Assembly: GCF_000337735.1 (NCBI RefSeq)
Contig: NZ_AOHX01000002.1
Coordinates: forward strand, 65,810-118,955
DNA length: 53,146 nucleotides
Source of the DNA: Natronorubrum sulfidifaciens JCM 14089
GTDB lineage: Archaea; Halobacteriota; Halobacteria; Halobacteriales; Natrialbaceae
Direction of reading: 5' to 3'
Made by a program: the position numbers and the translations under genes
The notes under the pieces: generated by a model
What the model was told of the DNA's origin: nothing
What the model saw: the letters and a program-made list of their open reading frames with translations, nothing else
Database searches by the model: none
Part shown: positions 1 through 53,146 of the stretch, one piece after another
How positions within the stretch are numbered: the stretch's first letter is position 1
How the letters are laid out: every line of letters starts with the position of its first letter

Positions 1-286
1 TCGCGGTTCTCGCTCACGTCGTTCGCTCACGGGTCGTTCCTCCCCGTTCGCGTTTCCGCGGGTCTCGCTCACGTCGTTCGCTTCGACCCGCGCACGCTCC
101 GACCCGCGCACGCTCCGACCCGCGCTCCCGTCGTGCGATGCGGTGTGTAGTGACGTGCAGTGGCTACTATAGTTACTACATTGCGGTCCGTTGAGTAGCC
201 GGTTCGAAAAGGCAGAATTACTTCGTTCCACTGAGTTGCCCCGGTACCGCAGTGGATGCCGACTCTCGTGGCTCGTCTCCGATTGC
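1..286. repeat. Intergenic low-complexity repeats and half of an inverted-repeat element
   Basis: No gene is visible before position 287. The first 130 bases are built of short direct repeats: the words CTCGCTCACGTCGTTCGCT and CGACCCGCGCACGCTC each recur. At 128-171 the reverse strand reads TATAGTAGCCACTG and ends ATCGCACGACGG, which resembles one arm of the stem-loop element at 6517-6600. It is probably a half or diverged copy of the same element. Confidence 0.5.
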
Positions 287-475
287 TTACGCGTCGTCTT
301 CGTCGTCGTCTTTCATCGAGCCGAGCTGGGAGACGAGCTCGTCGGTTGAGGCGTTGGACTCGAAGGACAGCTGTCCGTTGTGGTCGTTTTCGTGGACGTT
401 GACGGCCTCTACGTCGTCGTCATCGTCGGCCGTCTGTTGCTGTTGTTCGGATTCGTCGTAGCTACCAAAACCCAT
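287..475 (-). CDS. DUF5786-like small acidic haloarchaeal protein
   Basis: A 62-residue, strongly acidic protein starting MGFGSYDESEQ, with a run of five Asp near residue 18 and a DDDEDDA tail. The N-terminal signature and size match a small conserved haloarchaeal family that I recall as DUF5786, whose function is unknown. No transmembrane segment, metal-binding Cys or catalytic motif is visible. It is transcribed on the same strand as the antiporter gene and lies downstream of it, about 110 bp away, so co-transcription is possible but not shown. The opposite strand is also open here, but that frame is Ser-rich and lacks the family signature. Confidence 0.75.
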   Translation of the reverse strand: MGFGSYDESEQQQQTADDDDDVEAVNVHENDHNGQLSFESNASTDELVSQLGSMKDDDEDDA

Positions 476-583
476 ATGACCAACTTGGTCAGTGAGTAGT
501 AAAGGTGTGCCGGTTCAGTTTGCCGCTGTGGGCTGTCTTCATGAGATACTGTCGCATCTCTCCGTGAGCAGGCGCTTGACCCG

Positions 584-2644
584 TCACTTGAGCCGCAAGT
601 ACTGGCGATCGTACTCGGGTTCTCCTTGACGTGGATGGATCGTGATGAACGACTCCGGCGGCATTTCGGCGAGTCGTTTCGGCAGTTCCTCGAGTTCAGT
701 GTGCCAGCCGACGTCGCCCTGACGCGGCGAGATGCTGACGATGAGATCGTCGCTGTCGGTTTCGGCCTCGAGCATCGGCAGGAGCGCCCCCCAGTCGTCG
801 ATTTCGTCGAACTCCGCTGTGGCGTCTTCTTCGACCAGTTCAAACAGCTGTTCGAACTGGTGGGCCGATCCCTCGACGACGATAACGTGTAGCTCCGCTC
901 CGAGCCCGGCAGCCAGTCGTTTGACTAGGTGAACGGCTTCGTAGAACCCTTCGTGATGGTCGGCACCGATTGGGACGACTACGAAGATCCGTCTGGTCGT
1001 GTTGATCGGATGACCAAGCCGAGAGATCAACACGGGCAGTGTCGTCCGTTTGAGGACCTGATCGATGATACTCCCGAAGATTCGATGGCTAAACGTCTCG
1101 GTCGCGTCCCAACCCATGATGATCTGGTCAGATTCGACTTCGACCGAGCCCTGGACGACGCCGGACGCGATGTTGTGGTTGACACGCGTCTCCGTTTCGA
1201 CAGGGATCTCTGCGGCACTGCCAGCCGCAGCGAGTTCCTCGAGATCGTCGTTGACCGACGCGACCTGCGTTTCGGTCGACCGCTTGCTGTCGGGCTGGAC
1301 GACCGTCATCACGTGAACCGGTTCGGACCCACCGTCCCCTTTGATGACGAACGCCAGTTCGAGCAGCCGTTGCTGGAGTTCAGCGTTGTGCGACAGCGGC
1401 AACAGGATGTTGGGATCTTTTGCGCTGTCCTCACCGTTACCGACCTCTCGCTCGAGGGCGAGATCCGTCGCCGCCCGCTCGGTTAGCCACGGACTTACGA
1501 GGGCGGTCACGAGCAACAGCAAGACGACGGCGTTGAGGACTTCCGCACCGAACAGCCCCTCCTCGAAGCCGATGAGTGTGATCGCCAGTGCGGCGGCTGC
1601 TTGTCCAACCGAGAGGCCGAAGATGACGTTGCGCTCGTTGGGTGTGTACCCCTGAATCTGGGCGACGAACCACGCGGCTCCACCTTTCGTCAGAACCATC
1701 ACGACGACGATGAGAGCCGTGATCTGGAGCGTCTCGGGACCGTCGAGAATTACGCTCGGATCGACGAGCATCCCGACGTGCAACAGGAAAAACGGGATGA
1801 AAAACGCGTTTCCGACGAACTCGATACGGTTCATCAGCGTCCCACCCTGTGGGATCAGTTGATTCAGTGCCAACCCGGCGACGAACGCCCCGAGAATGGC
1901 TGCGAGTTCGAGGAGTTCGGCGAGGCTGGCGGCCGCGAAGATCGCGACCATCACGAACAGGAACTCGAAGTAGCTCTCCTCGCTGAAGTTCTGGAAGAAC
2001 CACCGTGAAACCGGCGGTAGGACGAACCAGGCGCTACCGAACAGGACGACGATGGCGAGACCGACCTGTGCGAACAGCCAGACGGTGAGTTCGCCTTCGA
2101 CGGCCCCGGTGACGATCGCGAGGACGACCAGCGCGAGCGTATCAGTAAAGAGAATCCCACCAAAAACCGCAGTGACAGCTCGGTTTTTCGTCACACCCAG
2201 TCGATTGACGATCGGGTACGCGAGCAACGTGTGCGAGGCGAACACCGACGAGAGCAACAGCGCAGCCCAGATATCGAGTCCGAGGATCGTATACGTGGCT
2301 GCGGTTCCGATGAGAAATGGGATGAAGAAACTCGACAGTCCGAACAGCGCCGCGTTCTCGGGTGCCTCCTTGAATCCTCGCATGTCGAGTTCGAGCCCCA
2401 CAGTGAACAGCAGGTAGATCAACCCGACTTCGCCGAGGAGTTCGATCGCAGACGAGTGCTCGACGATCTCGAGCGCACCCGGGCCGATGACCGCGCCGAG
2501 GATGACGATGCCGACGATCCCCGGCTGACCGAACCGTTTGACCACGAGTGGACCAACGAGAAAGACTGCCATCGCGATCGTAAAGACTAGCACCGGCTGG
2601 TCGAGGGGGAGTCCAAGGCTGTCGACGACGAGTGGCACGATCAT
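584..2644 (-). CDS. Cation:proton antiporter (CPA2 type) with universal-stress domains
   Basis: A protein of about 686 residues. The N-terminal ~390 residues contain about twelve hydrophobic helices with a pattern typical of the CPA2 Na+(K+)/H+ exchanger domain, including the internal stretch GLELDMRGF. The C-terminal ~290 residues are soluble and resemble two UspA-like halves (for example VHVMTVV, and IIMGWDA before a GS-rich segment), a common haloarchaeal fusion. It should sit in the cytoplasmic membrane and exchange protons for Na+ or K+; the Usp part may sense nucleotides. An in-frame TTG lies at 2680, but I chose the ATG at 2644 because the first hydrophobic helix follows directly. Ion specificity cannot be read from the sequence. 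Confidence 0.85.
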   Translation of the reverse strand: MIVPLVVDSLGLPLDQPVLVFTIAMAVFLVGPLVVKRFGQPGIVGIVILGAVIGPGALEIVEHSSAIELLGEVGLIYLLFTVGLELDMRGFKEAPENAALFGLSSFFIPFLIGTAATYTILGLDIWAALLLSSVFASHTLLAYPIVNRLGVTKNRAVTAVFGGILFTDTLALVVLAIVTGAVEGELTVWLFAQVGLAIVVLFGSAWFVLPPVSRWFFQNFSEESYFEFLFVMVAIFAAASLAELLELAAILGAFVAGLALNQLIPQGGTLMNRIEFVGNAFFIPFFLLHVGMLVDPSVILDGPETLQITALIVVVMVLTKGGAAWFVAQIQGYTPNERNVIFGLSVGQAAAALAITLIGFEEGLFGAEVLNAVVLLLLVTALVSPWLTERAATDLALEREVGNGEDSAKDPNILLPLSHNAELQQRLLELAFVIKGDGGSEPVHVMTVVQPDSKRSTETQVASVNDDLEELAAAGSAAEIPVETETRVNHNIASGVVQGSVEVESDQIIMGWDATETFSHRIFGSIIDQVLKRTTLPVLISRLGHPINTTRRIFVVVPIGADHHEGFYEAVHLVKRLAAGLGAELHVIVVEGSAHQFEQLFELVEEDATAEFDEIDDWGALLPMLEAETDSDDLIVSISPRQGDVGWHTELEELPKRLAEMPPESFITIHPRQGEPEYDRQYLRLK

Positions 2645-3538
2645 TGACAGAGGGAGTAGCGTCGCTTTCGAGATGAGCAACTCGCTCGAGCAGTTGACGG
2701 GGTCGACGACCGTTCGTCAGTCGACTCATCGAGTCGGCGACAGTACCGTGCTGACGCCGGGGGTGCTGTTGCGAGTTCCGGCAAACGATGCAGCATTCGG
2801 CTGATTTCGTCTCGTAACAGCGTAATCATCGCGGAAAATGCACGGGTGAGTAATAAAATATCTCATTTCGATCTGTGGATTCGGATACGTGTGTAATTAT
2901 TTTTTGGCGAGTCGACACCGACAAACGGTCGATCTATCGCAGCAACTGAGACTGTCTGCGGTACCGATGCCCCGTCACAACTGTCATACGGGTTCAGGCT
3001 GTGGCGGAACTGACCGTCAGCAGCCCGTCGCAGGCGTCGTGACATCCAACCCAGTGTGTGTCTCCGCTCCCCGACAGGTCCGGGTCGCTGTTTGGCTGTC
3101 GATACTCCGATTTCGTCTGTCCATACTCGTCGCCGCCCTGTCTGTTTGGTTTACATACCACTTTTCTAATCGCATTCTGGTCGATTTTCACCAAAATAAA
3201 CCGGACAAATCATACAAACACGGTGAAGAGTGGTTCGAGAACCGAACTGTACTGCTTCCATATCTGTTCTTCACTCGCTTCGAGACCGTCTGTTACCTGC
3301 TAACTACCCTCTCCAGTAGTCCGTCTATAGTAATGACTGCAGACGAGTAGGTCTGTGATATGTCCGCGCACCGTTTCCCATCTCGAACAGTCGCTACGGG
3401 TGACCAACTCCCCATGAGGCCATCATACCCCTCCCACACGACGTTCGATACTCACTTTGCGGTCGCTCGAGGTCACGCTCGAAACCTATCACATCGGTCC
3501 GGGACCGCGTTCCCGAACGCGATCACGGGGGGTCACTG
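2645..3538. other. Gene-poor intergenic region upstream of glmS
   Basis: About 890 bp lie between the divergent antiporter and glmS genes. I found no convincing coding frame. The middle (about 3140-3240) is unusually AT-rich for this genome. The only clear structure is the inverted repeat next to the glmS start, listed separately. Confidence 0.5.
3506..3521 (+). promoter_or_regulatory. Perfect inverted repeat just upstream of glmS
   Basis: CGCGTTC and GAACGCG form a perfect 7-bp inverted repeat separated by two bases, ending 17 bases before the glmS ATG. It could be an operator, or a hairpin in the 5' leader near the G-rich stretch before the start codon. The sequence does not decide between them. 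Confidence 0.45.
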
Positions 3539-5353
3539 ATGTGTGGAATCATCGGCCGGGTCGGTGATGGGAACGCTTTAGAGCCGTTGCTGACTGGTCT
3601 CGAGAATCTCGAGTACCGTGGCTACGATTCGGCTGGCGTCGCCGTCCAAAACGGCTCCGGTATCGATGTCCAGAAGCGATCGGGCAAGGTCGACGAACTG
3701 AAAGCATCGATCGGCGACACGCCGCTCGAGGGCGAGGTCGGAATCGGCCACACGCGCTGGAGCACCCACGGGCCGCCGACCGACGCGAACGCCCATCCGC
3801 ATACGGACGGGACGAAAGACGTTGCTGTCGTCCACAACGGCATCATCGAGAACTACGCCGAACTCAAAGCGTGGCTGGCCGACCACGGCCACGAGTTTAC
3901 CAGCGACACCGATACCGAGGTCATCCCACATCTCATCCAGTTCTATCTTGATGATGGCATGGGTAACGAGGCGGCGTTTCGTCGTGCAATCGGAGACCTC
4001 GAGGGAAGCTACGCTGTGACGGCGATGCTGTCGGGCGAACACGTCCTCTACGCTGCTCGACAGGGCTCGCCGCTCGTTGTCGGTATGGAAGACGGCGAGT
4101 ACTTCCTCGCGAGCGACGTGCCAGCGTTTCTCGAGTATACGGACAGCGTGGTCTATCTCGAGGACGGCGACGTCGTCATCGTCGACGACGACGGCGTCGA
4201 GTTCACTGATCTCGAGGGGAACCCGGTCGCCCGTGAATCCGAAACGATCGAGTGGGACCCCGAACAGGCTGGCAAGGGCGAGTACGATCACTTCATGCTG
4301 AAGGAGATCCACGAGCAGCCGACGTCGCTGACACAGGCACTCGAGGGGCGGATCGATCCCGAAAACGGGCGGATCGCGCTCTCGGATTTCGAACCGGGAA
4401 CGTTCGCCGACGTCGAGAGTGTTCAACTCCTCGCCTGCGGAACGTCGTATCATGCGGCACTGTACGGCTCGCTCGCGTTGAATCAGGCGGGCATTCAATC
4501 AACGGCGCTGCTTGCAAACGAGTACAGCGTTTCGGCACCGCCGATCGACGACGAGACGCTGGTAATCGCAGTCACTCAGAGCGGTGAGACGGCAGATACG
4601 CTGAGCGCCCTTCGACAGGCCAACGCTGCGGGGGCGACGACGGTGACAGTCACGAACGTCGTCGGCTCGACGGCCGCTCGCGAGGCCGACGAGACGCTGT
4701 TTATTCGGGCCGGTCCCGAAATCGGGGTCGCCGCGACGAAGACGTTCTCTTCACAGGCCGTCATGCTGTTGTTACTCGGTCAGTGTATCGCCGCCGACCA
4801 CCATGGTGAGCCGCCGGCCGACCTCGAGACGCTCCTGCCGGCGCTCGCTACGATGCCCGATGCGATCGACGGCTTGCTCGAGACCTCCGAGGCCGACGCG
4901 ATCGCCGAGCAGTACGCACACAGTCAGTCGTACTTCTTCATCGGTCGCGGACTCGGCTTCTCGGTGGCACTCGAGGGTGCGTTGAAGTTCAAGGAGATCA
5001 CCTACGAACACGCCGAAGGCTTCGCCTCGGGTGAGCTCAAACACGGGCCACTGGCTCTTGTGACGCCTGATACGCCCGTTTTTGCCGTCTTCACCGGCGA
5101 AGAAGACGAAAAGACGCTCAAAAACGCCGAGGAGGCACAGACTCGCGGCGCACCCGTGGTCGCCGTCTGTCCGGATGACCATCGAGCGGTCGACGTCGCG
5201 GACGAACACCTCTCGATTCCCGAGACAGCACCCGACCTCGCCGGACTGCTCGCCAACGTCCAGTTGCAGCTGGTTTCCTACCACGCCGCTGATCTCCTCG
5301 ATCGACCGATCGACAAACCGCGAAACCTCGCGAAAAGCGTCACCGTCGAGTAG
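3539..5353 (+). CDS. glmS: Glutamine-fructose-6-phosphate aminotransferase (isomerizing)
   Basis: A 604-residue protein, the usual length for GlmS. It makes glucosamine-6-phosphate from fructose-6-phosphate and glutamine, the first step to UDP-GlcNAc and surface glycans. The N-terminus MCGIIGRVG supplies the Cys2 nucleophile of the class II glutamine amidotransferase domain (about residues 2-220). Two SIS sugar-isomerase domains follow: the motif CGTSYHAALYG marks the first, and the second runs from about residue 455. The C-terminus ends LAKSVTVE, matching the conserved family end. The ATG follows a G-rich stretch and an inverted repeat. The gene stands alone, with a gene-poor stretch downstream. 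Confidence 0.96.
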   Translation: MCGIIGRVGDGNALEPLLTGLENLEYRGYDSAGVAVQNGSGIDVQKRSGKVDELKASIGDTPLEGEVGIGHTRWSTHGPPTDANAHPHTDGTKDVAVVHNGIIENYAELKAWLADHGHEFTSDTDTEVIPHLIQFYLDDGMGNEAAFRRAIGDLEGSYAVTAMLSGEHVLYAARQGSPLVVGMEDGEYFLASDVPAFLEYTDSVVYLEDGDVVIVDDDGVEFTDLEGNPVARESETIEWDPEQAGKGEYDHFMLKEIHEQPTSLTQALEGRIDPENGRIALSDFEPGTFADVESVQLLACGTSYHAALYGSLALNQAGIQSTALLANEYSVSAPPIDDETLVIAVTQSGETADTLSALRQANAAGATTVTVTNVVGSTAAREADETLFIRAGPEIGVAATKTFSSQAVMLLLLGQCIAADHHGEPPADLETLLPALATMPDAIDGLLETSEADAIAEQYAHSQSYFFIGRGLGFSVALEGALKFKEITYEHAEGFASGELKHGPLALVTPDTPVFAVFTGEEDEKTLKNAEEAQTRGAPVVAVCPDDHRAVDVADEHLSIPETAPDLAGLLANVQLQLVSYHAADLLDRPIDKPRNLAKSVTVE

Positions 5354-6020
5354 CCCCGTCACATTTTCGCGCTCGCTCGAGTCCCGTTGTAAGTCGTTGT
5401 CGAACTCGAGTCCGAGTCATCGATGCCGACGGACCCGGACCACCCCCGTAGACTCGGGTCCGAACGGGGTTGCCGGCATCGATTCGCACTCGAACGAACG
5501 GAATCGTCCCGGAGAGAACTACCCACCAGTGTTTTCTGAACCGGGTTCCGCGCCGACGCAGCGCGATCGTGCGATCGGGTGGGTACCGCCGGCCAGTGGC
5601 GACATCTTCCGGGCAGGTCTCTCCATCTGGCTAGCCACCATACCGGCATATAAAGGCCACACGTGAGAGTGATGGGGAGTTGATAGCCGTCGCGGGAAGC
5701 TGTGCGTCGAGTGTCTCGTCGCCGCGGCCACGGCGGTTGGCCACTGACTGTGTTCGATAGTTCCGTTCTCGAGTCGACTTCGACATCGCTCGTTGTCTGC
5801 TATGGCGGTGGTGACGATGTCGAGACAAACTGGCGGTAACTACCCCGTTAAAACGAGATATTACGTGGTATAAATACCGTATTACTGCCGTGTAAACCTG
5901 TAACACTGCTGTTTTCAGAACATTCTTCTCTCAGTGATTTTCACGGGTTGAACTGGACTGGAATCGTGTTTATCTTGATTATGCTGTCTATAGTAAATAC
6001 CGTTCTGTGGCTACGGGTTG
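5354..6020. other. Non-coding stretch after glmS
   Basis: No supported gene. The segment 5800-6000 is AT-rich and holds several TATA-like words. One, CTATAGTAAATA at about 5990-6001, is well placed to drive the small zinc-ribbon gene that follows. Confidence 0.4.
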
Positions 6021-6233
6021 ATGATGTCGACGGAACCAACTGATACGAAGTGGACACCGATGACGTCCGGCCAGCAAACGACTGCCCCTCGCTGTGTCAA
6101 CTGTGGGAATCAGGTCACTCGGCAGTTCGCTCGTGTCTTTGGGGACAATCGTGACGTCGTCCACGCCTGTCCCGACTGCGCTACGTACCGAGAGATGAAA
6201 ACGTCCGACTTTATCCCGAAAGAGCAGCGGTAG
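6021..6233 (+). CDS. Small zinc-ribbon protein (DUF7563-like)
   Basis: A protein of about 70 residues with two CxxC pairs, CVNCGN and CPDCA, separated by RQFARVFGDNRDVVHA. This is the layout of a single zinc-ribbon in a haloarchaeal small-protein family I recall as DUF7563. The function is unknown; a nucleic-acid or protein interaction role is only inference. ATGs at 6021 and 6024 are both possible, and the internal Met before TSGQQ is a third option. A TATA-like word about 25 bp upstream would make the transcript leaderless or nearly so. Confidence 0.75.
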   Translation: MMSTEPTDTKWTPMTSGQQTTAPRCVNCGNQVTRQFARVFGDNRDVVHACPDCATYREMKTSDFIPKEQR

Positions 6234-6516
6234 CTAACTCTCGCGTGCGTGTGTCCGGTTGTGGACGCTGTGTTCGATCACTCGACGCGTTCTCTCACGA
6301 CATGACGACGAGCCCGTTTCCATGTTCTTTGCTCGAGTGCATTGGTGCAGTCCTTTCGACAATCGCGTAGACGCGATCACCGGTTGCGACCACTGGTTGG
6401 CTCACTCATCACGACGGGATCAGCAGCCTCGAGTCAGCAGCGCCGATCTGAGCGTGTCACTCATTGTGCGACCCGGGACGGTGTTACACTCTCCGAGTGT
6501 CGTCCACCCGGACGAA

Positions 6517-6600
6517 TATAGTAGCCACTGAAAGCCACTGCACACCAGATCGCATGACGGCTATGCGATCTATGTGTAAATCGTTTCAGTTGTTACTATA
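6517..6600. repeat. 84-bp MITE-like inverted-repeat element
   Basis: The two ~38-bp arms are imperfect inverted repeats around a 7-base loop (GACGGCT). The left arm begins TATAGTAGCCACTGAAA and ends AGATCGCAT. The right arm, read on the opposite strand, begins TATAGTAACAACTGAAA and ends AGATCGCAT. It encodes nothing. Related copies at 128-171 and 6788-6868 suggest a small non-autonomous mobile element or dispersed palindromic repeat. Confidence 0.6.
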
Positions 6601-6787
6601 GCTGCTGTTGTCGGCTCGGGCTGTCCCTCCCTCGCCGACGTGATCGCCACTCCTTGCCTCCTGTGTGACTCGTGCCGTCCGCGGATATTCATACGGGCTC
6701 GAGTCAGTGCCGGCGCACTCGTGACCCTGCTGTGGATGCATCGGTACACCTGTCCGTCTCACTGATGGTATCCGACAGTAGACGAAC

Positions 6788-6868
6788 GGTCGTAACAGCT
6801 GAAACGATTCTATACCGATCCTATGGGGTGTTTCGGACGACGATAACTGACTTTCAGTGGCTACGATA
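6788..6868. repeat. Diverged second copy of the inverted-repeat element
   Basis: The left end reads GTCGTAACAGCTGAAACGATT. The right end, on the reverse strand, reads TCGTAGCCACTGAAAG. Both match the termini of the element at 6517-6600, while the interior has decayed. A short CCGA/TCGG pairing remains near the middle. Confidence 0.45.
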
Positions 6869-7160
6869 CTCTCGTTTCTATCCGTTCACCACTGCGAGTG
6901 CCATCCCGTCGCCGAGCACTCCTCCGGTTGCACCCACCGTTCCCCCTCGTTAGATCCTCCCTATATTTCTGAACTGTCTGTATCGTATATACGGTACACT
7001 CGCGTCGGACCTATCTGATCATGCATTCAGTATCGTTTCGTCGTCGACGGGCCGAGTTGACCGACAGTGTGGCCGGAGATCGAACGCCGACTGCATCAGT
7101 TGCTCGAGCGAAATCACAGCGTGGCGTGCGAACTGAGACCGCTTGCCTGCGGAGCAAACG

Positions 7161-7433
7161 ATGAGTGCCACCGAACCGGAGTCCGAGGTCGACGGCGAGG
7201 CCACTGACTCGGATTCGGAACCGTCGTTGACCGAACTTCCACCGAGTTCGAAACTCGTCTACAAGGTTCTCGAGTACGAGGGGTCGATGACCCAAGAGGA
7301 GATCGCCACGGAATCCCGACTCTGTCCGCGGACCGTCCGGTACGGGCTTGGCAAACTCGAGAACGAAGATCTCGTCACCAGCCGCATCTCGCTCGAGGAC
7401 GCTCGACAGTCGAAGTACCGAATCGCCGACTGA
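7161..7433 (+). CDS. Winged-helix transcription regulator (MarR-like HTH)
   Basis: A 90-residue protein with an acidic tail of about 27 residues followed by one winged-helix domain. The segment MTQEEIATESRLCPRTVRYGLGKL is the helix-turn-helix, and the wing is followed by SRISLEDARQSKYRI. I chose the ATG at 7161 over an upstream in-frame TTG because GGAG sits six bases before it. No sensor domain is present, so it is probably a small DNA-binding regulator. The target is unknown. It converges on the FemAB-like gene. Confidence 0.75.
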   Translation: MSATEPESEVDGEATDSDSEPSLTELPPSSKLVYKVLEYEGSMTQEEIATESRLCPRTVRYGLGKLENEDLVTSRISLEDARQSKYRIAD

Positions 7434-7537
7434 TACGGATTGCTGTCCCTGTGTCCCGCCGATCGCCAGCACGGGTCGGCGATCGGGGATCAGTGACGAC
7501 AGGAAACCGGATGAGCGTATCCGCGTTTCGGTTTTGA

Positions 7538-8548
7538 TCAGCGGTGTTTCCGGTACTGATCGACCACCAGATCGAGGCCGAACGCACCCGACGTGATCTC
7601 GTAGTGGAGCTCGAGACGGGGGTTGAACTTCGCTTTGTACCGGTTGATGCTTGGCACGCCGGCACCGACGAGGTCGTATCGCTCGAGGCCGTCTCGGAGG
7701 CCGTCGCGCATGACGTGCCAGTCGAGGAGGTCGTTGATCGGCAGATCGATCTCGGTGTCCGGCTTGACGCCACCTTGCCATCGATAGCGGGTCGTCTTGG
7801 ATTCGACGACCAAGATCCCGCCGACGACCTCGCCGTCGACACGACAGACGTAGGGTCGGAGCGACCCGTCGGGCAACACGGTGTGAACGGACCGTGCGAA
7901 CGCCGGGTTCAGATGGAACGCCTGTCCCTGGTTTTCATACCGTCTCGCGACCTGATCGACGATCCGCTCGACGTCGTCGGTGTCGCCTTCCTCGATGACG
8001 TAGGCGTCGTCGTCTGCGTTCCGGATGTTGTTCCGGGCGTCGCTGCTGAACCGTTTCAACAGCGTCTCCTCATCGTCCTCGAGATCGACGACGTACGTGT
8101 AGCCGGGTTCGACGGTGTAGCCGTTCCACGTGAACGGTCGGATGTCGTCGAACTCGGCGGCGACGAACTTCGAGTACACCGGCGAAATTTCGTCCTCGAT
8201 CCACTCGATACTGCCCTCGAGGAACTGCTTCGTTCGCCGGTCGGCCTTTCGCTGCTTGAGTTTGCCGACGTTCAACAGTGATGGGCCGAGGTAACACGAC
8301 CACGAGAACGGGGCTGGCGAGAACGCACCCGTAATAGGACCTTTGCTGTACTCGAAGACGGGGAAGAGACCGACGGCTTCCTGGCCTTTGAATCCGGCCA
8401 GTAGGTGCAGCGTCGATCCGGTATCAGCAGCCTGTAATCGCAGCGCCTCGGCTCGGTAGAACGGATTGGTGCCGTCCGATCGCTCGACGTAGCGGTTCCA
8501 CTCGTCGGCGTCGGTCCACGGATCGAGTGTAGTTACCTCGATGCCCAT
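7538..8548 (-). CDS. FemAB/GNAT-like acyltransferase
   Basis: A 336-residue protein resembling the FemAB-like, or BioF2-type acetyltransferase, branch of the GNAT fold. The first half contains WNRYVERSDGTNPFY and an LLAGFKGQEAVGLFPVFEY strand pair. The second half contains FSSDARNNIRNADDD, a conserved region in this group, and ends with YKAKFNPRLELHYE. Bacterial FemAB proteins transfer amino acids to peptidoglycan precursors; archaea lack that polymer, so the substrate here is open. The start is two bases after the stop of the phosphatase-like gene, so the two form an operon. That pairing points to surface-glycan or lipid-linked modification. Confidence 0.75.
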   Translation of the reverse strand: MGIEVTTLDPWTDADEWNRYVERSDGTNPFYRAEALRLQAADTGSTLHLLAGFKGQEAVGLFPVFEYSKGPITGAFSPAPFSWSCYLGPSLLNVGKLKQRKADRRTKQFLEGSIEWIEDEISPVYSKFVAAEFDDIRPFTWNGYTVEPGYTYVVDLEDDEETLLKRFSSDARNNIRNADDDAYVIEEGDTDDVERIVDQVARRYENQGQAFHLNPAFARSVHTVLPDGSLRPYVCRVDGEVVGGILVVESKTTRYRWQGGVKPDTEIDLPINDLLDWHVMRDGLRDGLERYDLVGAGVPSINRYKAKFNPRLELHYEITSGAFGLDLVVDQYRKHR

Positions 8549-8550
8549 CG

Positions 8551-10176
8551 TTAGAGATACCCCAGATCCGAGAGTCGGTCTTCGACGGCCGTCTCATCGG
8601 TCGCACGGATCGGATCGGGTTCGTAGGCGGGGTACGATGCCTCCGTCTCGCCGTCGATAACGGGGAGCGTCGTCCCATCCATCTCGGTGTCGACAGGGAT
8701 ATCGAACAGCGTACAGATTGTCGGTGCGACGTCGAATATCGTCGCGCCCTGAATCGTGGCCGACTCGTCGAACTCGGTGCCCGTGGCCGCGACGACGCCG
8801 GTCTGCTTGTGATTCCACGACTCCATCGGCTCGCCGAACTGGTCGACCCCGACGTCGGCGACGATCGCGTTGTTGAACGCTGTGGGAACCGTCAGGATAT
8901 CGGGACCGTTGTCGATGTGCGGCCCGGAGAAGTACGCCTCCCGTGGTTCGACCGCCTCGAACATGGGTTCACCGTCCGGTGTTCGGACAGCGGAGAGTTG
9001 GTCGATGAGCTCCGCCCGGATCGACTCGTACTCCGATTCCGGCACTTGTCCGTTCGGCTCCCGTCCCTCGAGGTTGATTCGGATGCCCAACTCGCTTTTG
9101 GATCGGACGTACGCCTCCGACTCCGGGAAGTCGACCTGTTCGCTCGCGGCCCGGATCATGTCGTTGGGGATGCGGCTGCCGATCGGCTCTTTCAGGTTGA
9201 CCGTCTCGAGGGCGCTTGCGACTCGCTGTGTCGTGAGCCCGACCGTTGCGGCCACGTTCATCAACTGCTCGAGGGCGCTGCCGTCGTGTTGGCCGGCGTC
9301 TTCGCCCTCGAGAAGGTCGTTTTCCCACGCTTTCGACCAGGTCGGCATCCCTTCGCCGCCGCTTTTGGCCTCGAGGAACCCCTGTTCGCGGAAGAACTCG
9401 TTGACCCGAAACTCCGTTCCGGTCACTTTCCCCATTCCGTGGTCGCTGACGACCAAGATGTTGTCCGGATCGGTCGCCTCGATCGTGTCCGCGAGTTGTC
9501 GGTCGACAACACGGTAGACGGCTTCGATCGCCTCTTTGTCCCCCGGTCGCTCGTGGAACACGGTGTCAGTCTGTTGGAACTGGAGGAAGCCGAAACCGGG
9601 ATCGACCCGCCGACACAGGTATCGGAACGCCTTCCCGCGGCGGTCGATCGTCTGCTCGTAGCCGTCGATCGACTGGTCCGGCGCGTCGGTGCTCTGTGGG
9701 TAGACGTGATAGTCGCCACAGGCCATTTTGACGTCCTCGAGAACCCCTTCGGGGTGGCAGGTCGGTTCTTCCGGCGCGGTCATCCCCGGGATCAGTGCGC
9801 CATCGAACGCCGTGGGTGGATGGGTGACGGGAACGTTGACGACGACACTCGAGATGCCGTGTTCGCTCAACAGTTCCCAGACTGGCCGCTCCCGTACGTG
9901 TGTCGAGTTGACGACGTCCCAGTCGTAGCCGTCGAACGAGAGGAAATCGAAGACGCCGTGTTTCCCCGGATTCTTCCCCGTGTACATCGACGGCCACGCG
10001 CTTGCCGTCCACGGCGGAATCTGTGACTCGAGGGCGCCGCTGGTCCCGGTCTCGAACAGTCGCTGGAGTGTTGGAATCTCGTCCGCCTCGAACAGTGGCT
10101 CGAGGATCGAACGGCAGCCAGCATCGAGCCCAACAACGAGGAGGCGAAGGTCAGTTTCGTCGGCCGAATCTCTCAT
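8551..10176 (-). CDS. Alkaline-phosphatase-superfamily phosphodiesterase
   Basis: A 541-residue protein of the type I phosphodiesterase/nucleotide pyrophosphatase branch. The first metal-binding Asp lies in LLVVGLDAG. The segment PPWTASAWPSMYTGKNPGKHG carries the nucleophile region, and VVSDHGMG is the second metal-binding motif. No signal peptide or membrane anchor is visible, so it is probably cytoplasmic. The natural substrate, a phosphodiester or phosphomonoester, cannot be read from sequence. It is the first gene of a two-gene operon with the FemAB-like transferase. Homologs often sit in haloarchaeal polysaccharide or glycosylation loci. Confidence 0.85.
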   Translation of the reverse strand: MRDSADETDLRLLVVGLDAGCRSILEPLFEADEIPTLQRLFETGTSGALESQIPPWTASAWPSMYTGKNPGKHGVFDFLSFDGYDWDVVNSTHVRERPVWELLSEHGISSVVVNVPVTHPPTAFDGALIPGMTAPEEPTCHPEGVLEDVKMACGDYHVYPQSTDAPDQSIDGYEQTIDRRGKAFRYLCRRVDPGFGFLQFQQTDTVFHERPGDKEAIEAVYRVVDRQLADTIEATDPDNILVVSDHGMGKVTGTEFRVNEFFREQGFLEAKSGGEGMPTWSKAWENDLLEGEDAGQHDGSALEQLMNVAATVGLTTQRVASALETVNLKEPIGSRIPNDMIRAASEQVDFPESEAYVRSKSELGIRINLEGREPNGQVPESEYESIRAELIDQLSAVRTPDGEPMFEAVEPREAYFSGPHIDNGPDILTVPTAFNNAIVADVGVDQFGEPMESWNHKQTGVVAATGTEFDESATIQGATIFDVAPTICTLFDIPVDTEMDGTTLPVIDGETEASYPAYEPDPIRATDETAVEDRLSDLGYL

Positions 10177-10495
10177 AGTCGTCTTCCACAGCGTACCGTG
10201 ATTTTGTTATCCGACTGTTTTCACCTGTAGGCTCAGACTGCGTTCATGACATCGAATCGTGTGAGTAACGGGATCTGGTCTGTAAGCGATCCCTGATCAT
10301 GCTCGTCTCGCTAGTATCATCCCAATCACTATAGACCACGTTCGTCGTATATGATGGCTGTGTTGACACGCGGACGCGCTCCGACGAGGCCAACACGCGT
10401 CACACACCGACCGAACACGAACACCGTCGCCACGGGAGACGCGTCTCGAGGCTCGTTCGGCCCGCGACCGACTGTCGTCCGATACTCCGATACAG
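10177..10495. other. Divergent intergenic region
   Basis: About 320 bp between the phosphatase-like operon and the aminotransferase-like gene. It should contain both promoters. Words such as CACTATAGAC and GTATATGATG occur at 10328-10355, but no box is positioned well enough to assign. No coding frame is supported. Confidence 0.4.
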
Positions 10496-11611
10496 ATGAT
10501 CAGCGAACATCCGATACTGTCCGTCCGCTCGCTATCCGAGCCACAGCCCGCCGGTCTTAAATCGTTTCTCGAGCGTTCGTCGACCGATTGCTCGTTCTAT
10601 GGCTCCGGGAAGGCGGCGCTGTATGACGGTCTTGCCGGGCTCGTCGATGCCGGAGACAACGTTCTCGTTCCCGCATACCTTCCGGACGCAGTCGTCGAAC
10701 CGCTGACCGAGCTTGGTCTCGAGACCCGCTACTATCGACTGCAGGAGGATCTCGCGCCCGATCTCGCTGACGTCGAACGGCGGCTCGATGACGAGACGGT
10801 CGCAGTCATGTCCGTCAACTACTTCGGCTTTCCCCAGCCCGGACTCGAGGAGTTCATTTCGCTCATCGATGAGTACGATTGTTACCACATCGACGACAAC
10901 GCTCATTCCCCGATCAGTGTCGACAATGGTGTGTTGTTGGGGACTCGCGGTGATCTCGGTGTGACGAGCCTCTGGAAGCTGTTGCCGATCCCCGACGGTG
11001 CGGTCCTCTACTGCAACGACGACACCGTTGCCGAGCAGGTCGTTCCGTCGTCGTTTGCCGGTGTCCAGTCGCAGTTCGGAGGCGACGACTGTCGGTTTCT
11101 CCTCAAATCCGTGGTCGCCAGTCTGCTCGAGACGAACGAGACGATCCATCGGTCAGTCGATGCGTTCGTCGCCAGTCGTGGGCCGTCTCGGTCGGTTCCG
11201 GGTCCCGTGGCTCGATACGAGGCCGGAAAAAAACCGATGTCGAAACTGTCGGCCCACGTCGTCGAGCACGCGGACCCGCGGACGATCCGTGACGCCCGTC
11301 GCGAAAACTACCTCGCGTGGCACCGGATCTTCGACACTCGCCAAGACGCCGAGACTCTCTACGAGTCGTTACCTGAGGGGATCTGTCCGCAGGTCTTCCC
11401 GATTCGAGCCGCCACCCCACACCGACTCCTCGAGGACCTCGAACGCTGTGGTGTCGATGGCGCACACACGTGGCCACGCCTCTCGAGTACCGTTCTCGAG
11501 AGTTCGACGTACGACGTTTCGACGACGCTGTCTCGAGAGGTCCTCGTCTTGCCCGTCCATCAGCACGTCGAGTCGGCGACGATCGAGGCTGTCGGCGACC
11601 GATTGCCGTAG
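10496..11611 (+). CDS. DegT/DnrJ/EryC1/StrS-like PLP aminotransferase
   Basis: A 371-residue protein with the fold-type I aminotransferase pattern of sugar aminotransferases. SGKAALYDGLAGLVDAGDNVLVPAYL is the cofactor-phosphate region, HIDDNAHSP (residues 131-139) carries the PLP-ring Asp, and SLWKLLPIPDGA places the Schiff-base lysine at about Lys161. It probably aminates a keto-sugar, but the C-terminal half is diverged and the substrate is unknown. Proximity to the FemAB-like and AlkP-like genes on the other strand suggests a shared role in surface-sugar metabolism (inference). Confidence 0.75.
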   Translation: MISEHPILSVRSLSEPQPAGLKSFLERSSTDCSFYGSGKAALYDGLAGLVDAGDNVLVPAYLPDAVVEPLTELGLETRYYRLQEDLAPDLADVERRLDDETVAVMSVNYFGFPQPGLEEFISLIDEYDCYHIDDNAHSPISVDNGVLLGTRGDLGVTSLWKLLPIPDGAVLYCNDDTVAEQVVPSSFAGVQSQFGGDDCRFLLKSVVASLLETNETIHRSVDAFVASRGPSRSVPGPVARYEAGKKPMSKLSAHVVEHADPRTIRDARRENYLAWHRIFDTRQDAETLYESLPEGICPQVFPIRAATPHRLLEDLERCGVDGAHTWPRLSSTVLESSTYDVSTTLSREVLVLPVHQHVESATIEAVGDRLP

Positions 11612-11687
11612 CGCGTTCGTCTCGAGGGGCGATTCGCGTGTCTCTCTGACGGCGTGTAGGCTGGGCCTGAATCGCCGCCCGGAACGC

Positions 11688-13379
11688 TTACTCGGCGTTT
11701 GCCATCGCGTTCAGTTCCGATCGGATGTCGTCATCGAGCGTGTACGTCCGTTCGGCGGGTCGATCGAGAACGCCTTCGGTCCGCAACTCCGAGAGCAGTC
11801 CCTGCACTGCGACCGCCGATCGATCGACGCGGTCGGCGACGGCAACTGTCTCGAGCGCTCCGTTTCGGGCCAAGACCACGAGCGATTTTCGTGCTGTTTC
11901 GACGGTACACTGTGACTGGTCGGCCGCGCGCGTGAGTCGGTCGTTGATCCACTCCCCGTCGAAGTCCGCCTCGTCAATCGCTGTCGTCGCTGGCGTGGTG
12001 ACCGGTGACCGATCGCTGGTCGCCATCTCTTCCCTCTCATCCTCCGCAGTCGACTCCCCGAACGGCGTGTAGCCGAACTCGATCTCGTCACCGCCAGCCT
12101 GAATAATCGTCGACTCCGCCGTGGCGTCTCTCTCCTGTGTCGTCTCGAGGTCGGTCACTCGCTCTCGCAGCCGTTTGTTTTCCCCGCGCAGGCGCTCTAT
12201 CGTCTCCGCTCGCGAGTCGAGTTTTGCCTCGAGCGTTTCGATCCGATCGTCTCTCTCGGCGAGTGTCGACTCGAGGTCGTCCCGCTCGGTCTCGAGGGCG
12301 TGGAGTTCGTCGTGGAGTCGCCGTTGTTCGTCCTCTGGCAGTTGTGTCTGAACGGTGTTCGGTCCCGTCAGCGCATCCGCCATCTGCTTGGCCGCACTCG
12401 AGACGTCCCGGGCCGACTCGAGGTCGGCTTCCAGTGTCTCGATGCGTTTTTCTTTTTTCTCGAGTTCGTTCTCGAGTTCGAGGATACGGTTTTCCTCGTG
12501 TTGCTTTCGCTCCGAGATGTCTTGGAGGTCGCCAACGAGCGCATCGGAGACGGACTTCAGTTCGGGCCGTTCGAAGTCGTCGAGTCCGGGCGTCGCGCCC
12601 GCGTCGAAGGTCCGTTTTCGACGGAACTGGACCTTTCGGACATCCGTTTCGGTCCAGTCGGTCTGAACGAACGCCTGTCCGTCGTTGAGTTCCGAGACGA
12701 GTTCCGAGTACTCGGTGTCGATGATTCGGCCGACGACCTTAGTGTCGTTATCCCATGTCAACCGGTGCCAGACGAGCCAGTTCGCCTGCGTGATGAAATC
12801 CTTCTTGACGTCGGCTGGTCGCTGGCTGATCCCGAGGATGCCGAGGCCGTGCTTGCGCCCGCGCTTGCTGATCTTGATCAACAGGTTCCCCGTCTCGCCG
12901 ACGCCGCCACCCTCTGGAATGTACTCGTGGACCTCCTCGACGACCAGCAGGAAGGGCTTTTTCAGCTTCTTCTCTTTGACGAACAGCTGGCGGGCGATCT
13001 TCCGCAGGAGTTCGTCCGCAACCTCTTCGTCGAGGTAGCCCGAGACGTCGAGGATCACCGGGACGTTCTCCTCGAGTGCCAGCGACGCCATCTGTTCGGC
13101 GTGTTCCGGCCCGATTTGGATGTCACACTCCTCGTCGGCCCCGGCGTGGAGCATCTCGTACTCCTCTTTCAGCCCGTAGTACTCGCCGTCGGTGTCGACG
13201 ATCAACAGCGGAAAGCCCGCCTCGAGTAACTCCTCGGCGATGACCGATGCCGTGTTCGACTTTCCAGAGCCCGACTTTCCGGTGACGAATCCGCGGCCGG
13301 TCAGCAACTCAACGACGGGCAGGTACAAGTCCTGTCTGTCGGCCGTCTCGCCGACGAGAATCTCACGTTGGTCGCTCAC
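11688..13379 (-). CDS. HerA-like (DUF87) ATPase with coiled coil and C-terminal winged helix
   Basis: With the GTG start at 13379 the protein has 563 residues. GKSGSGKS (34-41) is the Walker A motif, FLLVVEE (143-149) is Walker B, and the SQRPADVKK segment matches the HerA/FtsK-like sensor region. Residues ~300-430 are a long coiled coil; the last ~80 residues look like a winged helix (ARKSLVVLARNGALETVAVADRV). HerA-type ATPases are hexameric DNA translocases, often in end resection with NurA, but no nurA lies here. I chose GTG because GGTGAT sits six bases upstream and a TATA-like word lies about 35 bp upstream. The frame stays open for another ~100 codons only because it runs through the 9-bp repeat field. 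Confidence 0.85.
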   Translation of the reverse strand: MSDQREILVGETADRQDLYLPVVELLTGRGFVTGKSGSGKSNTASVIAEELLEAGFPLLIVDTDGEYYGLKEEYEMLHAGADEECDIQIGPEHAEQMASLALEENVPVILDVSGYLDEEVADELLRKIARQLFVKEKKLKKPFLLVVEEVHEYIPEGGGVGETGNLLIKISKRGRKHGLGILGISQRPADVKKDFITQANWLVWHRLTWDNDTKVVGRIIDTEYSELVSELNDGQAFVQTDWTETDVRKVQFRRKRTFDAGATPGLDDFERPELKSVSDALVGDLQDISERKQHEENRILELENELEKKEKRIETLEADLESARDVSSAAKQMADALTGPNTVQTQLPEDEQRRLHDELHALETERDDLESTLAERDDRIETLEAKLDSRAETIERLRGENKRLRERVTDLETTQERDATAESTIIQAGGDEIEFGYTPFGESTAEDEREEMATSDRSPVTTPATTAIDEADFDGEWINDRLTRAADQSQCTVETARKSLVVLARNGALETVAVADRVDRSAVAVQGLLSELRTEGVLDRPAERTYTLDDDIRSELNAMANAE

Positions 13380-13403
13380 CAGCCCATCACCGTCGACACC
13401 TGC

Positions 13404-13424
13404 GACGCGTTCATATATTTTATA
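13404..13424 (-). promoter_or_regulatory. TATA box for the HerA-like gene
   Basis: On the reverse strand the word TATAAAATATATGAA lies about 30-40 bp upstream of the GTG start. This supports the short form of the gene and predicts a very short leader carrying the GGTGAT ribosome-binding site. Confidence 0.6.
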
Positions 13425-13499
13425 CTCCGAACACTGACCCTTGAATATTGGCCTCGCGCGTGATGATCCGTGTGTGCGACCGCTGTGGTGAGTTCTCGC

Positions 13500-14363
13500 C
13501 CGACACTCTCTAAACAGCCCACACTTTTCACACAGTGTACACAGTGTATACGATGTACACGGTTCACACTGTTTGCACGTCACCAAGGGTTCGTTGTATC
13601 CGTCCGACTGCGACACTGGTTGATCGCTCACCGAATCACACTGTGTAGATCTTTTACACCGTGTATGCAGTTTCATTGATGCTCGCAGAACAGTTGCGAC
13701 GACACTCGAGTCTCGAATGTGAACCTGCCTCGATTCGGTTTGGCTACGAACTGCTCGAGCGTTCCGAACGCCCTCTGCGGGACATACTGTTTACGCTGTT
13801 CGGACAGTTTACACTTTGTACACGGTGTATACTTTCTAAACTATCTAAACTTTCTAATTGAGATGTCTAACACGGAACTGTCCTACACCCCATCAGAACT
13901 CGACTATGGATAGCTTCTGGTACACCGTTCACACGGTGTCGTCCAATTTGACAGGTACACGGTGTAGACAGTGTAGAATGTGTAGACTGTTTTCCGCTAC
14001 TGTTAAGTCCGATTGATTGAATGATAGGCGTGTTACTCGCCACAGCAGACTGGTTCACTCTCAACTGGACATCGCACAATGTTTCTACCGTGTACACGCT
14101 GTCAGACGCTCGCACACCGTCGCCGGGTCGGACAGTCGTTCGATCGCTCGAGACCGATGCTAACCGAACGGTCTACGCACTCCAGACGGCTTACACAGTT
14201 CACACTGTGTAGACGGTGTTCGAGTTCGAACCTGCTCGGCTCGTCCCGGTCTCGGCGGTATTTCTCCGAACAGTGTCCACGGTCTACACAGTGTCAACCG
14301 TCTCGACCTCGAGCACCGTGTTCGATTTCCGAACGGTCGGCACCGTCCACGCAGTTGCTGTGG
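13500..14363. repeat. Field of 9-bp phased tandem repeats (iterons), candidate centromere or operator
   Basis: The interval is filled with degenerate 9-bp units near TGTACACNG (variants TTCACACNG, TCTAAACTN, TGTAGACNG, TCCGAACGG). Blocks with strict 9-bp period occur at 13500-13580, 13635-13688, 13781-13861, 13919-13953, 13954-13989, 14091-14225 and 14265-14363. The strongest units are 13527-13571, 13808-13852, 13963-13989, 14190-14216 and 14274-14300. All units run in the same direction, but adjacent units form ACACNGTGT, so the array is nearly symmetric on both strands, as expected for a two-fold symmetric binding protein. There are roughly fifty slots, about half of them close matches. Neither CRISPR spacers nor a coding frame explains it. 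It separates the HerA-like gene from the SegAB-like pair. Confidence 0.85.
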
Positions 14364-14368
14364 CGACT

Positions 14369-14374
14369 GAGGTG
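14369..14374 (+). promoter_or_regulatory. Ribosome-binding site that fixes the ParA start
   Basis: GAGGTG lies nine bases before the ATG at 14384. An in-frame upstream start exists at 14216, but it would translate the repeat field into a meaningless xTV tripeptide repeat, so the later ATG is preferred. Confidence 0.65.
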
Positions 14375-14383
14375 TTCTTACGA

Positions 14384-15217
14384 ATGACGACACAGACCCC
14401 ACGCGCCGTCAGCGTCGCCCTCCAGAAAGGCGGCGTCGGCAAAACGACCATCGCGATCAATCTCGCGGAACGACTCGCTAACCGAGACAACGACGTCTTG
14501 CTCGTCGACTTGGACCAGCAGGGCAACGCCACCGAAGGTGTCGGGCTGAGCGAAGCCTACACGAGCGATGTCCACCTTGGCGATGTTCTGGAAGATGGTT
14601 CGGAGACATCGCTCGAGGACGTGATCCGTTCGACCGACGCCTTCGACGTGTTGCCGGCCCACGAGGACTTAGACAGCGTCGAAAACAGCATTCGAAGCGC
14701 GACCTTTGGCGAGTTGTGGATCAGAAACGAGATCGTCGACCCGGTGTTGGGCGAGGAGTACGACTACGTCGTCGTTGACTCGCCGCCGAACCTCGGTCCG
14801 CTCGCCGATGCCTCGCTGATCTCGACACAGAACGTTATCGTCCCGCTGCGGATGAGCGAACCAAGCGTTAGCGGCTTCGAGCGCATGTACACCCAACAGA
14901 TCGGCCCGATCCGCAAGGAGATCGACCTCGACATTCTCGCGATCGTTCCGAACTCGCTCGCCGGCGACAACGAGGAAAAGCGAATCATCGGCGATCTCGA
15001 GGAGTCTCAGTTCGGCGACTTCCTCCCGTCGTTCGCTCGGTCGGACCACTTCGACGATCCCGATTCGCCCGGCCCCGGCCTCCGCGAGCGGATCGCGTTC
15101 AAACGGGCGTGGCGCGAGGGCGTCCCGCTTGCGGCGTACGACCCGGACAACGACATGCTCGAGCGACTCGACGAACTGGCGGCGACCGTCGAACGCGGAG
15201 GTGTCGACGATGCCTGA
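14384..15217 (+). CDS. ParA/SegA-like partition ATPase
   Basis: A 277-residue ATPase of the ParA/MinD (SIMIBI) family. KGGVGKTT at residues 15-22 is the deviant Walker A with its signature lysine, VLLVDLDQQGNAT is the switch I region, and YDYVVVDSPPNLGPL is switch II. ParA proteins form ATP-dependent dimers on DNA and move or position a partner bound to a centromere. The next gene overlaps by 8 bp and encodes a small putative DNA-binding partner. The repeat field immediately upstream is a natural candidate for that partner's site. This layout resembles SegA-SegB of Sulfolobus rather than bacterial ParA-ParB, because no ParB domain is present. Chromosomal partition is inferred; plasmid origin cannot be excluded. 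Confidence 0.85.
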   Translation: MTTQTPRAVSVALQKGGVGKTTIAINLAERLANRDNDVLLVDLDQQGNATEGVGLSEAYTSDVHLGDVLEDGSETSLEDVIRSTDAFDVLPAHEDLDSVENSIRSATFGELWIRNEIVDPVLGEEYDYVVVDSPPNLGPLADASLISTQNVIVPLRMSEPSVSGFERMYTQQIGPIRKEIDLDILAIVPNSLAGDNEEKRIIGDLEESQFGDFLPSFARSDHFDDPDSPGPGLRERIAFKRAWREGVPLAAYDPDNDMLERLDELAATVERGGVDDA

Positions 15218-15632
15218 GGACAACCGGTTCGCCGGGCTCAGCGAGGCCGTCGACGAGGACGATTCTGACGATTCCGTTGACGAGTCGACGAGCGACGGTG
15301 ACTCGAGTGCGACGACGGTCGAGTACGATTCGGCCGCGGACGAAACAGCGATCGACGACGAACCGTCCGCCGACAGCGCCGACGGCGAATCGACCGACGT
15401 CGACGACCCCACCGCGTTTCCGTTCGACGCGACGGAAAAGAAGACGGTGTATGTCCGTCCCGAAACGATCGACGCACTCGAGGACGCGCGGGCGCTAGTC
15501 GACGCCCAGTTGCGAACCGACCACGACGTTCGCGATCTGACCGGTCGGGAGTTCTACGACGCGGTCTTCCGGCTCGCAGCCGCCGATACCGACGGCTTGA
15601 TCGAGGAACTGCTCGAGGCCCGCGAGGAGTAG
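15210..15632 (+). CDS. Putative SegB-like partner with disordered acidic N-terminus and RHH-like C-terminus
   Basis: A 140-residue protein. Residues 1-74 are acidic and low in complexity (Asp, Ser, Glu) and probably disordered. Residues 77-84 (KKTVYVRP) look like a beta strand, followed by a helix at 85-101 and a second at 111-124 (TGREFYDAVFRLAA), consistent with a ribbon-helix-helix fold; a short helical tail follows. Sulfolobus SegB has the same plan of flexible N-terminus plus RHH domain. The ATG overlaps the end of the ParA gene by 8 bp, so translation is probably coupled. It should bind the upstream 9-bp repeats as a dimer. The fold is inferred from pattern, not from a database match. 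Confidence 0.6.
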   Translation: MPEDNRFAGLSEAVDEDDSDDSVDESTSDGDSSATTVEYDSAADETAIDDEPSADSADGESTDVDDPTAFPFDATEKKTVYVRPETIDALEDARALVDAQLRTDHDVRDLTGREFYDAVFRLAAADTDGLIEELLEAREE

Positions 15633-15640
15633 CCCCCACG

Positions 15641-17611
15641 TTACTCGTCGCCGCTGTCGGCTTCGCGACTGCGGTCGACTGTCTGCTCTCGGATCGTCAT
15701 CCCCTTACGACCGAGATGCTGGAGCTGTTTTCGGGCGAAATCCTCCTCGCGCGTGCCGTAGGTCGCGAGCACGTACACGAGCGCGCCGCCAGCCGGCCGC
15801 ATCGTTCGGCCAGCCCGCTGGGTTCCCTGCCGTCGCGAGCCACCCAGTCCCGAGGCGATGATCGCGAGGTCGGCCGTCGGCAGGTCGATCCCCTCGTCGC
15901 CGACGCGGGAGATGATCAGCAGGTCGCGCTCGTTTCGTCGGAACTCCTCGAGCAACCGGCGTCGCTCGTGGTGGGGCGTTTCCCCGCTGAGGAAGGGAAC
16001 GTCGAGCGCGGCCGCGAGGTCCCGTCCCTGCTCGAGGTAGTCGACGAAGACGATCGCCTTCGAGTCGGGGTGGGCCGAGAGCAGGTATCGGACGTCGTCG
16101 ATCTTCCCGCGATTTTTGGCTGCGATTCGGTACTTCTCGCGGCCGTCGGCGGAGACGTAGGCGTTTTGCTGTTCGTCGTCACCCCACGGCACGTAGCGGA
16201 TCTCGAGTTCCGGTTCGGCGACGAAGCCGGCCTCGAACAGCGCCTCCCAGTCGGTGCCGATCGGTGGGCCAACGAGCGTGAAGATCTCGGTCTGGCGGTC
16301 GTCTTCCCGGATCGGGCTGGCGGAGAGCCCGAGTCGATGACGAGACTGGAGGTGCGTACTCCGCCGGTAGACGTCCGAAGGGACGTGCTGGCACTCGTCG
16401 AAGACGACCAGTCCCCACTCGCGGTCGTCGAACAGCGACCGATGGCGGTCCATGCCAGCGATCTGGTAGGTCGCGATCGTGACCGGGCGAACCTCCTTTC
16501 GGCCCCCGTGGTACTGCCCGATCTGATGGGGCTCGAGGGAAGTGTACTCTGCGATCGACTCGGCCCACTGGCGCGCGAGATCCCGACTCGGGACGAGCAC
16601 GAGCGTTTCCCCGCCGACGTGGGCCATCGCCCCCATCGCCGCGATCGTCTTCCCACTGCCCGGCGGGCCGACGAACACACCCTCACCGGCCTCGGCGAAG
16701 CGGTCGACCCACGTTTGCTGGTAGTCCCGCAGGCGTACCTCGAGGTCGATCGAGAGCGACTCGCCGGCCTCGAGATCCCGGTGGTCCTGAACCGGATAAC
16801 CCGCTTCGTAGAGGATGCGCTTGATGGCTGCTTCTGCGCCCTCTCGTACCCAGTCTTCGGTCTCGGAGATCGGCGCGTGGACGTGTTCCTCGTCGAGTTT
16901 CTGTCGGGCGACGTTGCCCATCACTTCGGGCGTTTTGGCCTCGAGCACCGTGTAGCCGTCCTCGTGGGTCGCCAGTCGGAACTGATGGGCGCGATCCCAT
17001 TGGCTCTCGACCCACTCCTCGAGCGCATTCGAGCGCTGGCCCAGTGCCTGTCGCATCGTCCGCGCGAGACCCTCGAAACTGTCGTGGGGGGCCTGCCAGA
17101 TGTCCTCCGGGCGGACAACGTACCGGTAGCCGTCCTCTCCGTTGCCGTCCGCGAGGTGGGCGAACTGCGAGAGTTGGGCCCGCGTGAACTGCTCCGGTCG
17201 GTCGACGATTATCTCGCGGCGTTTCGGAAAGACGACCACGCGTTCCCGGTCGGTCAGGTCCTCGAGTTCACTGGGATACCAGACGACGGGATCGGTTTCC
17301 ACGGCCAGTCGCTCGATGTCGCCGCGGGCTGTGAGCCCCACCAGCGCCTCGCTGGCCGTCTCGTGTGGGAGTTCGAGAGCCTGTGCGACGGACGCGGCGG
17401 TGAGCACGGGACGTCCCGCCTGCTGGCACGCGTCGTGGAACTCGTCGAGTGACAATTCTTCCAGTTCCTGTTCACCCTCGAGATCGTCCGCTGGCGGCTC
17501 GTCGCCGGCGTCTTCGCCGGTCGAGTGGTCGTCGGTATCGGGCGCATCCGGGGAGCGTTCGTCAGTCACTGGCCGGTCTAACGGCGGTATGGGTAAACCG
17601 ATTTCGTTCAT
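15641..17611 (-). CDS. XPB/Rad25-type superfamily II DNA helicase
   Basis: A 656-residue helicase. The first ~120 residues are an acidic tail plus a winged-helix-like segment. GPPGSGKT (315-322) is Walker A, DECQ (405-408) is the DEAD-like motif, LGLSASPIREDDR is motif III, and RRQGTQRAGRTMRP is motif VI. XPB opens DNA in eukaryotic transcription initiation and repair; in archaea it often works with the nuclease Bax1, which is not seen here. I chose the ATG at 17611 (MNEIGLPIPPLD) because residues upstream of it are basic and unlike the rest. It converges on the SegB-like gene, nine bases away, and is divergent from the gene at 17724. Confidence 0.9.
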   Translation of the reverse strand: MNEIGLPIPPLDRPVTDERSPDAPDTDDHSTGEDAGDEPPADDLEGEQELEELSLDEFHDACQQAGRPVLTAASVAQALELPHETASEALVGLTARGDIERLAVETDPVVWYPSELEDLTDRERVVVFPKRREIIVDRPEQFTRAQLSQFAHLADGNGEDGYRYVVRPEDIWQAPHDSFEGLARTMRQALGQRSNALEEWVESQWDRAHQFRLATHEDGYTVLEAKTPEVMGNVARQKLDEEHVHAPISETEDWVREGAEAAIKRILYEAGYPVQDHRDLEAGESLSIDLEVRLRDYQQTWVDRFAEAGEGVFVGPPGSGKTIAAMGAMAHVGGETLVLVPSRDLARQWAESIAEYTSLEPHQIGQYHGGRKEVRPVTIATYQIAGMDRHRSLFDDREWGLVVFDECQHVPSDVYRRSTHLQSRHRLGLSASPIREDDRQTEIFTLVGPPIGTDWEALFEAGFVAEPELEIRYVPWGDDEQQNAYVSADGREKYRIAAKNRGKIDDVRYLLSAHPDSKAIVFVDYLEQGRDLAAALDVPFLSGETPHHERRRLLEEFRRNERDLLIISRVGDEGIDLPTADLAIIASGLGGSRRQGTQRAGRTMRPAGGALVYVLATYGTREEDFARKQLQHLGRKGMTIREQTVDRSREADSGDE

Positions 17612-17691
17612 CGAGCGCCGCCCCGTCGTCGTATCGGTCGCCTCTCGGAATCGCGCTGTGATTCGAGGGCCGGTCTCTCTCTCGGTGCTGT

Positions 17692-17701
17692 AATTTATAC
17701 G
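17692..17701. promoter_or_regulatory. TATA region of a divergent promoter
   Basis: AATTTATAC lies about 28 bp before the ATG at 17724, giving a leaderless transcript. Read on the other strand, GTATAAATT could serve the XPB gene with a leader of about 55 bases. Confidence 0.6.
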
Positions 17702-17723
17702 AGAACACGCACCCAACCTCGGC

Positions 17724-18089
17724 ATGGTTCATCTCGAGTGGGAAACCGATCGTCGGAACGGCGTCACGTTCGTCTCGGCGATCGTACACAACGAGCAGCC
17801 AACACCACAGACCGTCCGCCTCGAGAGTCGATTCGACGGACCAACGTGGTCGCCCCGAGGAGACGCTGACACCGCTCTCGAATGGGACGGCGATCTCTGG
17901 ACGGGAACGATCGCCCCGAAACGCCATCGTGGCGTGGGTTTTGCAACGCCAGCAGCGCCAGTGGAGCCGCCACTCGAACTCGTCGACGCATCTCGCACAT
18001 CGGATACTACCGGAACTGAATCCGAGGCAGTGGTTCAGTCTCTCGACGAGTGGCAACCACCAAGAGACGTTCTGACCCGGATTCCATGA
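17724..18089 (+). CDS. Conserved haloarchaeal hypothetical protein (beta-rich)
   Basis: A 121-residue acidic protein. The first ~80 residues are rich in predicted beta strands (HLEWETDRRNGVTFVSAIVHNEQ, TVRLESRF, LEWDGDLWTGTIAP) and resemble a small Ig-like sandwich. I recall a similar haloarchaeal domain, DUF7857, but am not certain. No catalytic or membrane motif is seen. Its stop codon overlaps the ATG of the MinD-like gene (ATGA), so the two are translationally coupled, which suggests it is a partner of that ATPase. Confidence 0.65.
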   Translation: MVHLEWETDRRNGVTFVSAIVHNEQPTPQTVRLESRFDGPTWSPRGDADTALEWDGDLWTGTIAPKRHRGVGFATPAAPVEPPLELVDASRTSDTTGTESEAVVQSLDEWQPPRDVLTRIP

Positions 18090-18763
18090 TCGTCGCCGTG
18101 ACTGGTGGCAAAGGCGGCGTCGGCAAGACCACGGTGGCGCTAAACCTGGCTCGAGAACTCGACGCCGTCGTCGTCGACGCCGATCTCACAACACCCGACC
18201 TCCCGCGCAGTGGTGGGCCTGATCTGCACGACCTCTTGGCCGGGCGCGCGAAGCCGCGTGAAGCACTCACACAAATTGGTTCTGTGCGTGTCCTCTCTGC
18301 AGGCAGAACGCTCGCCGGTACACGCGCGGCCAAGCTGACGGCGTTCCCTGAAATCGTCGACCGGGTTGAACGCCGATGTGGACACGTCGTCGTCGACTGT
18401 CCGGCAGGGCTGGCCCGTGACGTTGGCATCGCACTCGACAGCGCCCACGTCGCGGTGCTCGTCACCACGCCGACCGAGCCGGCGGTGGTCGATGCACTTC
18501 GGACGCGCCAGCTTGCACTCGAGCTCGAGACGCCAATCGCAGCGGTCGTCCTCAATCGGACGTCGACTATCGACACCGAGCGCTTCGACCGCAATTTCGC
18601 CGCGCCGACGATCGCGATCGACGAACTGTCGACCGTTGTTGAGGCACAACGACAGTGGCGTCCGGTTCGAGATGTCGATCCAACGTGTTCGGCCGTTGAA
18701 AACTTCGAAACGATCGCGCGGTCTGTCGAACGCTGCGAGCAACGCCGTTCTCGTCACCGCTGA
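18086..18763 (+). CDS. MinD/ParA-like ATPase
   Basis: A 225-residue SIMIBI-class ATPase. VTGGKGGVGKTTVALNL gives the deviant Walker A (KGGVGKTT, residues 9-16), VVVDADLTTPDL is switch I, and HVVVDCPAGLARD is switch II. It is shorter than typical MinD (about 260 residues), and the C-terminal amphipathic membrane helix is not obvious. Haloarchaea carry several MinD paralogs that position archaella, chemoreceptors or pili at the poles, and such a role fits the pilus-like cluster that follows. The ATG at 18086 is chosen because it overlaps the upstream stop; the frame is open further 5' only inside the preceding gene. Confidence 0.85.
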   Translation: MIVAVTGGKGGVGKTTVALNLARELDAVVVDADLTTPDLPRSGGPDLHDLLAGRAKPREALTQIGSVRVLSAGRTLAGTRAAKLTAFPEIVDRVERRCGHVVVDCPAGLARDVGIALDSAHVAVLVTTPTEPAVVDALRTRQLALELETPIAAVVLNRTSTIDTERFDRNFAAPTIAIDELSTVVEAQRQWRPVRDVDPTCSAVENFETIARSVERCEQRRSRHR

Positions 18764-18807
18764 CACGACCTATACACGTACCGTCATCGTTCTGTCTCCG
18801 GAGTCGC

Positions 18808-20145
18808 TTACGCTGTTTCGAGTCCCGGCTCGATCGGTATCGGCTTCGAGTCGTCGAACGCGAGCTCGATCGTCGCCGTCATCGTACTGTCGGCGCGAAA
18901 CTTCCGTACGGACAGTTCGTGTCTCACGTCTCGACCGGATTCCGCTATCGTCGTCTGAAGATCGAAGACGGCGTCGACGGCATGGATCGTCTCTACTCGA
19001 TTGGCCGGCGGTGTCGGCTCAGTCAAACAGTGTAGCACGGCGATACTCTCACACTCGACCATCCGCTCTTTGAGATCGTTCAGAAACGAGACGTACGCTC
19101 GCCTCTCGTGGCGCTCGAGTCCGGCAATCGGGTCGATAAGCAGGGTGACTCCTGCTGGGAGTGTCTCGAGCAGTTCCGTCGCGTCCTCGAGTGTGTCTGC
19201 ACCTGTGAGGTGGCGGATCGTTGGGGACCCGGTCTCCACTGTGGTCGATTCGATCGCTCGGCAGACGTTCGCTCTCGACCGCGCAGTCGAGAGATACAGC
19301 GTTCCCCGGGGTGCAGTCAGCTGATACAGCAATTGTTCCGACTGACTCGCTGGTGGGGCTGAAAACGCCACCACTGATCCCGGCGTGAGCCCACCACCGA
19401 GGGCGTGATCGAGCGCAGTGATTCCCGTCGGAAGCAACTCGTCATCGTACTCCGGTGGCGTCCGAGCCGTCGCATTCCGTCTCTGTAGCGTCTTGATAAT
19501 CTCTCCGTATGCGTGCTGTGTCGCCTCGTCCGTCAGCGGCGTCTCCGTCTCGGGGATTAGTCCCAGTATCGGAACGTTGACCCACGACTCAATCGCATCT
19601 GGGACCGTCTCACACCGATTCAGTACGGCTCCGAGCACTGGCACTTCGAGCCTGCGAGCCATCTCTACTGTCGTCTCCGCAGCGTTGATGCTGCGTTCGG
19701 TCGCGGTCGTCACGACGATCACGCCATCGGCGGCCGACAGCGGTTCGACGACGTCCGGCCCCGCGCCCGACGGACAATCGACAAACGGCTGGACCGTCTT
19801 CGACTCGAGGCGCTCGAGCACTGACTCGATCGCGCCCCGTTCCGACGGTGTCGGGGCCGGAACGATCCCTGCGTTCGACGCTCGCGGACTCCGTTGGGCG
19901 ATCGACTGGAGTTCGGTAGCCGTCTTTGTAGGCGACGTATCGCCCGAGTTCGTTGGTTTCCCAGTCGGCTCGAGTGCCGCAAGCGTCGGCTCGCGGTCGA
20001 CTCCTGCCGTGACATGGAGATTCGGGAGTTGCCGGTCGGCATCAATCGCAACTGATGCCATCCCTGCTCGGGCGAACGCCTCGGTGAGCCCGATCGTCGT
20101 TACTGTCTTGCCACAGCCGCCTTTCGATCCAGCGATAGCGATCAT
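18808..20145 (-). CDS. MinD-like ATPase fused to a RecA/KaiC-like domain with degenerate P-loop
   Basis: A 445-residue, two-domain protein. Residues 1-215 are MinD-like: KGGCGKTV (8-15) is the Walker A, VAIDADRQLPNL is switch I, PFVDCPSGAGPDV is switch II. From about residue 239 a RecA/KaiC-like domain begins with LLPTGITALDHALGGGLTPGS, the usual entry to such domains, but the expected P-loop reads SAPPASQSEQ and lacks the Gly-Lys-Thr core. The aspartate strand LLIDPIAGL is kept. The second domain therefore probably binds a partner instead of hydrolysing ATP. I recall DUF7125 for this region in haloarchaea. The start at 20145 is the Met immediately before the first beta strand. The gene converges on the smaller MinD-like gene. 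Confidence 0.75.
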   Translation of the reverse strand: MIAIAGSKGGCGKTVTTIGLTEAFARAGMASVAIDADRQLPNLHVTAGVDREPTLAALEPTGKPTNSGDTSPTKTATELQSIAQRSPRASNAGIVPAPTPSERGAIESVLERLESKTVQPFVDCPSGAGPDVVEPLSAADGVIVVTTATERSINAAETTVEMARRLEVPVLGAVLNRCETVPDAIESWVNVPILGLIPETETPLTDEATQHAYGEIIKTLQRRNATARTPPEYDDELLPTGITALDHALGGGLTPGSVVAFSAPPASQSEQLLYQLTAPRGTLYLSTARSRANVCRAIESTTVETGSPTIRHLTGADTLEDATELLETLPAGVTLLIDPIAGLERHERRAYVSFLNDLKERMVECESIAVLHCLTEPTPPANRVETIHAVDAVFDLQTTIAESGRDVRHELSVRKFRADSTMTATIELAFDDSKPIPIEPGLETA

Positions 20146-20285
20146 GCCGACACTGGGTCGCCTTCCTTTTTGAACCTCAGCACCGTGGGCGTCCGTGATA
20201 GCTGTCTTCGCTGGTCGCCGGCCCGCCCGAGCTGTCACGTCTGTCTGCCACTCGCACCCGGGACCCGTCTGATACTGATTCGGCC

Positions 20286-21206
20286 CTATGCGCTCACGAT
20301 CGTCACGTGATACGCTCCGGTTTCGGGATGGCGAGTAAGCCAGTCGACGTCGCTTGCAACGTCATCGGCTGTGGGTCCGGTCGAACAGAGATCTCGACTT
20401 CGCCCATCGCGCTCGAGCGTTCCGCTGCACGCCCGCGAGCCGTCGACCGACACCTCGAGTTCGATCGGGTACCGAAGCGCGTTCGTATCCGACTCGTCGT
20501 CCGGAAAGAGTTCGATATCGACTTCCCCGGTTTCGTCTGCCCGCACCGTTGTCGTCGCCTCTCGAGTTTGTGGATCGGTGCCGTGGTTCGCGTGGCGCGT
20601 TCCGGAGAACACGAACTCCAGTTCACGGCCCGGATCGACGGTGTGTGTGATCGAGACATCGGTCGCGTACGAACTTCTGCCGCTCGGGTCATCCGGAGCA
20701 GTGCCGCGCGCTGACACCGCGTGCACTGATCCCGCCTCAACGCGCACCGTTCGGACGGCGAGTTCGCCGTTTGCCGTTTGCCACTCGCCGTTGTCCTCGG
20801 CGGCGGCGACGACATCCTCGAGAAACTCGCCACCGGCGTCTCGCTGGTCGCTTTGGTGAGCGTCGCTGTACTCGGACTCAATCGGTGTGCCGTGGGCGAT
20901 CGTCTCGAGGCGTTCATCGCCGAGAACGGGGACGAACGATCCGTAGGCAAGACTCGAGTGCGTTGTGCCGTGCTCGTTTCGTAACGAGACGGTAGGTCGA
21001 TCGAATTTGACCTCGTCGGCGTCGTGGTCGTACGACGCGCTGGCGTCGTGTATGCTTCCCGTTGTCCGTTCGATCGTGTTCGCAGCTTGATTTGCGTCCG
21101 GTGGCAGCCCCGTCGGAAAGCTGAGTGCCAGCCCGGCGACGGCCACACTGACGAGGGCGACGGCTACCCAGACGAACCATGCATCGGCGGGTGCCTCCCA
21201 ATCCAT
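20286..21206 (-). CDS. Membrane-anchored extracytoplasmic protein (unknown, secretion cluster)
   Basis: A 306-residue protein with one N-terminal hydrophobic helix (FVWVAVALVSVAVAGLALSF) and an acidic, beta-rich remainder that should lie outside the membrane. Four Cys occur but no enzyme motif is recognised. It sits downstream of the PilC-like gene on the same strand, with its own TATA-like box. A pilus or secretion accessory role, perhaps as a minor pilin-like or assembly protein, is inferred from context only. The ATG at 21206 is preferred because upstream in-frame residues are Arg-rich and no TATA fits them. Confidence 0.65.
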   Translation of the reverse strand: MDWEAPADAWFVWVAVALVSVAVAGLALSFPTGLPPDANQAANTIERTTGSIHDASASYDHDADEVKFDRPTVSLRNEHGTTHSSLAYGSFVPVLGDERLETIAHGTPIESEYSDAHQSDQRDAGGEFLEDVVAAAEDNGEWQTANGELAVRTVRVEAGSVHAVSARGTAPDDPSGRSSYATDVSITHTVDPGRELEFVFSGTRHANHGTDPQTREATTTVRADETGEVDIELFPDDESDTNALRYPIELEVSVDGSRACSGTLERDGRSRDLCSTGPTADDVASDVDWLTRHPETGAYHVTIVSA

Positions 21207-21227
21207 ACGTGGAGTGGTCGCGGATTC

Positions 21228-21238
21228 GTATGTAAACC
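21228..21238 (-). promoter_or_regulatory. TATA-like box for the gene at 21206
   Basis: The reverse strand reads GGTTTACATAC, centred about 26 bp from the ATG, consistent with a leaderless transcript inside the short gap after the PilC-like gene. Confidence 0.5.
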
Positions 21239-21271
21239 TCCGCAGCGAGGCTGGTGCTGACCGGCTGCAGG

Positions 21272-22996
21272 TCAGAGGATGATCCCGATCCCGCCGACCG
21301 TCACGACGTACAGTATCATCGAGGAAACGAGCGCGCGGCCGACGTGATAGCCGATGAGCGCCCGATCGACACCGTGTTTGAGCGCGATCGAAAGCGGTAG
21401 CAAAATCCCACACAGCATGACGAGATAGATGCCGACGACGACTGCAAGTGATTCGACCGGGAAGGCGGCTGCATCGACCGTACCCGAAGTGAACAGCGCC
21501 TCGTTGGACATCATCGCTGCCATGCCGACGGTCGCGCCGGCGACCAGCGGCGCGAAGTACGCAGCCGTGTTGTCGAGCGTTCCGGTCACGTTCGAGAGGC
21601 GCTGTTTGGTCTCGGCTTCGACGTCGGCGAGTTCCTCTAAGTGGTCGGCCATCGACACGATCGCACGGCCGGCGGGTTTTCCCTCGTCCGAGGCGATTGC
21701 GAGCAGGGCAGCCGTCCCTCGAGCTCGAGGGCTGGGGACGTCTCGTAGAGCACCGTACTGCCCGAGAAAGGCCGACTCTACGCCGACGTGGAGCCGTTGC
21801 TGGACGCCAGCAGCGTGTTCGAAGACCGTCCCCGTTTCGGCTGGGACGCGCTCTGCCGCGAGCTCAATTGCTGACTCGACGGATTCGCCCTCGGCAACCT
21901 GTCGGCCGACGATATACAGGGCGTCAGTGAGATGTGCTTCGACATCTCGGACGTAGTGTCTCACGGACAGAATCGGGCTGTAGACGGCCAGCAGAACGAC
22001 GCCAATGCTGAGTCCGACGGCGACAACTGGTGCGAGATGGGCCGGGCCGACTGTGACCGTCGCCGCGTAGCTTCCAACGCCTGCGAACAGTCCCCACACT
22101 GCACGAAGCCAGAGTCGATCCGGAACGTCTGGATGGGCGTGTTCGACCTTCGGCGGTGGAAACGCGACTGGGCGGCGAACGAGCAACCAGCCGCTTGCGA
22201 CGATCAGACAGGCCGGGAGGACGACGTTGTATACCAAGACGATGATCCAGATATTGATCGCAAAGCCAACCATCGGAATGGCTGGAACGAGTGCGATGAG
22301 TGCGAGCGGAATCATGACCCCAAACGCGAACAGGCCGTTCGTCGGAGCTCGGATCGACGACGTAAACGCTGCCATCTGGCTTCGCGTGCCATTGAGAACG
22401 GCCGCGAGCGCCCGATCGAGTGTACGTCCCCGTTCCGCTTCCGGCGCTTCCTGTGCTGTCGCAAGCAGATGCGCCGACCGTCGCACAGCCGGAAACCACT
22501 CGGCCCACTCCGTTGCAAACGAGAGCAACCCCGTCTCCGGCGTTCCCATCGCCCGGTCGGTATGCGCGGCGAGGCTGTCCGCCAGCGGACCGGTTCCGGT
22601 GTCGGCTGCAAACCGGACGGCGCTCTCGAGTGCTGGCTGGACTTGCATGCGAAGGACGATTCGACCGATGAGGTTCGGCGTTGCACCGAGTGCTTCAGTT
22701 CGATGGAACGCCGCCTGAATATGGGGTATCGAGTGGACGGTGTGAATCACCGAAAGCGGCGTCACGAGTGCGAAAAACAGCACGAACAGAAGTGGTGCAC
22801 CAGTAAGCGCTAGTAGCAGTGGAACGAGTGTTGCGACGATGCCGGCACCGTAGCCTGCTCGAACGATCGTCTCGGCGTCGTGTGGCGAGCCGACGAACGA
22901 GAGTGCATCCACCAACTCGTCGTTGTCGGCATCGACGTCGGACGGGTAGAGCGCGGCGAGTCCTCGAATGATCACCGCGAGTGACAGTCCTCCCAT
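21272..22996 (-). CDS. Type II/IV pilus inner-membrane platform protein (PilC/TadC-like)
   Basis: A 574-residue protein with about nine hydrophobic segments arranged as two T2SS-F-type halves, each with a cytoplasmic helical domain (the first around LGATPNLIGRIVLRMQVQPALESAV, the second around YIVGRQVAEGESVESAIELAAERVP). This is the platform protein that anchors the assembly ATPase and drives pilin insertion. The start is six bases after the stop of the ATPase gene, so the two are co-translated. The tandem double-F layout is typical of archaeal pilus systems. The cargo pilin is not certain; a candidate lies at 27231. Confidence 0.85.
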   Translation of the reverse strand: MGGLSLAVIIRGLAALYPSDVDADNDELVDALSFVGSPHDAETIVRAGYGAGIVATLVPLLLALTGAPLLFVLFFALVTPLSVIHTVHSIPHIQAAFHRTEALGATPNLIGRIVLRMQVQPALESAVRFAADTGTGPLADSLAAHTDRAMGTPETGLLSFATEWAEWFPAVRRSAHLLATAQEAPEAERGRTLDRALAAVLNGTRSQMAAFTSSIRAPTNGLFAFGVMIPLALIALVPAIPMVGFAINIWIIVLVYNVVLPACLIVASGWLLVRRPVAFPPPKVEHAHPDVPDRLWLRAVWGLFAGVGSYAATVTVGPAHLAPVVAVGLSIGVVLLAVYSPILSVRHYVRDVEAHLTDALYIVGRQVAEGESVESAIELAAERVPAETGTVFEHAAGVQQRLHVGVESAFLGQYGALRDVPSPRARGTAALLAIASDEGKPAGRAIVSMADHLEELADVEAETKQRLSNVTGTLDNTAAYFAPLVAGATVGMAAMMSNEALFTSGTVDAAAFPVESLAVVVGIYLVMLCGILLPLSIALKHGVDRALIGYHVGRALVSSMILYVVTVGGIGIIL

Positions 22997-23002
22997 CGTC
23001 GA

Positions 23003-24958
23003 TTACCCGTCCTCGAGTCGCCGGCCGGCGTAGGCTGTGGCCACCTCCCGTGGACGTGTTCGCCCAGCATCCGCGAGGGTTTCGGTCCGTGTCGCTCGTT
23101 CGTCGATCGCCGCCCGAACGTCGGCGTACGTCTCGGTCGGTCTGGCGAGTTGGTTGACGACCCGGCTTTCACCGCGGTCGATCCGGCCAGTTGGAACGGC
23201 CCGTGTCCCCTCGAGTTTGAACAACGACTCGAACCAGATGTCGTCACCGTCGGTGACGACCTCCTCGATGCTGGCAAGCCGTCGTGTTCGCCCGGTTGCG
23301 GTTCGATGTGCCTGTACCGTGACCACGAGATCAGTCGTGCTGAACGAGGACGGGGCGACGCCTAGATCGGAGACGACGCGTTCGTAGACATCCCCGGCCC
23401 CGTCGCCGTGGATCGTGCCGAGAACCGCGTTCGCGTTGGCCCCGACTCGCATCGCTTCGTACAGCACCTGTGCTTCGTCGCCCCTAATCTCGCCGACGAC
23501 GAGTGCGCCATCGCCGAGCCGAAGTGCTGTTTTGAGCGCGTCTTTGGGTGTAATTTCGGGCCCGTCACCGCTTCCGGTTCGAAGTGCCTGTACGTCTCGA
23601 CCGACGGATTGGAGCGCCTCGACCGGGAGCTCGGGAGTGTCCTCGATCAAGACGGTTCGAGTACCCGGGGTGAGTTCGTACAGCAACGTGCCGAGCAACG
23701 TCGTCTTCCCCGACCCTCGAGTCCCGGCGATCAGTGCGGCGGCGTTTCGTTCGACGGCAACCGAGAGAAACGCTGCCACCTCGGCTGGCATGGTTCCGTT
23801 CGCGACGAGGCCCGGTAGCGTGAACCGGTCGGCCGCGCGTTCTCGGAAGGCGAAAGCGACGCCATCGGCGACCGGATCGGTGACGCCAGCGACGCGGACC
23901 CCGGTTCCGTTCTCGAGAGCTGCCGTGGCGTCGACTGTCGGATTTGCTCGCGAGAATGCGCGTCCGCTGGTCCGGCGAACGCGGGAGGCGAGTGCCCGTG
24001 CACCGTCTTGGGTCAGAAAGACGTTCGTCGCCATCGATTCGCCGTCGACGACGACGCGGACTGGGTTCCGCGCGACTGGCGACGTGACGTAGACATCGCT
24101 TACTCGCTGATCCGCAAACAGATCCTCGAGGATTCCATAGCCTGCCGTATGCTTTCTGAGCACGGTGGTGAGCAGCGGGTCGGCTGACTCGTCGCTTCCC
24201 TGCTCGAGCGCTTGCGATGCGACGCGGTCGCCCTCGACTGCTCCCTCGGCGATCGCTTCGTAGCCGTCGACGAGGCGTCTCCGTTCTGCGCTCGTCAGCG
24301 AGAGATCGACGATATCGAGGACGTAGTGTGGCACACCATCCTGTCTCGTATAAATTCGGACGTCAGTGCCCGTATCGAGCGTTCGCACGTCTCTGAGTCG
24401 AGTTCCGTCGCCGATCGATGGGTCAAGACGGTAGTGACCGATGGTGAGTCCAACGGTCGGTGAAAACGCGTCCTCGTAGCTATCGAGTCCCTGCGCAGCG
24501 CGTGTGAGTCCAGCGTCGATCCCGATATCGGCGACTGGACCGACCCGCATCGTCACTTCGTCCGCGATCGCGAGTGGGTCATCCAGCGCCGTCATCGTCA
24601 GTCGGTCGTTCCGCTCACCGAGGCGATCGACGAACCGGCCGGCTGAACTGCAGAGGCCGACGCCACGGCCACGATACTGGCGCTCGAGGCCGTTGCTCCG
24701 AACGACGATCCGACTCGCGTCTCGATCAGTTAACGCGTCGACGACGGTTCGGCGACACGCGGCCGCCGTCGCCAACTGGCCGTCGCAGTCGCTTGCCTCG
24801 AGGACGAGTGTGTCGCCGTCGAACGACACGTGACACGAACAGCCACCTGACGAGTCGTCCTCGCTGCCGAATCGATCGATACGACTGGCGAGTACTCCAC
24901 GGATGTCCCGCCTATCGATGATCGAACGAAGCCCGTTTGTTGTCCCGTCCTGTGTCAT
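23003..24958 (-). CDS. Type II/IV secretion system ATPase (PilB/VirB11-like)
   Basis: A 651-residue assembly ATPase. An N-terminal Cys-rich segment (Cys40, 42, 58, 68) could bind metal. AGTRGSGKTT (411-420) is Walker A, TVLIEDTPELP is the Asp box, ALVVGEIRGDEA is Walker B, and TIHGDGAGDVYERVV is the His box. It powers pilus or secretion assembly together with the PilC-like protein encoded immediately downstream. The ATG at 24958 is supported by a TATA box about 27 bp upstream; residues in front of it are Ser/Arg-rich and overlap the neighbouring gene. Confidence 0.9.
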   Translation of the reverse strand: MTQDGTTNGLRSIIDRRDIRGVLASRIDRFGSEDDSSGGCSCHVSFDGDTLVLEASDCDGQLATAAACRRTVVDALTDRDASRIVVRSNGLERQYRGRGVGLCSSAGRFVDRLGERNDRLTMTALDDPLAIADEVTMRVGPVADIGIDAGLTRAAQGLDSYEDAFSPTVGLTIGHYRLDPSIGDGTRLRDVRTLDTGTDVRIYTRQDGVPHYVLDIVDLSLTSAERRRLVDGYEAIAEGAVEGDRVASQALEQGSDESADPLLTTVLRKHTAGYGILEDLFADQRVSDVYVTSPVARNPVRVVVDGESMATNVFLTQDGARALASRVRRTSGRAFSRANPTVDATAALENGTGVRVAGVTDPVADGVAFAFRERAADRFTLPGLVANGTMPAEVAAFLSVAVERNAAALIAGTRGSGKTTLLGTLLYELTPGTRTVLIEDTPELPVEALQSVGRDVQALRTGSGDGPEITPKDALKTALRLGDGALVVGEIRGDEAQVLYEAMRVGANANAVLGTIHGDGAGDVYERVVSDLGVAPSSFSTTDLVVTVQAHRTATGRTRRLASIEEVVTDGDDIWFESLFKLEGTRAVPTGRIDRGESRVVNQLARPTETYADVRAAIDERATRTETLADAGRTRPREVATAYAGRRLEDG

Positions 24959-24980
24959 GGCGACACTGGCCGCGTATTCT

Positions 24981-24990
24981 GATATAAACT
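24981..24990 (-). promoter_or_regulatory. TATA box of the PilB-like gene
   Basis: The reverse strand reads AGTTTATATC, about 27 bp before the ATG, and overlaps the stop codon of the preceding gene. The transcript should be leaderless. Confidence 0.65.
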
Positions 24991-25451
24991 CACGGATGAC
25001 TCGCGACGATAACGGGATCTCCATTCGAATCCGAGTGGAGCGTGAGCACCACTTCGAACTCTCCTGGCCCATCGAACTCGATCGGTTCGGTGTCCGCTGG
25101 ATCGAGCCAGACGACCCGTTCGTCGATGATCGTCTCCCGTGTCGTTCCGTCCTCGAGGACGTACCGAGCGTGGCTGAAGCTGCCGTTTTCGTGAGGAACG
25201 ATCTCAAAGTGGTCGACAGCGGTGGTCGTCACTGATCGGGCCGGTACCGTCACCGTCACAACGCGCTGTGGATTGGGATGACTCGCTGGTGAGTGCTCCT
25301 CGGTTGCCACGGCCGTTGTTGCGTCGTCGATAGCTGCGATACTCGAGTCAACCGTTCGTTCGGTGTTCATCGTCGATCCACGGTCGAGGACAGGCATGGC
25401 AACCGCCAGCAGTGCGATCGTCAGCACAACGGCAAGCACGTATCGGATCAC
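24990..25451 (-). CDS. Single-pass membrane protein of the secretion cluster
   Basis: A 153-residue protein with an N-terminal hydrophobic helix (YVLAVVLTIALLAVAMPVLD) and an extracytoplasmic beta-rich domain (VVTVTVPARSV, GEFEVVLTLHSDSNGDPVIV). I recall this as the haloarchaeal DUF7311 family, with limited certainty. It starts with GTG, overlapping the stop of the coiled-coil gene upstream (GTGA), so the two are translationally coupled. A pilus accessory role is inferred from neighbours. Confidence 0.7.
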   Translation of the reverse strand: MIRYVLAVVLTIALLAVAMPVLDRGSTMNTERTVDSSIAAIDDATTAVATEEHSPASHPNPQRVVTVTVPARSVTTTAVDHFEIVPHENGSFSHARYVLEDGTTRETIIDERVVWLDPADTEPIEFDGPGEFEVVLTLHSDSNGDPVIVASHP

Positions 25452-26065
25452 GGGAGCTTCGACCGAAGCGAGGCCAGTACACCCGCTCCTTCGCTCGAGT
25501 CAGCCGCCTGTTCTGGGGATGCTGAGTCAGCTGTCACACTGCTGTTGGTCGTCTCGATAGCGTCTGCGTCAGAGAGAACGTCTTCGGCGGTCCGTTCGAC
25601 GGACGCCGACTCACTGGCCGCTCCAGCTCCCTTGCTGTCATCGTTCGCTCTGTTATCGCGACCGACTCGAGCGCTGGCTGGCTGGGATACGTTTTCCTCG
25701 TTGCTCTGAGTTTCGTCCGTCCATGCGAACTGGGTCGCTGCCTCTGATGGTGGACGCTCGTAGATCGTGCGCTCGAGTTCGTTGAGTCGGTACTCGAGTC
25801 GGTCGACAGCAGCCACGGCGGCGTCGGCCTGTCGCTCGACGGCATCATTGACCGACTCGACGTTTCCGGCGAAGCCGTCGAGGGCATCGACTTCTCCTTC
25901 GAGGGCAGCGATCCGGCGCTCGTGTGTCTCGATGCGTTCCTCGAGTCGGTCAACGTCGGCGGCGACCGTGGCCAACTCCTCAAGTTCGTCGATTGCGGTG
26001 TCGCCATCAGTGATGACGCGCTCGACGGCGGCCAGTCGCTGTTCGAGCCGGTCCCTGCGTGACAT
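25448..26065 (-). CDS. Coiled-coil protein (DUF7310-like)
   Basis: A 205-residue protein. Residues ~1-110 form a continuous coiled coil (heptads in LEQRLAAVERVI, VDRLEERIETHERRIAALEGEV, VDRLEYRLNELERTI). The remainder is acidic, rich in Ala, Ser and Glu, and probably disordered, ending ASLRSKLP. No catalytic motif is visible. It is the first gene of a pair with the membrane protein at 24990 and probably provides a cytoplasmic scaffold. The ATG at 26065 fits the TATA box at about 26093. Confidence 0.7.
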   Translation of the reverse strand: MSRRDRLEQRLAAVERVITDGDTAIDELEELATVAADVDRLEERIETHERRIAALEGEVDALDGFAGNVESVNDAVERQADAAVAAVDRLEYRLNELERTIYERPPSEAATQFAWTDETQSNEENVSQPASARVGRDNRANDDSKGAGAASESASVERTAEDVLSDADAIETTNSSVTADSASPEQAADSSEGAGVLASLRSKLP

Positions 26066-26087
26066 GGGCCGTCTGGGTTCGCCTTCG

Positions 26088-26098
26088 TATTTAAACCT
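26088..26098 (-). promoter_or_regulatory. TATA box of the coiled-coil gene
   Basis: The reverse strand reads GGTTTAAATAC, about 28 bp before the ATG at 26065, overlapping the stop codon of the HerA-like gene. Leaderless transcription is expected. Confidence 0.65.
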
Positions 26099-27155
26099 CG
26101 ATGTCGCTCGCTTGCGGACTGTCGCCGCCGTGGGCTGTCTCGCGCGTACGTATCTGTACTGCGTGGACCGTCTCCGTCGAATCGTCGACCACGACGACCT
26201 CGCCAGGTGCGTCCGGCAACCGGTCGGCATCGGCTAGCGAGCCGTTCATGTACGTCGGCTGGCTCGCTGCAAGCGCCTCGAGGTCTGACTGGGCGGTCAG
26301 TCGATGTGCGAACAAGAGGTCCGACTGCGAGAGACAGAGTTCAGGAACGGCGCTCGGACGCTGTGTTGCAGCGACGAGACTCACGCCGGGGGCACGACCA
26401 CGCGTCAAAATGCGCTCGAGTGCGGGTTCGGCGACTCCCGAAAAGAAGGTGTGGGCCTCATCGAGCAACAGCCACGGCAGGCGCGCAATCGTCTCGGTGA
26501 CGCGTGCCCGGTACAGTGCTTCGGCGACGCCCCGACAGACTGCGTTCATCGGTGCGCTCTCGAGGCCGGAGATATCGATGATCGTAATCTCCGGACCGGC
26601 AAGGTCGGCTGCCTCGAGGCCTGTCGCGTCGAAGACATCCCACGTGTCTGCGAGTCGAAGGTGATTTCGCGCAGCACGTTTGTCGACCAGCGGGGCGTCG
26701 GTGTCGTCGATCCGTGTCCGCATTTCGGCGATCGTTGACGACTGCTGTGCGGCCTGCCAGACCAGTCCTCCAGCACCCTGTTCAGGCGAAAGGCCAAGTA
26801 AGCCACACCACGACCGTGGATCGAGCGCAGTTGGTTTGACGGTCGGATCGTTGATCACCGTCGCCGGAATCTCGTCGTCACGTTCGACAGCCGTGTTCGG
26901 CTCCGCGAGTGTTTCGAACGCACCCATCGGGTCGATGATAACTGGTGCGAGCCCGGCTATTTTCGCGAGTTCTTCCGCGAGAACACCCATCGTATACGAC
27001 TTTCCGTAGCCGCGTTTCCCGACAATCGTCACCGCGTGTGGCCCATCGAGATCACAGTAAAGCGGTGCGCCACTGGTGCCGTCCAGCGCACGATAGCGTC
27101 CGAGATGCCCGACTGGTCCACTGTCTCTGTCGCCGCGGCCGAGTACGAAACTCAC
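26091..27155 (-). CDS. Second HerA-like/DUF87 ATPase
   Basis: A protein of about 354 residues from the GTG at 27155 (a GTG at 27164 is an alternative). VTIVGKRGYGKSYTMG carries Walker A. LPWLLLDEAHTFFSG is Walker B, and VSLVAATQRPSAVP is the sensor region typical of HerA-like ATPases. Unlike the protein at 11688 it has no coiled-coil tail. It heads the minus-strand pilus cluster, so it may act in that system and not in DNA repair, but this is not shown. A TATA-like word GTTCAAATAGC lies about 27 bp upstream of the chosen start. Confidence 0.75.
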   Translation of the reverse strand: MSFVLGRGDRDSGPVGHLGRYRALDGTSGAPLYCDLDGPHAVTIVGKRGYGKSYTMGVLAEELAKIAGLAPVIIDPMGAFETLAEPNTAVERDDEIPATVINDPTVKPTALDPRSWCGLLGLSPEQGAGGLVWQAAQQSSTIAEMRTRIDDTDAPLVDKRAARNHLRLADTWDVFDATGLEAADLAGPEITIIDISGLESAPMNAVCRGVAEALYRARVTETIARLPWLLLDEAHTFFSGVAEPALERILTRGRAPGVSLVAATQRPSAVPELCLSQSDLLFAHRLTAQSDLEALAASQPTYMNGSLADADRLPDAPGEVVVVDDSTETVHAVQIRTRETAHGGDSPQASDIEV

Positions 27156-27176
27156 GGCACCCACTCGGTTCGGCTT

Positions 27177-27209
27177 GCTATTTGAACGTTCGGCCCAGAG
27201 TTTACAAAT
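27177..27209. promoter_or_regulatory. Divergent promoter pair
   Basis: GTTCAAATAGC on the reverse strand (27177-27187) and GTTTACAAAT on the forward strand (27200-27209) each lie about 26-27 bp from the starts of the HerA-like gene (27155) and the pilin-like gene (27231). The boxes are close enough for joint control. Confidence 0.6.
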
Positions 27210-27230
27210 GAAAGCGAGCCCAACTGGGAT

Positions 27231-27782
27231 ATGACTTCGAAACGGACGACGACAGACGACTCCAGTTCGGAACCGTGGCCACACCGCTCGTTTGTTCGGG
27301 ACGACCGTGCGATCGAAGGGTTACCGATCCGGCTTGTAATCGCGCTTGTCGTCGGTGTCGCGGCGCTGGCGTTGATGTTGAATATGCTCGGCGGTATCGG
27401 CGATGTCGGCGACACGGAGGTGACTATCCAGATCGAAGACGACGAACTCATTCAAGCAGATCAAGGCGGTGTGGATGGTGAAGTTCTGGTGTCCGTGATC
27501 GACGAGAACGGCAATAACGTCGAGAACGCAACTGTCATCGCGACCGCAGGCTCTGCTCAGTTAGACGGTGTCGTTCAGGCGAAGACAGACGAAGAACCGA
27601 GTTCGCTTTCGGGGGATTATGAGCTCAAACCCCATCAGGCAGTCCTCAACTTCGACGGCGATCAGAGCCTGCGTGCCGACCAGGATCTCGGCACGATCGA
27701 ACTCGAGGTTATCCCACCGTCGGATAGCAACTACATCGACGAACAACCGAACCCCGAAATCCGGGTCGCATCGGACTTCTGA
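27231..27782 (+). CDS. Membrane-anchored pilin-like protein
   Basis: A 183-residue protein with a short charged N-terminus, one hydrophobic helix (LPIRLVIALVVGVAALALML) beginning near residue 31, and an extracytoplasmic beta-rich acidic domain (VTIQIEDDELIQ, VLVSVIDENGNNVENATVIA). The segment GNNVENATV resembles a carboxypeptidase-regulatory-like (Ig/prealbumin) repeat. The region EGLPIRLVIAL could be a class III prepilin-type signal, although the residues around it do not fit that motif closely. I recall DUF7382 for this family. Its location opposite the pilus cluster makes it a candidate structural or minor pilin. Its stop overlaps the next start (ATGA-type coupling). Confidence 0.7.
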   Translation: MTSKRTTTDDSSSEPWPHRSFVRDDRAIEGLPIRLVIALVVGVAALALMLNMLGGIGDVGDTEVTIQIEDDELIQADQGGVDGEVLVSVIDENGNNVENATVIATAGSAQLDGVVQAKTDEEPSSLSGDYELKPHQAVLNFDGDQSLRADQDLGTIELEVIPPSDSNYIDEQPNPEIRVASDF

Positions 27783-28963
27783 TGACCACGCCTCTCGAGA
27801 TCGTGCTGGGACTCTCGTTCGGGTTGCTGCTCGGACTCCCACTTGCGGGGCTCGTTGGCTTTGGTCGCGTTGTCGTGGGCAACACCCCGATCGATCCCTC
27901 GCTCGGCGTACTCGCCAGTGTGAGTGCTGTCGCCGTTGCCGGACTTGTTGCGGCTTCGATGGAACTGACACAGCTAACGACGGCCCAGCTTCCACGGCTC
28001 TCGGTCGGTGCCGTCGTTGTCTTTGCGCTCACGCTGTACGCTGACAGCGCCGGGCGTCAGCTGGCCGACGAGTTACCACGAACGACCGCACGACCGACTG
28101 TCCGAACACAGACGCTCTCGGCCGACGCAATCGACGATATCGATGCCGCTGGCCAACTCACGGTCCGACCTGCGGGCCGCGTTCGAGCGTATCAGGGGTA
28201 TCCACCTCTCGGATCGTCGCTTCGAACGACACTCGAAAACGGACGGTGGCGACTCCCGGCTGACGTGCCGCTTTCGACACTCGAGACGCGACTCGAGGAT
28301 CGGCTTCGAACGAACTTCAACCTCGCAGCCGTCGACACCGCGATCGATGGTCGCGGCCGTGTGACGATCACTGCAGCCCCGCCGACAGACGACCTCGCGA
28401 CGGACGTGCCGTCGGGGTGGCGAGCCGTCTCAGTTACAGCGCTCGTTCCAGCAGGGCTCGGTGCTGGTGACGAAATCCTCGTTTCGACGGCAGCGACGAC
28501 CGCTCGTGGGATCGTCCTCCGACTCGCTGCCGACGAGGCAGATCCTGTTGGTGATACACATCTGACACCAGCGGTTGAGTTCGAGGAATCCGTTCTTCTC
28601 GCAGTCCCGACGCCGGACGCGGCTGGCATTCTCGAGGCAGATTCAGTTCGGCTCGTCGTCACCCCACAGCGGACGAGCCACGTATCCGATGCGGTTTCGC
28701 TGCTCGAACGAGACGGAGCAACGATTCAGCGGGTGACGATCACGACACCGATTCGAGAGGCCGTTCTCGACGATACTGTCGATATCGACGCAATCGCCGT
28801 GCGATCGGGAGTCGATCCCCTGGAGGCCTCCCGGAACCCATGGACGTTCGACCCGTCTGCTGATGCACTCGAGGTCGGTGCCGAGGCGTTCCTCGTCGGC
28901 ACTGCGATGACGGCGTTGGAGTCGCTCGAGCGCACGCGGCCGACGACAGAGGTGAGCTGTTGA
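27782..28963 (+). CDS. Membrane protein with TrkA-C-like domains, first of a pair
   Basis: A 393-residue protein. The first ~100 residues contain three hydrophobic helices; the remaining ~290 are soluble and include segments resembling the RCK C-terminal (TrkA-C) fold, such as ILEADSVRLVVTPQ and ALEVGAEAFLVGTAMTALESL. Typical TrkA/RCK proteins also have a Rossmann RCK-N domain and partner with a K+ channel; neither is visible. The start overlaps the upstream stop, and the end overlaps the next gene (TGATG), so three genes form one operon. The ligand is unknown. A regulatory or sensing role at the membrane is inference. Confidence 0.65.
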   Translation: MTTPLEIVLGLSFGLLLGLPLAGLVGFGRVVVGNTPIDPSLGVLASVSAVAVAGLVAASMELTQLTTAQLPRLSVGAVVVFALTLYADSAGRQLADELPRTTARPTVRTQTLSADAIDDIDAAGQLTVRPAGRVRAYQGYPPLGSSLRTTLENGRWRLPADVPLSTLETRLEDRLRTNFNLAAVDTAIDGRGRVTITAAPPTDDLATDVPSGWRAVSVTALVPAGLGAGDEILVSTAATTARGIVLRLAADEADPVGDTHLTPAVEFEESVLLAVPTPDAAGILEADSVRLVVTPQRTSHVSDAVSLLERDGATIQRVTITTPIREAVLDDTVDIDAIAVRSGVDPLEASRNPWTFDPSADALEVGAEAFLVGTAMTALESLERTRPTTEVSC

Positions 28964-30135
28964 TGGGTGATACCATTATTTTGCTGCTATTCGAGGCTCA
29001 ACTGCGTGTGGTCACACTCGCGACGCTGGACCTGACACTCGAGTGGACGCGAACGGCTGCCATCGGTATCCTCGGATACGGACTGCTTGCGGGACTTGCT
29101 GCGACAGGGCTCGCGTTCGGCTATCGTGCTCGGACGACCCGACGGCTGGTCCGCGGTCCGGTGGTGCTTGCTGGGCTCGCGGTTCCGCTCACGTGGCTCA
29201 CCCTCAAACTGTGGCGTCGAGGGGTGATCGTCGCTGATTCGCCGCTTTCTCATCACACGACTGGGATCTATCTGCTCGGTGTGGTGGCGATGGGGTCCAT
29301 CCTTGCGACAGGTGGGTATCGACTTGGTGATCACCTCGCGTGTGATGTCTTCGGGATCTCTCGACTTGCGGCGTCCGGCCCAGCCGCAGACCGTATTCGT
29401 TCGGCTGGGCTTGCAGTTGTCCTGAGCCTTCCGGAGACGGTCGACGATGCAGACGGCTATCTGCCCGTTAGTGGTGCTGTCAAACGACGACTCGAGGGAC
29501 GGGAAATGCTACTGGCACGGCATCTGTCACCGGATGAACGCAGAGAACGGCTTCGACGGCGGTTGAAGGACGATTTCGGTATCGACTACGTTGATCTCGA
29601 GTTCGGTGCTGATGGAACCGTCGAGACACTCGCCGTTGGCAGACAGTCGTCTGGTCTCGGTGCGACGCTCCCACCCGGCCGTAGTGCTGTCGCGATTCGG
29701 ACTGCGTGTCCGCCGCTCGTGAGCGCTGGCGACCCGGTCGAAGTTTGGACGACCAATGCCGACTCGAGTCACCTCGTCGCGACCGGAACGTTTCGCGCTA
29801 GTTCGGGCACAGTTGCGACACTCGTCGTCGATGAAGACGATAGCACGGTGTTCACATCCGAGACTGCGTATCAGCTTACGATCCGGTCGGATTTTCCGTC
29901 CAATGCCAGCGACCTCGTTTCTGCGATTCGAACGGCTGATGAAACCGTTGTAACGACGACAGTCGTCTCGGATGGACCGCTCGAGAGCGAATTCGTCGGC
30001 TGGGTTCCGGGAACTGTTGTCGTCATCGAACGAGGTGATGAGATCATGACGCGTCCAGCAGACAACGAAACCGTACACGCTGGTGATCGGCTGTACGTCC
30101 TTGGAACTCCTGAAACACTCCGTGAACTACCGTAG
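28963..30135 (+). CDS. Membrane protein with TrkA-C domain, second of a pair
   Basis: A 390-residue protein from the ATG at 28963. Three to four hydrophobic helices in the first ~130 residues precede a soluble part that ends with a recognisable RCK-C/TrkA-C domain (GDEIMTRPADNETVHAGDRLYVLGTPETL). It resembles the preceding protein in plan and is probably a paralogous subunit of the same complex. No pore helix or selectivity filter is present. The ATG overlaps the stop of the upstream gene. A role in K+ or cyclic-nucleotide sensing is possible but unproven. Confidence 0.7.
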   Translation: MGDTIILLLFEAQLRVVTLATLDLTLEWTRTAAIGILGYGLLAGLAATGLAFGYRARTTRRLVRGPVVLAGLAVPLTWLTLKLWRRGVIVADSPLSHHTTGIYLLGVVAMGSILATGGYRLGDHLACDVFGISRLAASGPAADRIRSAGLAVVLSLPETVDDADGYLPVSGAVKRRLEGREMLLARHLSPDERRERLRRRLKDDFGIDYVDLEFGADGTVETLAVGRQSSGLGATLPPGRSAVAIRTACPPLVSAGDPVEVWTTNADSSHLVATGTFRASSGTVATLVVDEDDSTVFTSETAYQLTIRSDFPSNASDLVSAIRTADETVVTTTVVSDGPLESEFVGWVPGTVVVIERGDEIMTRPADNETVHAGDRLYVLGTPETLRELP

Positions 30136-30787
30136 CCAGTGCCCGCTTTCGTCAGTGTCCGTTTGCACGACGGCTGTACGAGGAATAATTCGACGGATAC
30201 CATGGCTCCTGTCGGACAGCGCGGCTGCTGGTTTTTCGTCGTGCCGGAAACGACTCCCCGTTCGACTTTGGCCGATTGCTGTCTCGGTGACTCGAAACAA
30301 CACCCCACACAGCAACTCCCGGAAACGAAGGGTGAGAAATACTACTAATATGATTTATGATTCTACAAAATTAGCAGAATATGTATGCTTTTGAATGCAG
30401 CTTACTCGTCTCGGATTCTAACGGGGAGCGATCCGAGCCAGTCACAGCTCACCGATATACACTTCAAATATAGGCTTTTCGGGGACAGGATTCGACTATG
30501 ACTTGGTTTCCTCCACCGTCTCAATCGGTCTCGGAATGCAGTTCAAGAGGAAAATACGGGAAAGAAACTATTCAATATTGCTTATGTATCTACTATAGTA
30601 TCAGTTAAATATCTAGAATTTACGCGAGTATCAGTGTAAACCGGTTTGGGTGCTGTTCCGATCACGGGCGGTACGCGGCGGGCCGTGCCGACAGTCGACC
30701 GTATCAATCGCCTTCTGTAGTTGGAGGCGTGATCGAGCGCCTGTACGCTTCGAAGTGCTTTTTATGTAGGGTCCAGTACAATACCTC
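30136..30787. other. AT-rich intergenic region upstream of rdfA
   Basis: About 650 bp with no supported gene and lower GC than the flanks (notably 30340-30390 and 30560-30630). The only assigned site is the rdfA TATA box near its right end. Confidence 0.5.
30758..30767 (+). promoter_or_regulatory. TATA box of rdfA
   Basis: CTTTTTATGT is centred about 26 bp before the ATG at 30788, implying a leaderless transcript. Confidence 0.65.
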
Positions 30788-31414
30788 ATGGCTGATCAAA
30801 CTAACTCCTCGGAGTCCGAGAGGCCGTGCTGTAAAATCGGACGAGTTGCAGATCGATATGATCTCTCGAGTCTCGATGCAGATCTCATTGCGTACTGGAC
30901 TGGCGAGTCCGAAGAGCAGTACAGTACCCGTGAACTCGCGACGTACGTTAATCAGCGTGTCCTCGAGTCCGCACTCCAGACGGCCGGCGTCGCTGTCAAA
31001 GAAGGTGAAGTCGAAAACACGTACCGGTTGCTCACGGACACTGATGTCAGCAGCCGGACACAGGTACAGACGCGAACCGAACTCGAGCGTGACGGTGTCC
31101 CTGTCGAACAGGTCGAATCTGATTTCGTCTCTCATCAGACGGTGTACAATCATCTGACAGACTGTCTTGAGACCTCACTCGAAACGCCAAGCGACGAGGA
31201 GCGCCTCGAGCGAAGCGTAGAAAAACTCGGTGCCCTCCAGAACCGAACCGCCGCGGTCACGGCAGATACCATTTCCCAACTCAAGCGGAACGGGATCGTT
31301 GAGATGGGTGAACACAGTGTTACCGTCTCGATTACAGTCACATGTGAGGAGTGTTTTCAGGAGTATACAGTCAGGGAACTGCTCGATGAGCGAGCGTGTG
31401 ATTGTTACGAATAA
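30788..31414 (+). CDS. rdfA: Rod-determining factor RdfA
   Basis: A 208-residue protein with the family's N-terminal signature CCKIGRVADRYDL followed by WTG...YSTRELATYVNQRVL. A C-terminal Cys cluster (CEECF, then ERACDCYE) could bind zinc. In Haloferax volcanii RdfA is a cytoplasmic factor needed for the rod shape of motile cells. The region from ~25 to 120 looks helical and could be DNA- or protein-binding. An SMC-related gene follows 110 bp downstream, an arrangement I recall for other haloarchaeal rdfA genes. Several paralogs usually exist per genome, so this copy need not be the shape-determining one. Confidence 0.85.
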   Translation: MADQTNSSESERPCCKIGRVADRYDLSSLDADLIAYWTGESEEQYSTRELATYVNQRVLESALQTAGVAVKEGEVENTYRLLTDTDVSSRTQVQTRTELERDGVPVEQVESDFVSHQTVYNHLTDCLETSLETPSDEERLERSVEKLGALQNRTAAVTADTISQLKRNGIVEMGEHSVTVSITVTCEECFQEYTVRELLDERACDCYE

Positions 31415-31524
31415 GACACTATCCGAGCGTAATTTCTGATTGGCATCTGCTTGGTGATCGCCAGTGTATCATCCGTGAGACTGGAGTGGTAATACCTATC
31501 TGTCAGGAGCCGAAACAGCGTAGT

Positions 31525-33483
31525 ATGGAACATCGTTTGGACACGAAGCAACAACCCATTCCGGAAGAGGCAACGCTCGAGGTGGATAATATCGGTGGTA
31601 TCGATGAAACGGCAGTGTCGTTTCAGCAGGGTGTGACCGTCCTTTCCGGTCGCAATGCGACGAACCGAACATCGCTGTTGCAGGCGATCATGGCCGCACT
31701 CGGCAGTAATCAGGTCAGCCTCAAAGCCGATGCAGCGGAAGGCAGCGCAACGCTCGAGTTCGGCGACGAAACCTACCGACGAACGCTGGAGCGTCGAAAC
31801 GGCACGATCGTCACCGACGGCGAGCCATATCTCGAGGACCCGGAGCTTGCAGATCTGTTTGCCTTCCTGCTCGAGTCAAACGAGGCACGACAGGCCGTCG
31901 CTCGCGGCGATGACCTGCGCGAACTGATCATGCGCCCGGTCGATACCGCTGCGATCCAATCGGAGATCGAACAACACGAGCAACGAAAGCGCGACCTCGA
32001 CGACCAGCTCACACAACTGGACAATCTCGAAGGCCGACTCCCTGATCTCGAAGCCAAACGAAAGCGAGTGACCGACGAGATCGAGACCCTCGAAGCAGAA
32101 CTCGAGGACGCACAGGCGACACTCGATGAAACGAACGTCGACGTCGAAGAACGACGAGAGGAGCAGTCCGAACTCGAGACCAAACTCAACGCTGTACGCG
32201 ACACGAGAGCCGAGATCGAACGCACTCGCAATCGAATCGAGACCGAGCGTGCGAGTATTGAGGCACTCGAGGACGAACGAGACGATGTTCAGGATCGCCT
32301 CGGCTCGCTCTCGACGGGCGACGAGACGGAGATCGGACGGCTCGAGGCGGAAATCGAAACGCTCCAAACCGAGAAAGCCGACCTCTCCGAAGAGATCTCC
32401 CAGCTTCAGAGCACCATTCAGTTCAACGAACAGCTCCTCGAGGACCCGGATTCGTTCCTCGGGGATGCAACCAAAGCCGACGATGGGCCGCTGACGGACC
32501 AGTTACTCGATGACTCGGAGACAGTCACCTGCTGGACGTGTGGTTCGTCGGTCGCCCGAGACCAGATCGAAACGACGATCGATCAGCTCCGAACCGCTCG
32601 ACAGGAGCGACTCGAGGAACGGTCCGAGATCGGTGCCGATCTCGACGAGCGTCGGGAGACCCTGTCTACGATCAATGAGAACCGTACCGAGTACCAGCAG
32701 ACACAGCGCCGCCTCGAGTCGATCGACGACGAGATCGATCGGCGGACCGATCGGATCGAAGAGCTGACCGAGGAGCGCGAGGAACTCACCGAGGAGATTG
32801 ATGCGCTCGAAGCCGAGATCGACGACCTCGAAACCGAAGAGCAAAGCGGCGTGCTCGAACAACACAAGGAGGTCAATCAACTCGAGTTCAAACTCGAGCG
32901 AAAAGAACGCGAGCGTGACGAGATTGAAGACGAGATCGCCGAGATCGAAAGTCGTCTCGACGAACGCGAGGCACTCGAGGCTCGCCGAGAGGACGTGACT
33001 GACGAGTTGACGACGCTTCGAACCCGGATCGACCAGATCGAAGCGGACGCAGTCGATGCGTTCAACGAGCACATGGAGAACCTCCTCGAGACCCTTCGCT
33101 ACGAGAATCTCGATCGAATCTGGATCGACCGAACGACACGTGAGGTTCGAGAAGGTCGTCGCAAAGTCTCGCGGTCGTCGTTCGACCTCAAAATCGTGCG
33201 CAGTACCGACGACGGAGCGGCCTACGAGGACACGATCGATCACTTAAGCGAGAGTGAACGGGAAGTAACTGGCCTCGTGTTTGCCCTGGCGGGATATCTC
33301 GTCCACGACGTCTACGAAACCGTTCCGTTCATGCTCCTCGACTCGCTCGAAGCGATCGATGCCGAGCGCATCGCAGCGCTGGTCGAGTACTTCGAGTCCC
33401 ACGTACCGTATCTCGTCGTTGCGCTGCTGGAGGAGGACGCACAGGCGGTTGAAGGAGCACACGGTGTGATTACAGACATCTAG
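31525..33483 (+). CDS. Archaea-specific SMC-related protein (Sph-like)
   Basis: A 652-residue coiled-coil ATPase. The N-terminal head contains SGRNATNRTS (41-50), where the usual P-loop lysine position is Arg or Thr. Residues ~150-310 and ~345-530 are antiparallel coiled coils around a hinge with CWTC (Cys336, Cys339), similar to a Rad50 zinc hook but half a pair per chain. The C-terminal head keeps LSESEREVTGLVFALAGYL (signature) and VPFMLLDSLEAIDA (Walker B). SMC-like proteins bridge or organise DNA. The start at 31525 is chosen because a TATA-like word lies near 31490 and residues before it do not match the family. Confidence 0.85.
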   Translation: MEHRLDTKQQPIPEEATLEVDNIGGIDETAVSFQQGVTVLSGRNATNRTSLLQAIMAALGSNQVSLKADAAEGSATLEFGDETYRRTLERRNGTIVTDGEPYLEDPELADLFAFLLESNEARQAVARGDDLRELIMRPVDTAAIQSEIEQHEQRKRDLDDQLTQLDNLEGRLPDLEAKRKRVTDEIETLEAELEDAQATLDETNVDVEERREEQSELETKLNAVRDTRAEIERTRNRIETERASIEALEDERDDVQDRLGSLSTGDETEIGRLEAEIETLQTEKADLSEEISQLQSTIQFNEQLLEDPDSFLGDATKADDGPLTDQLLDDSETVTCWTCGSSVARDQIETTIDQLRTARQERLEERSEIGADLDERRETLSTINENRTEYQQTQRRLESIDDEIDRRTDRIEELTEEREELTEEIDALEAEIDDLETEEQSGVLEQHKEVNQLEFKLERKERERDEIEDEIAEIESRLDEREALEARREDVTDELTTLRTRIDQIEADAVDAFNEHMENLLETLRYENLDRIWIDRTTREVREGRRKVSRSSFDLKIVRSTDDGAAYEDTIDHLSESEREVTGLVFALAGYLVHDVYETVPFMLLDSLEAIDAERIAALVEYFESHVPYLVVALLEEDAQAVEGAHGVITDI

Positions 33484-34138
33484 CGACGGGGTCGAAAGGT
33501 ATTCGGTTCGGAGACGAGTCAGCCGCGCCAGCGCGATGCTGGCCGGGCTGAATTACACGAGTATGCTTGTAACGTTCGGTGGCGATCGTCGCACGCTGAG
33601 ACACGATTCTGCAGTTCGCTCGGGAACTATTTCGAATATACCGAAATGATATCGGGAGCAGATATCCGCTTATTGTACGTATTTACGGCTAGGCGTGGTT
33701 ATACGGCCCGTATTACGTCTGAAAGCTATTTCGACTATGCCGGAAACATCTGTCAACAATACTGCCGACAAACTGTTGGGTGAGTTAGAGAAAAGAGTGC
33801 GTGAGGCGGTTCTTATGACGGGTTAGTATATAAACCACATCGGATCTCGAGTTTTACTCCGCCCGCGATGGCGCTGACTAATAATATATTAAAAGAATAT
33901 AATCTCCTGAAGGTGATTCGACTCCGCCGGAACAGCCTGGGTGCAGTAGTATCATGTTAACGACTACCATGTATTTACAAATTCATAATTTCTAGCCGAC
34001 TCGAGGTCGTTTTCGACCGTCTAATCGAATATCATCACGAAAATCAGTGTGGTATACGAACATCCCAACGAACACGCCTCCGAAAACCCATCCGGCAGAG
34101 CCGAAAGCTTTGTGTGGCTGGCAGTTGTCTTCCCGGTT
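33484..34138. other. AT-rich intergenic region
   Basis: About 650 bp between the SMC-related gene and the IclR gene. AT content rises near 33870-34000 (for example AATATATTAAAAGAATATAAT). One 29-codon frame is listed separately. No repeat array or RNA gene was recognised. Confidence 0.45.
33737..33826 (+). CDS. Possible 29-residue small protein or gene fragment
   Basis: ATG to TAG gives MPETSVNNTADKLLGELEKR and a further nine residues ending VLMTG. The composition (amphipathic helix, no Arg/Ser-rich shadow bias) is more protein-like than other short frames in this gap, but no ribosome-binding site or TATA box supports it. It could be a relic of a longer gene. Confidence 0.2.
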   Translation: MPETSVNNTADKLLGELEKRVREAVLMTG

Positions 34139-34891
34139 ATGGGAGGGACATCAAATCGGTCGGTCGAACGGGCGTTCAAACTCGTTGATGAACTTGCAGA
34201 AAACGGTAGTGGGGGCGTTTCAGATCTCGCTGAACGGCTCGACATGCCAGTCAGCACGGTACACGACTACCTGCAAGCACTCGTCGAAACAGGGTACATA
34301 ACTGTTGACGAAAAGACGTACCAGACGACGACGCGGTTTCTCGAGGTCGGCCATCGGCAGCGCCATCGCTTAGAGGTGTTCAAAGCAGTCCGTGATGAAC
34401 TCGAGGACGTTGCAGCGGAGACCGGTGAACACGCCACCTTACTGATCGAGGAGGACGATCAGGCCGTTATTCTTGCCGTTCAGGAGGGGCCGGATGCCAT
34501 CAATCTGTTCGCGTATCCGGGTGCTCGAATGCCCCTCCATGCGACCGCGCCGGGAAAAGCGATGCTTGCGTACATGCCTGCCGATCGAGTGGACGACATC
34601 ATCGATCGGCAGGGGCTCGTTGCAGTCACCTCTCGAACGATCACCGATCCCGAAGTCCTGTTCGAGCAACTCGAGTCCGTTCGCCAGCAGGGGTATGCAA
34701 TCGACGAGGGAGAACGGATCGCGGGCATGGTCTGTATCGCCGCACCGATCCTCGATAAGAGCGATCAGGTCCGCGGTTCGATCTGTGTCTGTGGCCCACA
34801 GAGTCGGATCGACGAGACACGGCGCAACGAAATCGCGGATGTCATCCAGCGGGCCGCAAACGTTACGCAGGTGAATCTGGACTACGTCTAA
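34139..34891 (+). CDS. IclR-family transcriptional regulator
   Basis: A 250-residue regulator of standard family length. Residues ~1-70 are a winged helix (GGVSDLAERLDMPVSTVHDYLQAL), and ~75-250 form the effector-binding domain (LHATAPGKAMLAYMP, GYAIDEGERIAGMVCIAAPI are conserved IclR segments). IclR proteins usually sense a small organic acid or CoA-pathway intermediate and control adjacent catabolic genes. The genes from 34929 onward, on both strands, handle acyl-CoA compounds and are plausible targets. The ATG at 34139 begins directly before the conserved NRSVERAFKLVD segment. Confidence 0.9.
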   Translation: MGGTSNRSVERAFKLVDELAENGSGGVSDLAERLDMPVSTVHDYLQALVETGYITVDEKTYQTTTRFLEVGHRQRHRLEVFKAVRDELEDVAAETGEHATLLIEEDDQAVILAVQEGPDAINLFAYPGARMPLHATAPGKAMLAYMPADRVDDIIDRQGLVAVTSRTITDPEVLFEQLESVRQQGYAIDEGERIAGMVCIAAPILDKSDQVRGSICVCGPQSRIDETRRNEIADVIQRAANVTQVNLDYV

Positions 34892-34928
34892 CGGTTTGTC
34901 GGGATTCGATCGTCGTACTCGAGGTCGG

Positions 34929-35912
34929 TTACGAGTCCGAAACCGGTGCGAGTGCGTCGATCGTGTCTTCTGCCAGATCGTCGGCGGCTTGTTCCGGAAT
35001 CGTCACGAGTGGCCGGTCCATCGCCGTCTCAGCAACCAGTTCACTGAGCTGGTCGCACGCGTCGTCGGGTGTTCCTGCAACGCCGAGTTCGTGGACCATG
35101 TCGTCCGTCACGAGGCCCGTCGCTTCCCCGCGGTCACCCGCCTGCCACGCGTCGGCGATACGGTCGGCTTCGTCCGGAAACACTGTCGAAACCGCATTTT
35201 GGTAGCCTTTGCCGCTGCCGACGTAGTAGGCTATGTGGCCACGAACGGCGTCGTAGGCCTCATCGGCGTCGTCGCTGACTGCTGCCGGAACATAGGGTGC
35301 GATCGTGATCTCGTCCGGGTCACGATCGGACTCACGTGCCGTCCGCTCGACGACCTCGAAGGCGTTCTCGAGTTCGGAAAACGGGATGTTGTGGGGCATC
35401 CAGCCGTCACAAAGTCGCCCGACAACGCGTCGGTTGGCCGGGCCGAGCGCCGCGTGATAGACTGGAACGTCGGCGTTTACCGGCGGAACCCCGGTGACAC
35501 TGAGCAGTTCGCCGTCGTAGTCGACTGGCTCGTCGTCGCGCAGAATTTTCGTAATGATCTCGATCGTCTCGTGGGAGCGACGAACCGGTCGTTCGAACTC
35601 CATACCATGGATGTTTTCGACAGCCGTCGGCGTACTCGTTCCAACGCCGAACGACGCACGACCATCCGAGACCTGATCGAGCGTCGCTGCGGTCATCGCG
35701 AGGACGGCCGGTGTCCGCGAAAAGACGTTCACGATGGCCGTCCCGATCTCAACCTCGTCGGTCATCGCGGCGATCTCTGCGAGTTTGACGACGGAGCTCG
35801 TCCCCCAGAGCTCTCCCATCCAGACGGAGTCATACCCCTGTTGTTCCGCGTCGATTGCGAGATCAGTCGGGTCGTGTTCGCCAGTTCGTGGGATTACCAG
35901 GCCGAGATGCAT
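34929..35912 (-). CDS. LLM-class (luciferase-like) F420/flavin-dependent oxidoreductase
   Basis: A 327-residue TIM-barrel oxidoreductase. MHLGLVIPRTGEHDPTDLAIDAEQQGYDSVW is the characteristic first strand and helix, and FGVGTSTPTAVENIHGMEFERP is a conserved region of the branch related to methylene-tetrahydromethanopterin reductase. In haloarchaea this class mostly uses coenzyme F420. The substrate is unknown. It converges on the IclR gene with ~40 bp between stops. A TATA-like word (TGATTTATCAG, 35936-35945, reverse) lies about 27 bp upstream of the start. Confidence 0.85.
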   Translation of the reverse strand: MHLGLVIPRTGEHDPTDLAIDAEQQGYDSVWMGELWGTSSVVKLAEIAAMTDEVEIGTAIVNVFSRTPAVLAMTAATLDQVSDGRASFGVGTSTPTAVENIHGMEFERPVRRSHETIEIITKILRDDEPVDYDGELLSVTGVPPVNADVPVYHAALGPANRRVVGRLCDGWMPHNIPFSELENAFEVVERTARESDRDPDEITIAPYVPAAVSDDADEAYDAVRGHIAYYVGSGKGYQNAVSTVFPDEADRIADAWQAGDRGEATGLVTDDMVHELGVAGTPDDACDQLSELVAETAMDRPLVTIPEQAADDLAEDTIDALAPVSDS

Positions 35913-35986
35913 ATCCCAACGTTTGGGGTTTATCCTGATAAATCATTCTGCGGATGTGATCTGTTGAGTCCGGGTGTGTTTCGATC

Positions 35987-36775
35987 CTACCGACCGACGA
36001 ACTCGGGGTCGCCGTCGCCGAAGAAGGCCTCGAGTCCGATTTCGTAGTCGTCAGTCTTCGATGCCTCGGCGATTGCATCAGCTTCCACAGCCAACTGCCC
36101 CTCGAGGCCGCGTTCGTAGCTGTCGGTCAGCAGTTGGGTCGCCGTGCCGAGCGCGTGGGTTGGGCCGGCTGCCAGCTCCGACGCGAGCGACTCGAGTCGC
36201 TCGTCGAACTCGTCGGCGGGTGCGACCTCGGTCGCGAGCCCCATCTCGACGGCTTCGTCGGGAGCGATGGCCTCATCGCGGAGGACGATCTCTTTCGCTT
36301 TTCGGAGCCCGACGAGTCGTGGCAGGAAGAAGGTCGCGCCGCCGTCTCCCGTCAGTCCAATGCCCGGATAGGCGAACTTCAGGGTTGCGTCCTCGCCGAG
36401 GACGACCAGATCCGGCATCAGTGCGAGGCTGAAGCCGATCCCGGCGGCGATGCCGTTGACTCCCCCAATGACGGGCGTCTTCGCCCGGTGGAACTGGACG
36501 ATCGCTTCGTGGGCGCGACCGGCCAGTTCCCGAAGGTGGGGAGCGTCGGAGCCGTCGCCCGACAGTTGCGAGAGATCCGCGCCGGAGCCAAAGAAGGTCC
36601 CCTCGTGAGTCAGCACGATACATCGGGTCTCTGGGTCCTCACCGAGTGTCGTCGCGACCGACACCAGTTCGTTCGCCATCTCGAGGGAGAGTGCGTTCCG
36701 ACCGGCAGTGCTGTCGAGCGTTACCGTTGCGACCCCGTCGTCGTGGTCGACGGAGAGGTTCTCGTACGAAGCCAT
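35987..36775 (-). CDS. Enoyl-CoA hydratase/isomerase (crotonase family)
   Basis: A 262-residue crotonase-fold enzyme. The oxyanion-hole segments are HEGTFFGSGADLSQL and GGVNGIAAGIGFSLALMPDLVV. FAYPGIGLTGDGGATFFLPR places a Gly-Asp pair at the second catalytic position, closer to 2-(1,2-epoxy) or enoyl-CoA isomerase types than to the Glu/Glu hydratases. It probably hydrates or isomerises an acyl-CoA in the pathway formed by the surrounding genes. I chose the ATG at 36775 (MASYENLSVDHDDGVATV) because the residues before it are Arg-rich and overlap the CoA-transferase end. Confidence 0.9.
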   Translation of the reverse strand: MASYENLSVDHDDGVATVTLDSTAGRNALSLEMANELVSVATTLGEDPETRCIVLTHEGTFFGSGADLSQLSGDGSDAPHLRELAGRAHEAIVQFHRAKTPVIGGVNGIAAGIGFSLALMPDLVVLGEDATLKFAYPGIGLTGDGGATFFLPRLVGLRKAKEIVLRDEAIAPDEAVEMGLATEVAPADEFDERLESLASELAAGPTHALGTATQLLTDSYERGLEGQLAVEADAIAEASKTDDYEIGLEAFFGDGDPEFVGR

Positions 36776-36873
36776 ATCGGTCGTCACTCTCTCCCGAGAG
36801 CTGTTAACGATACTGATCCATGACCCACCCGACGGCAGCCACAAAAGAAGACGGGCGATCTCGCGGGTCGCGA

Positions 36874-38433
36874 TCAGTCGACGTACTCGGTCAGGTCGAG
36901 CGGCTCCGCCCGGAAGAGATCTGGATGCATCTCGGCGACGTCGTCTGCGACCGCTGGTGTGCACTCGAGTTGGTCGAGGACGTCTGCCTCGAGGTCGATG
37001 CCGGGTGCGACCTCGACAAGCGTGAGCCCGTCCTCGCGAAGGTCGAAGACGGCGCGTTCGGTGACGTACCGAACTGGCTGGTCAACCTCGCGGGCGTACT
37101 CGCCGCTGAAGGTGATCTGTTCGACGGAGTCGATGAACTTCGGCTGGTCGCCTTCGCGTTCGATCGTGAGTTCGCCGTCGCCGACGTCGAGTTCGAGACC
37201 GTTGGTCGTCAGCGTCCCACAGAAGACGACCGTCTCGGCGTTTTGGGTGATGTTGATGAAGCCACCACAGCCGGGCAGTTGCGAGCCGAAGCGGCTCACG
37301 TTGATGTTTCCGGCCGGGTCGGCCTGAGCCATTCCAAGGAAGCCGAAGTCGAGGCCGCCGCCGTCGTAGAAATCGAACTGCTGGGTGGAGGCGACGAGCG
37401 CCTCGTGTCCGGTCGCGGTCCCGAAGCTGATCCCACCCGAAGCGGAGCCACCGACCGGACCGGACTCGACGGTCTGAGTGATCTCGTCGTTGATGCCACC
37501 TTCCGCTGCGACCGCGGGGATGAGTTCGGGGACCCCGACGCCGAGGTTGATGACCGCATCGCTCGAGAGCTCCATCGCGGCCCGTCGGGCGATGATCTTT
37601 CGTGCTGAAAGCGGTGCATCGTCCGGCGAGTCGCTTGCGGGTGGCTTGATCTCGCCGCTGTAGGCCGGGTTGTACGCTTCGGCGTACGTCTGTGGGTGGT
37701 GTGAGGCCGGAGCCTCGACGACTGAGTCGACGAGAACGCCAGGCACGGCGACTGACCGTGGGTTGAGGGTGCCCGTTTCGGTGACACGTTCGACCTGCGC
37801 GATCACGGTGCCACCAGAGTTGTGGGCCGCCTGTGCCATCGCCAGCACGTTCGACTCGAGGGCCTCCCGTTCCATCGTGATGTTGCCGTTCTCGTCGGCG
37901 GTCGTTCCCCGGATAACCGCGACGTCGATGGGGACCGACCGATAGAACAGATACTCCTCGCCGTCGAGGGTCACGAGGTCAACGATATCCTCGGTCGTGC
38001 TGTTGTTGGCCTTCGCCCCGTCCTGTCGTGGGTCGACGAAGGTGCCGAGTCCAACGTTCGTAATCGTTCCGGGCTTGCCCGCAGCCGTATCCCGAAGCAT
38101 GTGATCCATCGCACCGAACGGGAGGTTGTACGCCTCGACGTCCTCCTCGACGATTCGCTCCATCAGATCCGGTGTAAAGCCCCAGTGGCTGGCAATCGTC
38201 CGCTCGATCATGCCGTCCTGAACGAGATGAGAGATACCGTTCCCCTGTCGGTCGCCTTCTGCAGCCGGGTGATACAGTGTGAGATCGCCCGGTGTGCCCG
38301 TCTCCGCGTAGCGCTCGCCGAGTGCCTCGAGCAAATACTCCGGAATGCCGACGGCCACGAAGCCGCCGATGCCGACGGTGTCGCCGTCGTCGATACGCGC
38401 GACTGCTGCCTCTCGTGACTCGATGTGTGTCAT
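36874..38433 (-). CDS. Fused family I CoA-transferase (acetate/propionate/3-ketoacid type)
   Basis: A 519-residue enzyme with alpha and beta halves in one chain. Family I motifs include GIGGFVAVGIPEYL in the alpha half and INLGVGVPELIPAV in the beta half. Glu323 in TVESGPVGG is the expected catalytic glutamate that forms the CoA thioester. It transfers CoA between acyl donors and a carboxylic acid acceptor such as acetate or propionate. It lies upstream of the crotonase gene on the same strand with about a 100-bp gap, so they are likely co-transcribed. Confidence 0.9.
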   Translation of the reverse strand: MTHIESREAAVARIDDGDTVGIGGFVAVGIPEYLLEALGERYAETGTPGDLTLYHPAAEGDRQGNGISHLVQDGMIERTIASHWGFTPDLMERIVEEDVEAYNLPFGAMDHMLRDTAAGKPGTITNVGLGTFVDPRQDGAKANNSTTEDIVDLVTLDGEEYLFYRSVPIDVAVIRGTTADENGNITMEREALESNVLAMAQAAHNSGGTVIAQVERVTETGTLNPRSVAVPGVLVDSVVEAPASHHPQTYAEAYNPAYSGEIKPPASDSPDDAPLSARKIIARRAAMELSSDAVINLGVGVPELIPAVAAEGGINDEITQTVESGPVGGSASGGISFGTATGHEALVASTQQFDFYDGGGLDFGFLGMAQADPAGNINVSRFGSQLPGCGGFINITQNAETVVFCGTLTTNGLELDVGDGELTIEREGDQPKFIDSVEQITFSGEYAREVDQPVRYVTERAVFDLREDGLTLVEVAPGIDLEADVLDQLECTPAVADDVAEMHPDLFRAEPLDLTEYVD

Positions 38434-38458
38434 CCGTGGTAGCTGTACGGGAGAGCAA

Positions 38459-38503
38459 CCATTTTTATGTATCTATTCGCCGACGGATCGCACCCTTTAG
38501 TAG
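38459..38503. promoter_or_regulatory. Divergent TATA boxes between CoA-transferase and acyl-CoA dehydrogenase
   Basis: ACATAAAAATGG on the reverse strand (38459-38470) and CTTTAGTAG on the forward strand (38495-38503) lie about 25-30 bp from the two starts. The tight spacing allows coordinated control, perhaps by the IclR regulator. Confidence 0.6.
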
Positions 38504-38524
38504 TCTACTCTCGAATAGCGAGGT

Positions 38525-39649
38525 ATGGAGCTTACGCACGAACAGCAGCTCATTCAGGACACGGTGCAGGATTTCGTCGCAAACGAGGTCGGAGCCGACG
38601 TCCACGATGCCGACGAGAACCAGAAATTCCCGGAAGACGTCTGGGACGGGCTCGCGGAACTGGACTTTACCGGCATGACGGTGCCCGAGGAGTACGGCGG
38701 TCTCGACGTCGACGAACTCACCTACAGCATCATCAACGAAGAACTCGCCTACGGCCACCTCGCCGTTGCGACGGCGCTGTCGGTTCACTGTCTCGCAACC
38801 TCGTGTATCCGCCAGTTCGGCTCCGAAGCCCACAAAGAAGAGTGGCTCCCGGAGATGGCACAGGGCCGTCCCGTCGGCGCATTCGCCCTCTCGGAACCCG
38901 ACGCTGGCTCGAACCCCGCCGAGATGTCGACCGAAGCCCGACTCGAGGGTGACGAGTACGTCATCAACGGCAAGAAACAGTGGATCACCAATGGCGAGCG
39001 CGCCGGCGTCGTCATCCTCTTTGCCAAAACCGATCGCGACGACCCCGACACCGTCACCCAGTTCCTCGTGCCGAAAGACGTCGAGGGACTCGAGGTCGGC
39101 AAAAAGGAGGACAAACTCGGCCTTCGAGCGAGCGACACGACGACGCTCATTTTCGACGACGTTCGCATTCCGGCCGAAAACCGCCTGACAGAGGTCGGAC
39201 GCGGGCTCAAAGCCGCGTTCTCGATCCTGACTGGCGGCCGTGTGGCGATCGCGAGTCAGGCAGTCGGCGTCGCACAGGCGGCACTCGACGATTCGGTCGA
39301 GTACGCCAACGAGCGCGAGCAGTTCGGCGAGCCGATCATCGAACATCAGGCGATCAGCCAGAAACTCGCCGATATGCAGACCGACGTGCAGGCGGCCCGT
39401 CTGCTGACCCGTGATGCCGCGCGCAAGAACGAGGACGGCGTCGCAGCGAAGGCTGCGGCGATGGCCAAATACTTCGCCAGCGAGGCAGCAGTCGATGTCG
39501 CAAACGAGGCCGTCCAGATCCACGGTGGCTACGGCTACACCAAGGACTTCGACGTCGAGCGCTACTACCGCGACGCCAAGATCACCACGATCTACGAAGG
39601 AACGTCCGAGATTCAGAAAAAGATCATCGCCCGCCACCTCAAACGGTAG
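38525..39649 (+). CDS. Acyl-CoA dehydrogenase
   Basis: A 374-residue FAD enzyme of usual length. Family motifs are GAFALSEPDAGSNPAEM and QWITNG in the central region, and YGYTKDFDVERYYRDAKI and IYEGTSEIQ near the end. Glu358 in IYEGTSE is the expected catalytic base. It oxidises a saturated acyl-CoA to the 2-enoyl-CoA and passes electrons to an ETF. The chain-length preference cannot be inferred. It faces the 3-hydroxyacyl-CoA dehydrogenase gene convergently. Confidence 0.95.
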   Translation: MELTHEQQLIQDTVQDFVANEVGADVHDADENQKFPEDVWDGLAELDFTGMTVPEEYGGLDVDELTYSIINEELAYGHLAVATALSVHCLATSCIRQFGSEAHKEEWLPEMAQGRPVGAFALSEPDAGSNPAEMSTEARLEGDEYVINGKKQWITNGERAGVVILFAKTDRDDPDTVTQFLVPKDVEGLEVGKKEDKLGLRASDTTTLIFDDVRIPAENRLTEVGRGLKAAFSILTGGRVAIASQAVGVAQAALDDSVEYANEREQFGEPIIEHQAISQKLADMQTDVQAARLLTRDAARKNEDGVAAKAAAMAKYFASEAAVDVANEAVQIHGGYGYTKDFDVERYYRDAKITTIYEGTSEIQKKIIARHLKR

Positions 39650-39689
39650 GAGCGGACGGGGTGCCCACTTCGAATCGCTCGAGGCGACG

Positions 39690-40547
39690 TTATTCGTACT
39701 CGTAGAAGCCCGACCCGGTCTTTTTGCCGAGTTCGCCTGCTTCAACCTTCCGCTTGAGGAGATAGGCCGGTTTGTACCGATCGCCGAGTTCCTCGTGAAG
39801 CGTTTCCGTGGCATGTAGACAGATATCGAGGCCGATGTGGTCGGCGAGCGTCAGCGGGCCCATCGGCACGTTCGTCCCGAGTTCCATCCCCGCGTCGATA
39901 TCCTCTTTCGTCGCAACACCCTCGTCGAACGCGCGAATGCCCTCGTTGATCCAGGGCATGAGAATCCGGTTCGTGACGAAGCCGGGCTTGTCGTCCGACT
40001 CCCAGGTCGTCTTCCCGAGGTCCTCGGCGAACTCGTGGGCGATGTCGACGAGTTCGGGGTTGGTCTGTTCGCCGACGACGATTTCGACACCTGGCATCAC
40101 CGGCACGGGATTCATGAAGTGCAGTCCGACGATCGACTCTGGTCGCTCCGTCGCTGCGGCGATCGACGTGATCGAGAGCGTGCTCGTATTCGTCGCGAGC
40201 ACGGCGTCGTCGGCTGCGATTTCGTCGAGGTCGCCGAAGATATCACGTTTGATATCGAGATCCTCGAGCGCGGCCTCGACGATGAGGTCACAGTCTGCGA
40301 GGTCCTCGAGTTCGGTCGTGCCAGTGATTCGGTCGCGAACGGCTGCGGCCTCGTCTTCGGTGAGCGTCTCGTTCGAGACGAGTCGACCGAGACTGTCGTC
40401 GATCGTCTCGAAGCCGTTCTCGACGAACTCCTGTTCGATGTCGCGCATCACGACGTCGTAGCCGTGTGTGGCGGCGACCTGTGCGATACCACTACCCATC
40501 GTTCCCGCGCCGATAACGCCGACGCGGTCGATCGTCTCTACGTCCAT
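39690..40547 (-). CDS. 3-hydroxyacyl-CoA dehydrogenase
   Basis: A 285-residue stand-alone enzyme of the usual two-domain form. GVIGAGTMGSGIAQVAATHG is the NAD-binding loop. GLHFMNPVPVMPGVEIVVG contains the catalytic His, and MPWINEGIRAFDEGVATKEDIDAGMELG is the dimerisation domain. It oxidises 3-hydroxyacyl-CoA (often 3-hydroxybutyryl-CoA) in beta-oxidation. I chose the ATG at 40547 because it follows a TATA-like box (40571-40580, reverse CACTTATTGG) by about 28 bp. Confidence 0.95.
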   Translation of the reverse strand: MDVETIDRVGVIGAGTMGSGIAQVAATHGYDVVMRDIEQEFVENGFETIDDSLGRLVSNETLTEDEAAAVRDRITGTTELEDLADCDLIVEAALEDLDIKRDIFGDLDEIAADDAVLATNTSTLSITSIAAATERPESIVGLHFMNPVPVMPGVEIVVGEQTNPELVDIAHEFAEDLGKTTWESDDKPGFVTNRILMPWINEGIRAFDEGVATKEDIDAGMELGTNVPMGPLTLADHIGLDICLHATETLHEELGDRYKPAYLLKRKVEAGELGKKTGSGFYEYE

Positions 40548-40570
40548 CACCAGTGTCTGTTCCGAGCAAC

Positions 40571-40580
40571 CCAATAAGTG
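40571..40580 (-). promoter_or_regulatory. TATA-like box of the hydroxyacyl-CoA dehydrogenase gene
   Basis: The reverse strand reads CACTTATTGG, centred about 28 bp before the ATG at 40547. This is the normal archaeal spacing for a leaderless transcript. Confidence 0.5.
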
Positions 40581-40676
40581 TGCCGACTCGACAGATCTCA
40601 CTGTCGGCCCCGCTGGCTATCGCGAGCCGTTCGATACACATATAGTCCTGTCTGCCCAACTGTAGCGTGGTAGATA

Positions 40677-41846
40677 ATGTCGAAGGCATTCGTCGCCGGA
40701 ACAGGGATGACTGCGTTCGGAACGTTCCCCGATCGGAGAGGGAGAGATATGTTTGCAGAAGCCGGGCTCGCTGCGCTCGACGATGCCGGGCTTGGTCCCG
40801 AGGACATCGACGAGGTGTTTTACGGCAACTTCATCGGGACGCTTGCGGAAAATCAGGGCCATCAGGGGCCGCTGGCAGCCGAAGCGCTGGGGACGACCGC
40901 CCCGTCTAGACGGGTCGAAAGCGCGTGTGCCTCGAGTGGCCTCGCGATTCGAGATGCAGTCCGTGCGGTCCGAAGCGGCGAGGCAGATGTCGTCGTCGCG
41001 GGTGGAATGGAACGGATGAGCAACATGGGAACTGCCGGGGCAACCGACGGATTGGCCCGTGCCGCCGACGATCTCTTCGAGATTCGATCCGGCGTCACGT
41101 TCCCCGCAGCGTACGCGTTGATGGCACGAGCGTACTTCGACGAGTTCGGCGGCGAGCGCGAGGACCTCGCTCACATCGCCGTCAAGAATCACGACAACGC
41201 ACTCGTCAACGACCACGCCCACCTCCAAGAGGAAATTACCGTCGACGACGTCCTCGAGTCACCAGAAATCGCGGCCCCACTCACGCTGTACGATGCCTGT
41301 CCGATCAGTGACGGGGCAGCCGCACTCGTCTTACTGTCACCCTCCTACGCCGAGGAACACGGCCTCGACAGTGGCGTTGCGATCACGGGCTCGGGCCACG
41401 GCGGCGATACGATGGCCCTGCAGGATCGCCAGTCGCTCGCAACGGCCCCAGCGACACGCGATGCTGCCGAGGAGGCCTACGACGACGCGGGGATCAGCCC
41501 CGACGACGTCGGCCTCGTCGAAGTCCACGACTGCTTTACGATCGCCGAAGTGCTCGCCCTCGAGGGGCTCGGGCTCTACAGCTACGGAGAAGCGATTGGG
41601 GCAGCCCGACGCGGCGAGACGTGCCGCGACGGCGACCTCCCAGTGAACCTCTCAGGTGGACTCAAAGCGAAGGGCCACCCCGTCGGCGCAACCGGCGCAG
41701 CACAGGTCGCAGCCGTCAGGAATCTGCTGACCGGCACTCATCCACGAGCCGATGCCGTCGGCGAGGATGTCACCGTCGGCCTCGCACACAACGCGGGTGG
41801 GACGGTTGCCAGTGCAGCCGTACACGTTCTGGAGGTGACACGATGA
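40677..41846 (+). CDS. Thiolase-family protein (acetyl-CoA C-acyltransferase type)
   Basis: A 389-residue thiolase. Cys84 in VESACASSGLAI is the expected nucleophile, and GHPVGATGAAQ carries the active-site His. In archaeal thiolases, cleavage or condensation is carried out with a small DUF35 protein, and sometimes HMG-CoA synthase, in one complex. Here the DUF35 gene overlaps the stop codon (ATGA), which fits. The absence of an HMG-CoA synthase gene nearby argues for degradation more than isoprenoid synthesis, but this is inference. Confidence 0.92.
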   Translation: MSKAFVAGTGMTAFGTFPDRRGRDMFAEAGLAALDDAGLGPEDIDEVFYGNFIGTLAENQGHQGPLAAEALGTTAPSRRVESACASSGLAIRDAVRAVRSGEADVVVAGGMERMSNMGTAGATDGLARAADDLFEIRSGVTFPAAYALMARAYFDEFGGEREDLAHIAVKNHDNALVNDHAHLQEEITVDDVLESPEIAAPLTLYDACPISDGAAALVLLSPSYAEEHGLDSGVAITGSGHGGDTMALQDRQSLATAPATRDAAEEAYDDAGISPDDVGLVEVHDCFTIAEVLALEGLGLYSYGEAIGAARRGETCRDGDLPVNLSGGLKAKGHPVGATGAAQVAAVRNLLTGTHPRADAVGEDVTVGLAHNAGGTVASAAVHVLEVTR

Positions 41847-42229
41847 CGGACACACAGGATGGGAGCTACGACGCGTTCCTCGACGCACTCGAGGCCGGCG
41901 ATGGCTACTACTATGAGTGTGCGGATGGCCACGCGCTGGTCCCGCCTCGGCGTGTCTGTCCACACTGCGGTGACCGAGAGTTAGAGCGGGTGGAACTGCC
42001 CGAAACGGGTTCGATCGTCACTCACACGACTGTCGCCGTTCCAACGCCACAGTTCGAAGACGATGCGCCGTACGTCACGGCGATCGCGACGTTCGGACAG
42101 GTGAAACTGACCGGCATCCTTCGAGATGTCGATCCGAACGACGTCGAAATTGGGCAGGAAGTCACCGTCACCATCGACACAGCCGAAACCACTGACGATC
42201 GGACGATCACGTTCGACCGACACAGCTAG
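41843..42229 (+). CDS. Zn-ribbon OB-fold protein (DUF35), thiolase partner
   Basis: A 128-residue protein. CADGH and CPHCG give a rubredoxin-like zinc-ribbon around residues 22-45, and the rest forms the OB fold (THTTVAVPTPQFEDDAPYVTAIATFGQVKLTGIL). Such proteins bridge thiolase and partner enzymes and channel acyl-CoA. A strong ribosome-binding site (GGAGGTGA at 41831-41838) lies inside the thiolase gene, and the two are translationally coupled. Confidence 0.92.
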   Translation: MTDTQDGSYDAFLDALEAGDGYYYECADGHALVPPRRVCPHCGDRELERVELPETGSIVTHTTVAVPTPQFEDDAPYVTAIATFGQVKLTGILRDVDPNDVEIGQEVTVTIDTAETTDDRTITFDRHS

Positions 42230-42233
42230 TTCG

Positions 42234-42656
42234 ATGTCACACACGACACCGATTACCGTCGACTGGGGTGATACCGACGCCGGCGGGCTCATCTACTATC
42301 CACGATTCTTTCATTTCGTGATCGTCGGGCTGAACGACTACTTCAGTCAGGCCACGGACGGCGAGCATCCGATGGAATCGTACCGAAAAGATGGGTATCT
42401 CCTCCCCGCAGTCGAGGCGTCGGCATCGTTCCACTCGCCACTTCGTGCCGGGGACACCGCGTTACTCGAGACGACCGTCATTGAGAGCGGGACGTCGTCG
42501 CTGACGGTGGCGTTTACCATCGTGCGAACGTCGACCGACGAACGCGTTGCCGACGGCGAGGTCTCGTTCGTCTTCGTCGACGAGACGTTCGAGGCGACAC
42601 CACTGCCCGACGATATACGCGAGTGTATCAGCGAGCGCGGTGACGCAGCGAACTAA
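42234..42656 (+). CDS. Acyl-CoA thioesterase (hotdog fold, 4HBT type)
   Basis: A 140-residue protein with the 4-hydroxybenzoyl-CoA thioesterase pattern: VDWGDTDAGGLIYYPRFFHFV supplies the catalytic Asp and the start of the long helix. It hydrolyses an acyl-CoA to the acid. It begins four bases after the DUF35 stop, so it is the third gene of the operon. The substrate is probably a short- or branched-chain or aromatic acyl-CoA. Confidence 0.88.
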   Translation: MSHTTPITVDWGDTDAGGLIYYPRFFHFVIVGLNDYFSQATDGEHPMESYRKDGYLLPAVEASASFHSPLRAGDTALLETTVIESGTSSLTVAFTIVRTSTDERVADGEVSFVFVDETFEATPLPDDIRECISERGDAAN

Positions 42657-42911
42657 GACCGGAACCACGTCCTCGCGTCCATGGGCACTTTTCGAGCACA
42701 CGGAGAGCAAGTACCCCTCGAGTTGTACATGTCGGATAGCCGTGTGATACTGTCTGCTGTACGTCATCTCCGGCAGGATCGCGATCCATCCTGCGGTCCC
42801 GTCGGTAACTCGGGACAGCAAACCGTCTGAGACGGCCACAAAGCCGTCGATTCGTGAGCGGTCCGATCACCGACCGAAACGAGTGTACGCGGTCGGTGGC
42901 TGACCGATCGT

Positions 42912-44546
42912 TTAGTTGTGTTTTTCTTGCTCCTGCTGGCGAAGCTCGACGCGACGGATCTTGCCACTCGAGGTCTTGGGGAGTTCGTCGACGAACTCGA
43001 TCCGGCGGGGGTACTTGTACGGTGCCGTCTCCTCTTTCATGAACTCCTGCAGTTCGACCTTGAGGTCGTCGCTGCCTTCGTAGCCCTCGGCAAGGATGAC
43101 GTAGGTTTTGACGACGCTGCCACGTTCGTCGTGTGGGCTGTCGACGGCGGCTGCCTCGGCGACGGCGTCGTGGCTGACGAGCGCGTCTTCGACCTCGAAG
43201 GGACCGATACGGTAGCCCGAGGAGATGATGATGTCGTCGGCGCGGCCTTCGAAGAAGAAGTAGCCGTCCTCGTCTCGGGACGCCAGGTCACCGGTTCGGT
43301 AGTACTCGCTCGAGAGCTTTTGCTCGTCGAGTTCCGGCTTCTCGTAGTAGCCGTCGAAGATCGCTGGAGAGTCGACTGGCACCGCGATCTCGCCGATCTC
43401 GCCGGGTTCGACCTCGTCTTCGCTGTCGACTTCGATGATCGTCGCGCCGGCACCGGGCGTTGGCTTGCCCATGCTGCCGATCTTGACGTCGATTCCCGGG
43501 TAGTTCGTCACGAGCGCGACCGTCTCGGTCTGGCCGTAGCCGTCACGTGGCGTGACACCCCATGCGTCCTGAATGCGCTCGATCGGCTCGCGGTTGAGCG
43601 GTTCACCAGCCGACAGCGTGTCGTTGAGCTGAACGTCGTACGCATCGAGATCCGCGTTTGCGAACATCCGGTACTGGGTCGGGACCGCACAGAGTTTCGT
43701 GACGCCTTCGTCCTCGAGGATTTCGAGGAACGTCTCGGGTTCGAAGCCGCCGTCGTAGATAAGCTGTGTCGCACCGGTGGTCAGCCCGACACCGATCGGG
43801 CTCCAGAACCATTTCGCCCAGCCGGTTCCGGTTGTTGCCCACAGCAGTTCCTCCTCGAGGTCGGTGTCCTCGTCGACGCCCCACCAGAACGGCGCGTTGA
43901 TCTGGTTGAAACAGTACTGCCAGCGGTGTTTGTGCAGGACCGGTTTCGGCTGGCCGGTCGTGCCGCTGGTGTAGTTGATCGACATCGGGTCGTCGGCGAC
44001 GAGGTCGGGGCCGTCGTAGTCGGCCGACTGGCCGTCCATCACGGCGTCGAACGTCGTCCAGCGGTCGTCGTCCAGATCGGCGTCGTCGCCGTCGAGGACG
44101 ATCACGCGCTCGAGTGGCGTGTCCTCGAGGACCGGCTCGACCATGTCGGTGAGCGACTCGTGGACGGCGATCGTCGTCGCGTTACAGTCGTTTGCACGGA
44201 ACTCGATGTCTTTCGTTCGCAGCATCGACGAACAGGGGACCAGCAGCGACCCCGTCGCAAGCGCGCCAAGCTGGATGGCGAACGTATCCGGGTGACGGGG
44301 AAGCAGGTGCATGACCCGATCGTCTTTTTCGACACCGCGTTCCTCGAGACCGTTCGCAAAGCGATGCATATCATCACGAAGGTCGGCATAGGTTCGCTCC
44401 TCGCGATGGCCGTCCTCGTTCAGAAAGTGGATCGCAACGCGGTCACCGAACGACGCCGCGTGGTCGGCGACGGTCGACGTGACCGTATACGATTCCGGAA
44501 TGTCCCATTCAAACTCCTCAACTATGGTATCGTAATCCACACCCAT
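42912..44546 (-). CDS. Acyl-CoA synthetase (AMP-forming)
   Basis: A 544-residue adenylate-forming enzyme. INYTSGTTGQPKPVLHKH is the ATP P-loop (motif A3). YGQTETV and the DGYFFFEGRADDIIISSGYR region are A5 and A7-A8, and PKTSSGKIRRVEL carries the C-terminal catalytic lysine. It activates a carboxylic acid to the CoA thioester, probably a short- or medium-chain acid. The ATG at 44546 is chosen because an AT-rich TATA-like word (TATATA near 44617, reverse) lies about 70 bp upstream, giving a leader of ~45 bases. Earlier in-frame codons lie upstream of that promoter. Confidence 0.92.
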   Translation of the reverse strand: MGVDYDTIVEEFEWDIPESYTVTSTVADHAASFGDRVAIHFLNEDGHREERTYADLRDDMHRFANGLEERGVEKDDRVMHLLPRHPDTFAIQLGALATGSLLVPCSSMLRTKDIEFRANDCNATTIAVHESLTDMVEPVLEDTPLERVIVLDGDDADLDDDRWTTFDAVMDGQSADYDGPDLVADDPMSINYTSGTTGQPKPVLHKHRWQYCFNQINAPFWWGVDEDTDLEEELLWATTGTGWAKWFWSPIGVGLTTGATQLIYDGGFEPETFLEILEDEGVTKLCAVPTQYRMFANADLDAYDVQLNDTLSAGEPLNREPIERIQDAWGVTPRDGYGQTETVALVTNYPGIDVKIGSMGKPTPGAGATIIEVDSEDEVEPGEIGEIAVPVDSPAIFDGYYEKPELDEQKLSSEYYRTGDLASRDEDGYFFFEGRADDIIISSGYRIGPFEVEDALVSHDAVAEAAAVDSPHDERGSVVKTYVILAEGYEGSDDLKVELQEFMKEETAPYKYPRRIEFVDELPKTSSGKIRRVELRQQEQEKHN

Positions 44547-44729
44547 ACTCGACCAATCATACCATGCCTGCTTTAATGTTTTGTTGCTTCCAGCGGTCGT
44601 ACTGATATCAACGCATATATACGTTGTAGACCACAGTCGCCCGGTAAGCCGGTGATGGCGAGTGCCGGTTTCGCTCGAACTTGGCCATGGGGTGCGAACA
44701 CTTAACAAGAGACGGGCTGGTACTCGAGT

Positions 44730-45614
44730 ATGGACACGAGCACGCAACTGTACGAACTCGAGGCCACGGGCTGGAAGCGAGGGCTGTATGATGACGTCAA
44801 ACGGACGTTCCGTGCGCCGATCGTCAACTGGATCTTTCGGACGACGATTGCGAACTACCCCGAGTTCGTTCGGTACGCCTGGGGACAGGTGAAACCGGCG
44901 TTCGAGACCGCTCGCTTCGGCCAATGTTCGGTTACGTACCGCGATACCGTTCTCTCGGCGGTCACGAATGAGCGATCGATACCGACCTATCGCTGTGACG
45001 AACTCGAGATTTCACCGGCCGAATACGGCGAACTGCGCGGCCAGCTCGAGACGTACGACATCGTCGCACCGCGACTCGCGGTCCTCTTCGAACTCGTCGA
45101 TAGAGGGCTGTCCGAGGAGCCGATCGGCACCGATCCAGATCGCACTCGAGCGGCGACCGCACCGCTACCGGACTGGCTCGATGCCAACCGAGGGCGGCCG
45201 CCGACGATGGTCGCGTTCGACGAGCCGCCAGCGGATCTGGCCGACGTCGTCGACGGAATCCAGTCGTTTCACGGCCTCGAGGACGGGTTGCCGAGTATCT
45301 ACCGGACACTCGCTCAGTGGCCGGAGTACATCCTGCAGCTGTGGGCCGACCTCGAGCCGGTGCTCCGAAGCGACGGGTTCTCGACGGCAGTCGACGACGG
45401 TCGGAGAGTCATCACCGAGTACGTCGACTCGCTCGCCTACACGCCACAACTCGGTCCCGACGCCCTCACACAGCAGGGTCTCGACGAGTCGGCGATCAGC
45501 GAACTCCAAGGGCTGTTCAGGGAGTTCAATCAGGGTGCAATCGAGACCGTCATCCCGGCGCTCCCGGTGTACGCAACGACGGTCGGTGCCGTCGGCAACC
45601 GCTCGCTCGAGTAG
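44730..45614 (+). CDS. DehI-family haloacid dehalogenase-like protein
   Basis: A 294-residue protein with internal two-fold repetition. FRAPIVNWIFRTTIANYPEFVRYAWGQVKPAFE in the first half is echoed by LPSIYRTLAQWPEYILQLWADLEPVLRSDGF in the second. This pseudo-dimer of helical halves is the plan of DehI, a 2-haloacid dehalogenase that attacks both D and L substrates without a covalent ester. The catalytic Asp could not be assigned with certainty. The next gene encodes an unrelated dehalogenase-type enzyme, and a symporter follows, suggesting a uptake-and-dehalogenation or small-acid module. The true substrate in haloarchaea is unknown. Confidence 0.75.
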   Translation: MDTSTQLYELEATGWKRGLYDDVKRTFRAPIVNWIFRTTIANYPEFVRYAWGQVKPAFETARFGQCSVTYRDTVLSAVTNERSIPTYRCDELEISPAEYGELRGQLETYDIVAPRLAVLFELVDRGLSEEPIGTDPDRTRAATAPLPDWLDANRGRPPTMVAFDEPPADLADVVDGIQSFHGLEDGLPSIYRTLAQWPEYILQLWADLEPVLRSDGFSTAVDDGRRVITEYVDSLAYTPQLGPDALTQQGLDESAISELQGLFREFNQGAIETVIPALPVYATTVGAVGNRSLE

Positions 45615-45662
45615 ACGAACCCGTCCATCTCGTTCGACGAGAGCGATACGAACGCCACCCGA

Positions 45663-45673
45663 AGTATATTACC
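45663..45673 (+). promoter_or_regulatory. TATA box of the HAD-type dehalogenase-like gene
   Basis: AGTATATTACC is centred about 28 bp before the ATG at 45696, pointing to independent, leaderless transcription from the preceding gene. Confidence 0.55.
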
Positions 45674-45695
45674 ACTGTCTGCGAACTGTGCTCAC

Positions 45696-46385
45696 ATGAC
45701 ATTCGATCCAACCATCGTCGAAACAGTCACCGTCGACTCGTACGGAACGCTCGTCGATCCATCGACCGTCGAACGGGCACTCGAGGCATCCGTCGACGCC
45801 GAGCACGTCCAGTCGATTTCGAACCAGTGGCGGAGTCGATCGCTGCTGTATACGATGGTGAGTAACGCAACCGACAGCTACCAGCCGTTTTATGCGATGA
45901 ACCGCGATGCGCTCTGCGTTGCGCTGGCAGCCCACGATGTCGAGCTGTCCTCGGAGGCGATCGAAGCAATCCTCGCGACCTACCACGACCTCGACCCGTT
46001 CGAAGACGTCACACGTGGACTCGAGGCGATTACCGACGCCGGATACGACGTCTTCGTGGTGTCGAACGGCAACCCGGAGATGCTCGAGTCGATGGTCGAG
46101 ACGGCTGGTCTCGAGTCAGTGCTCGCGGGGACGATCAGCGCAGACGAGATTCGAACGTTCAAACCCGACAGCGAGATGTATCGACACGCAGCGGCACGAA
46201 CGGGGACACCGATCGAGTCGATCGCACACGTCGCCGGGCCGACGTTCGACGTTCAGGGCGCGATGCACGCGGGTATGCAAGGTGTCTGGATTGACCGGAC
46301 GAACAGTATGTGGGACCCGTTTGCGGACGAACCGGACCTGACAGTCGAAACGTTCGATGAGGTCGCGGCCGAACTCAGCACATAG
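45696..46385 (+). CDS. HAD-superfamily haloacid dehalogenase type II-like protein
   Basis: A 229-residue HAD enzyme. Asp14 in VDSYGTLVD is the nucleophile; the residue two positions later is Tyr, as in L-2-haloacid dehalogenases and unlike phosphatases (DxD). WRSRSLLYTMV supplies the expected Arg, VSNGNPEML the Ser/Asn, and FKPDSEMYRHA the Lys and Tyr. The later motif, SSNAWD in L-DEX, reads AGPTFD, losing the Ser and Asn but keeping Asp. It may therefore have altered activity or substrate. Neighbours are a DehI-type protein and a symporter. Confidence 0.85.
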   Translation: MTFDPTIVETVTVDSYGTLVDPSTVERALEASVDAEHVQSISNQWRSRSLLYTMVSNATDSYQPFYAMNRDALCVALAAHDVELSSEAIEAILATYHDLDPFEDVTRGLEAITDAGYDVFVVSNGNPEMLESMVETAGLESVLAGTISADEIRTFKPDSEMYRHAAARTGTPIESIAHVAGPTFDVQGAMHAGMQGVWIDRTNSMWDPFADEPDLTVETFDEVAAELST

Positions 46386-46570
46386 TGTCGTCACCTGTTG
46401 TGAAGCGTCGGCATCGAGTGGTGAGTGGCGTCCACCGCGGTACCGATTCGGTGCGGTGTTGAAAGATACCAATAAATATGGTTTCAAATTAGCACTACGG
46501 ATTTGGATATTACGGTAACTGTCTTTGAGAGTACCATTCGACCAGGTAAGTGGCCCGCACATACATAACA

Positions 46571-46581
46571 ATTTAATACTT
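46571..46581 (+). promoter_or_regulatory. TATA box of the symporter operon
   Basis: CAATTTAATAC is centred about 28 bp before the start of the DUF3311 gene. A GGGAG word lies between and may act as ribosome-binding site. Confidence 0.55.
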
Positions 46582-46603
46582 GGAATATCACTGGGAGTAG
46601 TGT

Positions 46604-46906
46604 ATGCAGACTCATACCAAGGAAGCGCTGGCATCATTGGTTGCTGCGTTAGCACTCATTGGTGTCATTCATTCGGGGATCTGGTTCACCATGTTCGGGA
46701 CCCCGGATCTCACGGTGTTGGGGTTCCCGTTCCACTACTTCTGGTTAGTGGCCGGTGGGCCGGTGGCAATGTTCGTCCTGTACTGGGTTTACTACCAGTA
46801 CATTACAACCTCAATCATGGAGGAAAAAGAGCAACTGAAAACATCGACCAGTGGCGTTGGAGCAGCCGACGATATCGGTGCCAAAGCAGGTGAAGACGAT
46901 GATTAG
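46604..46906 (+). CDS. DUF3311-like small membrane protein, symporter partner
   Basis: A 100-residue protein with two hydrophobic helices (ASLVAALALIGVIHSGIWFTMF and FHYFWLVAGGPVAMFVLYWVYYQY) and a charged cytoplasmic tail. It matches the DUF3311/YhdT-like small subunit that precedes sodium:solute symporters in many prokaryotes. It overlaps the symporter gene by 8 bp. The role is probably stabilising or regulating the transporter. Confidence 0.82.
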   Translation: MQTHTKEALASLVAALALIGVIHSGIWFTMFGTPDLTVLGFPFHYFWLVAGGPVAMFVLYWVYYQYITTSIMEEKEQLKTSTSGVGAADDIGAKAGEDDD

Positions 46907-48563
46907 CCCGCTCCAGCAGGCCGGTGAATACCCGTTTCAGGAGACGTTCAACGAACTCCTGATCCCGGTCGGGATCATCCTCGTGATGTTCCTCGTGTTC
47001 TACGGGATCAGCTACTACATGAAAAGCAACATCCAGGGCAGCGACGACTACATGGTCGCTGGGCGGACGATCGGTCCGTTCGTCAACGGGTCCGCAGTCT
47101 CGGCTACCTGGGAAAGTTTAGCGACGTTCATGGGTGTCGTCGCGCTGATGGTGCAGGTCCAGATCCCGTTCCTGGCGGTGTGGACCAACTTCCTGTTGTC
47201 GATCCCGTTGATCGTCATCCTGTACGGCCAGACGCTGCGCCGACTCGGCTCGTACACGCCCGCGACGTTCTGTAAGGATCGCTACGGCAACACGATGTCG
47301 GTCGTGATGGCGCTGCTCATCGTGTTCGTCATGCTGATGTACGCCCTCGGTCAGTTCATCGGTCTGGCCCAAGTCGCCGAGATTCTGTTCGGGTGGGACT
47401 ACACGCTCTCGCTGTTCGTCATCGCGACCTTGGTCACCGGATACGTCGTGATCGCCGGGATGTGGGGTGTGTCGTACAACTCCGCCCTGCAGTTCTGGAT
47501 CATGCTCACCGCGGCCTTTATCCCGATGATGTTCGTCCTGAACCAGCTCGGCTCCTCGGGCTGGTTCTTCCCGCCGCTTGGCTACGGTGACCTCGTGCCG
47601 GAGATGCAACAGACCAATCCCGACTTCTTCGACATGACGTTCGATACGCGGTGGTACTTCGCGATGTTCCTGGCGATGGCGCTGGGACCAATCGGAATGC
47701 CCCACCTCGCCCAGCGGATCTTTACCAGCCGCAGCGTCGAAGCCGGTCGAAAGACCGTCTTCTGGTTCGTCCTCGTGACGGGCCTGATGTTCGCGACGAT
47801 CTACTCCGTCGCGTTCGCCGGTGTCTACTGGCTCGGTCAGGAAGGGTTCGAGGTCGCCGAAGCCGACTTCGACAAGATGATCTTCTACCTGAACTTCGCG
47901 TTCAGCGGTGATTCGATCACCGGCTACGTCGTTGCTGGTGCAATCGCCGGCGGCCTTTCGACCGTGAGCGGCCACATGCTCGCGATCAGTGCCGCCGTCG
48001 CAAACGACGTCATCGAAGCCTTCGAACTCGATGTCACCGAAGATCGAAAGACGCAGTTCGGCTACGCTGCCGTCATTGGGGCCGGACTGATCGTTGCTCT
48101 CCTCGCACTCAACCCGCCAGCGTTCCTCGTCGTCAGTATCCTCTGGGCGTTCTCAATCAGTGCCGCCGCGATCACCCCCGTGATCGTCCTCGGCGTCTGG
48201 TCCGCCCGTGTGAACCGATACGGGGCGATCGCCTCGAGCATCGTCGGCTTCGCCACAGTCATCGTCCTCTCGCCACACGCGCTCGGCGGAATCGGCGCCG
48301 GTGCGGAAGGACTGACGGCTGACCTCGGGATCGACGCGATCATGATCGCGTTCCCGCTGTCGCTGCTGACGTTCATCGTCGTCTCACTGGTCGCGGAGCG
48401 AATCGACTCGCTGAACGTCGATCCGGAATCGAACCGCAACCTGATCAACGAGATGCACGGCTACCCGGATGACAACGTCGATCGCTTCACCAGCGCAACG
48501 CCGCTTATCATCCTTGCCGTGTTGATGCTCCCCATTCTCTGGTGGGGCATCCAACCCTGGTAA
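46899..48563 (+). CDS. Sodium:solute symporter (SSS family)
   Basis: A 554-residue integral membrane protein with about 13 hydrophobic helices. The N-terminal GSDDYMVAGRTIGPFVNGSAVSATWESLATFMG is the classic SSS segment containing Na+-binding positions; LGPIGMPHLAQRIFTSRSV is the conserved middle region. It resembles the acetate/pyruvate-type permeases that pair with DUF3311 or DUF485 proteins, so a small carboxylate is the likely substrate. Together with the dehalogenase-like genes upstream it could import a halogenated or plain short acid. The start ATG lies inside the preceding gene. Confidence 0.92.
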   Translation: MISPLQQAGEYPFQETFNELLIPVGIILVMFLVFYGISYYMKSNIQGSDDYMVAGRTIGPFVNGSAVSATWESLATFMGVVALMVQVQIPFLAVWTNFLLSIPLIVILYGQTLRRLGSYTPATFCKDRYGNTMSVVMALLIVFVMLMYALGQFIGLAQVAEILFGWDYTLSLFVIATLVTGYVVIAGMWGVSYNSALQFWIMLTAAFIPMMFVLNQLGSSGWFFPPLGYGDLVPEMQQTNPDFFDMTFDTRWYFAMFLAMALGPIGMPHLAQRIFTSRSVEAGRKTVFWFVLVTGLMFATIYSVAFAGVYWLGQEGFEVAEADFDKMIFYLNFAFSGDSITGYVVAGAIAGGLSTVSGHMLAISAAVANDVIEAFELDVTEDRKTQFGYAAVIGAGLIVALLALNPPAFLVVSILWAFSISAAAITPVIVLGVWSARVNRYGAIASSIVGFATVIVLSPHALGGIGAGAEGLTADLGIDAIMIAFPLSLLTFIVVSLVAERIDSLNVDPESNRNLINEMHGYPDDNVDRFTSATPLIILAVLMLPILWWGIQPW

Positions 48564-48584
48564 CCTGATCGGCTCTCTCACACT

Positions 48585-48749
48585 ATGCAGCTCTTTGGCT
48601 CCAAAATGGGAACCGTGGTGTGGCTGCTCATCGGCGTTGGAACGGCTGGACTCGCCGTCCACAACGACAACCAGCTTACGGCATTGATCGCCGTCGGCTG
48701 GGTCGCCCTCGCCGTGTTCAGTTGGGCCGAGTATCGAAAAGAGGACTAA
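48585..48749 (+). CDS. 54-residue membrane protein in the symporter operon
   Basis: A short frame starting 21 bases after the symporter stop encodes MQLFGSKMGTVVWLLIGVGT and a further 34 residues ending EYRKED. Two hydrophobic helices (VVWLLIGVGTAGLAV and LIAVGWVALAVFSWA) are split by HNDNQ. Position, membrane topology and charged C-terminus support a real third subunit or accessory peptide of the transporter. No family is recognised. Confidence 0.6.
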   Translation: MQLFGSKMGTVVWLLIGVGTAGLAVHNDNQLTALIAVGWVALAVFSWAEYRKED

Positions 48750-48774
48750 CGGTCGAACCCGTTTTTGCGGTGAA

Positions 48775-49123
48775 TCAGACGTTGCTACTCAGCAAGACCG
48801 GACGCTGAGACTTTCGTATCACGGTTTCCGTAACACTTCCGAAAGGCACCTTGCCAGCGGTGTTCGTTTGCGCCCACACATGGCGATACCGTCAGCCGCG
48901 ATCTCCGATACAACCGCGATGAGTCGATCGGATGGGGCCCGTGTTCGAACCGCTTTTCGACTGTCGCACCGTCCTCCTCAAGGACGGTGGCGGCGACGAC
49001 ATGTAGATCCGCGACCGAACCCGGGAGCGACGTGACAGCGTGTGCTGCGCTTCGTGCACGGGTGTCATCCTCGTCGACGAGATGGAGTGCCGTGTTCAGT
49101 ATGGTAGTCACACACAAAGGCAA
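48775..49123 (-). pseudogene. Decayed universal-stress (UspA) gene
   Basis: Three frames together reconstruct a UspA relative of the intact gene at 49286. One frame gives LHLVDEDDTRARSAAHAVTSLPGS and VEKRFEHGP, a second gives LIAVVSEIAADGIAMCGRKRTPLA, and a third gives GKVPFGSVTETVIRKSQRPVLLSSNV before a stop at 48775. At least two frameshifts and an internal deletion of about 40 codons are needed, so no full protein is made. It lies about 160 bp from the intact copy, which suggests an old tandem duplication. The reading start is uncertain because the expected ATG reads CTG. Confidence 0.75.
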
Positions 49124-49285
49124 TCACGTCGATTTTTCGGAGAAGGTGACCGCACGTAGGATTTCAACGGCACCAACACGTGTCCCAACGCCGGCAGGTC
49201 GGTGCACGGCGGGACGCCGACCACAGTCCGTCTCAGTCGCGATGGCTCATCCGCCACATCTCGACCGCAAAATAGCGTCGACCGA

Positions 49286-49720
49286 TTACGATTCGTCGAG
49301 GAGCACGGTAACTGGCCGTGTCGACTCGAGCAGCACCGACTGGGTGACACTTCCGAACAGCATTTTGCCGGCAGCGCTTTTCTTTCGGCCGCTCATGATG
49401 ATATTGTCGGCGTCGATGTCGTCGGCAACGGCGAGTATCTGTTCGGTGACATCGCCCCGCTCGAGTCGTGTGTCGACGTCGATCCCGTGCTCCGTAAGCA
49501 GTTCATACGCTGCGTTCGTGCTGTCGGGAAGTTCAGGGTTGGATTTCCCTTCGGCGCGTTGGGTCTCGAACTCACGTAACCAGGGCTGTTTGGTCGACTC
49601 GGAGACGTTGACCAGTACGACTGCTTTCTCGTCTGGACCACCGGGGAGTCCGATGACCGTTTCAGCGGCCCGTGTTGCTCGCGCTTCGCTCTCATCGACC
49701 GGGAGCAAAATCGTGTGCAT
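49286..49720 (-). CDS. Universal stress protein (UspA family)
   Basis: A 144-residue single Usp domain. MHTILLPVDESEARATRAAETV is the first strand and helix. IIMSGRKKSAAGKMLFGSVTQSVL is the nucleotide-binding loop (consensus GxxGxxxxxxGS), here with GRKKSAAGKMLFGS. It probably binds ATP and modulates stress survival. I chose the ATG at 49720 because a TATA-like word lies about 26 bp upstream (49742-49751, reverse). Confidence 0.92.
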   Translation of the reverse strand: MHTILLPVDESEARATRAAETVIGLPGGPDEKAVVLVNVSESTKQPWLREFETQRAEGKSNPELPDSTNAAYELLTEHGIDVDTRLERGDVTEQILAVADDIDADNIIMSGRKKSAAGKMLFGSVTQSVLLESTRPVTVLLDES

Positions 49721-49741
49721 AGCTGACAGTCGATTCAGTAT

Positions 49742-49751
49742 CACTTAATCA
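49742..49751 (-). promoter_or_regulatory. TATA-like box of the intact uspA gene
   Basis: The reverse strand reads TGATTAAGTG, centred about 26 bp before the ATG at 49720. Confidence 0.5.
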
Positions 49752-49868
49752 TTTGGGAAGACGTGACGTACAGGAACGAGATTCGTCCCCAGTCTATCAA
49801 CATAGAAGACAGACTCTCCAGCAGACCGATAACAAGACTTTAGAATCTTGGCACTCATGGTCATACCA

Positions 49869-51569
49869 ATGTTCGACGAAAACGAGCTCGAAGGGATTCG
49901 CGAGCGACAGGACCAGTGGGAAGAAGAGACGCGAGATCCCGTGCTCGAGCGCCATGGCGAACGAAAAGACCGGTTTGCGACGATTTCGAATCACGAGGTC
50001 GATCGGCTGTACACGCCGGAAGACATCGCCGATCTCGATTTCGAGGAGGATCTCGGCTTTCCCGGGGAGCCGCCGTACACGCGTGGGCCGTACCCAACGA
50101 TGTACCGCGGGCGGACGTGGACGATGCGGCAGTTCGCAGGCTTCGGCACCGCAGAAGAGACCAACGAACGGTTTCATTACCTGATCGACGAAGGCCAAAC
50201 CGGTCTCTCGACGGCGTTCGACATGCCGTCGCTGATGGGGATCGACTCGGATCATCCGATGAGTGAGGGGGAAGTCGGCAAAGAGGGTGTTGCCGTCGAC
50301 ACGCTTGCTGATATGGAGATCCTCTTCGATGGGATCGACATCGACGAAGTCTCCACCTCGTTCACGATCAACCCGTCTGCGGCAGTCATCTACGCGATGT
50401 ACATCGCGCTGGCCGACCAGCAGGGCGTGCCCCGCGATAAGGTGCGCGGCACGCTCCAGAACGACATGCTCAAGGAGTTCATCGCACAGAAGGAGTGGGT
50501 GATTCCGCCAAGTCCCTCGCTGAAGATCGTCACGGACACGATCGAGTTCGCCGTCGACGAGACGCCGAAGTTCCACCCCGTCTCCATCTCGGGCTATCAC
50601 ATCCGGGAAGCCGGCTCGACGGCGGCTCAGGAGGCCGCGTTCACGCTCGCCGACGGGTTTGCCTACGTCGAGGACAGCCTCGACCGCGGGCTGGATGTCG
50701 ACGACTTCGCTCCCCTCCTTTCGTTTTTCTTCAACTCCCACAACTCCATCTTCGAAGAGATCGCGAAGTTCCGCGCCTCCCGTCGTGTGTACGCCCGCGT
50801 GATGGAGGAGTGGTACGACGCCGAACAGCCCGAGTCGAAACGGCTGAAGTTCCATACCCAAACCGCCGGACAGTCACTGACTGCCCAGCAGCCGCTGAAC
50901 AACATCGCCCGCGTCACCATTCAGGCGCTCGCTGGCGTCCTCGGTGGCACGCAGTCACTGCACACCAACAGCTTCGACGAGGCACTTGCACTGCCAAGCG
51001 AGAAGGCAGTCCGTGTCGCACTGCGAACCCAACAGATCATCGCCGACGAATCCGGTGCCGCCGACATCGTCGACCCGATGGGCGGCAGCTACGCCATCGA
51101 AAAGCTCACCAACGAGATGGAAGCCGAGATCATGGCCTACATCGAGGAGATCAAAGAAATCGGCGACGGCTCCGTCCGCGACGGCGTCCTCGACGGCATC
51201 GATCAGGGCTACTTCCAGCGCGAAATTCAGGAGTCGAGCTACGAGTACCAACAGCGCGTCGAGCGCGGCGAGGAGGTCGTCGTCGGCGTCAACAAGTACA
51301 CCATCGAGGAAGACACCTCCCCGGAGATCCTCAAAATCGACGAGACAACGCGCGACCGCCAACTCAATCGCCTCGAGCGCGTCAAAGACGAGCGCGACGA
51401 CGAGGAAGTCGAGGCCACCCTCGAGGCGCTGTCGGATGCGATCGACTCCGAGGAGAACGTCATGCCGTACATCATCAATGCGGTCAAAGCCTACGTGACG
51501 ATGGGCGAGATCATGCAGGTCTTCGAAGACCACCACGGCGCCTACCAAGAAGAGCTCAGCCCCGTCTGA
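49869..51569 (+). CDS. Methylmalonyl-CoA mutase, catalytic (large) subunit
   Basis: A 566-residue protein covering the TIM-barrel mutase domain only. GEPPYTRGPYPTMYRGRTWTMRQFAGFGTAEETNERF and GLSTAFDMPSLMGIDSDHP are hallmark segments for substrate binding, and FHPVSISGYHIREAGSTAAQEAAF is another conserved region. There is no C-terminal B12 domain, which is encoded separately at 52223. It isomerises methylmalonyl-CoA and succinyl-CoA in propionate and branched-chain acid metabolism. An ATG at 49857 is an alternative start; a TATA-like word at 49836-49845 fits the ATG at 49869. Confidence 0.96.
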   Translation: MFDENELEGIRERQDQWEEETRDPVLERHGERKDRFATISNHEVDRLYTPEDIADLDFEEDLGFPGEPPYTRGPYPTMYRGRTWTMRQFAGFGTAEETNERFHYLIDEGQTGLSTAFDMPSLMGIDSDHPMSEGEVGKEGVAVDTLADMEILFDGIDIDEVSTSFTINPSAAVIYAMYIALADQQGVPRDKVRGTLQNDMLKEFIAQKEWVIPPSPSLKIVTDTIEFAVDETPKFHPVSISGYHIREAGSTAAQEAAFTLADGFAYVEDSLDRGLDVDDFAPLLSFFFNSHNSIFEEIAKFRASRRVYARVMEEWYDAEQPESKRLKFHTQTAGQSLTAQQPLNNIARVTIQALAGVLGGTQSLHTNSFDEALALPSEKAVRVALRTQQIIADESGAADIVDPMGGSYAIEKLTNEMEAEIMAYIEEIKEIGDGSVRDGVLDGIDQGYFQREIQESSYEYQQRVERGEEVVVGVNKYTIEEDTSPEILKIDETTRDRQLNRLERVKDERDDEEVEATLEALSDAIDSEENVMPYIINAVKAYVTMGEIMQVFEDHHGAYQEELSPV

Positions 51570-51599
51570 TCGGGCATTTTACTTCTGGTTATCGTCGTA

Positions 51600-52109
51600 C
51601 TACTCGCTGGCTGTGTTGTCCGGCTCGAGGGCGTACGTACATTCAGTATACGTCTCCTCACCGATCGTGATCGAGTCCGTTGTGACCTGTTCGAAGCCGA
51701 ACCCACGATAAAAGGCGTTGCCCGGCTCGTTGGCCTCGAGCACCATCGCGTTGATTCGTTCGACGCCCTGCTCGACCAGCCGATCGCGTGTTTCCTCGAG
51801 TAACTGCCGACCGAGGCCGTCGCTGCGATGGTCCGGTGCGACGTAGACGCGAAGAATGTTTCCTTCGTTGTCGTCGTCTTCCCGGATGGCATGAGCGAAG
51901 CCGACGACTTCGTCGTCGCGTTCGGCAACGAGCATGAGTGCACGGGACCAGATGATCGAGTCCCGAACGAGGTCGTCCGAGTACCACTCGTCGAGTCCAT
52001 CCTGAATCGATTCGCGGCTCAAGATCGTGGGGTAGTCTTCGGTCCAGGACGATTGGGCAACGTGTTGAATGGCATCGACATCGTCGGGGGTCGCCTCGCG
52101 TACTGACAT
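51600..52109 (-). CDS. GNAT-family N-acetyltransferase
   Basis: A 169-residue acetyltransferase. LRVYVAPDHRSDGLGRQLLEETRDRL is motif A, with the acetyl-CoA phosphate-binding loop near DHRSDGLGRQL, and NAFYRGFGFEQV is motif B. The substrate is unknown. It lies between the two mutase subunit genes on the opposite strand, so it is unlikely to belong to that pathway. A TATA-like word (CGTTAATTCG, 52128-52137, reverse) is well spaced for a leaderless transcript. Confidence 0.88.
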   Translation of the reverse strand: MSVREATPDDVDAIQHVAQSSWTEDYPTILSRESIQDGLDEWYSDDLVRDSIIWSRALMLVAERDDEVVGFAHAIREDDDNEGNILRVYVAPDHRSDGLGRQLLEETRDRLVEQGVERINAMVLEANEPGNAFYRGFGFEQVTTDSITIGEETYTECTYALEPDNTASE

Positions 52110-52193
52110 ATGCTGACAAAGACCTATGTCGAATTAACGTTTTTCCTCATCGCGGGTGTGACTCGGGACGACGAACCACGAATTTCGATAGAA

Positions 52194-52226
52194 TCATACT
52201 CCCTCCAGCGAAACTCGGGAGTATGA
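52194..52226 (+). promoter_or_regulatory. Inverted repeat overlapping the B12-subunit start codon
   Basis: TCATACTCCC (52194-52203) and GGGAGTATGA (52217-52226) form a perfect 10-bp inverted repeat with a 13-base spacer. The ATG at 52223 lies in the right arm. It could be an operator or a hairpin that hides the start codon. Confidence 0.55.
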
Positions 52227-52639
52227 GTACTGACAGCGAACATCGGAGTATCCGGTGTATGGTTGCAAAAGTAGGACTCGATGGCCACGACCGTGGCGCA
52301 CACGTGATCGCTCGCGCGTTCCGTGACGCCGGCTTCGAGGTCATCTACTCCGGACTGCACAAAGCGCCCGACGACGTCGTGCAGGCAGCCGTACAGGAAG
52401 ACGTCGACGTTCTTGGGATTTCGATCCTCTCGGGTGCGCACGATACCCTCGTCCCAAAGATCATGGACGGACTCGAGGAGTACGGCGCGAAAGAGGACAC
52501 GCTCGTCCTCGCCGGGGGCGTTATTCCGGAAGAGGATCGTGCCGAGCTCAAAGAAGACGGTGTCGAAGCGATCTTCGGCCCCGGAACGTCGATCGAGGAG
52601 ACGATCGACTTCGTCCGCGAGAACGCCCCCGAGCGATGA
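52223..52639 (+). CDS. Methylmalonyl-CoA mutase, cobalamin-binding (small) subunit
   Basis: A 138-residue Rossmann-like B12 domain. GLDGHDRGAHVIARAF contains the DxHxxG motif (Asp20, His22, Gly25) that gives the base-off/His-on cobalamin ligand, and LGISILSGAHDTL and LAGGVIPEED are the later conserved loops. It pairs with the catalytic subunit at 49869. Its stop overlaps the ATG of the MeaB gene. The start codon lies within an inverted repeat, suggesting special control. Confidence 0.95.
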   Translation: MSTDSEHRSIRCMVAKVGLDGHDRGAHVIARAFRDAGFEVIYSGLHKAPDDVVQAAVQEDVDVLGISILSGAHDTLVPKIMDGLEEYGAKEDTLVLAGGVIPEEDRAELKEDGVEAIFGPGTSIEETIDFVRENAPER

Positions 52640-53146
52640 CCGCCGACAACGACCGACTGCTCGCGGACCTACTGGACGGCGATCATCGTGCGCTGGCGCG
52701 AGTCATCACGAAGATCGAAAACCGATCGCCGGGGTATCGAAATCTCGTGTCGAAACTTCACACCCATACCGGCGGCGCGGACGTGATCGGTATCACGGGC
52801 AGTCCCGGCGCGGGCAAATCGACGCTCGTCGACAAGATCGCAAAGACCTATCGCGACCGCGGACAGACCGTCGGCGTCATCGCCATCGACCCGTCCTCGC
52901 CGTTTAGCGGCGGCTCCGTGCTCGGCGACCGCATTCGAATGGCCTCGACCGTCGGCGACATGGACGTCTTCTTCCGCTCGATGTCCGCTCGCGGCTCACT
53001 CGGTGGTCTCTCGACGGCGACGACCGATGCCGTGCGCGCACTCGACGCCTTCGGCAAGGACAAGATCATCATCGAAACCGTCGGCGCTGGCCAGAACGAG
53101 GTCGATATCGTCAAAACCGCCGATACGGTCGCGGTCCTCGTTCCCC
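52636..53146 (+). CDS. meaB: MeaB/ArgK-family GTPase chaperone of methylmalonyl-CoA mutase (partial)
   Basis: The 170 visible residues are the N-terminal half; the gene runs past the window edge. GITGSPGAGKST contains the P-loop (GSPGAGKS, 55-62). VIAIDPSSPFSGGSVLGDRIRM is the conserved switch segment, and IIIETVGAGQNEVDIV is the G3-like region. This GTPase loads cobalamin and protects the mutase. The ATG overlaps the stop of the B12-subunit gene, so the two are co-translated. Confidence 0.95.
   Translation, partial: MTADNDRLLADLLDGDHRALARVITKIENRSPGYRNLVSKLHTHTGGADVIGITGSPGAGKSTLVDKIAKTYRDRGQTVGVIAIDPSSPFSGGSVLGDRIRMASTVGDMDVFFRSMSARGSLGGLSTATTDAVRALDAFGKDKIIIETVGAGQNEVDIVKTADTVAVLVP

Follow-up and report, generated by a model that had tools for sequence, protein, structure and literature searches.

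Upstream of a parA gene in Natronorubrum sulfidifaciens JCM 14089, we found an array of about 50 slots of a 9-bp unit, spread across 860 bp, which surrounds a promoter-like block and accompanies the gene pair formed by parA and the small gene that follows it. At most parA loci examined across the Halobacteria the spacing of such arrays stays at 9 bp while the unit itself changes from lineage to lineage. The array is likely to be both the centromere (parS-like) and the operator of a type Ib-like plasmid partition locus, in which dimers of the small protein encoded at 15210..15632 would occupy one 9-bp unit each. The window of 53,146 nucleotides analysed here belongs to a contig of 155 kb (NZ_AOHX01000002.1) in a draft genome of 3.46 Mb; related loci from other haloarchaea were examined along with it.

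Layout of the locus and of its 9-bp array

The intergenic region holding the array (13380-14383) lies between parA and a divergently oriented gene for a HerA-like ATPase, which forms the left boundary of the array (Table 1). The promoter-like block contains a TATA-like TTAAGT at 14003-14008 and, judging from its letters, may act as the parA promoter, in which case the leader would be about 350 nt long. As in type Ib partition loci, the ParA is without an N-terminal HTH (its PF13614 match begins at residue 6), the small gene lies directly downstream of parA, overlapping it or within a few bp, in most of 100 loci, and the repeats are found upstream of the operon, over its putative promoter. Elsewhere in the window, the gene at 18808-20238 encodes a fusion of a MinD/ParA-like ATPase with a DUF7125 (KaiC-like) domain and adjoins a MinD-like gene at 18050-18763.

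Table 1. Coordinates of the features of the parA locus (window numbering).
Feature	Positions	Strand	Basis and remarks
HerA/DUF87-type ATPase, long coiled coil, C-terminal extension	11688..13379	-	Pfam PF01935, E 1.4e-12
9-bp tract 1	13503..13579	.	HMM decode, register 0
9-bp tract 2	13637..13673	.	HMM decode, register 0
Weak 9-bp tract	13749..13770	.	HMM decode, register 2; lost at stricter settings
9-bp tract 3	13784..13856	.	HMM decode, register 2, 8 slots
9-bp tract 4	13921..13939	.	HMM decode, register 5
9-bp tract 5	13956..13992	.	HMM decode, register 4; end meets promoter-like block
Promoter-like block, TTCCGCTACTGTTAAGTC...CTCGCC	13992..14042	+	Core kept in 12/12 related loci
9-bp tract 6	14066..14116	.	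HMM decode, register 6
9-bp tract 7	14166..14220	.	HMM decode, register 6
9-bp tract 8	14266..14355	.	HMM decode, register 0, 10 slots
Shine-Dalgarno-like GAGGTG	14369..14374	+	Read from sequence; precedes parA ATG at 14384
ParA-type ATPase, 277 aa, AAA_31, KGGVGKTT Walker motif	14384..15217	+	PF13614, E 8.8e-36
Presumed centromere-binding protein, 140 aa	15210..15632	+	8-bp overlap with parA; alignment of 46 relatives; AlphaFold models

The initial annotation had described 13500-14363 as a field of 9-bp units in at least seven blocks with register shifts between them. Its periodicity was confirmed by autocorrelation of 13480-14386 against 500 dinucleotide shuffles, which gave z values of 6.5, 7.9 and 5.2 at periods 9, 18 and 27, respectively; at periods 3 and 6 z was negative, and the periodicity is therefore not codon-derived. 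A cyclic 9-state HMM fitted to the array yielded a log-likelihood ratio of 168 and decoded nine tracts, one of them weak, covering 461 bp in total, with registers in the order 0, 0, 2, 2, 5, 4, 6, 6, 0 mod 9, so that the block structure had been read correctly; the two runs singled out as examples, eleven slots at 14265-14363 and nine at 13781-13861, were recovered nearly exactly as tracts 8 and 3. With up to two mismatches, ACACNGTGTACAC has 39 matches in the window against 3.3 expected, a number reached by none of 100 shuffles, and 31 of the 39 fall within 13530-14298. The search of the window for a second array returned none, leaving the one upstream of parA as the sole array.

The unit of the window clade is near TGTACACNG and becomes almost two-fold symmetric once tiled; the self-palindromy of the corresponding unit cluster is 0.97. 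Distances from hit to hit in 12 related loci are mostly 9n and 9n +/- 2, where the offset of 2 corresponds to the mirrored register of this symmetric unit.

Constant pitch and changing unit in Halobacteria

N. bangense and N. aibiense have complete plasmids, of 213,905 and 207,310 bp respectively, that encode a ParA 96-97% identical to that of the window. The order herA-like gene, array, parA, small gene is kept in all 12 loci examined from Natronorubrum, Natrononativus and allies, and at period 9 these arrays individually reach z values of 5.5 to 10 despite large sequence drift between species. In every one of the 12, the array flanks on both sides a block around TTCCGCTACTGTTAAGTC that has the look of a haloarchaeal promoter and stands about 345-545 bp before parA. 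The herA-like neighbour, present in 12/12 of these Natronorubrum/Haloterrigena-type loci and invariably divergent from parA in them, is replaced by other neighbours in Haloferax; since it is absent beside the array there and in other groups, the HerA-like gene is context, and the system does not depend on it. The 207-kb N. aibiense plasmid has one other clearly similar array, of 64 bp, and none of comparable size. This short array (CP045491, 109573-109636) consists of the same 9-bp units, has an MTH865-family gene on one side and a bacterio-opsin activator gene on the other, lies roughly opposite par on the circular plasmid, and is possibly a secondary binding site. On the N. bangense plasmid (L059, 7638-8828), rdfA (rod-determining factor) and an SMC-related gene specific to archaea lie some 2.4 kb from the par locus.

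The initial annotation had made conservation in orthologous intergenic regions a test of its claim and knew of no comparable array in haloarchaea; the array proved conserved well beyond the genus and is found at most haloarchaeal parA loci examined. Of 214 genomes sampled across the order, 93 have the ParA (E up to 1e-40), and the 500 bp upstream of parA were analysed at 100 non-redundant loci out of 137 collected. All statistics rest on related sequences and not on independent samples; so read, the best period between 5 and 30 was 9 in 80/100 of these regions and a multiple of 9 in 89/100, while at about 11 loci no multiple of 9 came out best. As controls, a best period of 9 was obtained in 89 of 1000 random plasmid windows (mostly coding) and in 4 of 28 intergenic stretches taken from the window and from the plasmid of N. 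aibiense, and the largest 9-bp signal in this latter, modest set was exceeded by 75% of the parA loci. A cyclic 9-state model fitted to each locus on both strands scored above the largest of 100 shuffled fits in 88/100 loci, with a median likelihood ratio of 69 vs a shuffle mean of 18.5; models of width 6, 7, 8, 10, 11 and 12 reached medians of 14-32, far below width 9. Loci on contigs as large as chromosomes, 17 in number, gave a weaker signal (median 43 vs 77, p 0.003). In PLSDB, 156 plasmid records carry the pair, and the match covers ParA well in 155 of them.

The pitch is constant at 9 bp, and the unit varies by lineage (TGTNTANAC, ACCTATTNN, CTATTNNNN, CCTNAGGNA and others). Clustering of the fitted units gave a TGTNTANAC class of 29 loci, a mixed ACCTATTNN/CCTNAGGNA class of 26, a CTATTNNNN class of 5 and three singletons. 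The near two-fold symmetry noted at the outset holds for the window clade and fails as a general rule, the CTATT class having a self-palindromy of 0.16. On plasmid PHS1 of the model organism Halobacterium salinarum, units keep phase between -288 and -118 apart from a single 1-bp shift, a TATA-like box follows at -100, and inverted units continue strictly in phase from -90 to -18 (relative to the aligned parA start), such that this CTATTNNNN array (L067, 2700-2995) inverts at the promoter-like region of parA. The PHS1 ParA is also matched in records of pNRC100 and pNRC200 size, and the PHS1 relative of the small protein is the product of OE_RS10815.

Unit distance was correlated with small-protein distance (Mantel r 0.585, p 0.001) and with ParA distance (Mantel r 0.717); the two proteins are inherited as a pair, and a partial Mantel test of the small protein over ParA as the partner of the unit gave no separation (partial r 0.02). 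When pairs residing in the same genome were compared, a unit similarity of 0.75, a threshold picked by eye, was reached in 0/30 comparisons vs 14.5% between genomes (P ~0.009), one value of 1.00 being left out because it came from a single locus counted twice. This difference between co-resident pairs fits partition incompatibility; replicon incompatibility alone could also explain it. A second parA pair of the source genome lies on a different contig (L046, G000:C61:9952-11201), has another unit, ACCTATTNN, and stands about 1.1 kb from an orc1 gene.

The small protein and the proposed function of the array

An alignment of 46 relatives of the small protein revealed a common N-terminal tip near PF-x-DL (RFAGL in the window protein), an acidic disordered linker whose length varies, and a C-terminal domain in which F70, Y81, E114, A118 and R138 are invariant and R83 and R113 nearly so. 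The AlphaFold models have a low-confidence linker, an extended segment at about 77-83 and helices at 84-105, 112-125 and 127-139. A strand-helix-helix order is that of RHH proteins, in which the strand forms only in the dimer; the first helix, at 22 aa, is long for RHH. Searches of the protein and its relatives against Pfam, NCBIfam, PHROGs and PADLOC gave nothing credible, and sequence-profile searches of PDB and Foldseek searches with full-length and domain models returned no RHH or other match, an absence that is not proof. Likewise, hhalign against CopG and Arc sequences did not reach significance, and no SegB chain was among the PDB matches of the small-protein profile at E up to 10. The earlier description as RHH-like agrees with the order of secondary structure predicted here, and no family or fold match was obtained; an RHH-like fold is plausible from the models but unproven, since neither sequence nor fold matches a known centromere-binding protein.

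By analogy with Omega of pSM19035, we propose that dimers of the 15210 protein would bind the array one per 9-bp unit, packed side by side, and that the packed dimers would nucleate a partition complex. The conserved N-terminal tip would then dock on the nucleoid-bound ParA ATPase, recruiting and stimulating it, and the multi-slot tracts may serve as separate platforms for ParA activation. The same dimers would occlude the promoter embedded in the array, leading to repression and thus autoregulation. Under this scheme the fixed 9-bp pitch would derive from dimer packing and the sequence of the unit would give plasmid-specific recognition. Constant spacing with changing letters is what is expected from side-by-side packing of one binding protein, and it is hard to explain by slippage or coding. 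The earlier proposal of a centromere that is also the operator of the pair is thus the best-supported reading, given the plasmid-borne ParA pair, the promoter-like block and a pitch kept in most of the order while the unit varies with the pair, with binding and segregation as its conjectural part.

An array that is only an operator, through which the small protein autoregulates parA while the true centromere lies elsewhere or partition is absent, would account for the flanking of the promoter-like block in all 12 relatives and for the repeats on both sides of the TATA-like box in PHS1. We consider it unlikely, as an operator rarely needs some 50 slots over 860 bp, the array reaches several hundred bp upstream of the promoter-like block, and apart from the single 64-bp array the 207-kb plasmid of N. 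aibiense offers no other site of comparable size. That the array is a field of origin iterons bound by an initiator (Orc1/Cdc6 or Rep) is very unlikely: iterated sites are common at origins and several related pairs are near orc1 genes, but the window contig has no full-length orc1 match (one partial match of 32 residues is at C2:123323), the orc1 gene seen in N. aibiense is at 117 kb, far from par, and the array stays with parA whatever the neighbour, its units diverging along with the pair.

If anything, it is more improbable that the pair positions some other cargo, or forms a defence or regulatory system with the array as its regulatory site. ParA relatives do position many cargos (PMC11588486) and the neighbour here is HerA-like, a type also met in defence loci; against this, HerA is not kept as a neighbour beyond the clade, plasmid records with this ParA number over 150, and co-resident pairs have different units. 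Least credible of all is a coding origin of the repeats, whether they encode a repetitive peptide (VSTVYTVSTV...) or extend ParA at its N-terminus, even though the ParA frame is open some way upstream in relatives and the parA-adjacent tract reads TVSTVYTV. One motif recurs in registers 0, 2, 4, 5 and 6 mod 9, and the same motif in several registers indicates a constraint on the DNA. In N. bangense (G007) the ORF located upstream at 14021 is interrupted, the period-3 signal falls short of that in shuffles, and a Shine-Dalgarno-like site precedes the ATG at 14384. Because the tract registers differ and the upstream ORF is not kept, the array is not a coding repeat.

How haloarchaeal megaplasmids segregate and what archaeal centromeres look like are open questions (PMC5120986), and the literature searched contained no described haloarchaeal plasmid centromere. 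The 9-bp arrays are probably a so far undescribed class of plasmid centromere. The chances seem evenly balanced that this class is order-wide in scope, with an invariant 9-bp pitch, a new family of binders (RHH-related or distinct in fold) and a unit repeatedly altered by these binders, so that haloarchaeal megaplasmids would have a modular partition-compatibility code. The locus offers a cis site and a pair of proteins open to experiment in laboratory species (Halobacterium salinarum PHS1 and Haloferax mediterranei pHME505), a sequence rule predicting which plasmids should be incompatible, a marker by which plasmid contigs can be recognized in draft assemblies, and a natural experiment in how the specificity of a DNA-binding protein changes at a fixed packing distance.

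Comparison with known partition systems

In the delta/omega/parS system of the Streptococcus plasmid pSM19035, every 7-bp unit is occupied by one Omega dimer, and ParA activation requires four or more repeats in a contiguous row (PMC9499535). The haloarchaeal locus shares with it a short ParA, a small dimeric binder with a flexible N-terminus (here predicted) and contiguous unspaced repeats over promoters. It differs in its 9-bp unit and about 50 slots, as opposed to 7-bp WATCACW in 7-10 copies per site, in its single overlapping operon instead of separate promoters, and in the sequence of the binder, which is unrelated as far as tested. An Omega-type centromere as such was rejected, since width 7 gave a median likelihood ratio of 14 vs 69 for width 9 and the unit is TGTNTANAC, not WATCACW; the resemblance to Omega heptad sites pointed out in the initial annotation nevertheless stands as a precedent, so the 9-bp variant is not wholly without parallel.

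ParB of the Leifsonia plasmid pCXC100 has an RHH fold and a centromere made of direct repeats only, upstream of parAB (PMC5016525). The present locus has the same arrangement of a repeat centromere, here presumed, upstream of an operon for parA and the binder; unlike the bacterial case of one plasmid, it belongs to an order-wide class with changing units. The pCXC100 repeats are reportedly about 9 bp long and, if this is right, would be the nearest precedent for the pitch. TP228 ParF/ParG/parH likewise combines a type Ib ParA, a small RHH protein with a mobile N-terminal tail, and repeats upstream of parFG (PMC5016525), but those repeats have AT-rich spacers whereas the haloarchaeal arrays are contiguous and of fixed pitch.

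The locus had also been labelled SegAB-like, and as in the SegAB loci of Sulfolobales an archaeal ParA-family ATPase gene is followed by an overlapping gene for a small, here presumed, DNA-binding protein. SegB binds scattered chromosomal 13-bp palindromes, TCTAGASTCTAGA, and euryarchaeal sites may be more degenerate (PMC12284271). The label was not supported: among PDB matches the window ParA is nearer to bacterial Soj (E 3e-21) than to SegA (E 8e-12), and TCTAGASTCTAGA with up to three mismatches occurs at chance in the window (8 matches vs 7.9 expected).

Haloviruses phiH1, phiCh1 and ChaoS9 also encode a ParA (identity about 31%), and the small gene that comes next overlaps parA and specifies a charged linker. 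Beside their parA loci (L194, L195, L196) no clear 9-bp array was seen, and these loci are possibly a distant version of the system that does without it. The phiCh1 genome carries TTATCAAAC/GTTTGATAAG repeats near parA, of which phiH1 has at least one copy.

Follow-up and report, generated by a model that had tools for sequence, protein, structure and literature searches.

A putative partition locus with a tandem array of 9-bp palindromes on haloarchaeal plasmid DNA

SegB, the partner of the ParA-type ATPase SegA of Sulfolobus, has a disordered N-terminus. The two Sulfolobus genes form an overlapping ParA-partner pair in an archaeon, as at the locus described here, and two papers place the sites of the system upstream of the ParA gene (PMC5120986, PMC12284271); the second of these counts 46 sites of the 13-bp form TCTAGA-S-TCTAGA over the chromosome. 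In the type Ib delta-omega-parS system of pSM19035, a ParA without an N-terminal DNA-binding domain works with a small partner that reaches it by the N-terminus, and the centromere consists of contiguous short repeats overlapping promoters (PMC9499535); other partners, too, are said there to touch ParA via the N-terminus. On the secondary replicons of Deinococcus a direct-repeat array lies upstream of parAB (PMC7671480). The haloviruses phiCh1, phiH1 and ChaoS9 encode a ParA with an overlapping uncharacterised gene, and the phiCh1 partner is acidic. A 2016 review named two questions as open: by what means halophilic archaea segregate a chromosome together with megaplasmids, and what form archaeal centromeres take (PMC5120986).

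Here we describe a locus in a 53,146-nucleotide stretch of the Natronorubrum sulfidifaciens JCM 14089 genome (contig C2, positions 65810-118955; genome G000 in our set), referred to below as the window. The features discussed are as follows.

14384..15217, plus strand: parA, encoding a ParA ATPase of 277 aa, assigned from motifs and domain matches
15210..15632, plus strand: partner gene, encoding a putative centromere-binding protein of 140 aa, assigned from sequence, alignment and model
13503..14321, no strand: array of clustered 9-bp palindromes (ACACnGTGT) at a 9-bp pitch, putative centromere
13530..13574, no strand: longest unit run, five consecutive 9-bp units, from the unit scan
11688..13379, minus strand: HerA/FtsK-like coiled-coil ATPase gene, divergent to parA, with the start set by analogy with a 562-aa N. 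bangense coding sequence
15641..17725, minus strand: XPB-like helicase gene, a conserved neighbour on most related plasmids

We read this locus as the partition (par) locus of a large haloarchaeal plasmid, made up of ParA, a centromere-binding partner and an iteron-centromere and belonging to a haloarchaea-specific family, with a probability of roughly 0.8.

The ParA gene and its partner

ParA carries a deviant Walker A motif (KGGVGKT) at residue 15, a Walker A' motif (LLVDLDQQGN) at residue 39 and a Walker B motif (VVVDSPPN) at residue 129, and it matched AAA_31 (8.9e-36) and CbiA in a Pfam/NCBIfam scan. It has no N-terminal DNA-binding domain (HTH), as in type Ib, and with its deviant Walker A motif it belongs among type I ParA proteins. 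Its best solved relatives by sequence include Soj chains (3e-21 to 9e-21), which we take to be those of H. pylori and Thermus, and the 220-aa chain 7dut, presumably SegA, matched at 8e-12, more weakly than bacterial Soj (3e-21). The 277-aa ATPase and the 140-aa partner had been noted earlier to overlap by 8 bp; the overlap is confirmed at 15210-15217, and the two genes form an operon. We examined 73 loci drawn from relatives of the partner, namely the window, L045, L048-L078 and 40 matches hand-picked for sufficient flank. Since 100 of 243 genomes from the order carry such a relative and ParA lies directly upstream of the partner, on the same strand, in 71/73 loci, the pairing exceeds chance, and the partner lies downstream as in type I systems. 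These 71 loci are the systems counted below, L063 and L064 being left out for want of a ParA. By the script-chosen start of the partner, the overlap with ParA measures 1-11 nt in 68 of the 71.

The partner consists of an NRFAGL motif (residues 5-10), an acidic linker (11-67; 42% D/E, no K/R) and a conserved C-terminal domain (about 68-140). Its N-terminus is indeed acidic and of low complexity, as had been proposed, with 27 D/E and one K/R within the first 74 residues. Among 27 close orthologues the N-terminal NRFAG is invariant and the acidic linker variable, and Y.R ... RE ... DA of the C-terminal domain is kept even in distant members. A regular expression found F..[LVI] near the N-terminus of 64/71 partners; the seven others comprise three whose start was mis-chosen by the script (L053, L060, L071) and four variants (L121, L122, L145, L146). 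The orphan homologues L063 and L064, which have no ParA, keep the C-terminal domain and are missing the motif. The N-terminal F..[LVI] motif is coupled to the presence of ParA and, by analogy, fits a ParA-docking peptide on a tether. Against a role in partition one can set the N-terminal arginine of NRFAGL: it would be apt for a finger that stimulates the ATPase, yet some family members lack it and carry variants such as NPFDDL and MGFDDL. The orphan genes lie at 10317-10919 (minus strand) of L063 and 9422-10330 (plus strand) of L064, and their C-terminal domain may be reused for another purpose.

Searches with the partner gave no match in Pfam or NCBIfam at E<=1 or among the PHROGs at E<=0.1, which agrees with the earlier note in that no ParB domain is present, neither the ParB N-terminal part nor its HTH. 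A Pfam scan of 27 partners yielded chance matches only, with no DNA-binding family among them. A profile of the partner found the family in 23 of 294 genomes of a phylum sample, all within the order of N. sulfidifaciens. In the AlphaFold2 monomer (pLDDT 72 for the whole protein, 87 for the C-terminal domain) three confident helices, 84-105, 112-125 and 127-139, follow an extended stretch at 76-83. The strand-helix-helix pattern suggested for this domain is therefore retained in its helices and not in its strand, since 76-83 is not assigned as strand in the monomer. Comparison of the whole model and of the C-terminal domain with PDB and BFVD (Foldseek/VIA-align) returned nothing significant and listed no RHH entry, and hhalign gave 0.2% against an alignment of haloarchaeal RHH_1 proteins. 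The suggestion of an RHH-like partner thus gained no support from fold search or profile comparison, although absence of a match is compatible with an RHH fold. An RHH monomer could possibly resemble the predicted model, but helix A is long (22 residues).

The 9-bp array upstream of parA

The units of the array sit in the 1-kb intergenic region between the divergent parA and HerA-like genes. At least 24 ACACnGTGT units (<=2 mismatches) stand in 9-bp register from 13530 to 14294, in several clusters. Their column counts (A 21, C 17, A 24, C 22, n, G 21, T 24, G 17, T 21) describe the unit and do not test it, because the units were picked by this pattern. The 1,230 bp upstream of parA contain 15 units at <=1 mismatch, compared with 1.6 in shuffles (maximum 5 in 50 dinucleotide-type shuffles). 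A tandem model of period 9 with no preset motif scored 464.9, the highest of 15 shuffles reaching 70.9, and the other periods (7, 8, 10 and 11) scored lower on the array, at 132-301. Across the N. sulfidifaciens genome, 15 of 36 forward matches to the doubled pattern (<=3 mismatches) fell in the array, and the reversed control matched 9 times genome-wide. The array is restricted to one place on the replicon: peaks of 9-bp periodicity (z>=3.5) occur on the 155-kb contig only in this intergenic region, and the complete N. bangense plasmid (213,905 bp) has two such peaks, both in the corresponding intergenic region.

Two small arrays were also observed. One, with about five ACACnGTGT-type units in 9-bp register (counted by eye), lies at about 42134-42180 of N. 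sulfidifaciens contig C1 (L047 12134-12180); the other, a run of four units located by script, lies at 157065 of the N. bangense plasmid NZ_CP031307.1 (L193, about 7065). They occupy corresponding places on one kind of plasmid in two species, far from the main array, and are perhaps a satellite centromere site or an operator.

Because the array lies in the parA promoter region, the partner probably autorepresses the operon. The same position counts against the partition reading in that an operator role alone could account for it: the partner would autorepress parA, perhaps together with the HerA-like gene, and the centromere would be elsewhere or nonexistent. The array does cover the divergent promoter region, and some chromosomal members retain just ~200 bp of array beside the start codon. 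However, at least 24 units across ~0.8 kb go far beyond the needs of an operator, the contig itself holds no other array, the complete N. bangense plasmid adds a single run of 4 units, and the centromere of pSM19035 overlaps promoters as well (PMC9499535). We consider a purely operator function unlikely.

Arrays were scored in 180-bp windows by the excess of self-match at lags 9/18/27 over other multiples of three. A strong array (z>=3.5) was present within 1 kb upstream of ParA in 58/71 systems (25/31 of the close set, L045 and L078 included, and 33/40 of the distant set), which would correspond to the centromere-like repeats of type I systems, and the maximum of 9-bp periodicity of the locus fell within this 1 kb in 62 of the 71. 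Against the partition reading stand the 13 systems with z<3.5 (L061, L068, L069, L070, L071, which is borderline, L075, L122, L134, L135, L138, L142, L146 and L149); the array is weak or absent in L069, L070 and L075, the first two of which are on chromosome-size contigs. As controls, none of 30 oriented RHH_1 genes had an array upstream (maximum z 2.2), and the threshold was reached by 1.8% of 392 stretches of 1 kb taken from the same 20-kb loci. In the fixed interval [-400,-1], where no window selection is involved, the mean self-match over the 71 systems was 0.354/0.353/0.326 at lags 9/18/27, and at every other lag between 5 and 31 it was 0.239-0.266; control upstream stretches displayed codon periodicity only.

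The letters of the unit differ between lineages. ACACnGTGT/ACAnTGT units occur in Natronorubrum and its relatives and in Haloferax, ACCTnAGGT in L078 (25/25 close site pairs spaced at multiples of 9), CTAnnnTAG at L045, contig C61 of the same N. sulfidifaciens genome, and ACGAnTCGT-type units in L121 and L126. These fits used the tandem model instead of an unconstrained single-unit motif search, which drifted to GC-rich coding triplets in several loci. Palindromic correlation was about 0.8 or more in most close-set fits, with exceptions such as L056, L061 and L075, and some distant fits were non-palindromic (L125, L139, L148, L155). Across most of the 71 loci the pitch is conserved while the unit letters diverge between lineages. 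The N. sulfidifaciens genome itself holds two ParA/partner/array systems, on contigs C2 and C61, and their units differ, as is expected if the array sets plasmid identity. Unit similarity between systems with the same residue x in the YxR stretch of the partner, compared with systems in which x differs, was 0.54 vs 0.34 at ParA identity below 45%, 0.46 vs 0.40 at 45-60% and 0.76 vs 0.46 at 60-80%, and the YxR stretch may read the unit letters. A simple one-residue recognition code was considered and found to be only suggestive, given the exceptions L139, L148 and L121. At about even odds, we propose a plasmid centromere family peculiar to haloarchaea, in which members of a new partner family, packed side by side, would set the pitch of the tandem 9-bp palindromes, and divergence of the letters would keep the centromeres of co-resident replicons blind to one another.

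If the locus serves partition, the partner would bind the 9-bp palindromes cooperatively, one symmetric dimer per unit, and would coat the 0.8-kb array into a partition complex. The long acidic linker would let NRFAGL, or F..[LVI] in the family at large, reach ParA-ATP on bulk DNA and stimulate ATP hydrolysis. Plasmid copies would then ride the retreating ParA gradient to both sides of the division plane, as ParA biology suggests.

Replicon, neighbours and further alternatives

With megablast, two 25-kb segments of the window matched ~207-214-kb plasmids of N. aibiense (45% and 84% covered) and N. bangense (52% and 79%), and 73% of contig C2 aligns to the N. bangense plasmid NZ_CP031307.1. These alignments assign the window to a plasmid. 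A relative of the partner occurs in 34 plasmid records, all of them haloarchaeal, and they include Haloferax mediterranei and H. gibbonsii. In a class-wide sample of 39 genomes, only 4, that of N. sulfidifaciens among them, have a close relative of ParA, and the pair is therefore not a core chromosomal system. A role of this locus in chromosome segregation, as the earlier note had it, does not agree with its plasmid location and with this patchy occurrence.

A divergent SegAB chromosome segregation system would share the gene order with its overlap and the small partner with a disordered N-terminus, and the pair does stand on chromosome-size contigs in a few other genera (G149, G092, G225, G132, G183). 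We nevertheless regard this as quite improbable: the locus is plasmid-borne here and in the closest named relatives, not chromosomal, and its distribution is patchy. No sequence link leads from the partner to a SegB structure, as a PDB profile search with three partner alignments found no relevant solved structure at E<=10 in a set that presumably included the SegB chains. SegB-type 13-bp sites are scattered over the chromosome (PMC12284271) and are not enriched in the window, where 8 sites of the TCTAGASTCTAGA type (<=3 mismatches) were found and 7.9 expected. With no relevant PDB match, a ParA nearer to Soj than to 7dut and SegB sites at chance level, the idea that the partner follows the SegB plan was not sustained. 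Of the proposed extension of a SegAB-type mechanism, the parts supported are a pair in which ParA would drive DNA partition with a partner other than ParB, and a different DNA site; the chromosome role and the SegB plan gained no support.

The array might instead be made of replication-origin iterons to which ParA is merely adjacent. On G196:C3 an Orc1/Cdc6 gene does lie downstream of the partner, at a distance of about 0.9 kb, and another, on contig C61 of N. sulfidifaciens, ends ~1.1 kb upstream of ParA. However, the only annotated orc1/cdc6 gene of the N. bangense plasmid is ~78 kb from the array, the corresponding distances are ~88 kb on G200:C2 and ~59 kb on G106:C3, and the array follows ParA wherever the initiator sits, which makes an origin very improbable.

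The block DegT - HerA-like - ParA - partner occurs in seven same-family loci, with XPB next in 6/7. The HerA-like gene is divergent across the array in all seven same-family loci scanned that hold the block, and on this sample it is a neighbour of conserved position; the XPB-like helicase is probably outside the partition system. The array is scarcely likely to be an oriT-like or HerA-like ATPase loading site of a DNA-transfer machine: for all the conserved divergence of the HerA-like gene (7/7) and the TadA/FlaI-like ATPase at 23003-25207, the ParA-partner-array unit occurs without a HerA neighbour outside this family.

Other genes of the window were observed around the partition locus. A MinD-like ATPase of 237 aa (18050-18763) is encoded about 2.4 kb downstream of the partition pair. 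The TadA/FlaI-like gene is of the secretion type and lies in the region 21272-25207; on pHTUR04 the neighbour of the secretion-type ATPase is annotated as a secretion system protein, and there too it adjoins the partition block. At 30788-33483 there is a pair at the N. bangense position of rdfA (rod-determining factor) and an archaea-specific SMC-related protein, the latter matching NF045487 with 680 bits (cut-off 300); by these matches it is a plasmid-borne cell-shape/SMC pair near the partition locus.

Comparison with described systems

A ParA partition locus on a plasmid is of a known kind; the partner family, the 9-bp palindromic pitch and the divergence of the letters across haloarchaea are new. 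A literature search, from which subscription journals were mostly outside, found no description of a haloarchaeal array of such 9-bp repeats. The locus offers a centromere candidate that is defined by sequence and carried on plasmids of species that can be cultured, Haloferax mediterranei and H. gibbonsii among them, and with a readable site the segregation question becomes testable by plasmid-loss and footprinting assays.

As a viral member of the family, phiCh1 (L189 2495-3656) was tried and rejected. Its ParA is only 32% identical, and its acidic partner gp46 belongs to another family (phrog_26668). That this ParA with its overlapping acidic partner has no array upstream counts against the partition reading; gp46 is perhaps a convergent partner type.

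The Deinococcus parAB systems are bacterial and resemble the locus in the upstream position of the repeats. SegA-SegB differs in being chromosomal, in its scattered 13-bp sites and in a SegB to which the partner has no detectable sequence similarity. Our best reading, by analogy, is that the locus works like delta-omega-parS of pSM19035. The heptads of that system are 7-bp, non-palindromic and present in 7-10 copies, whereas the array described here consists of 9-bp palindromes in clusters over ~0.8 kb. Omega is an RHH protein; the haloarchaeal partner, whose model matched no RHH entry, has a 22-residue helix A and a long, variable acidic linker.
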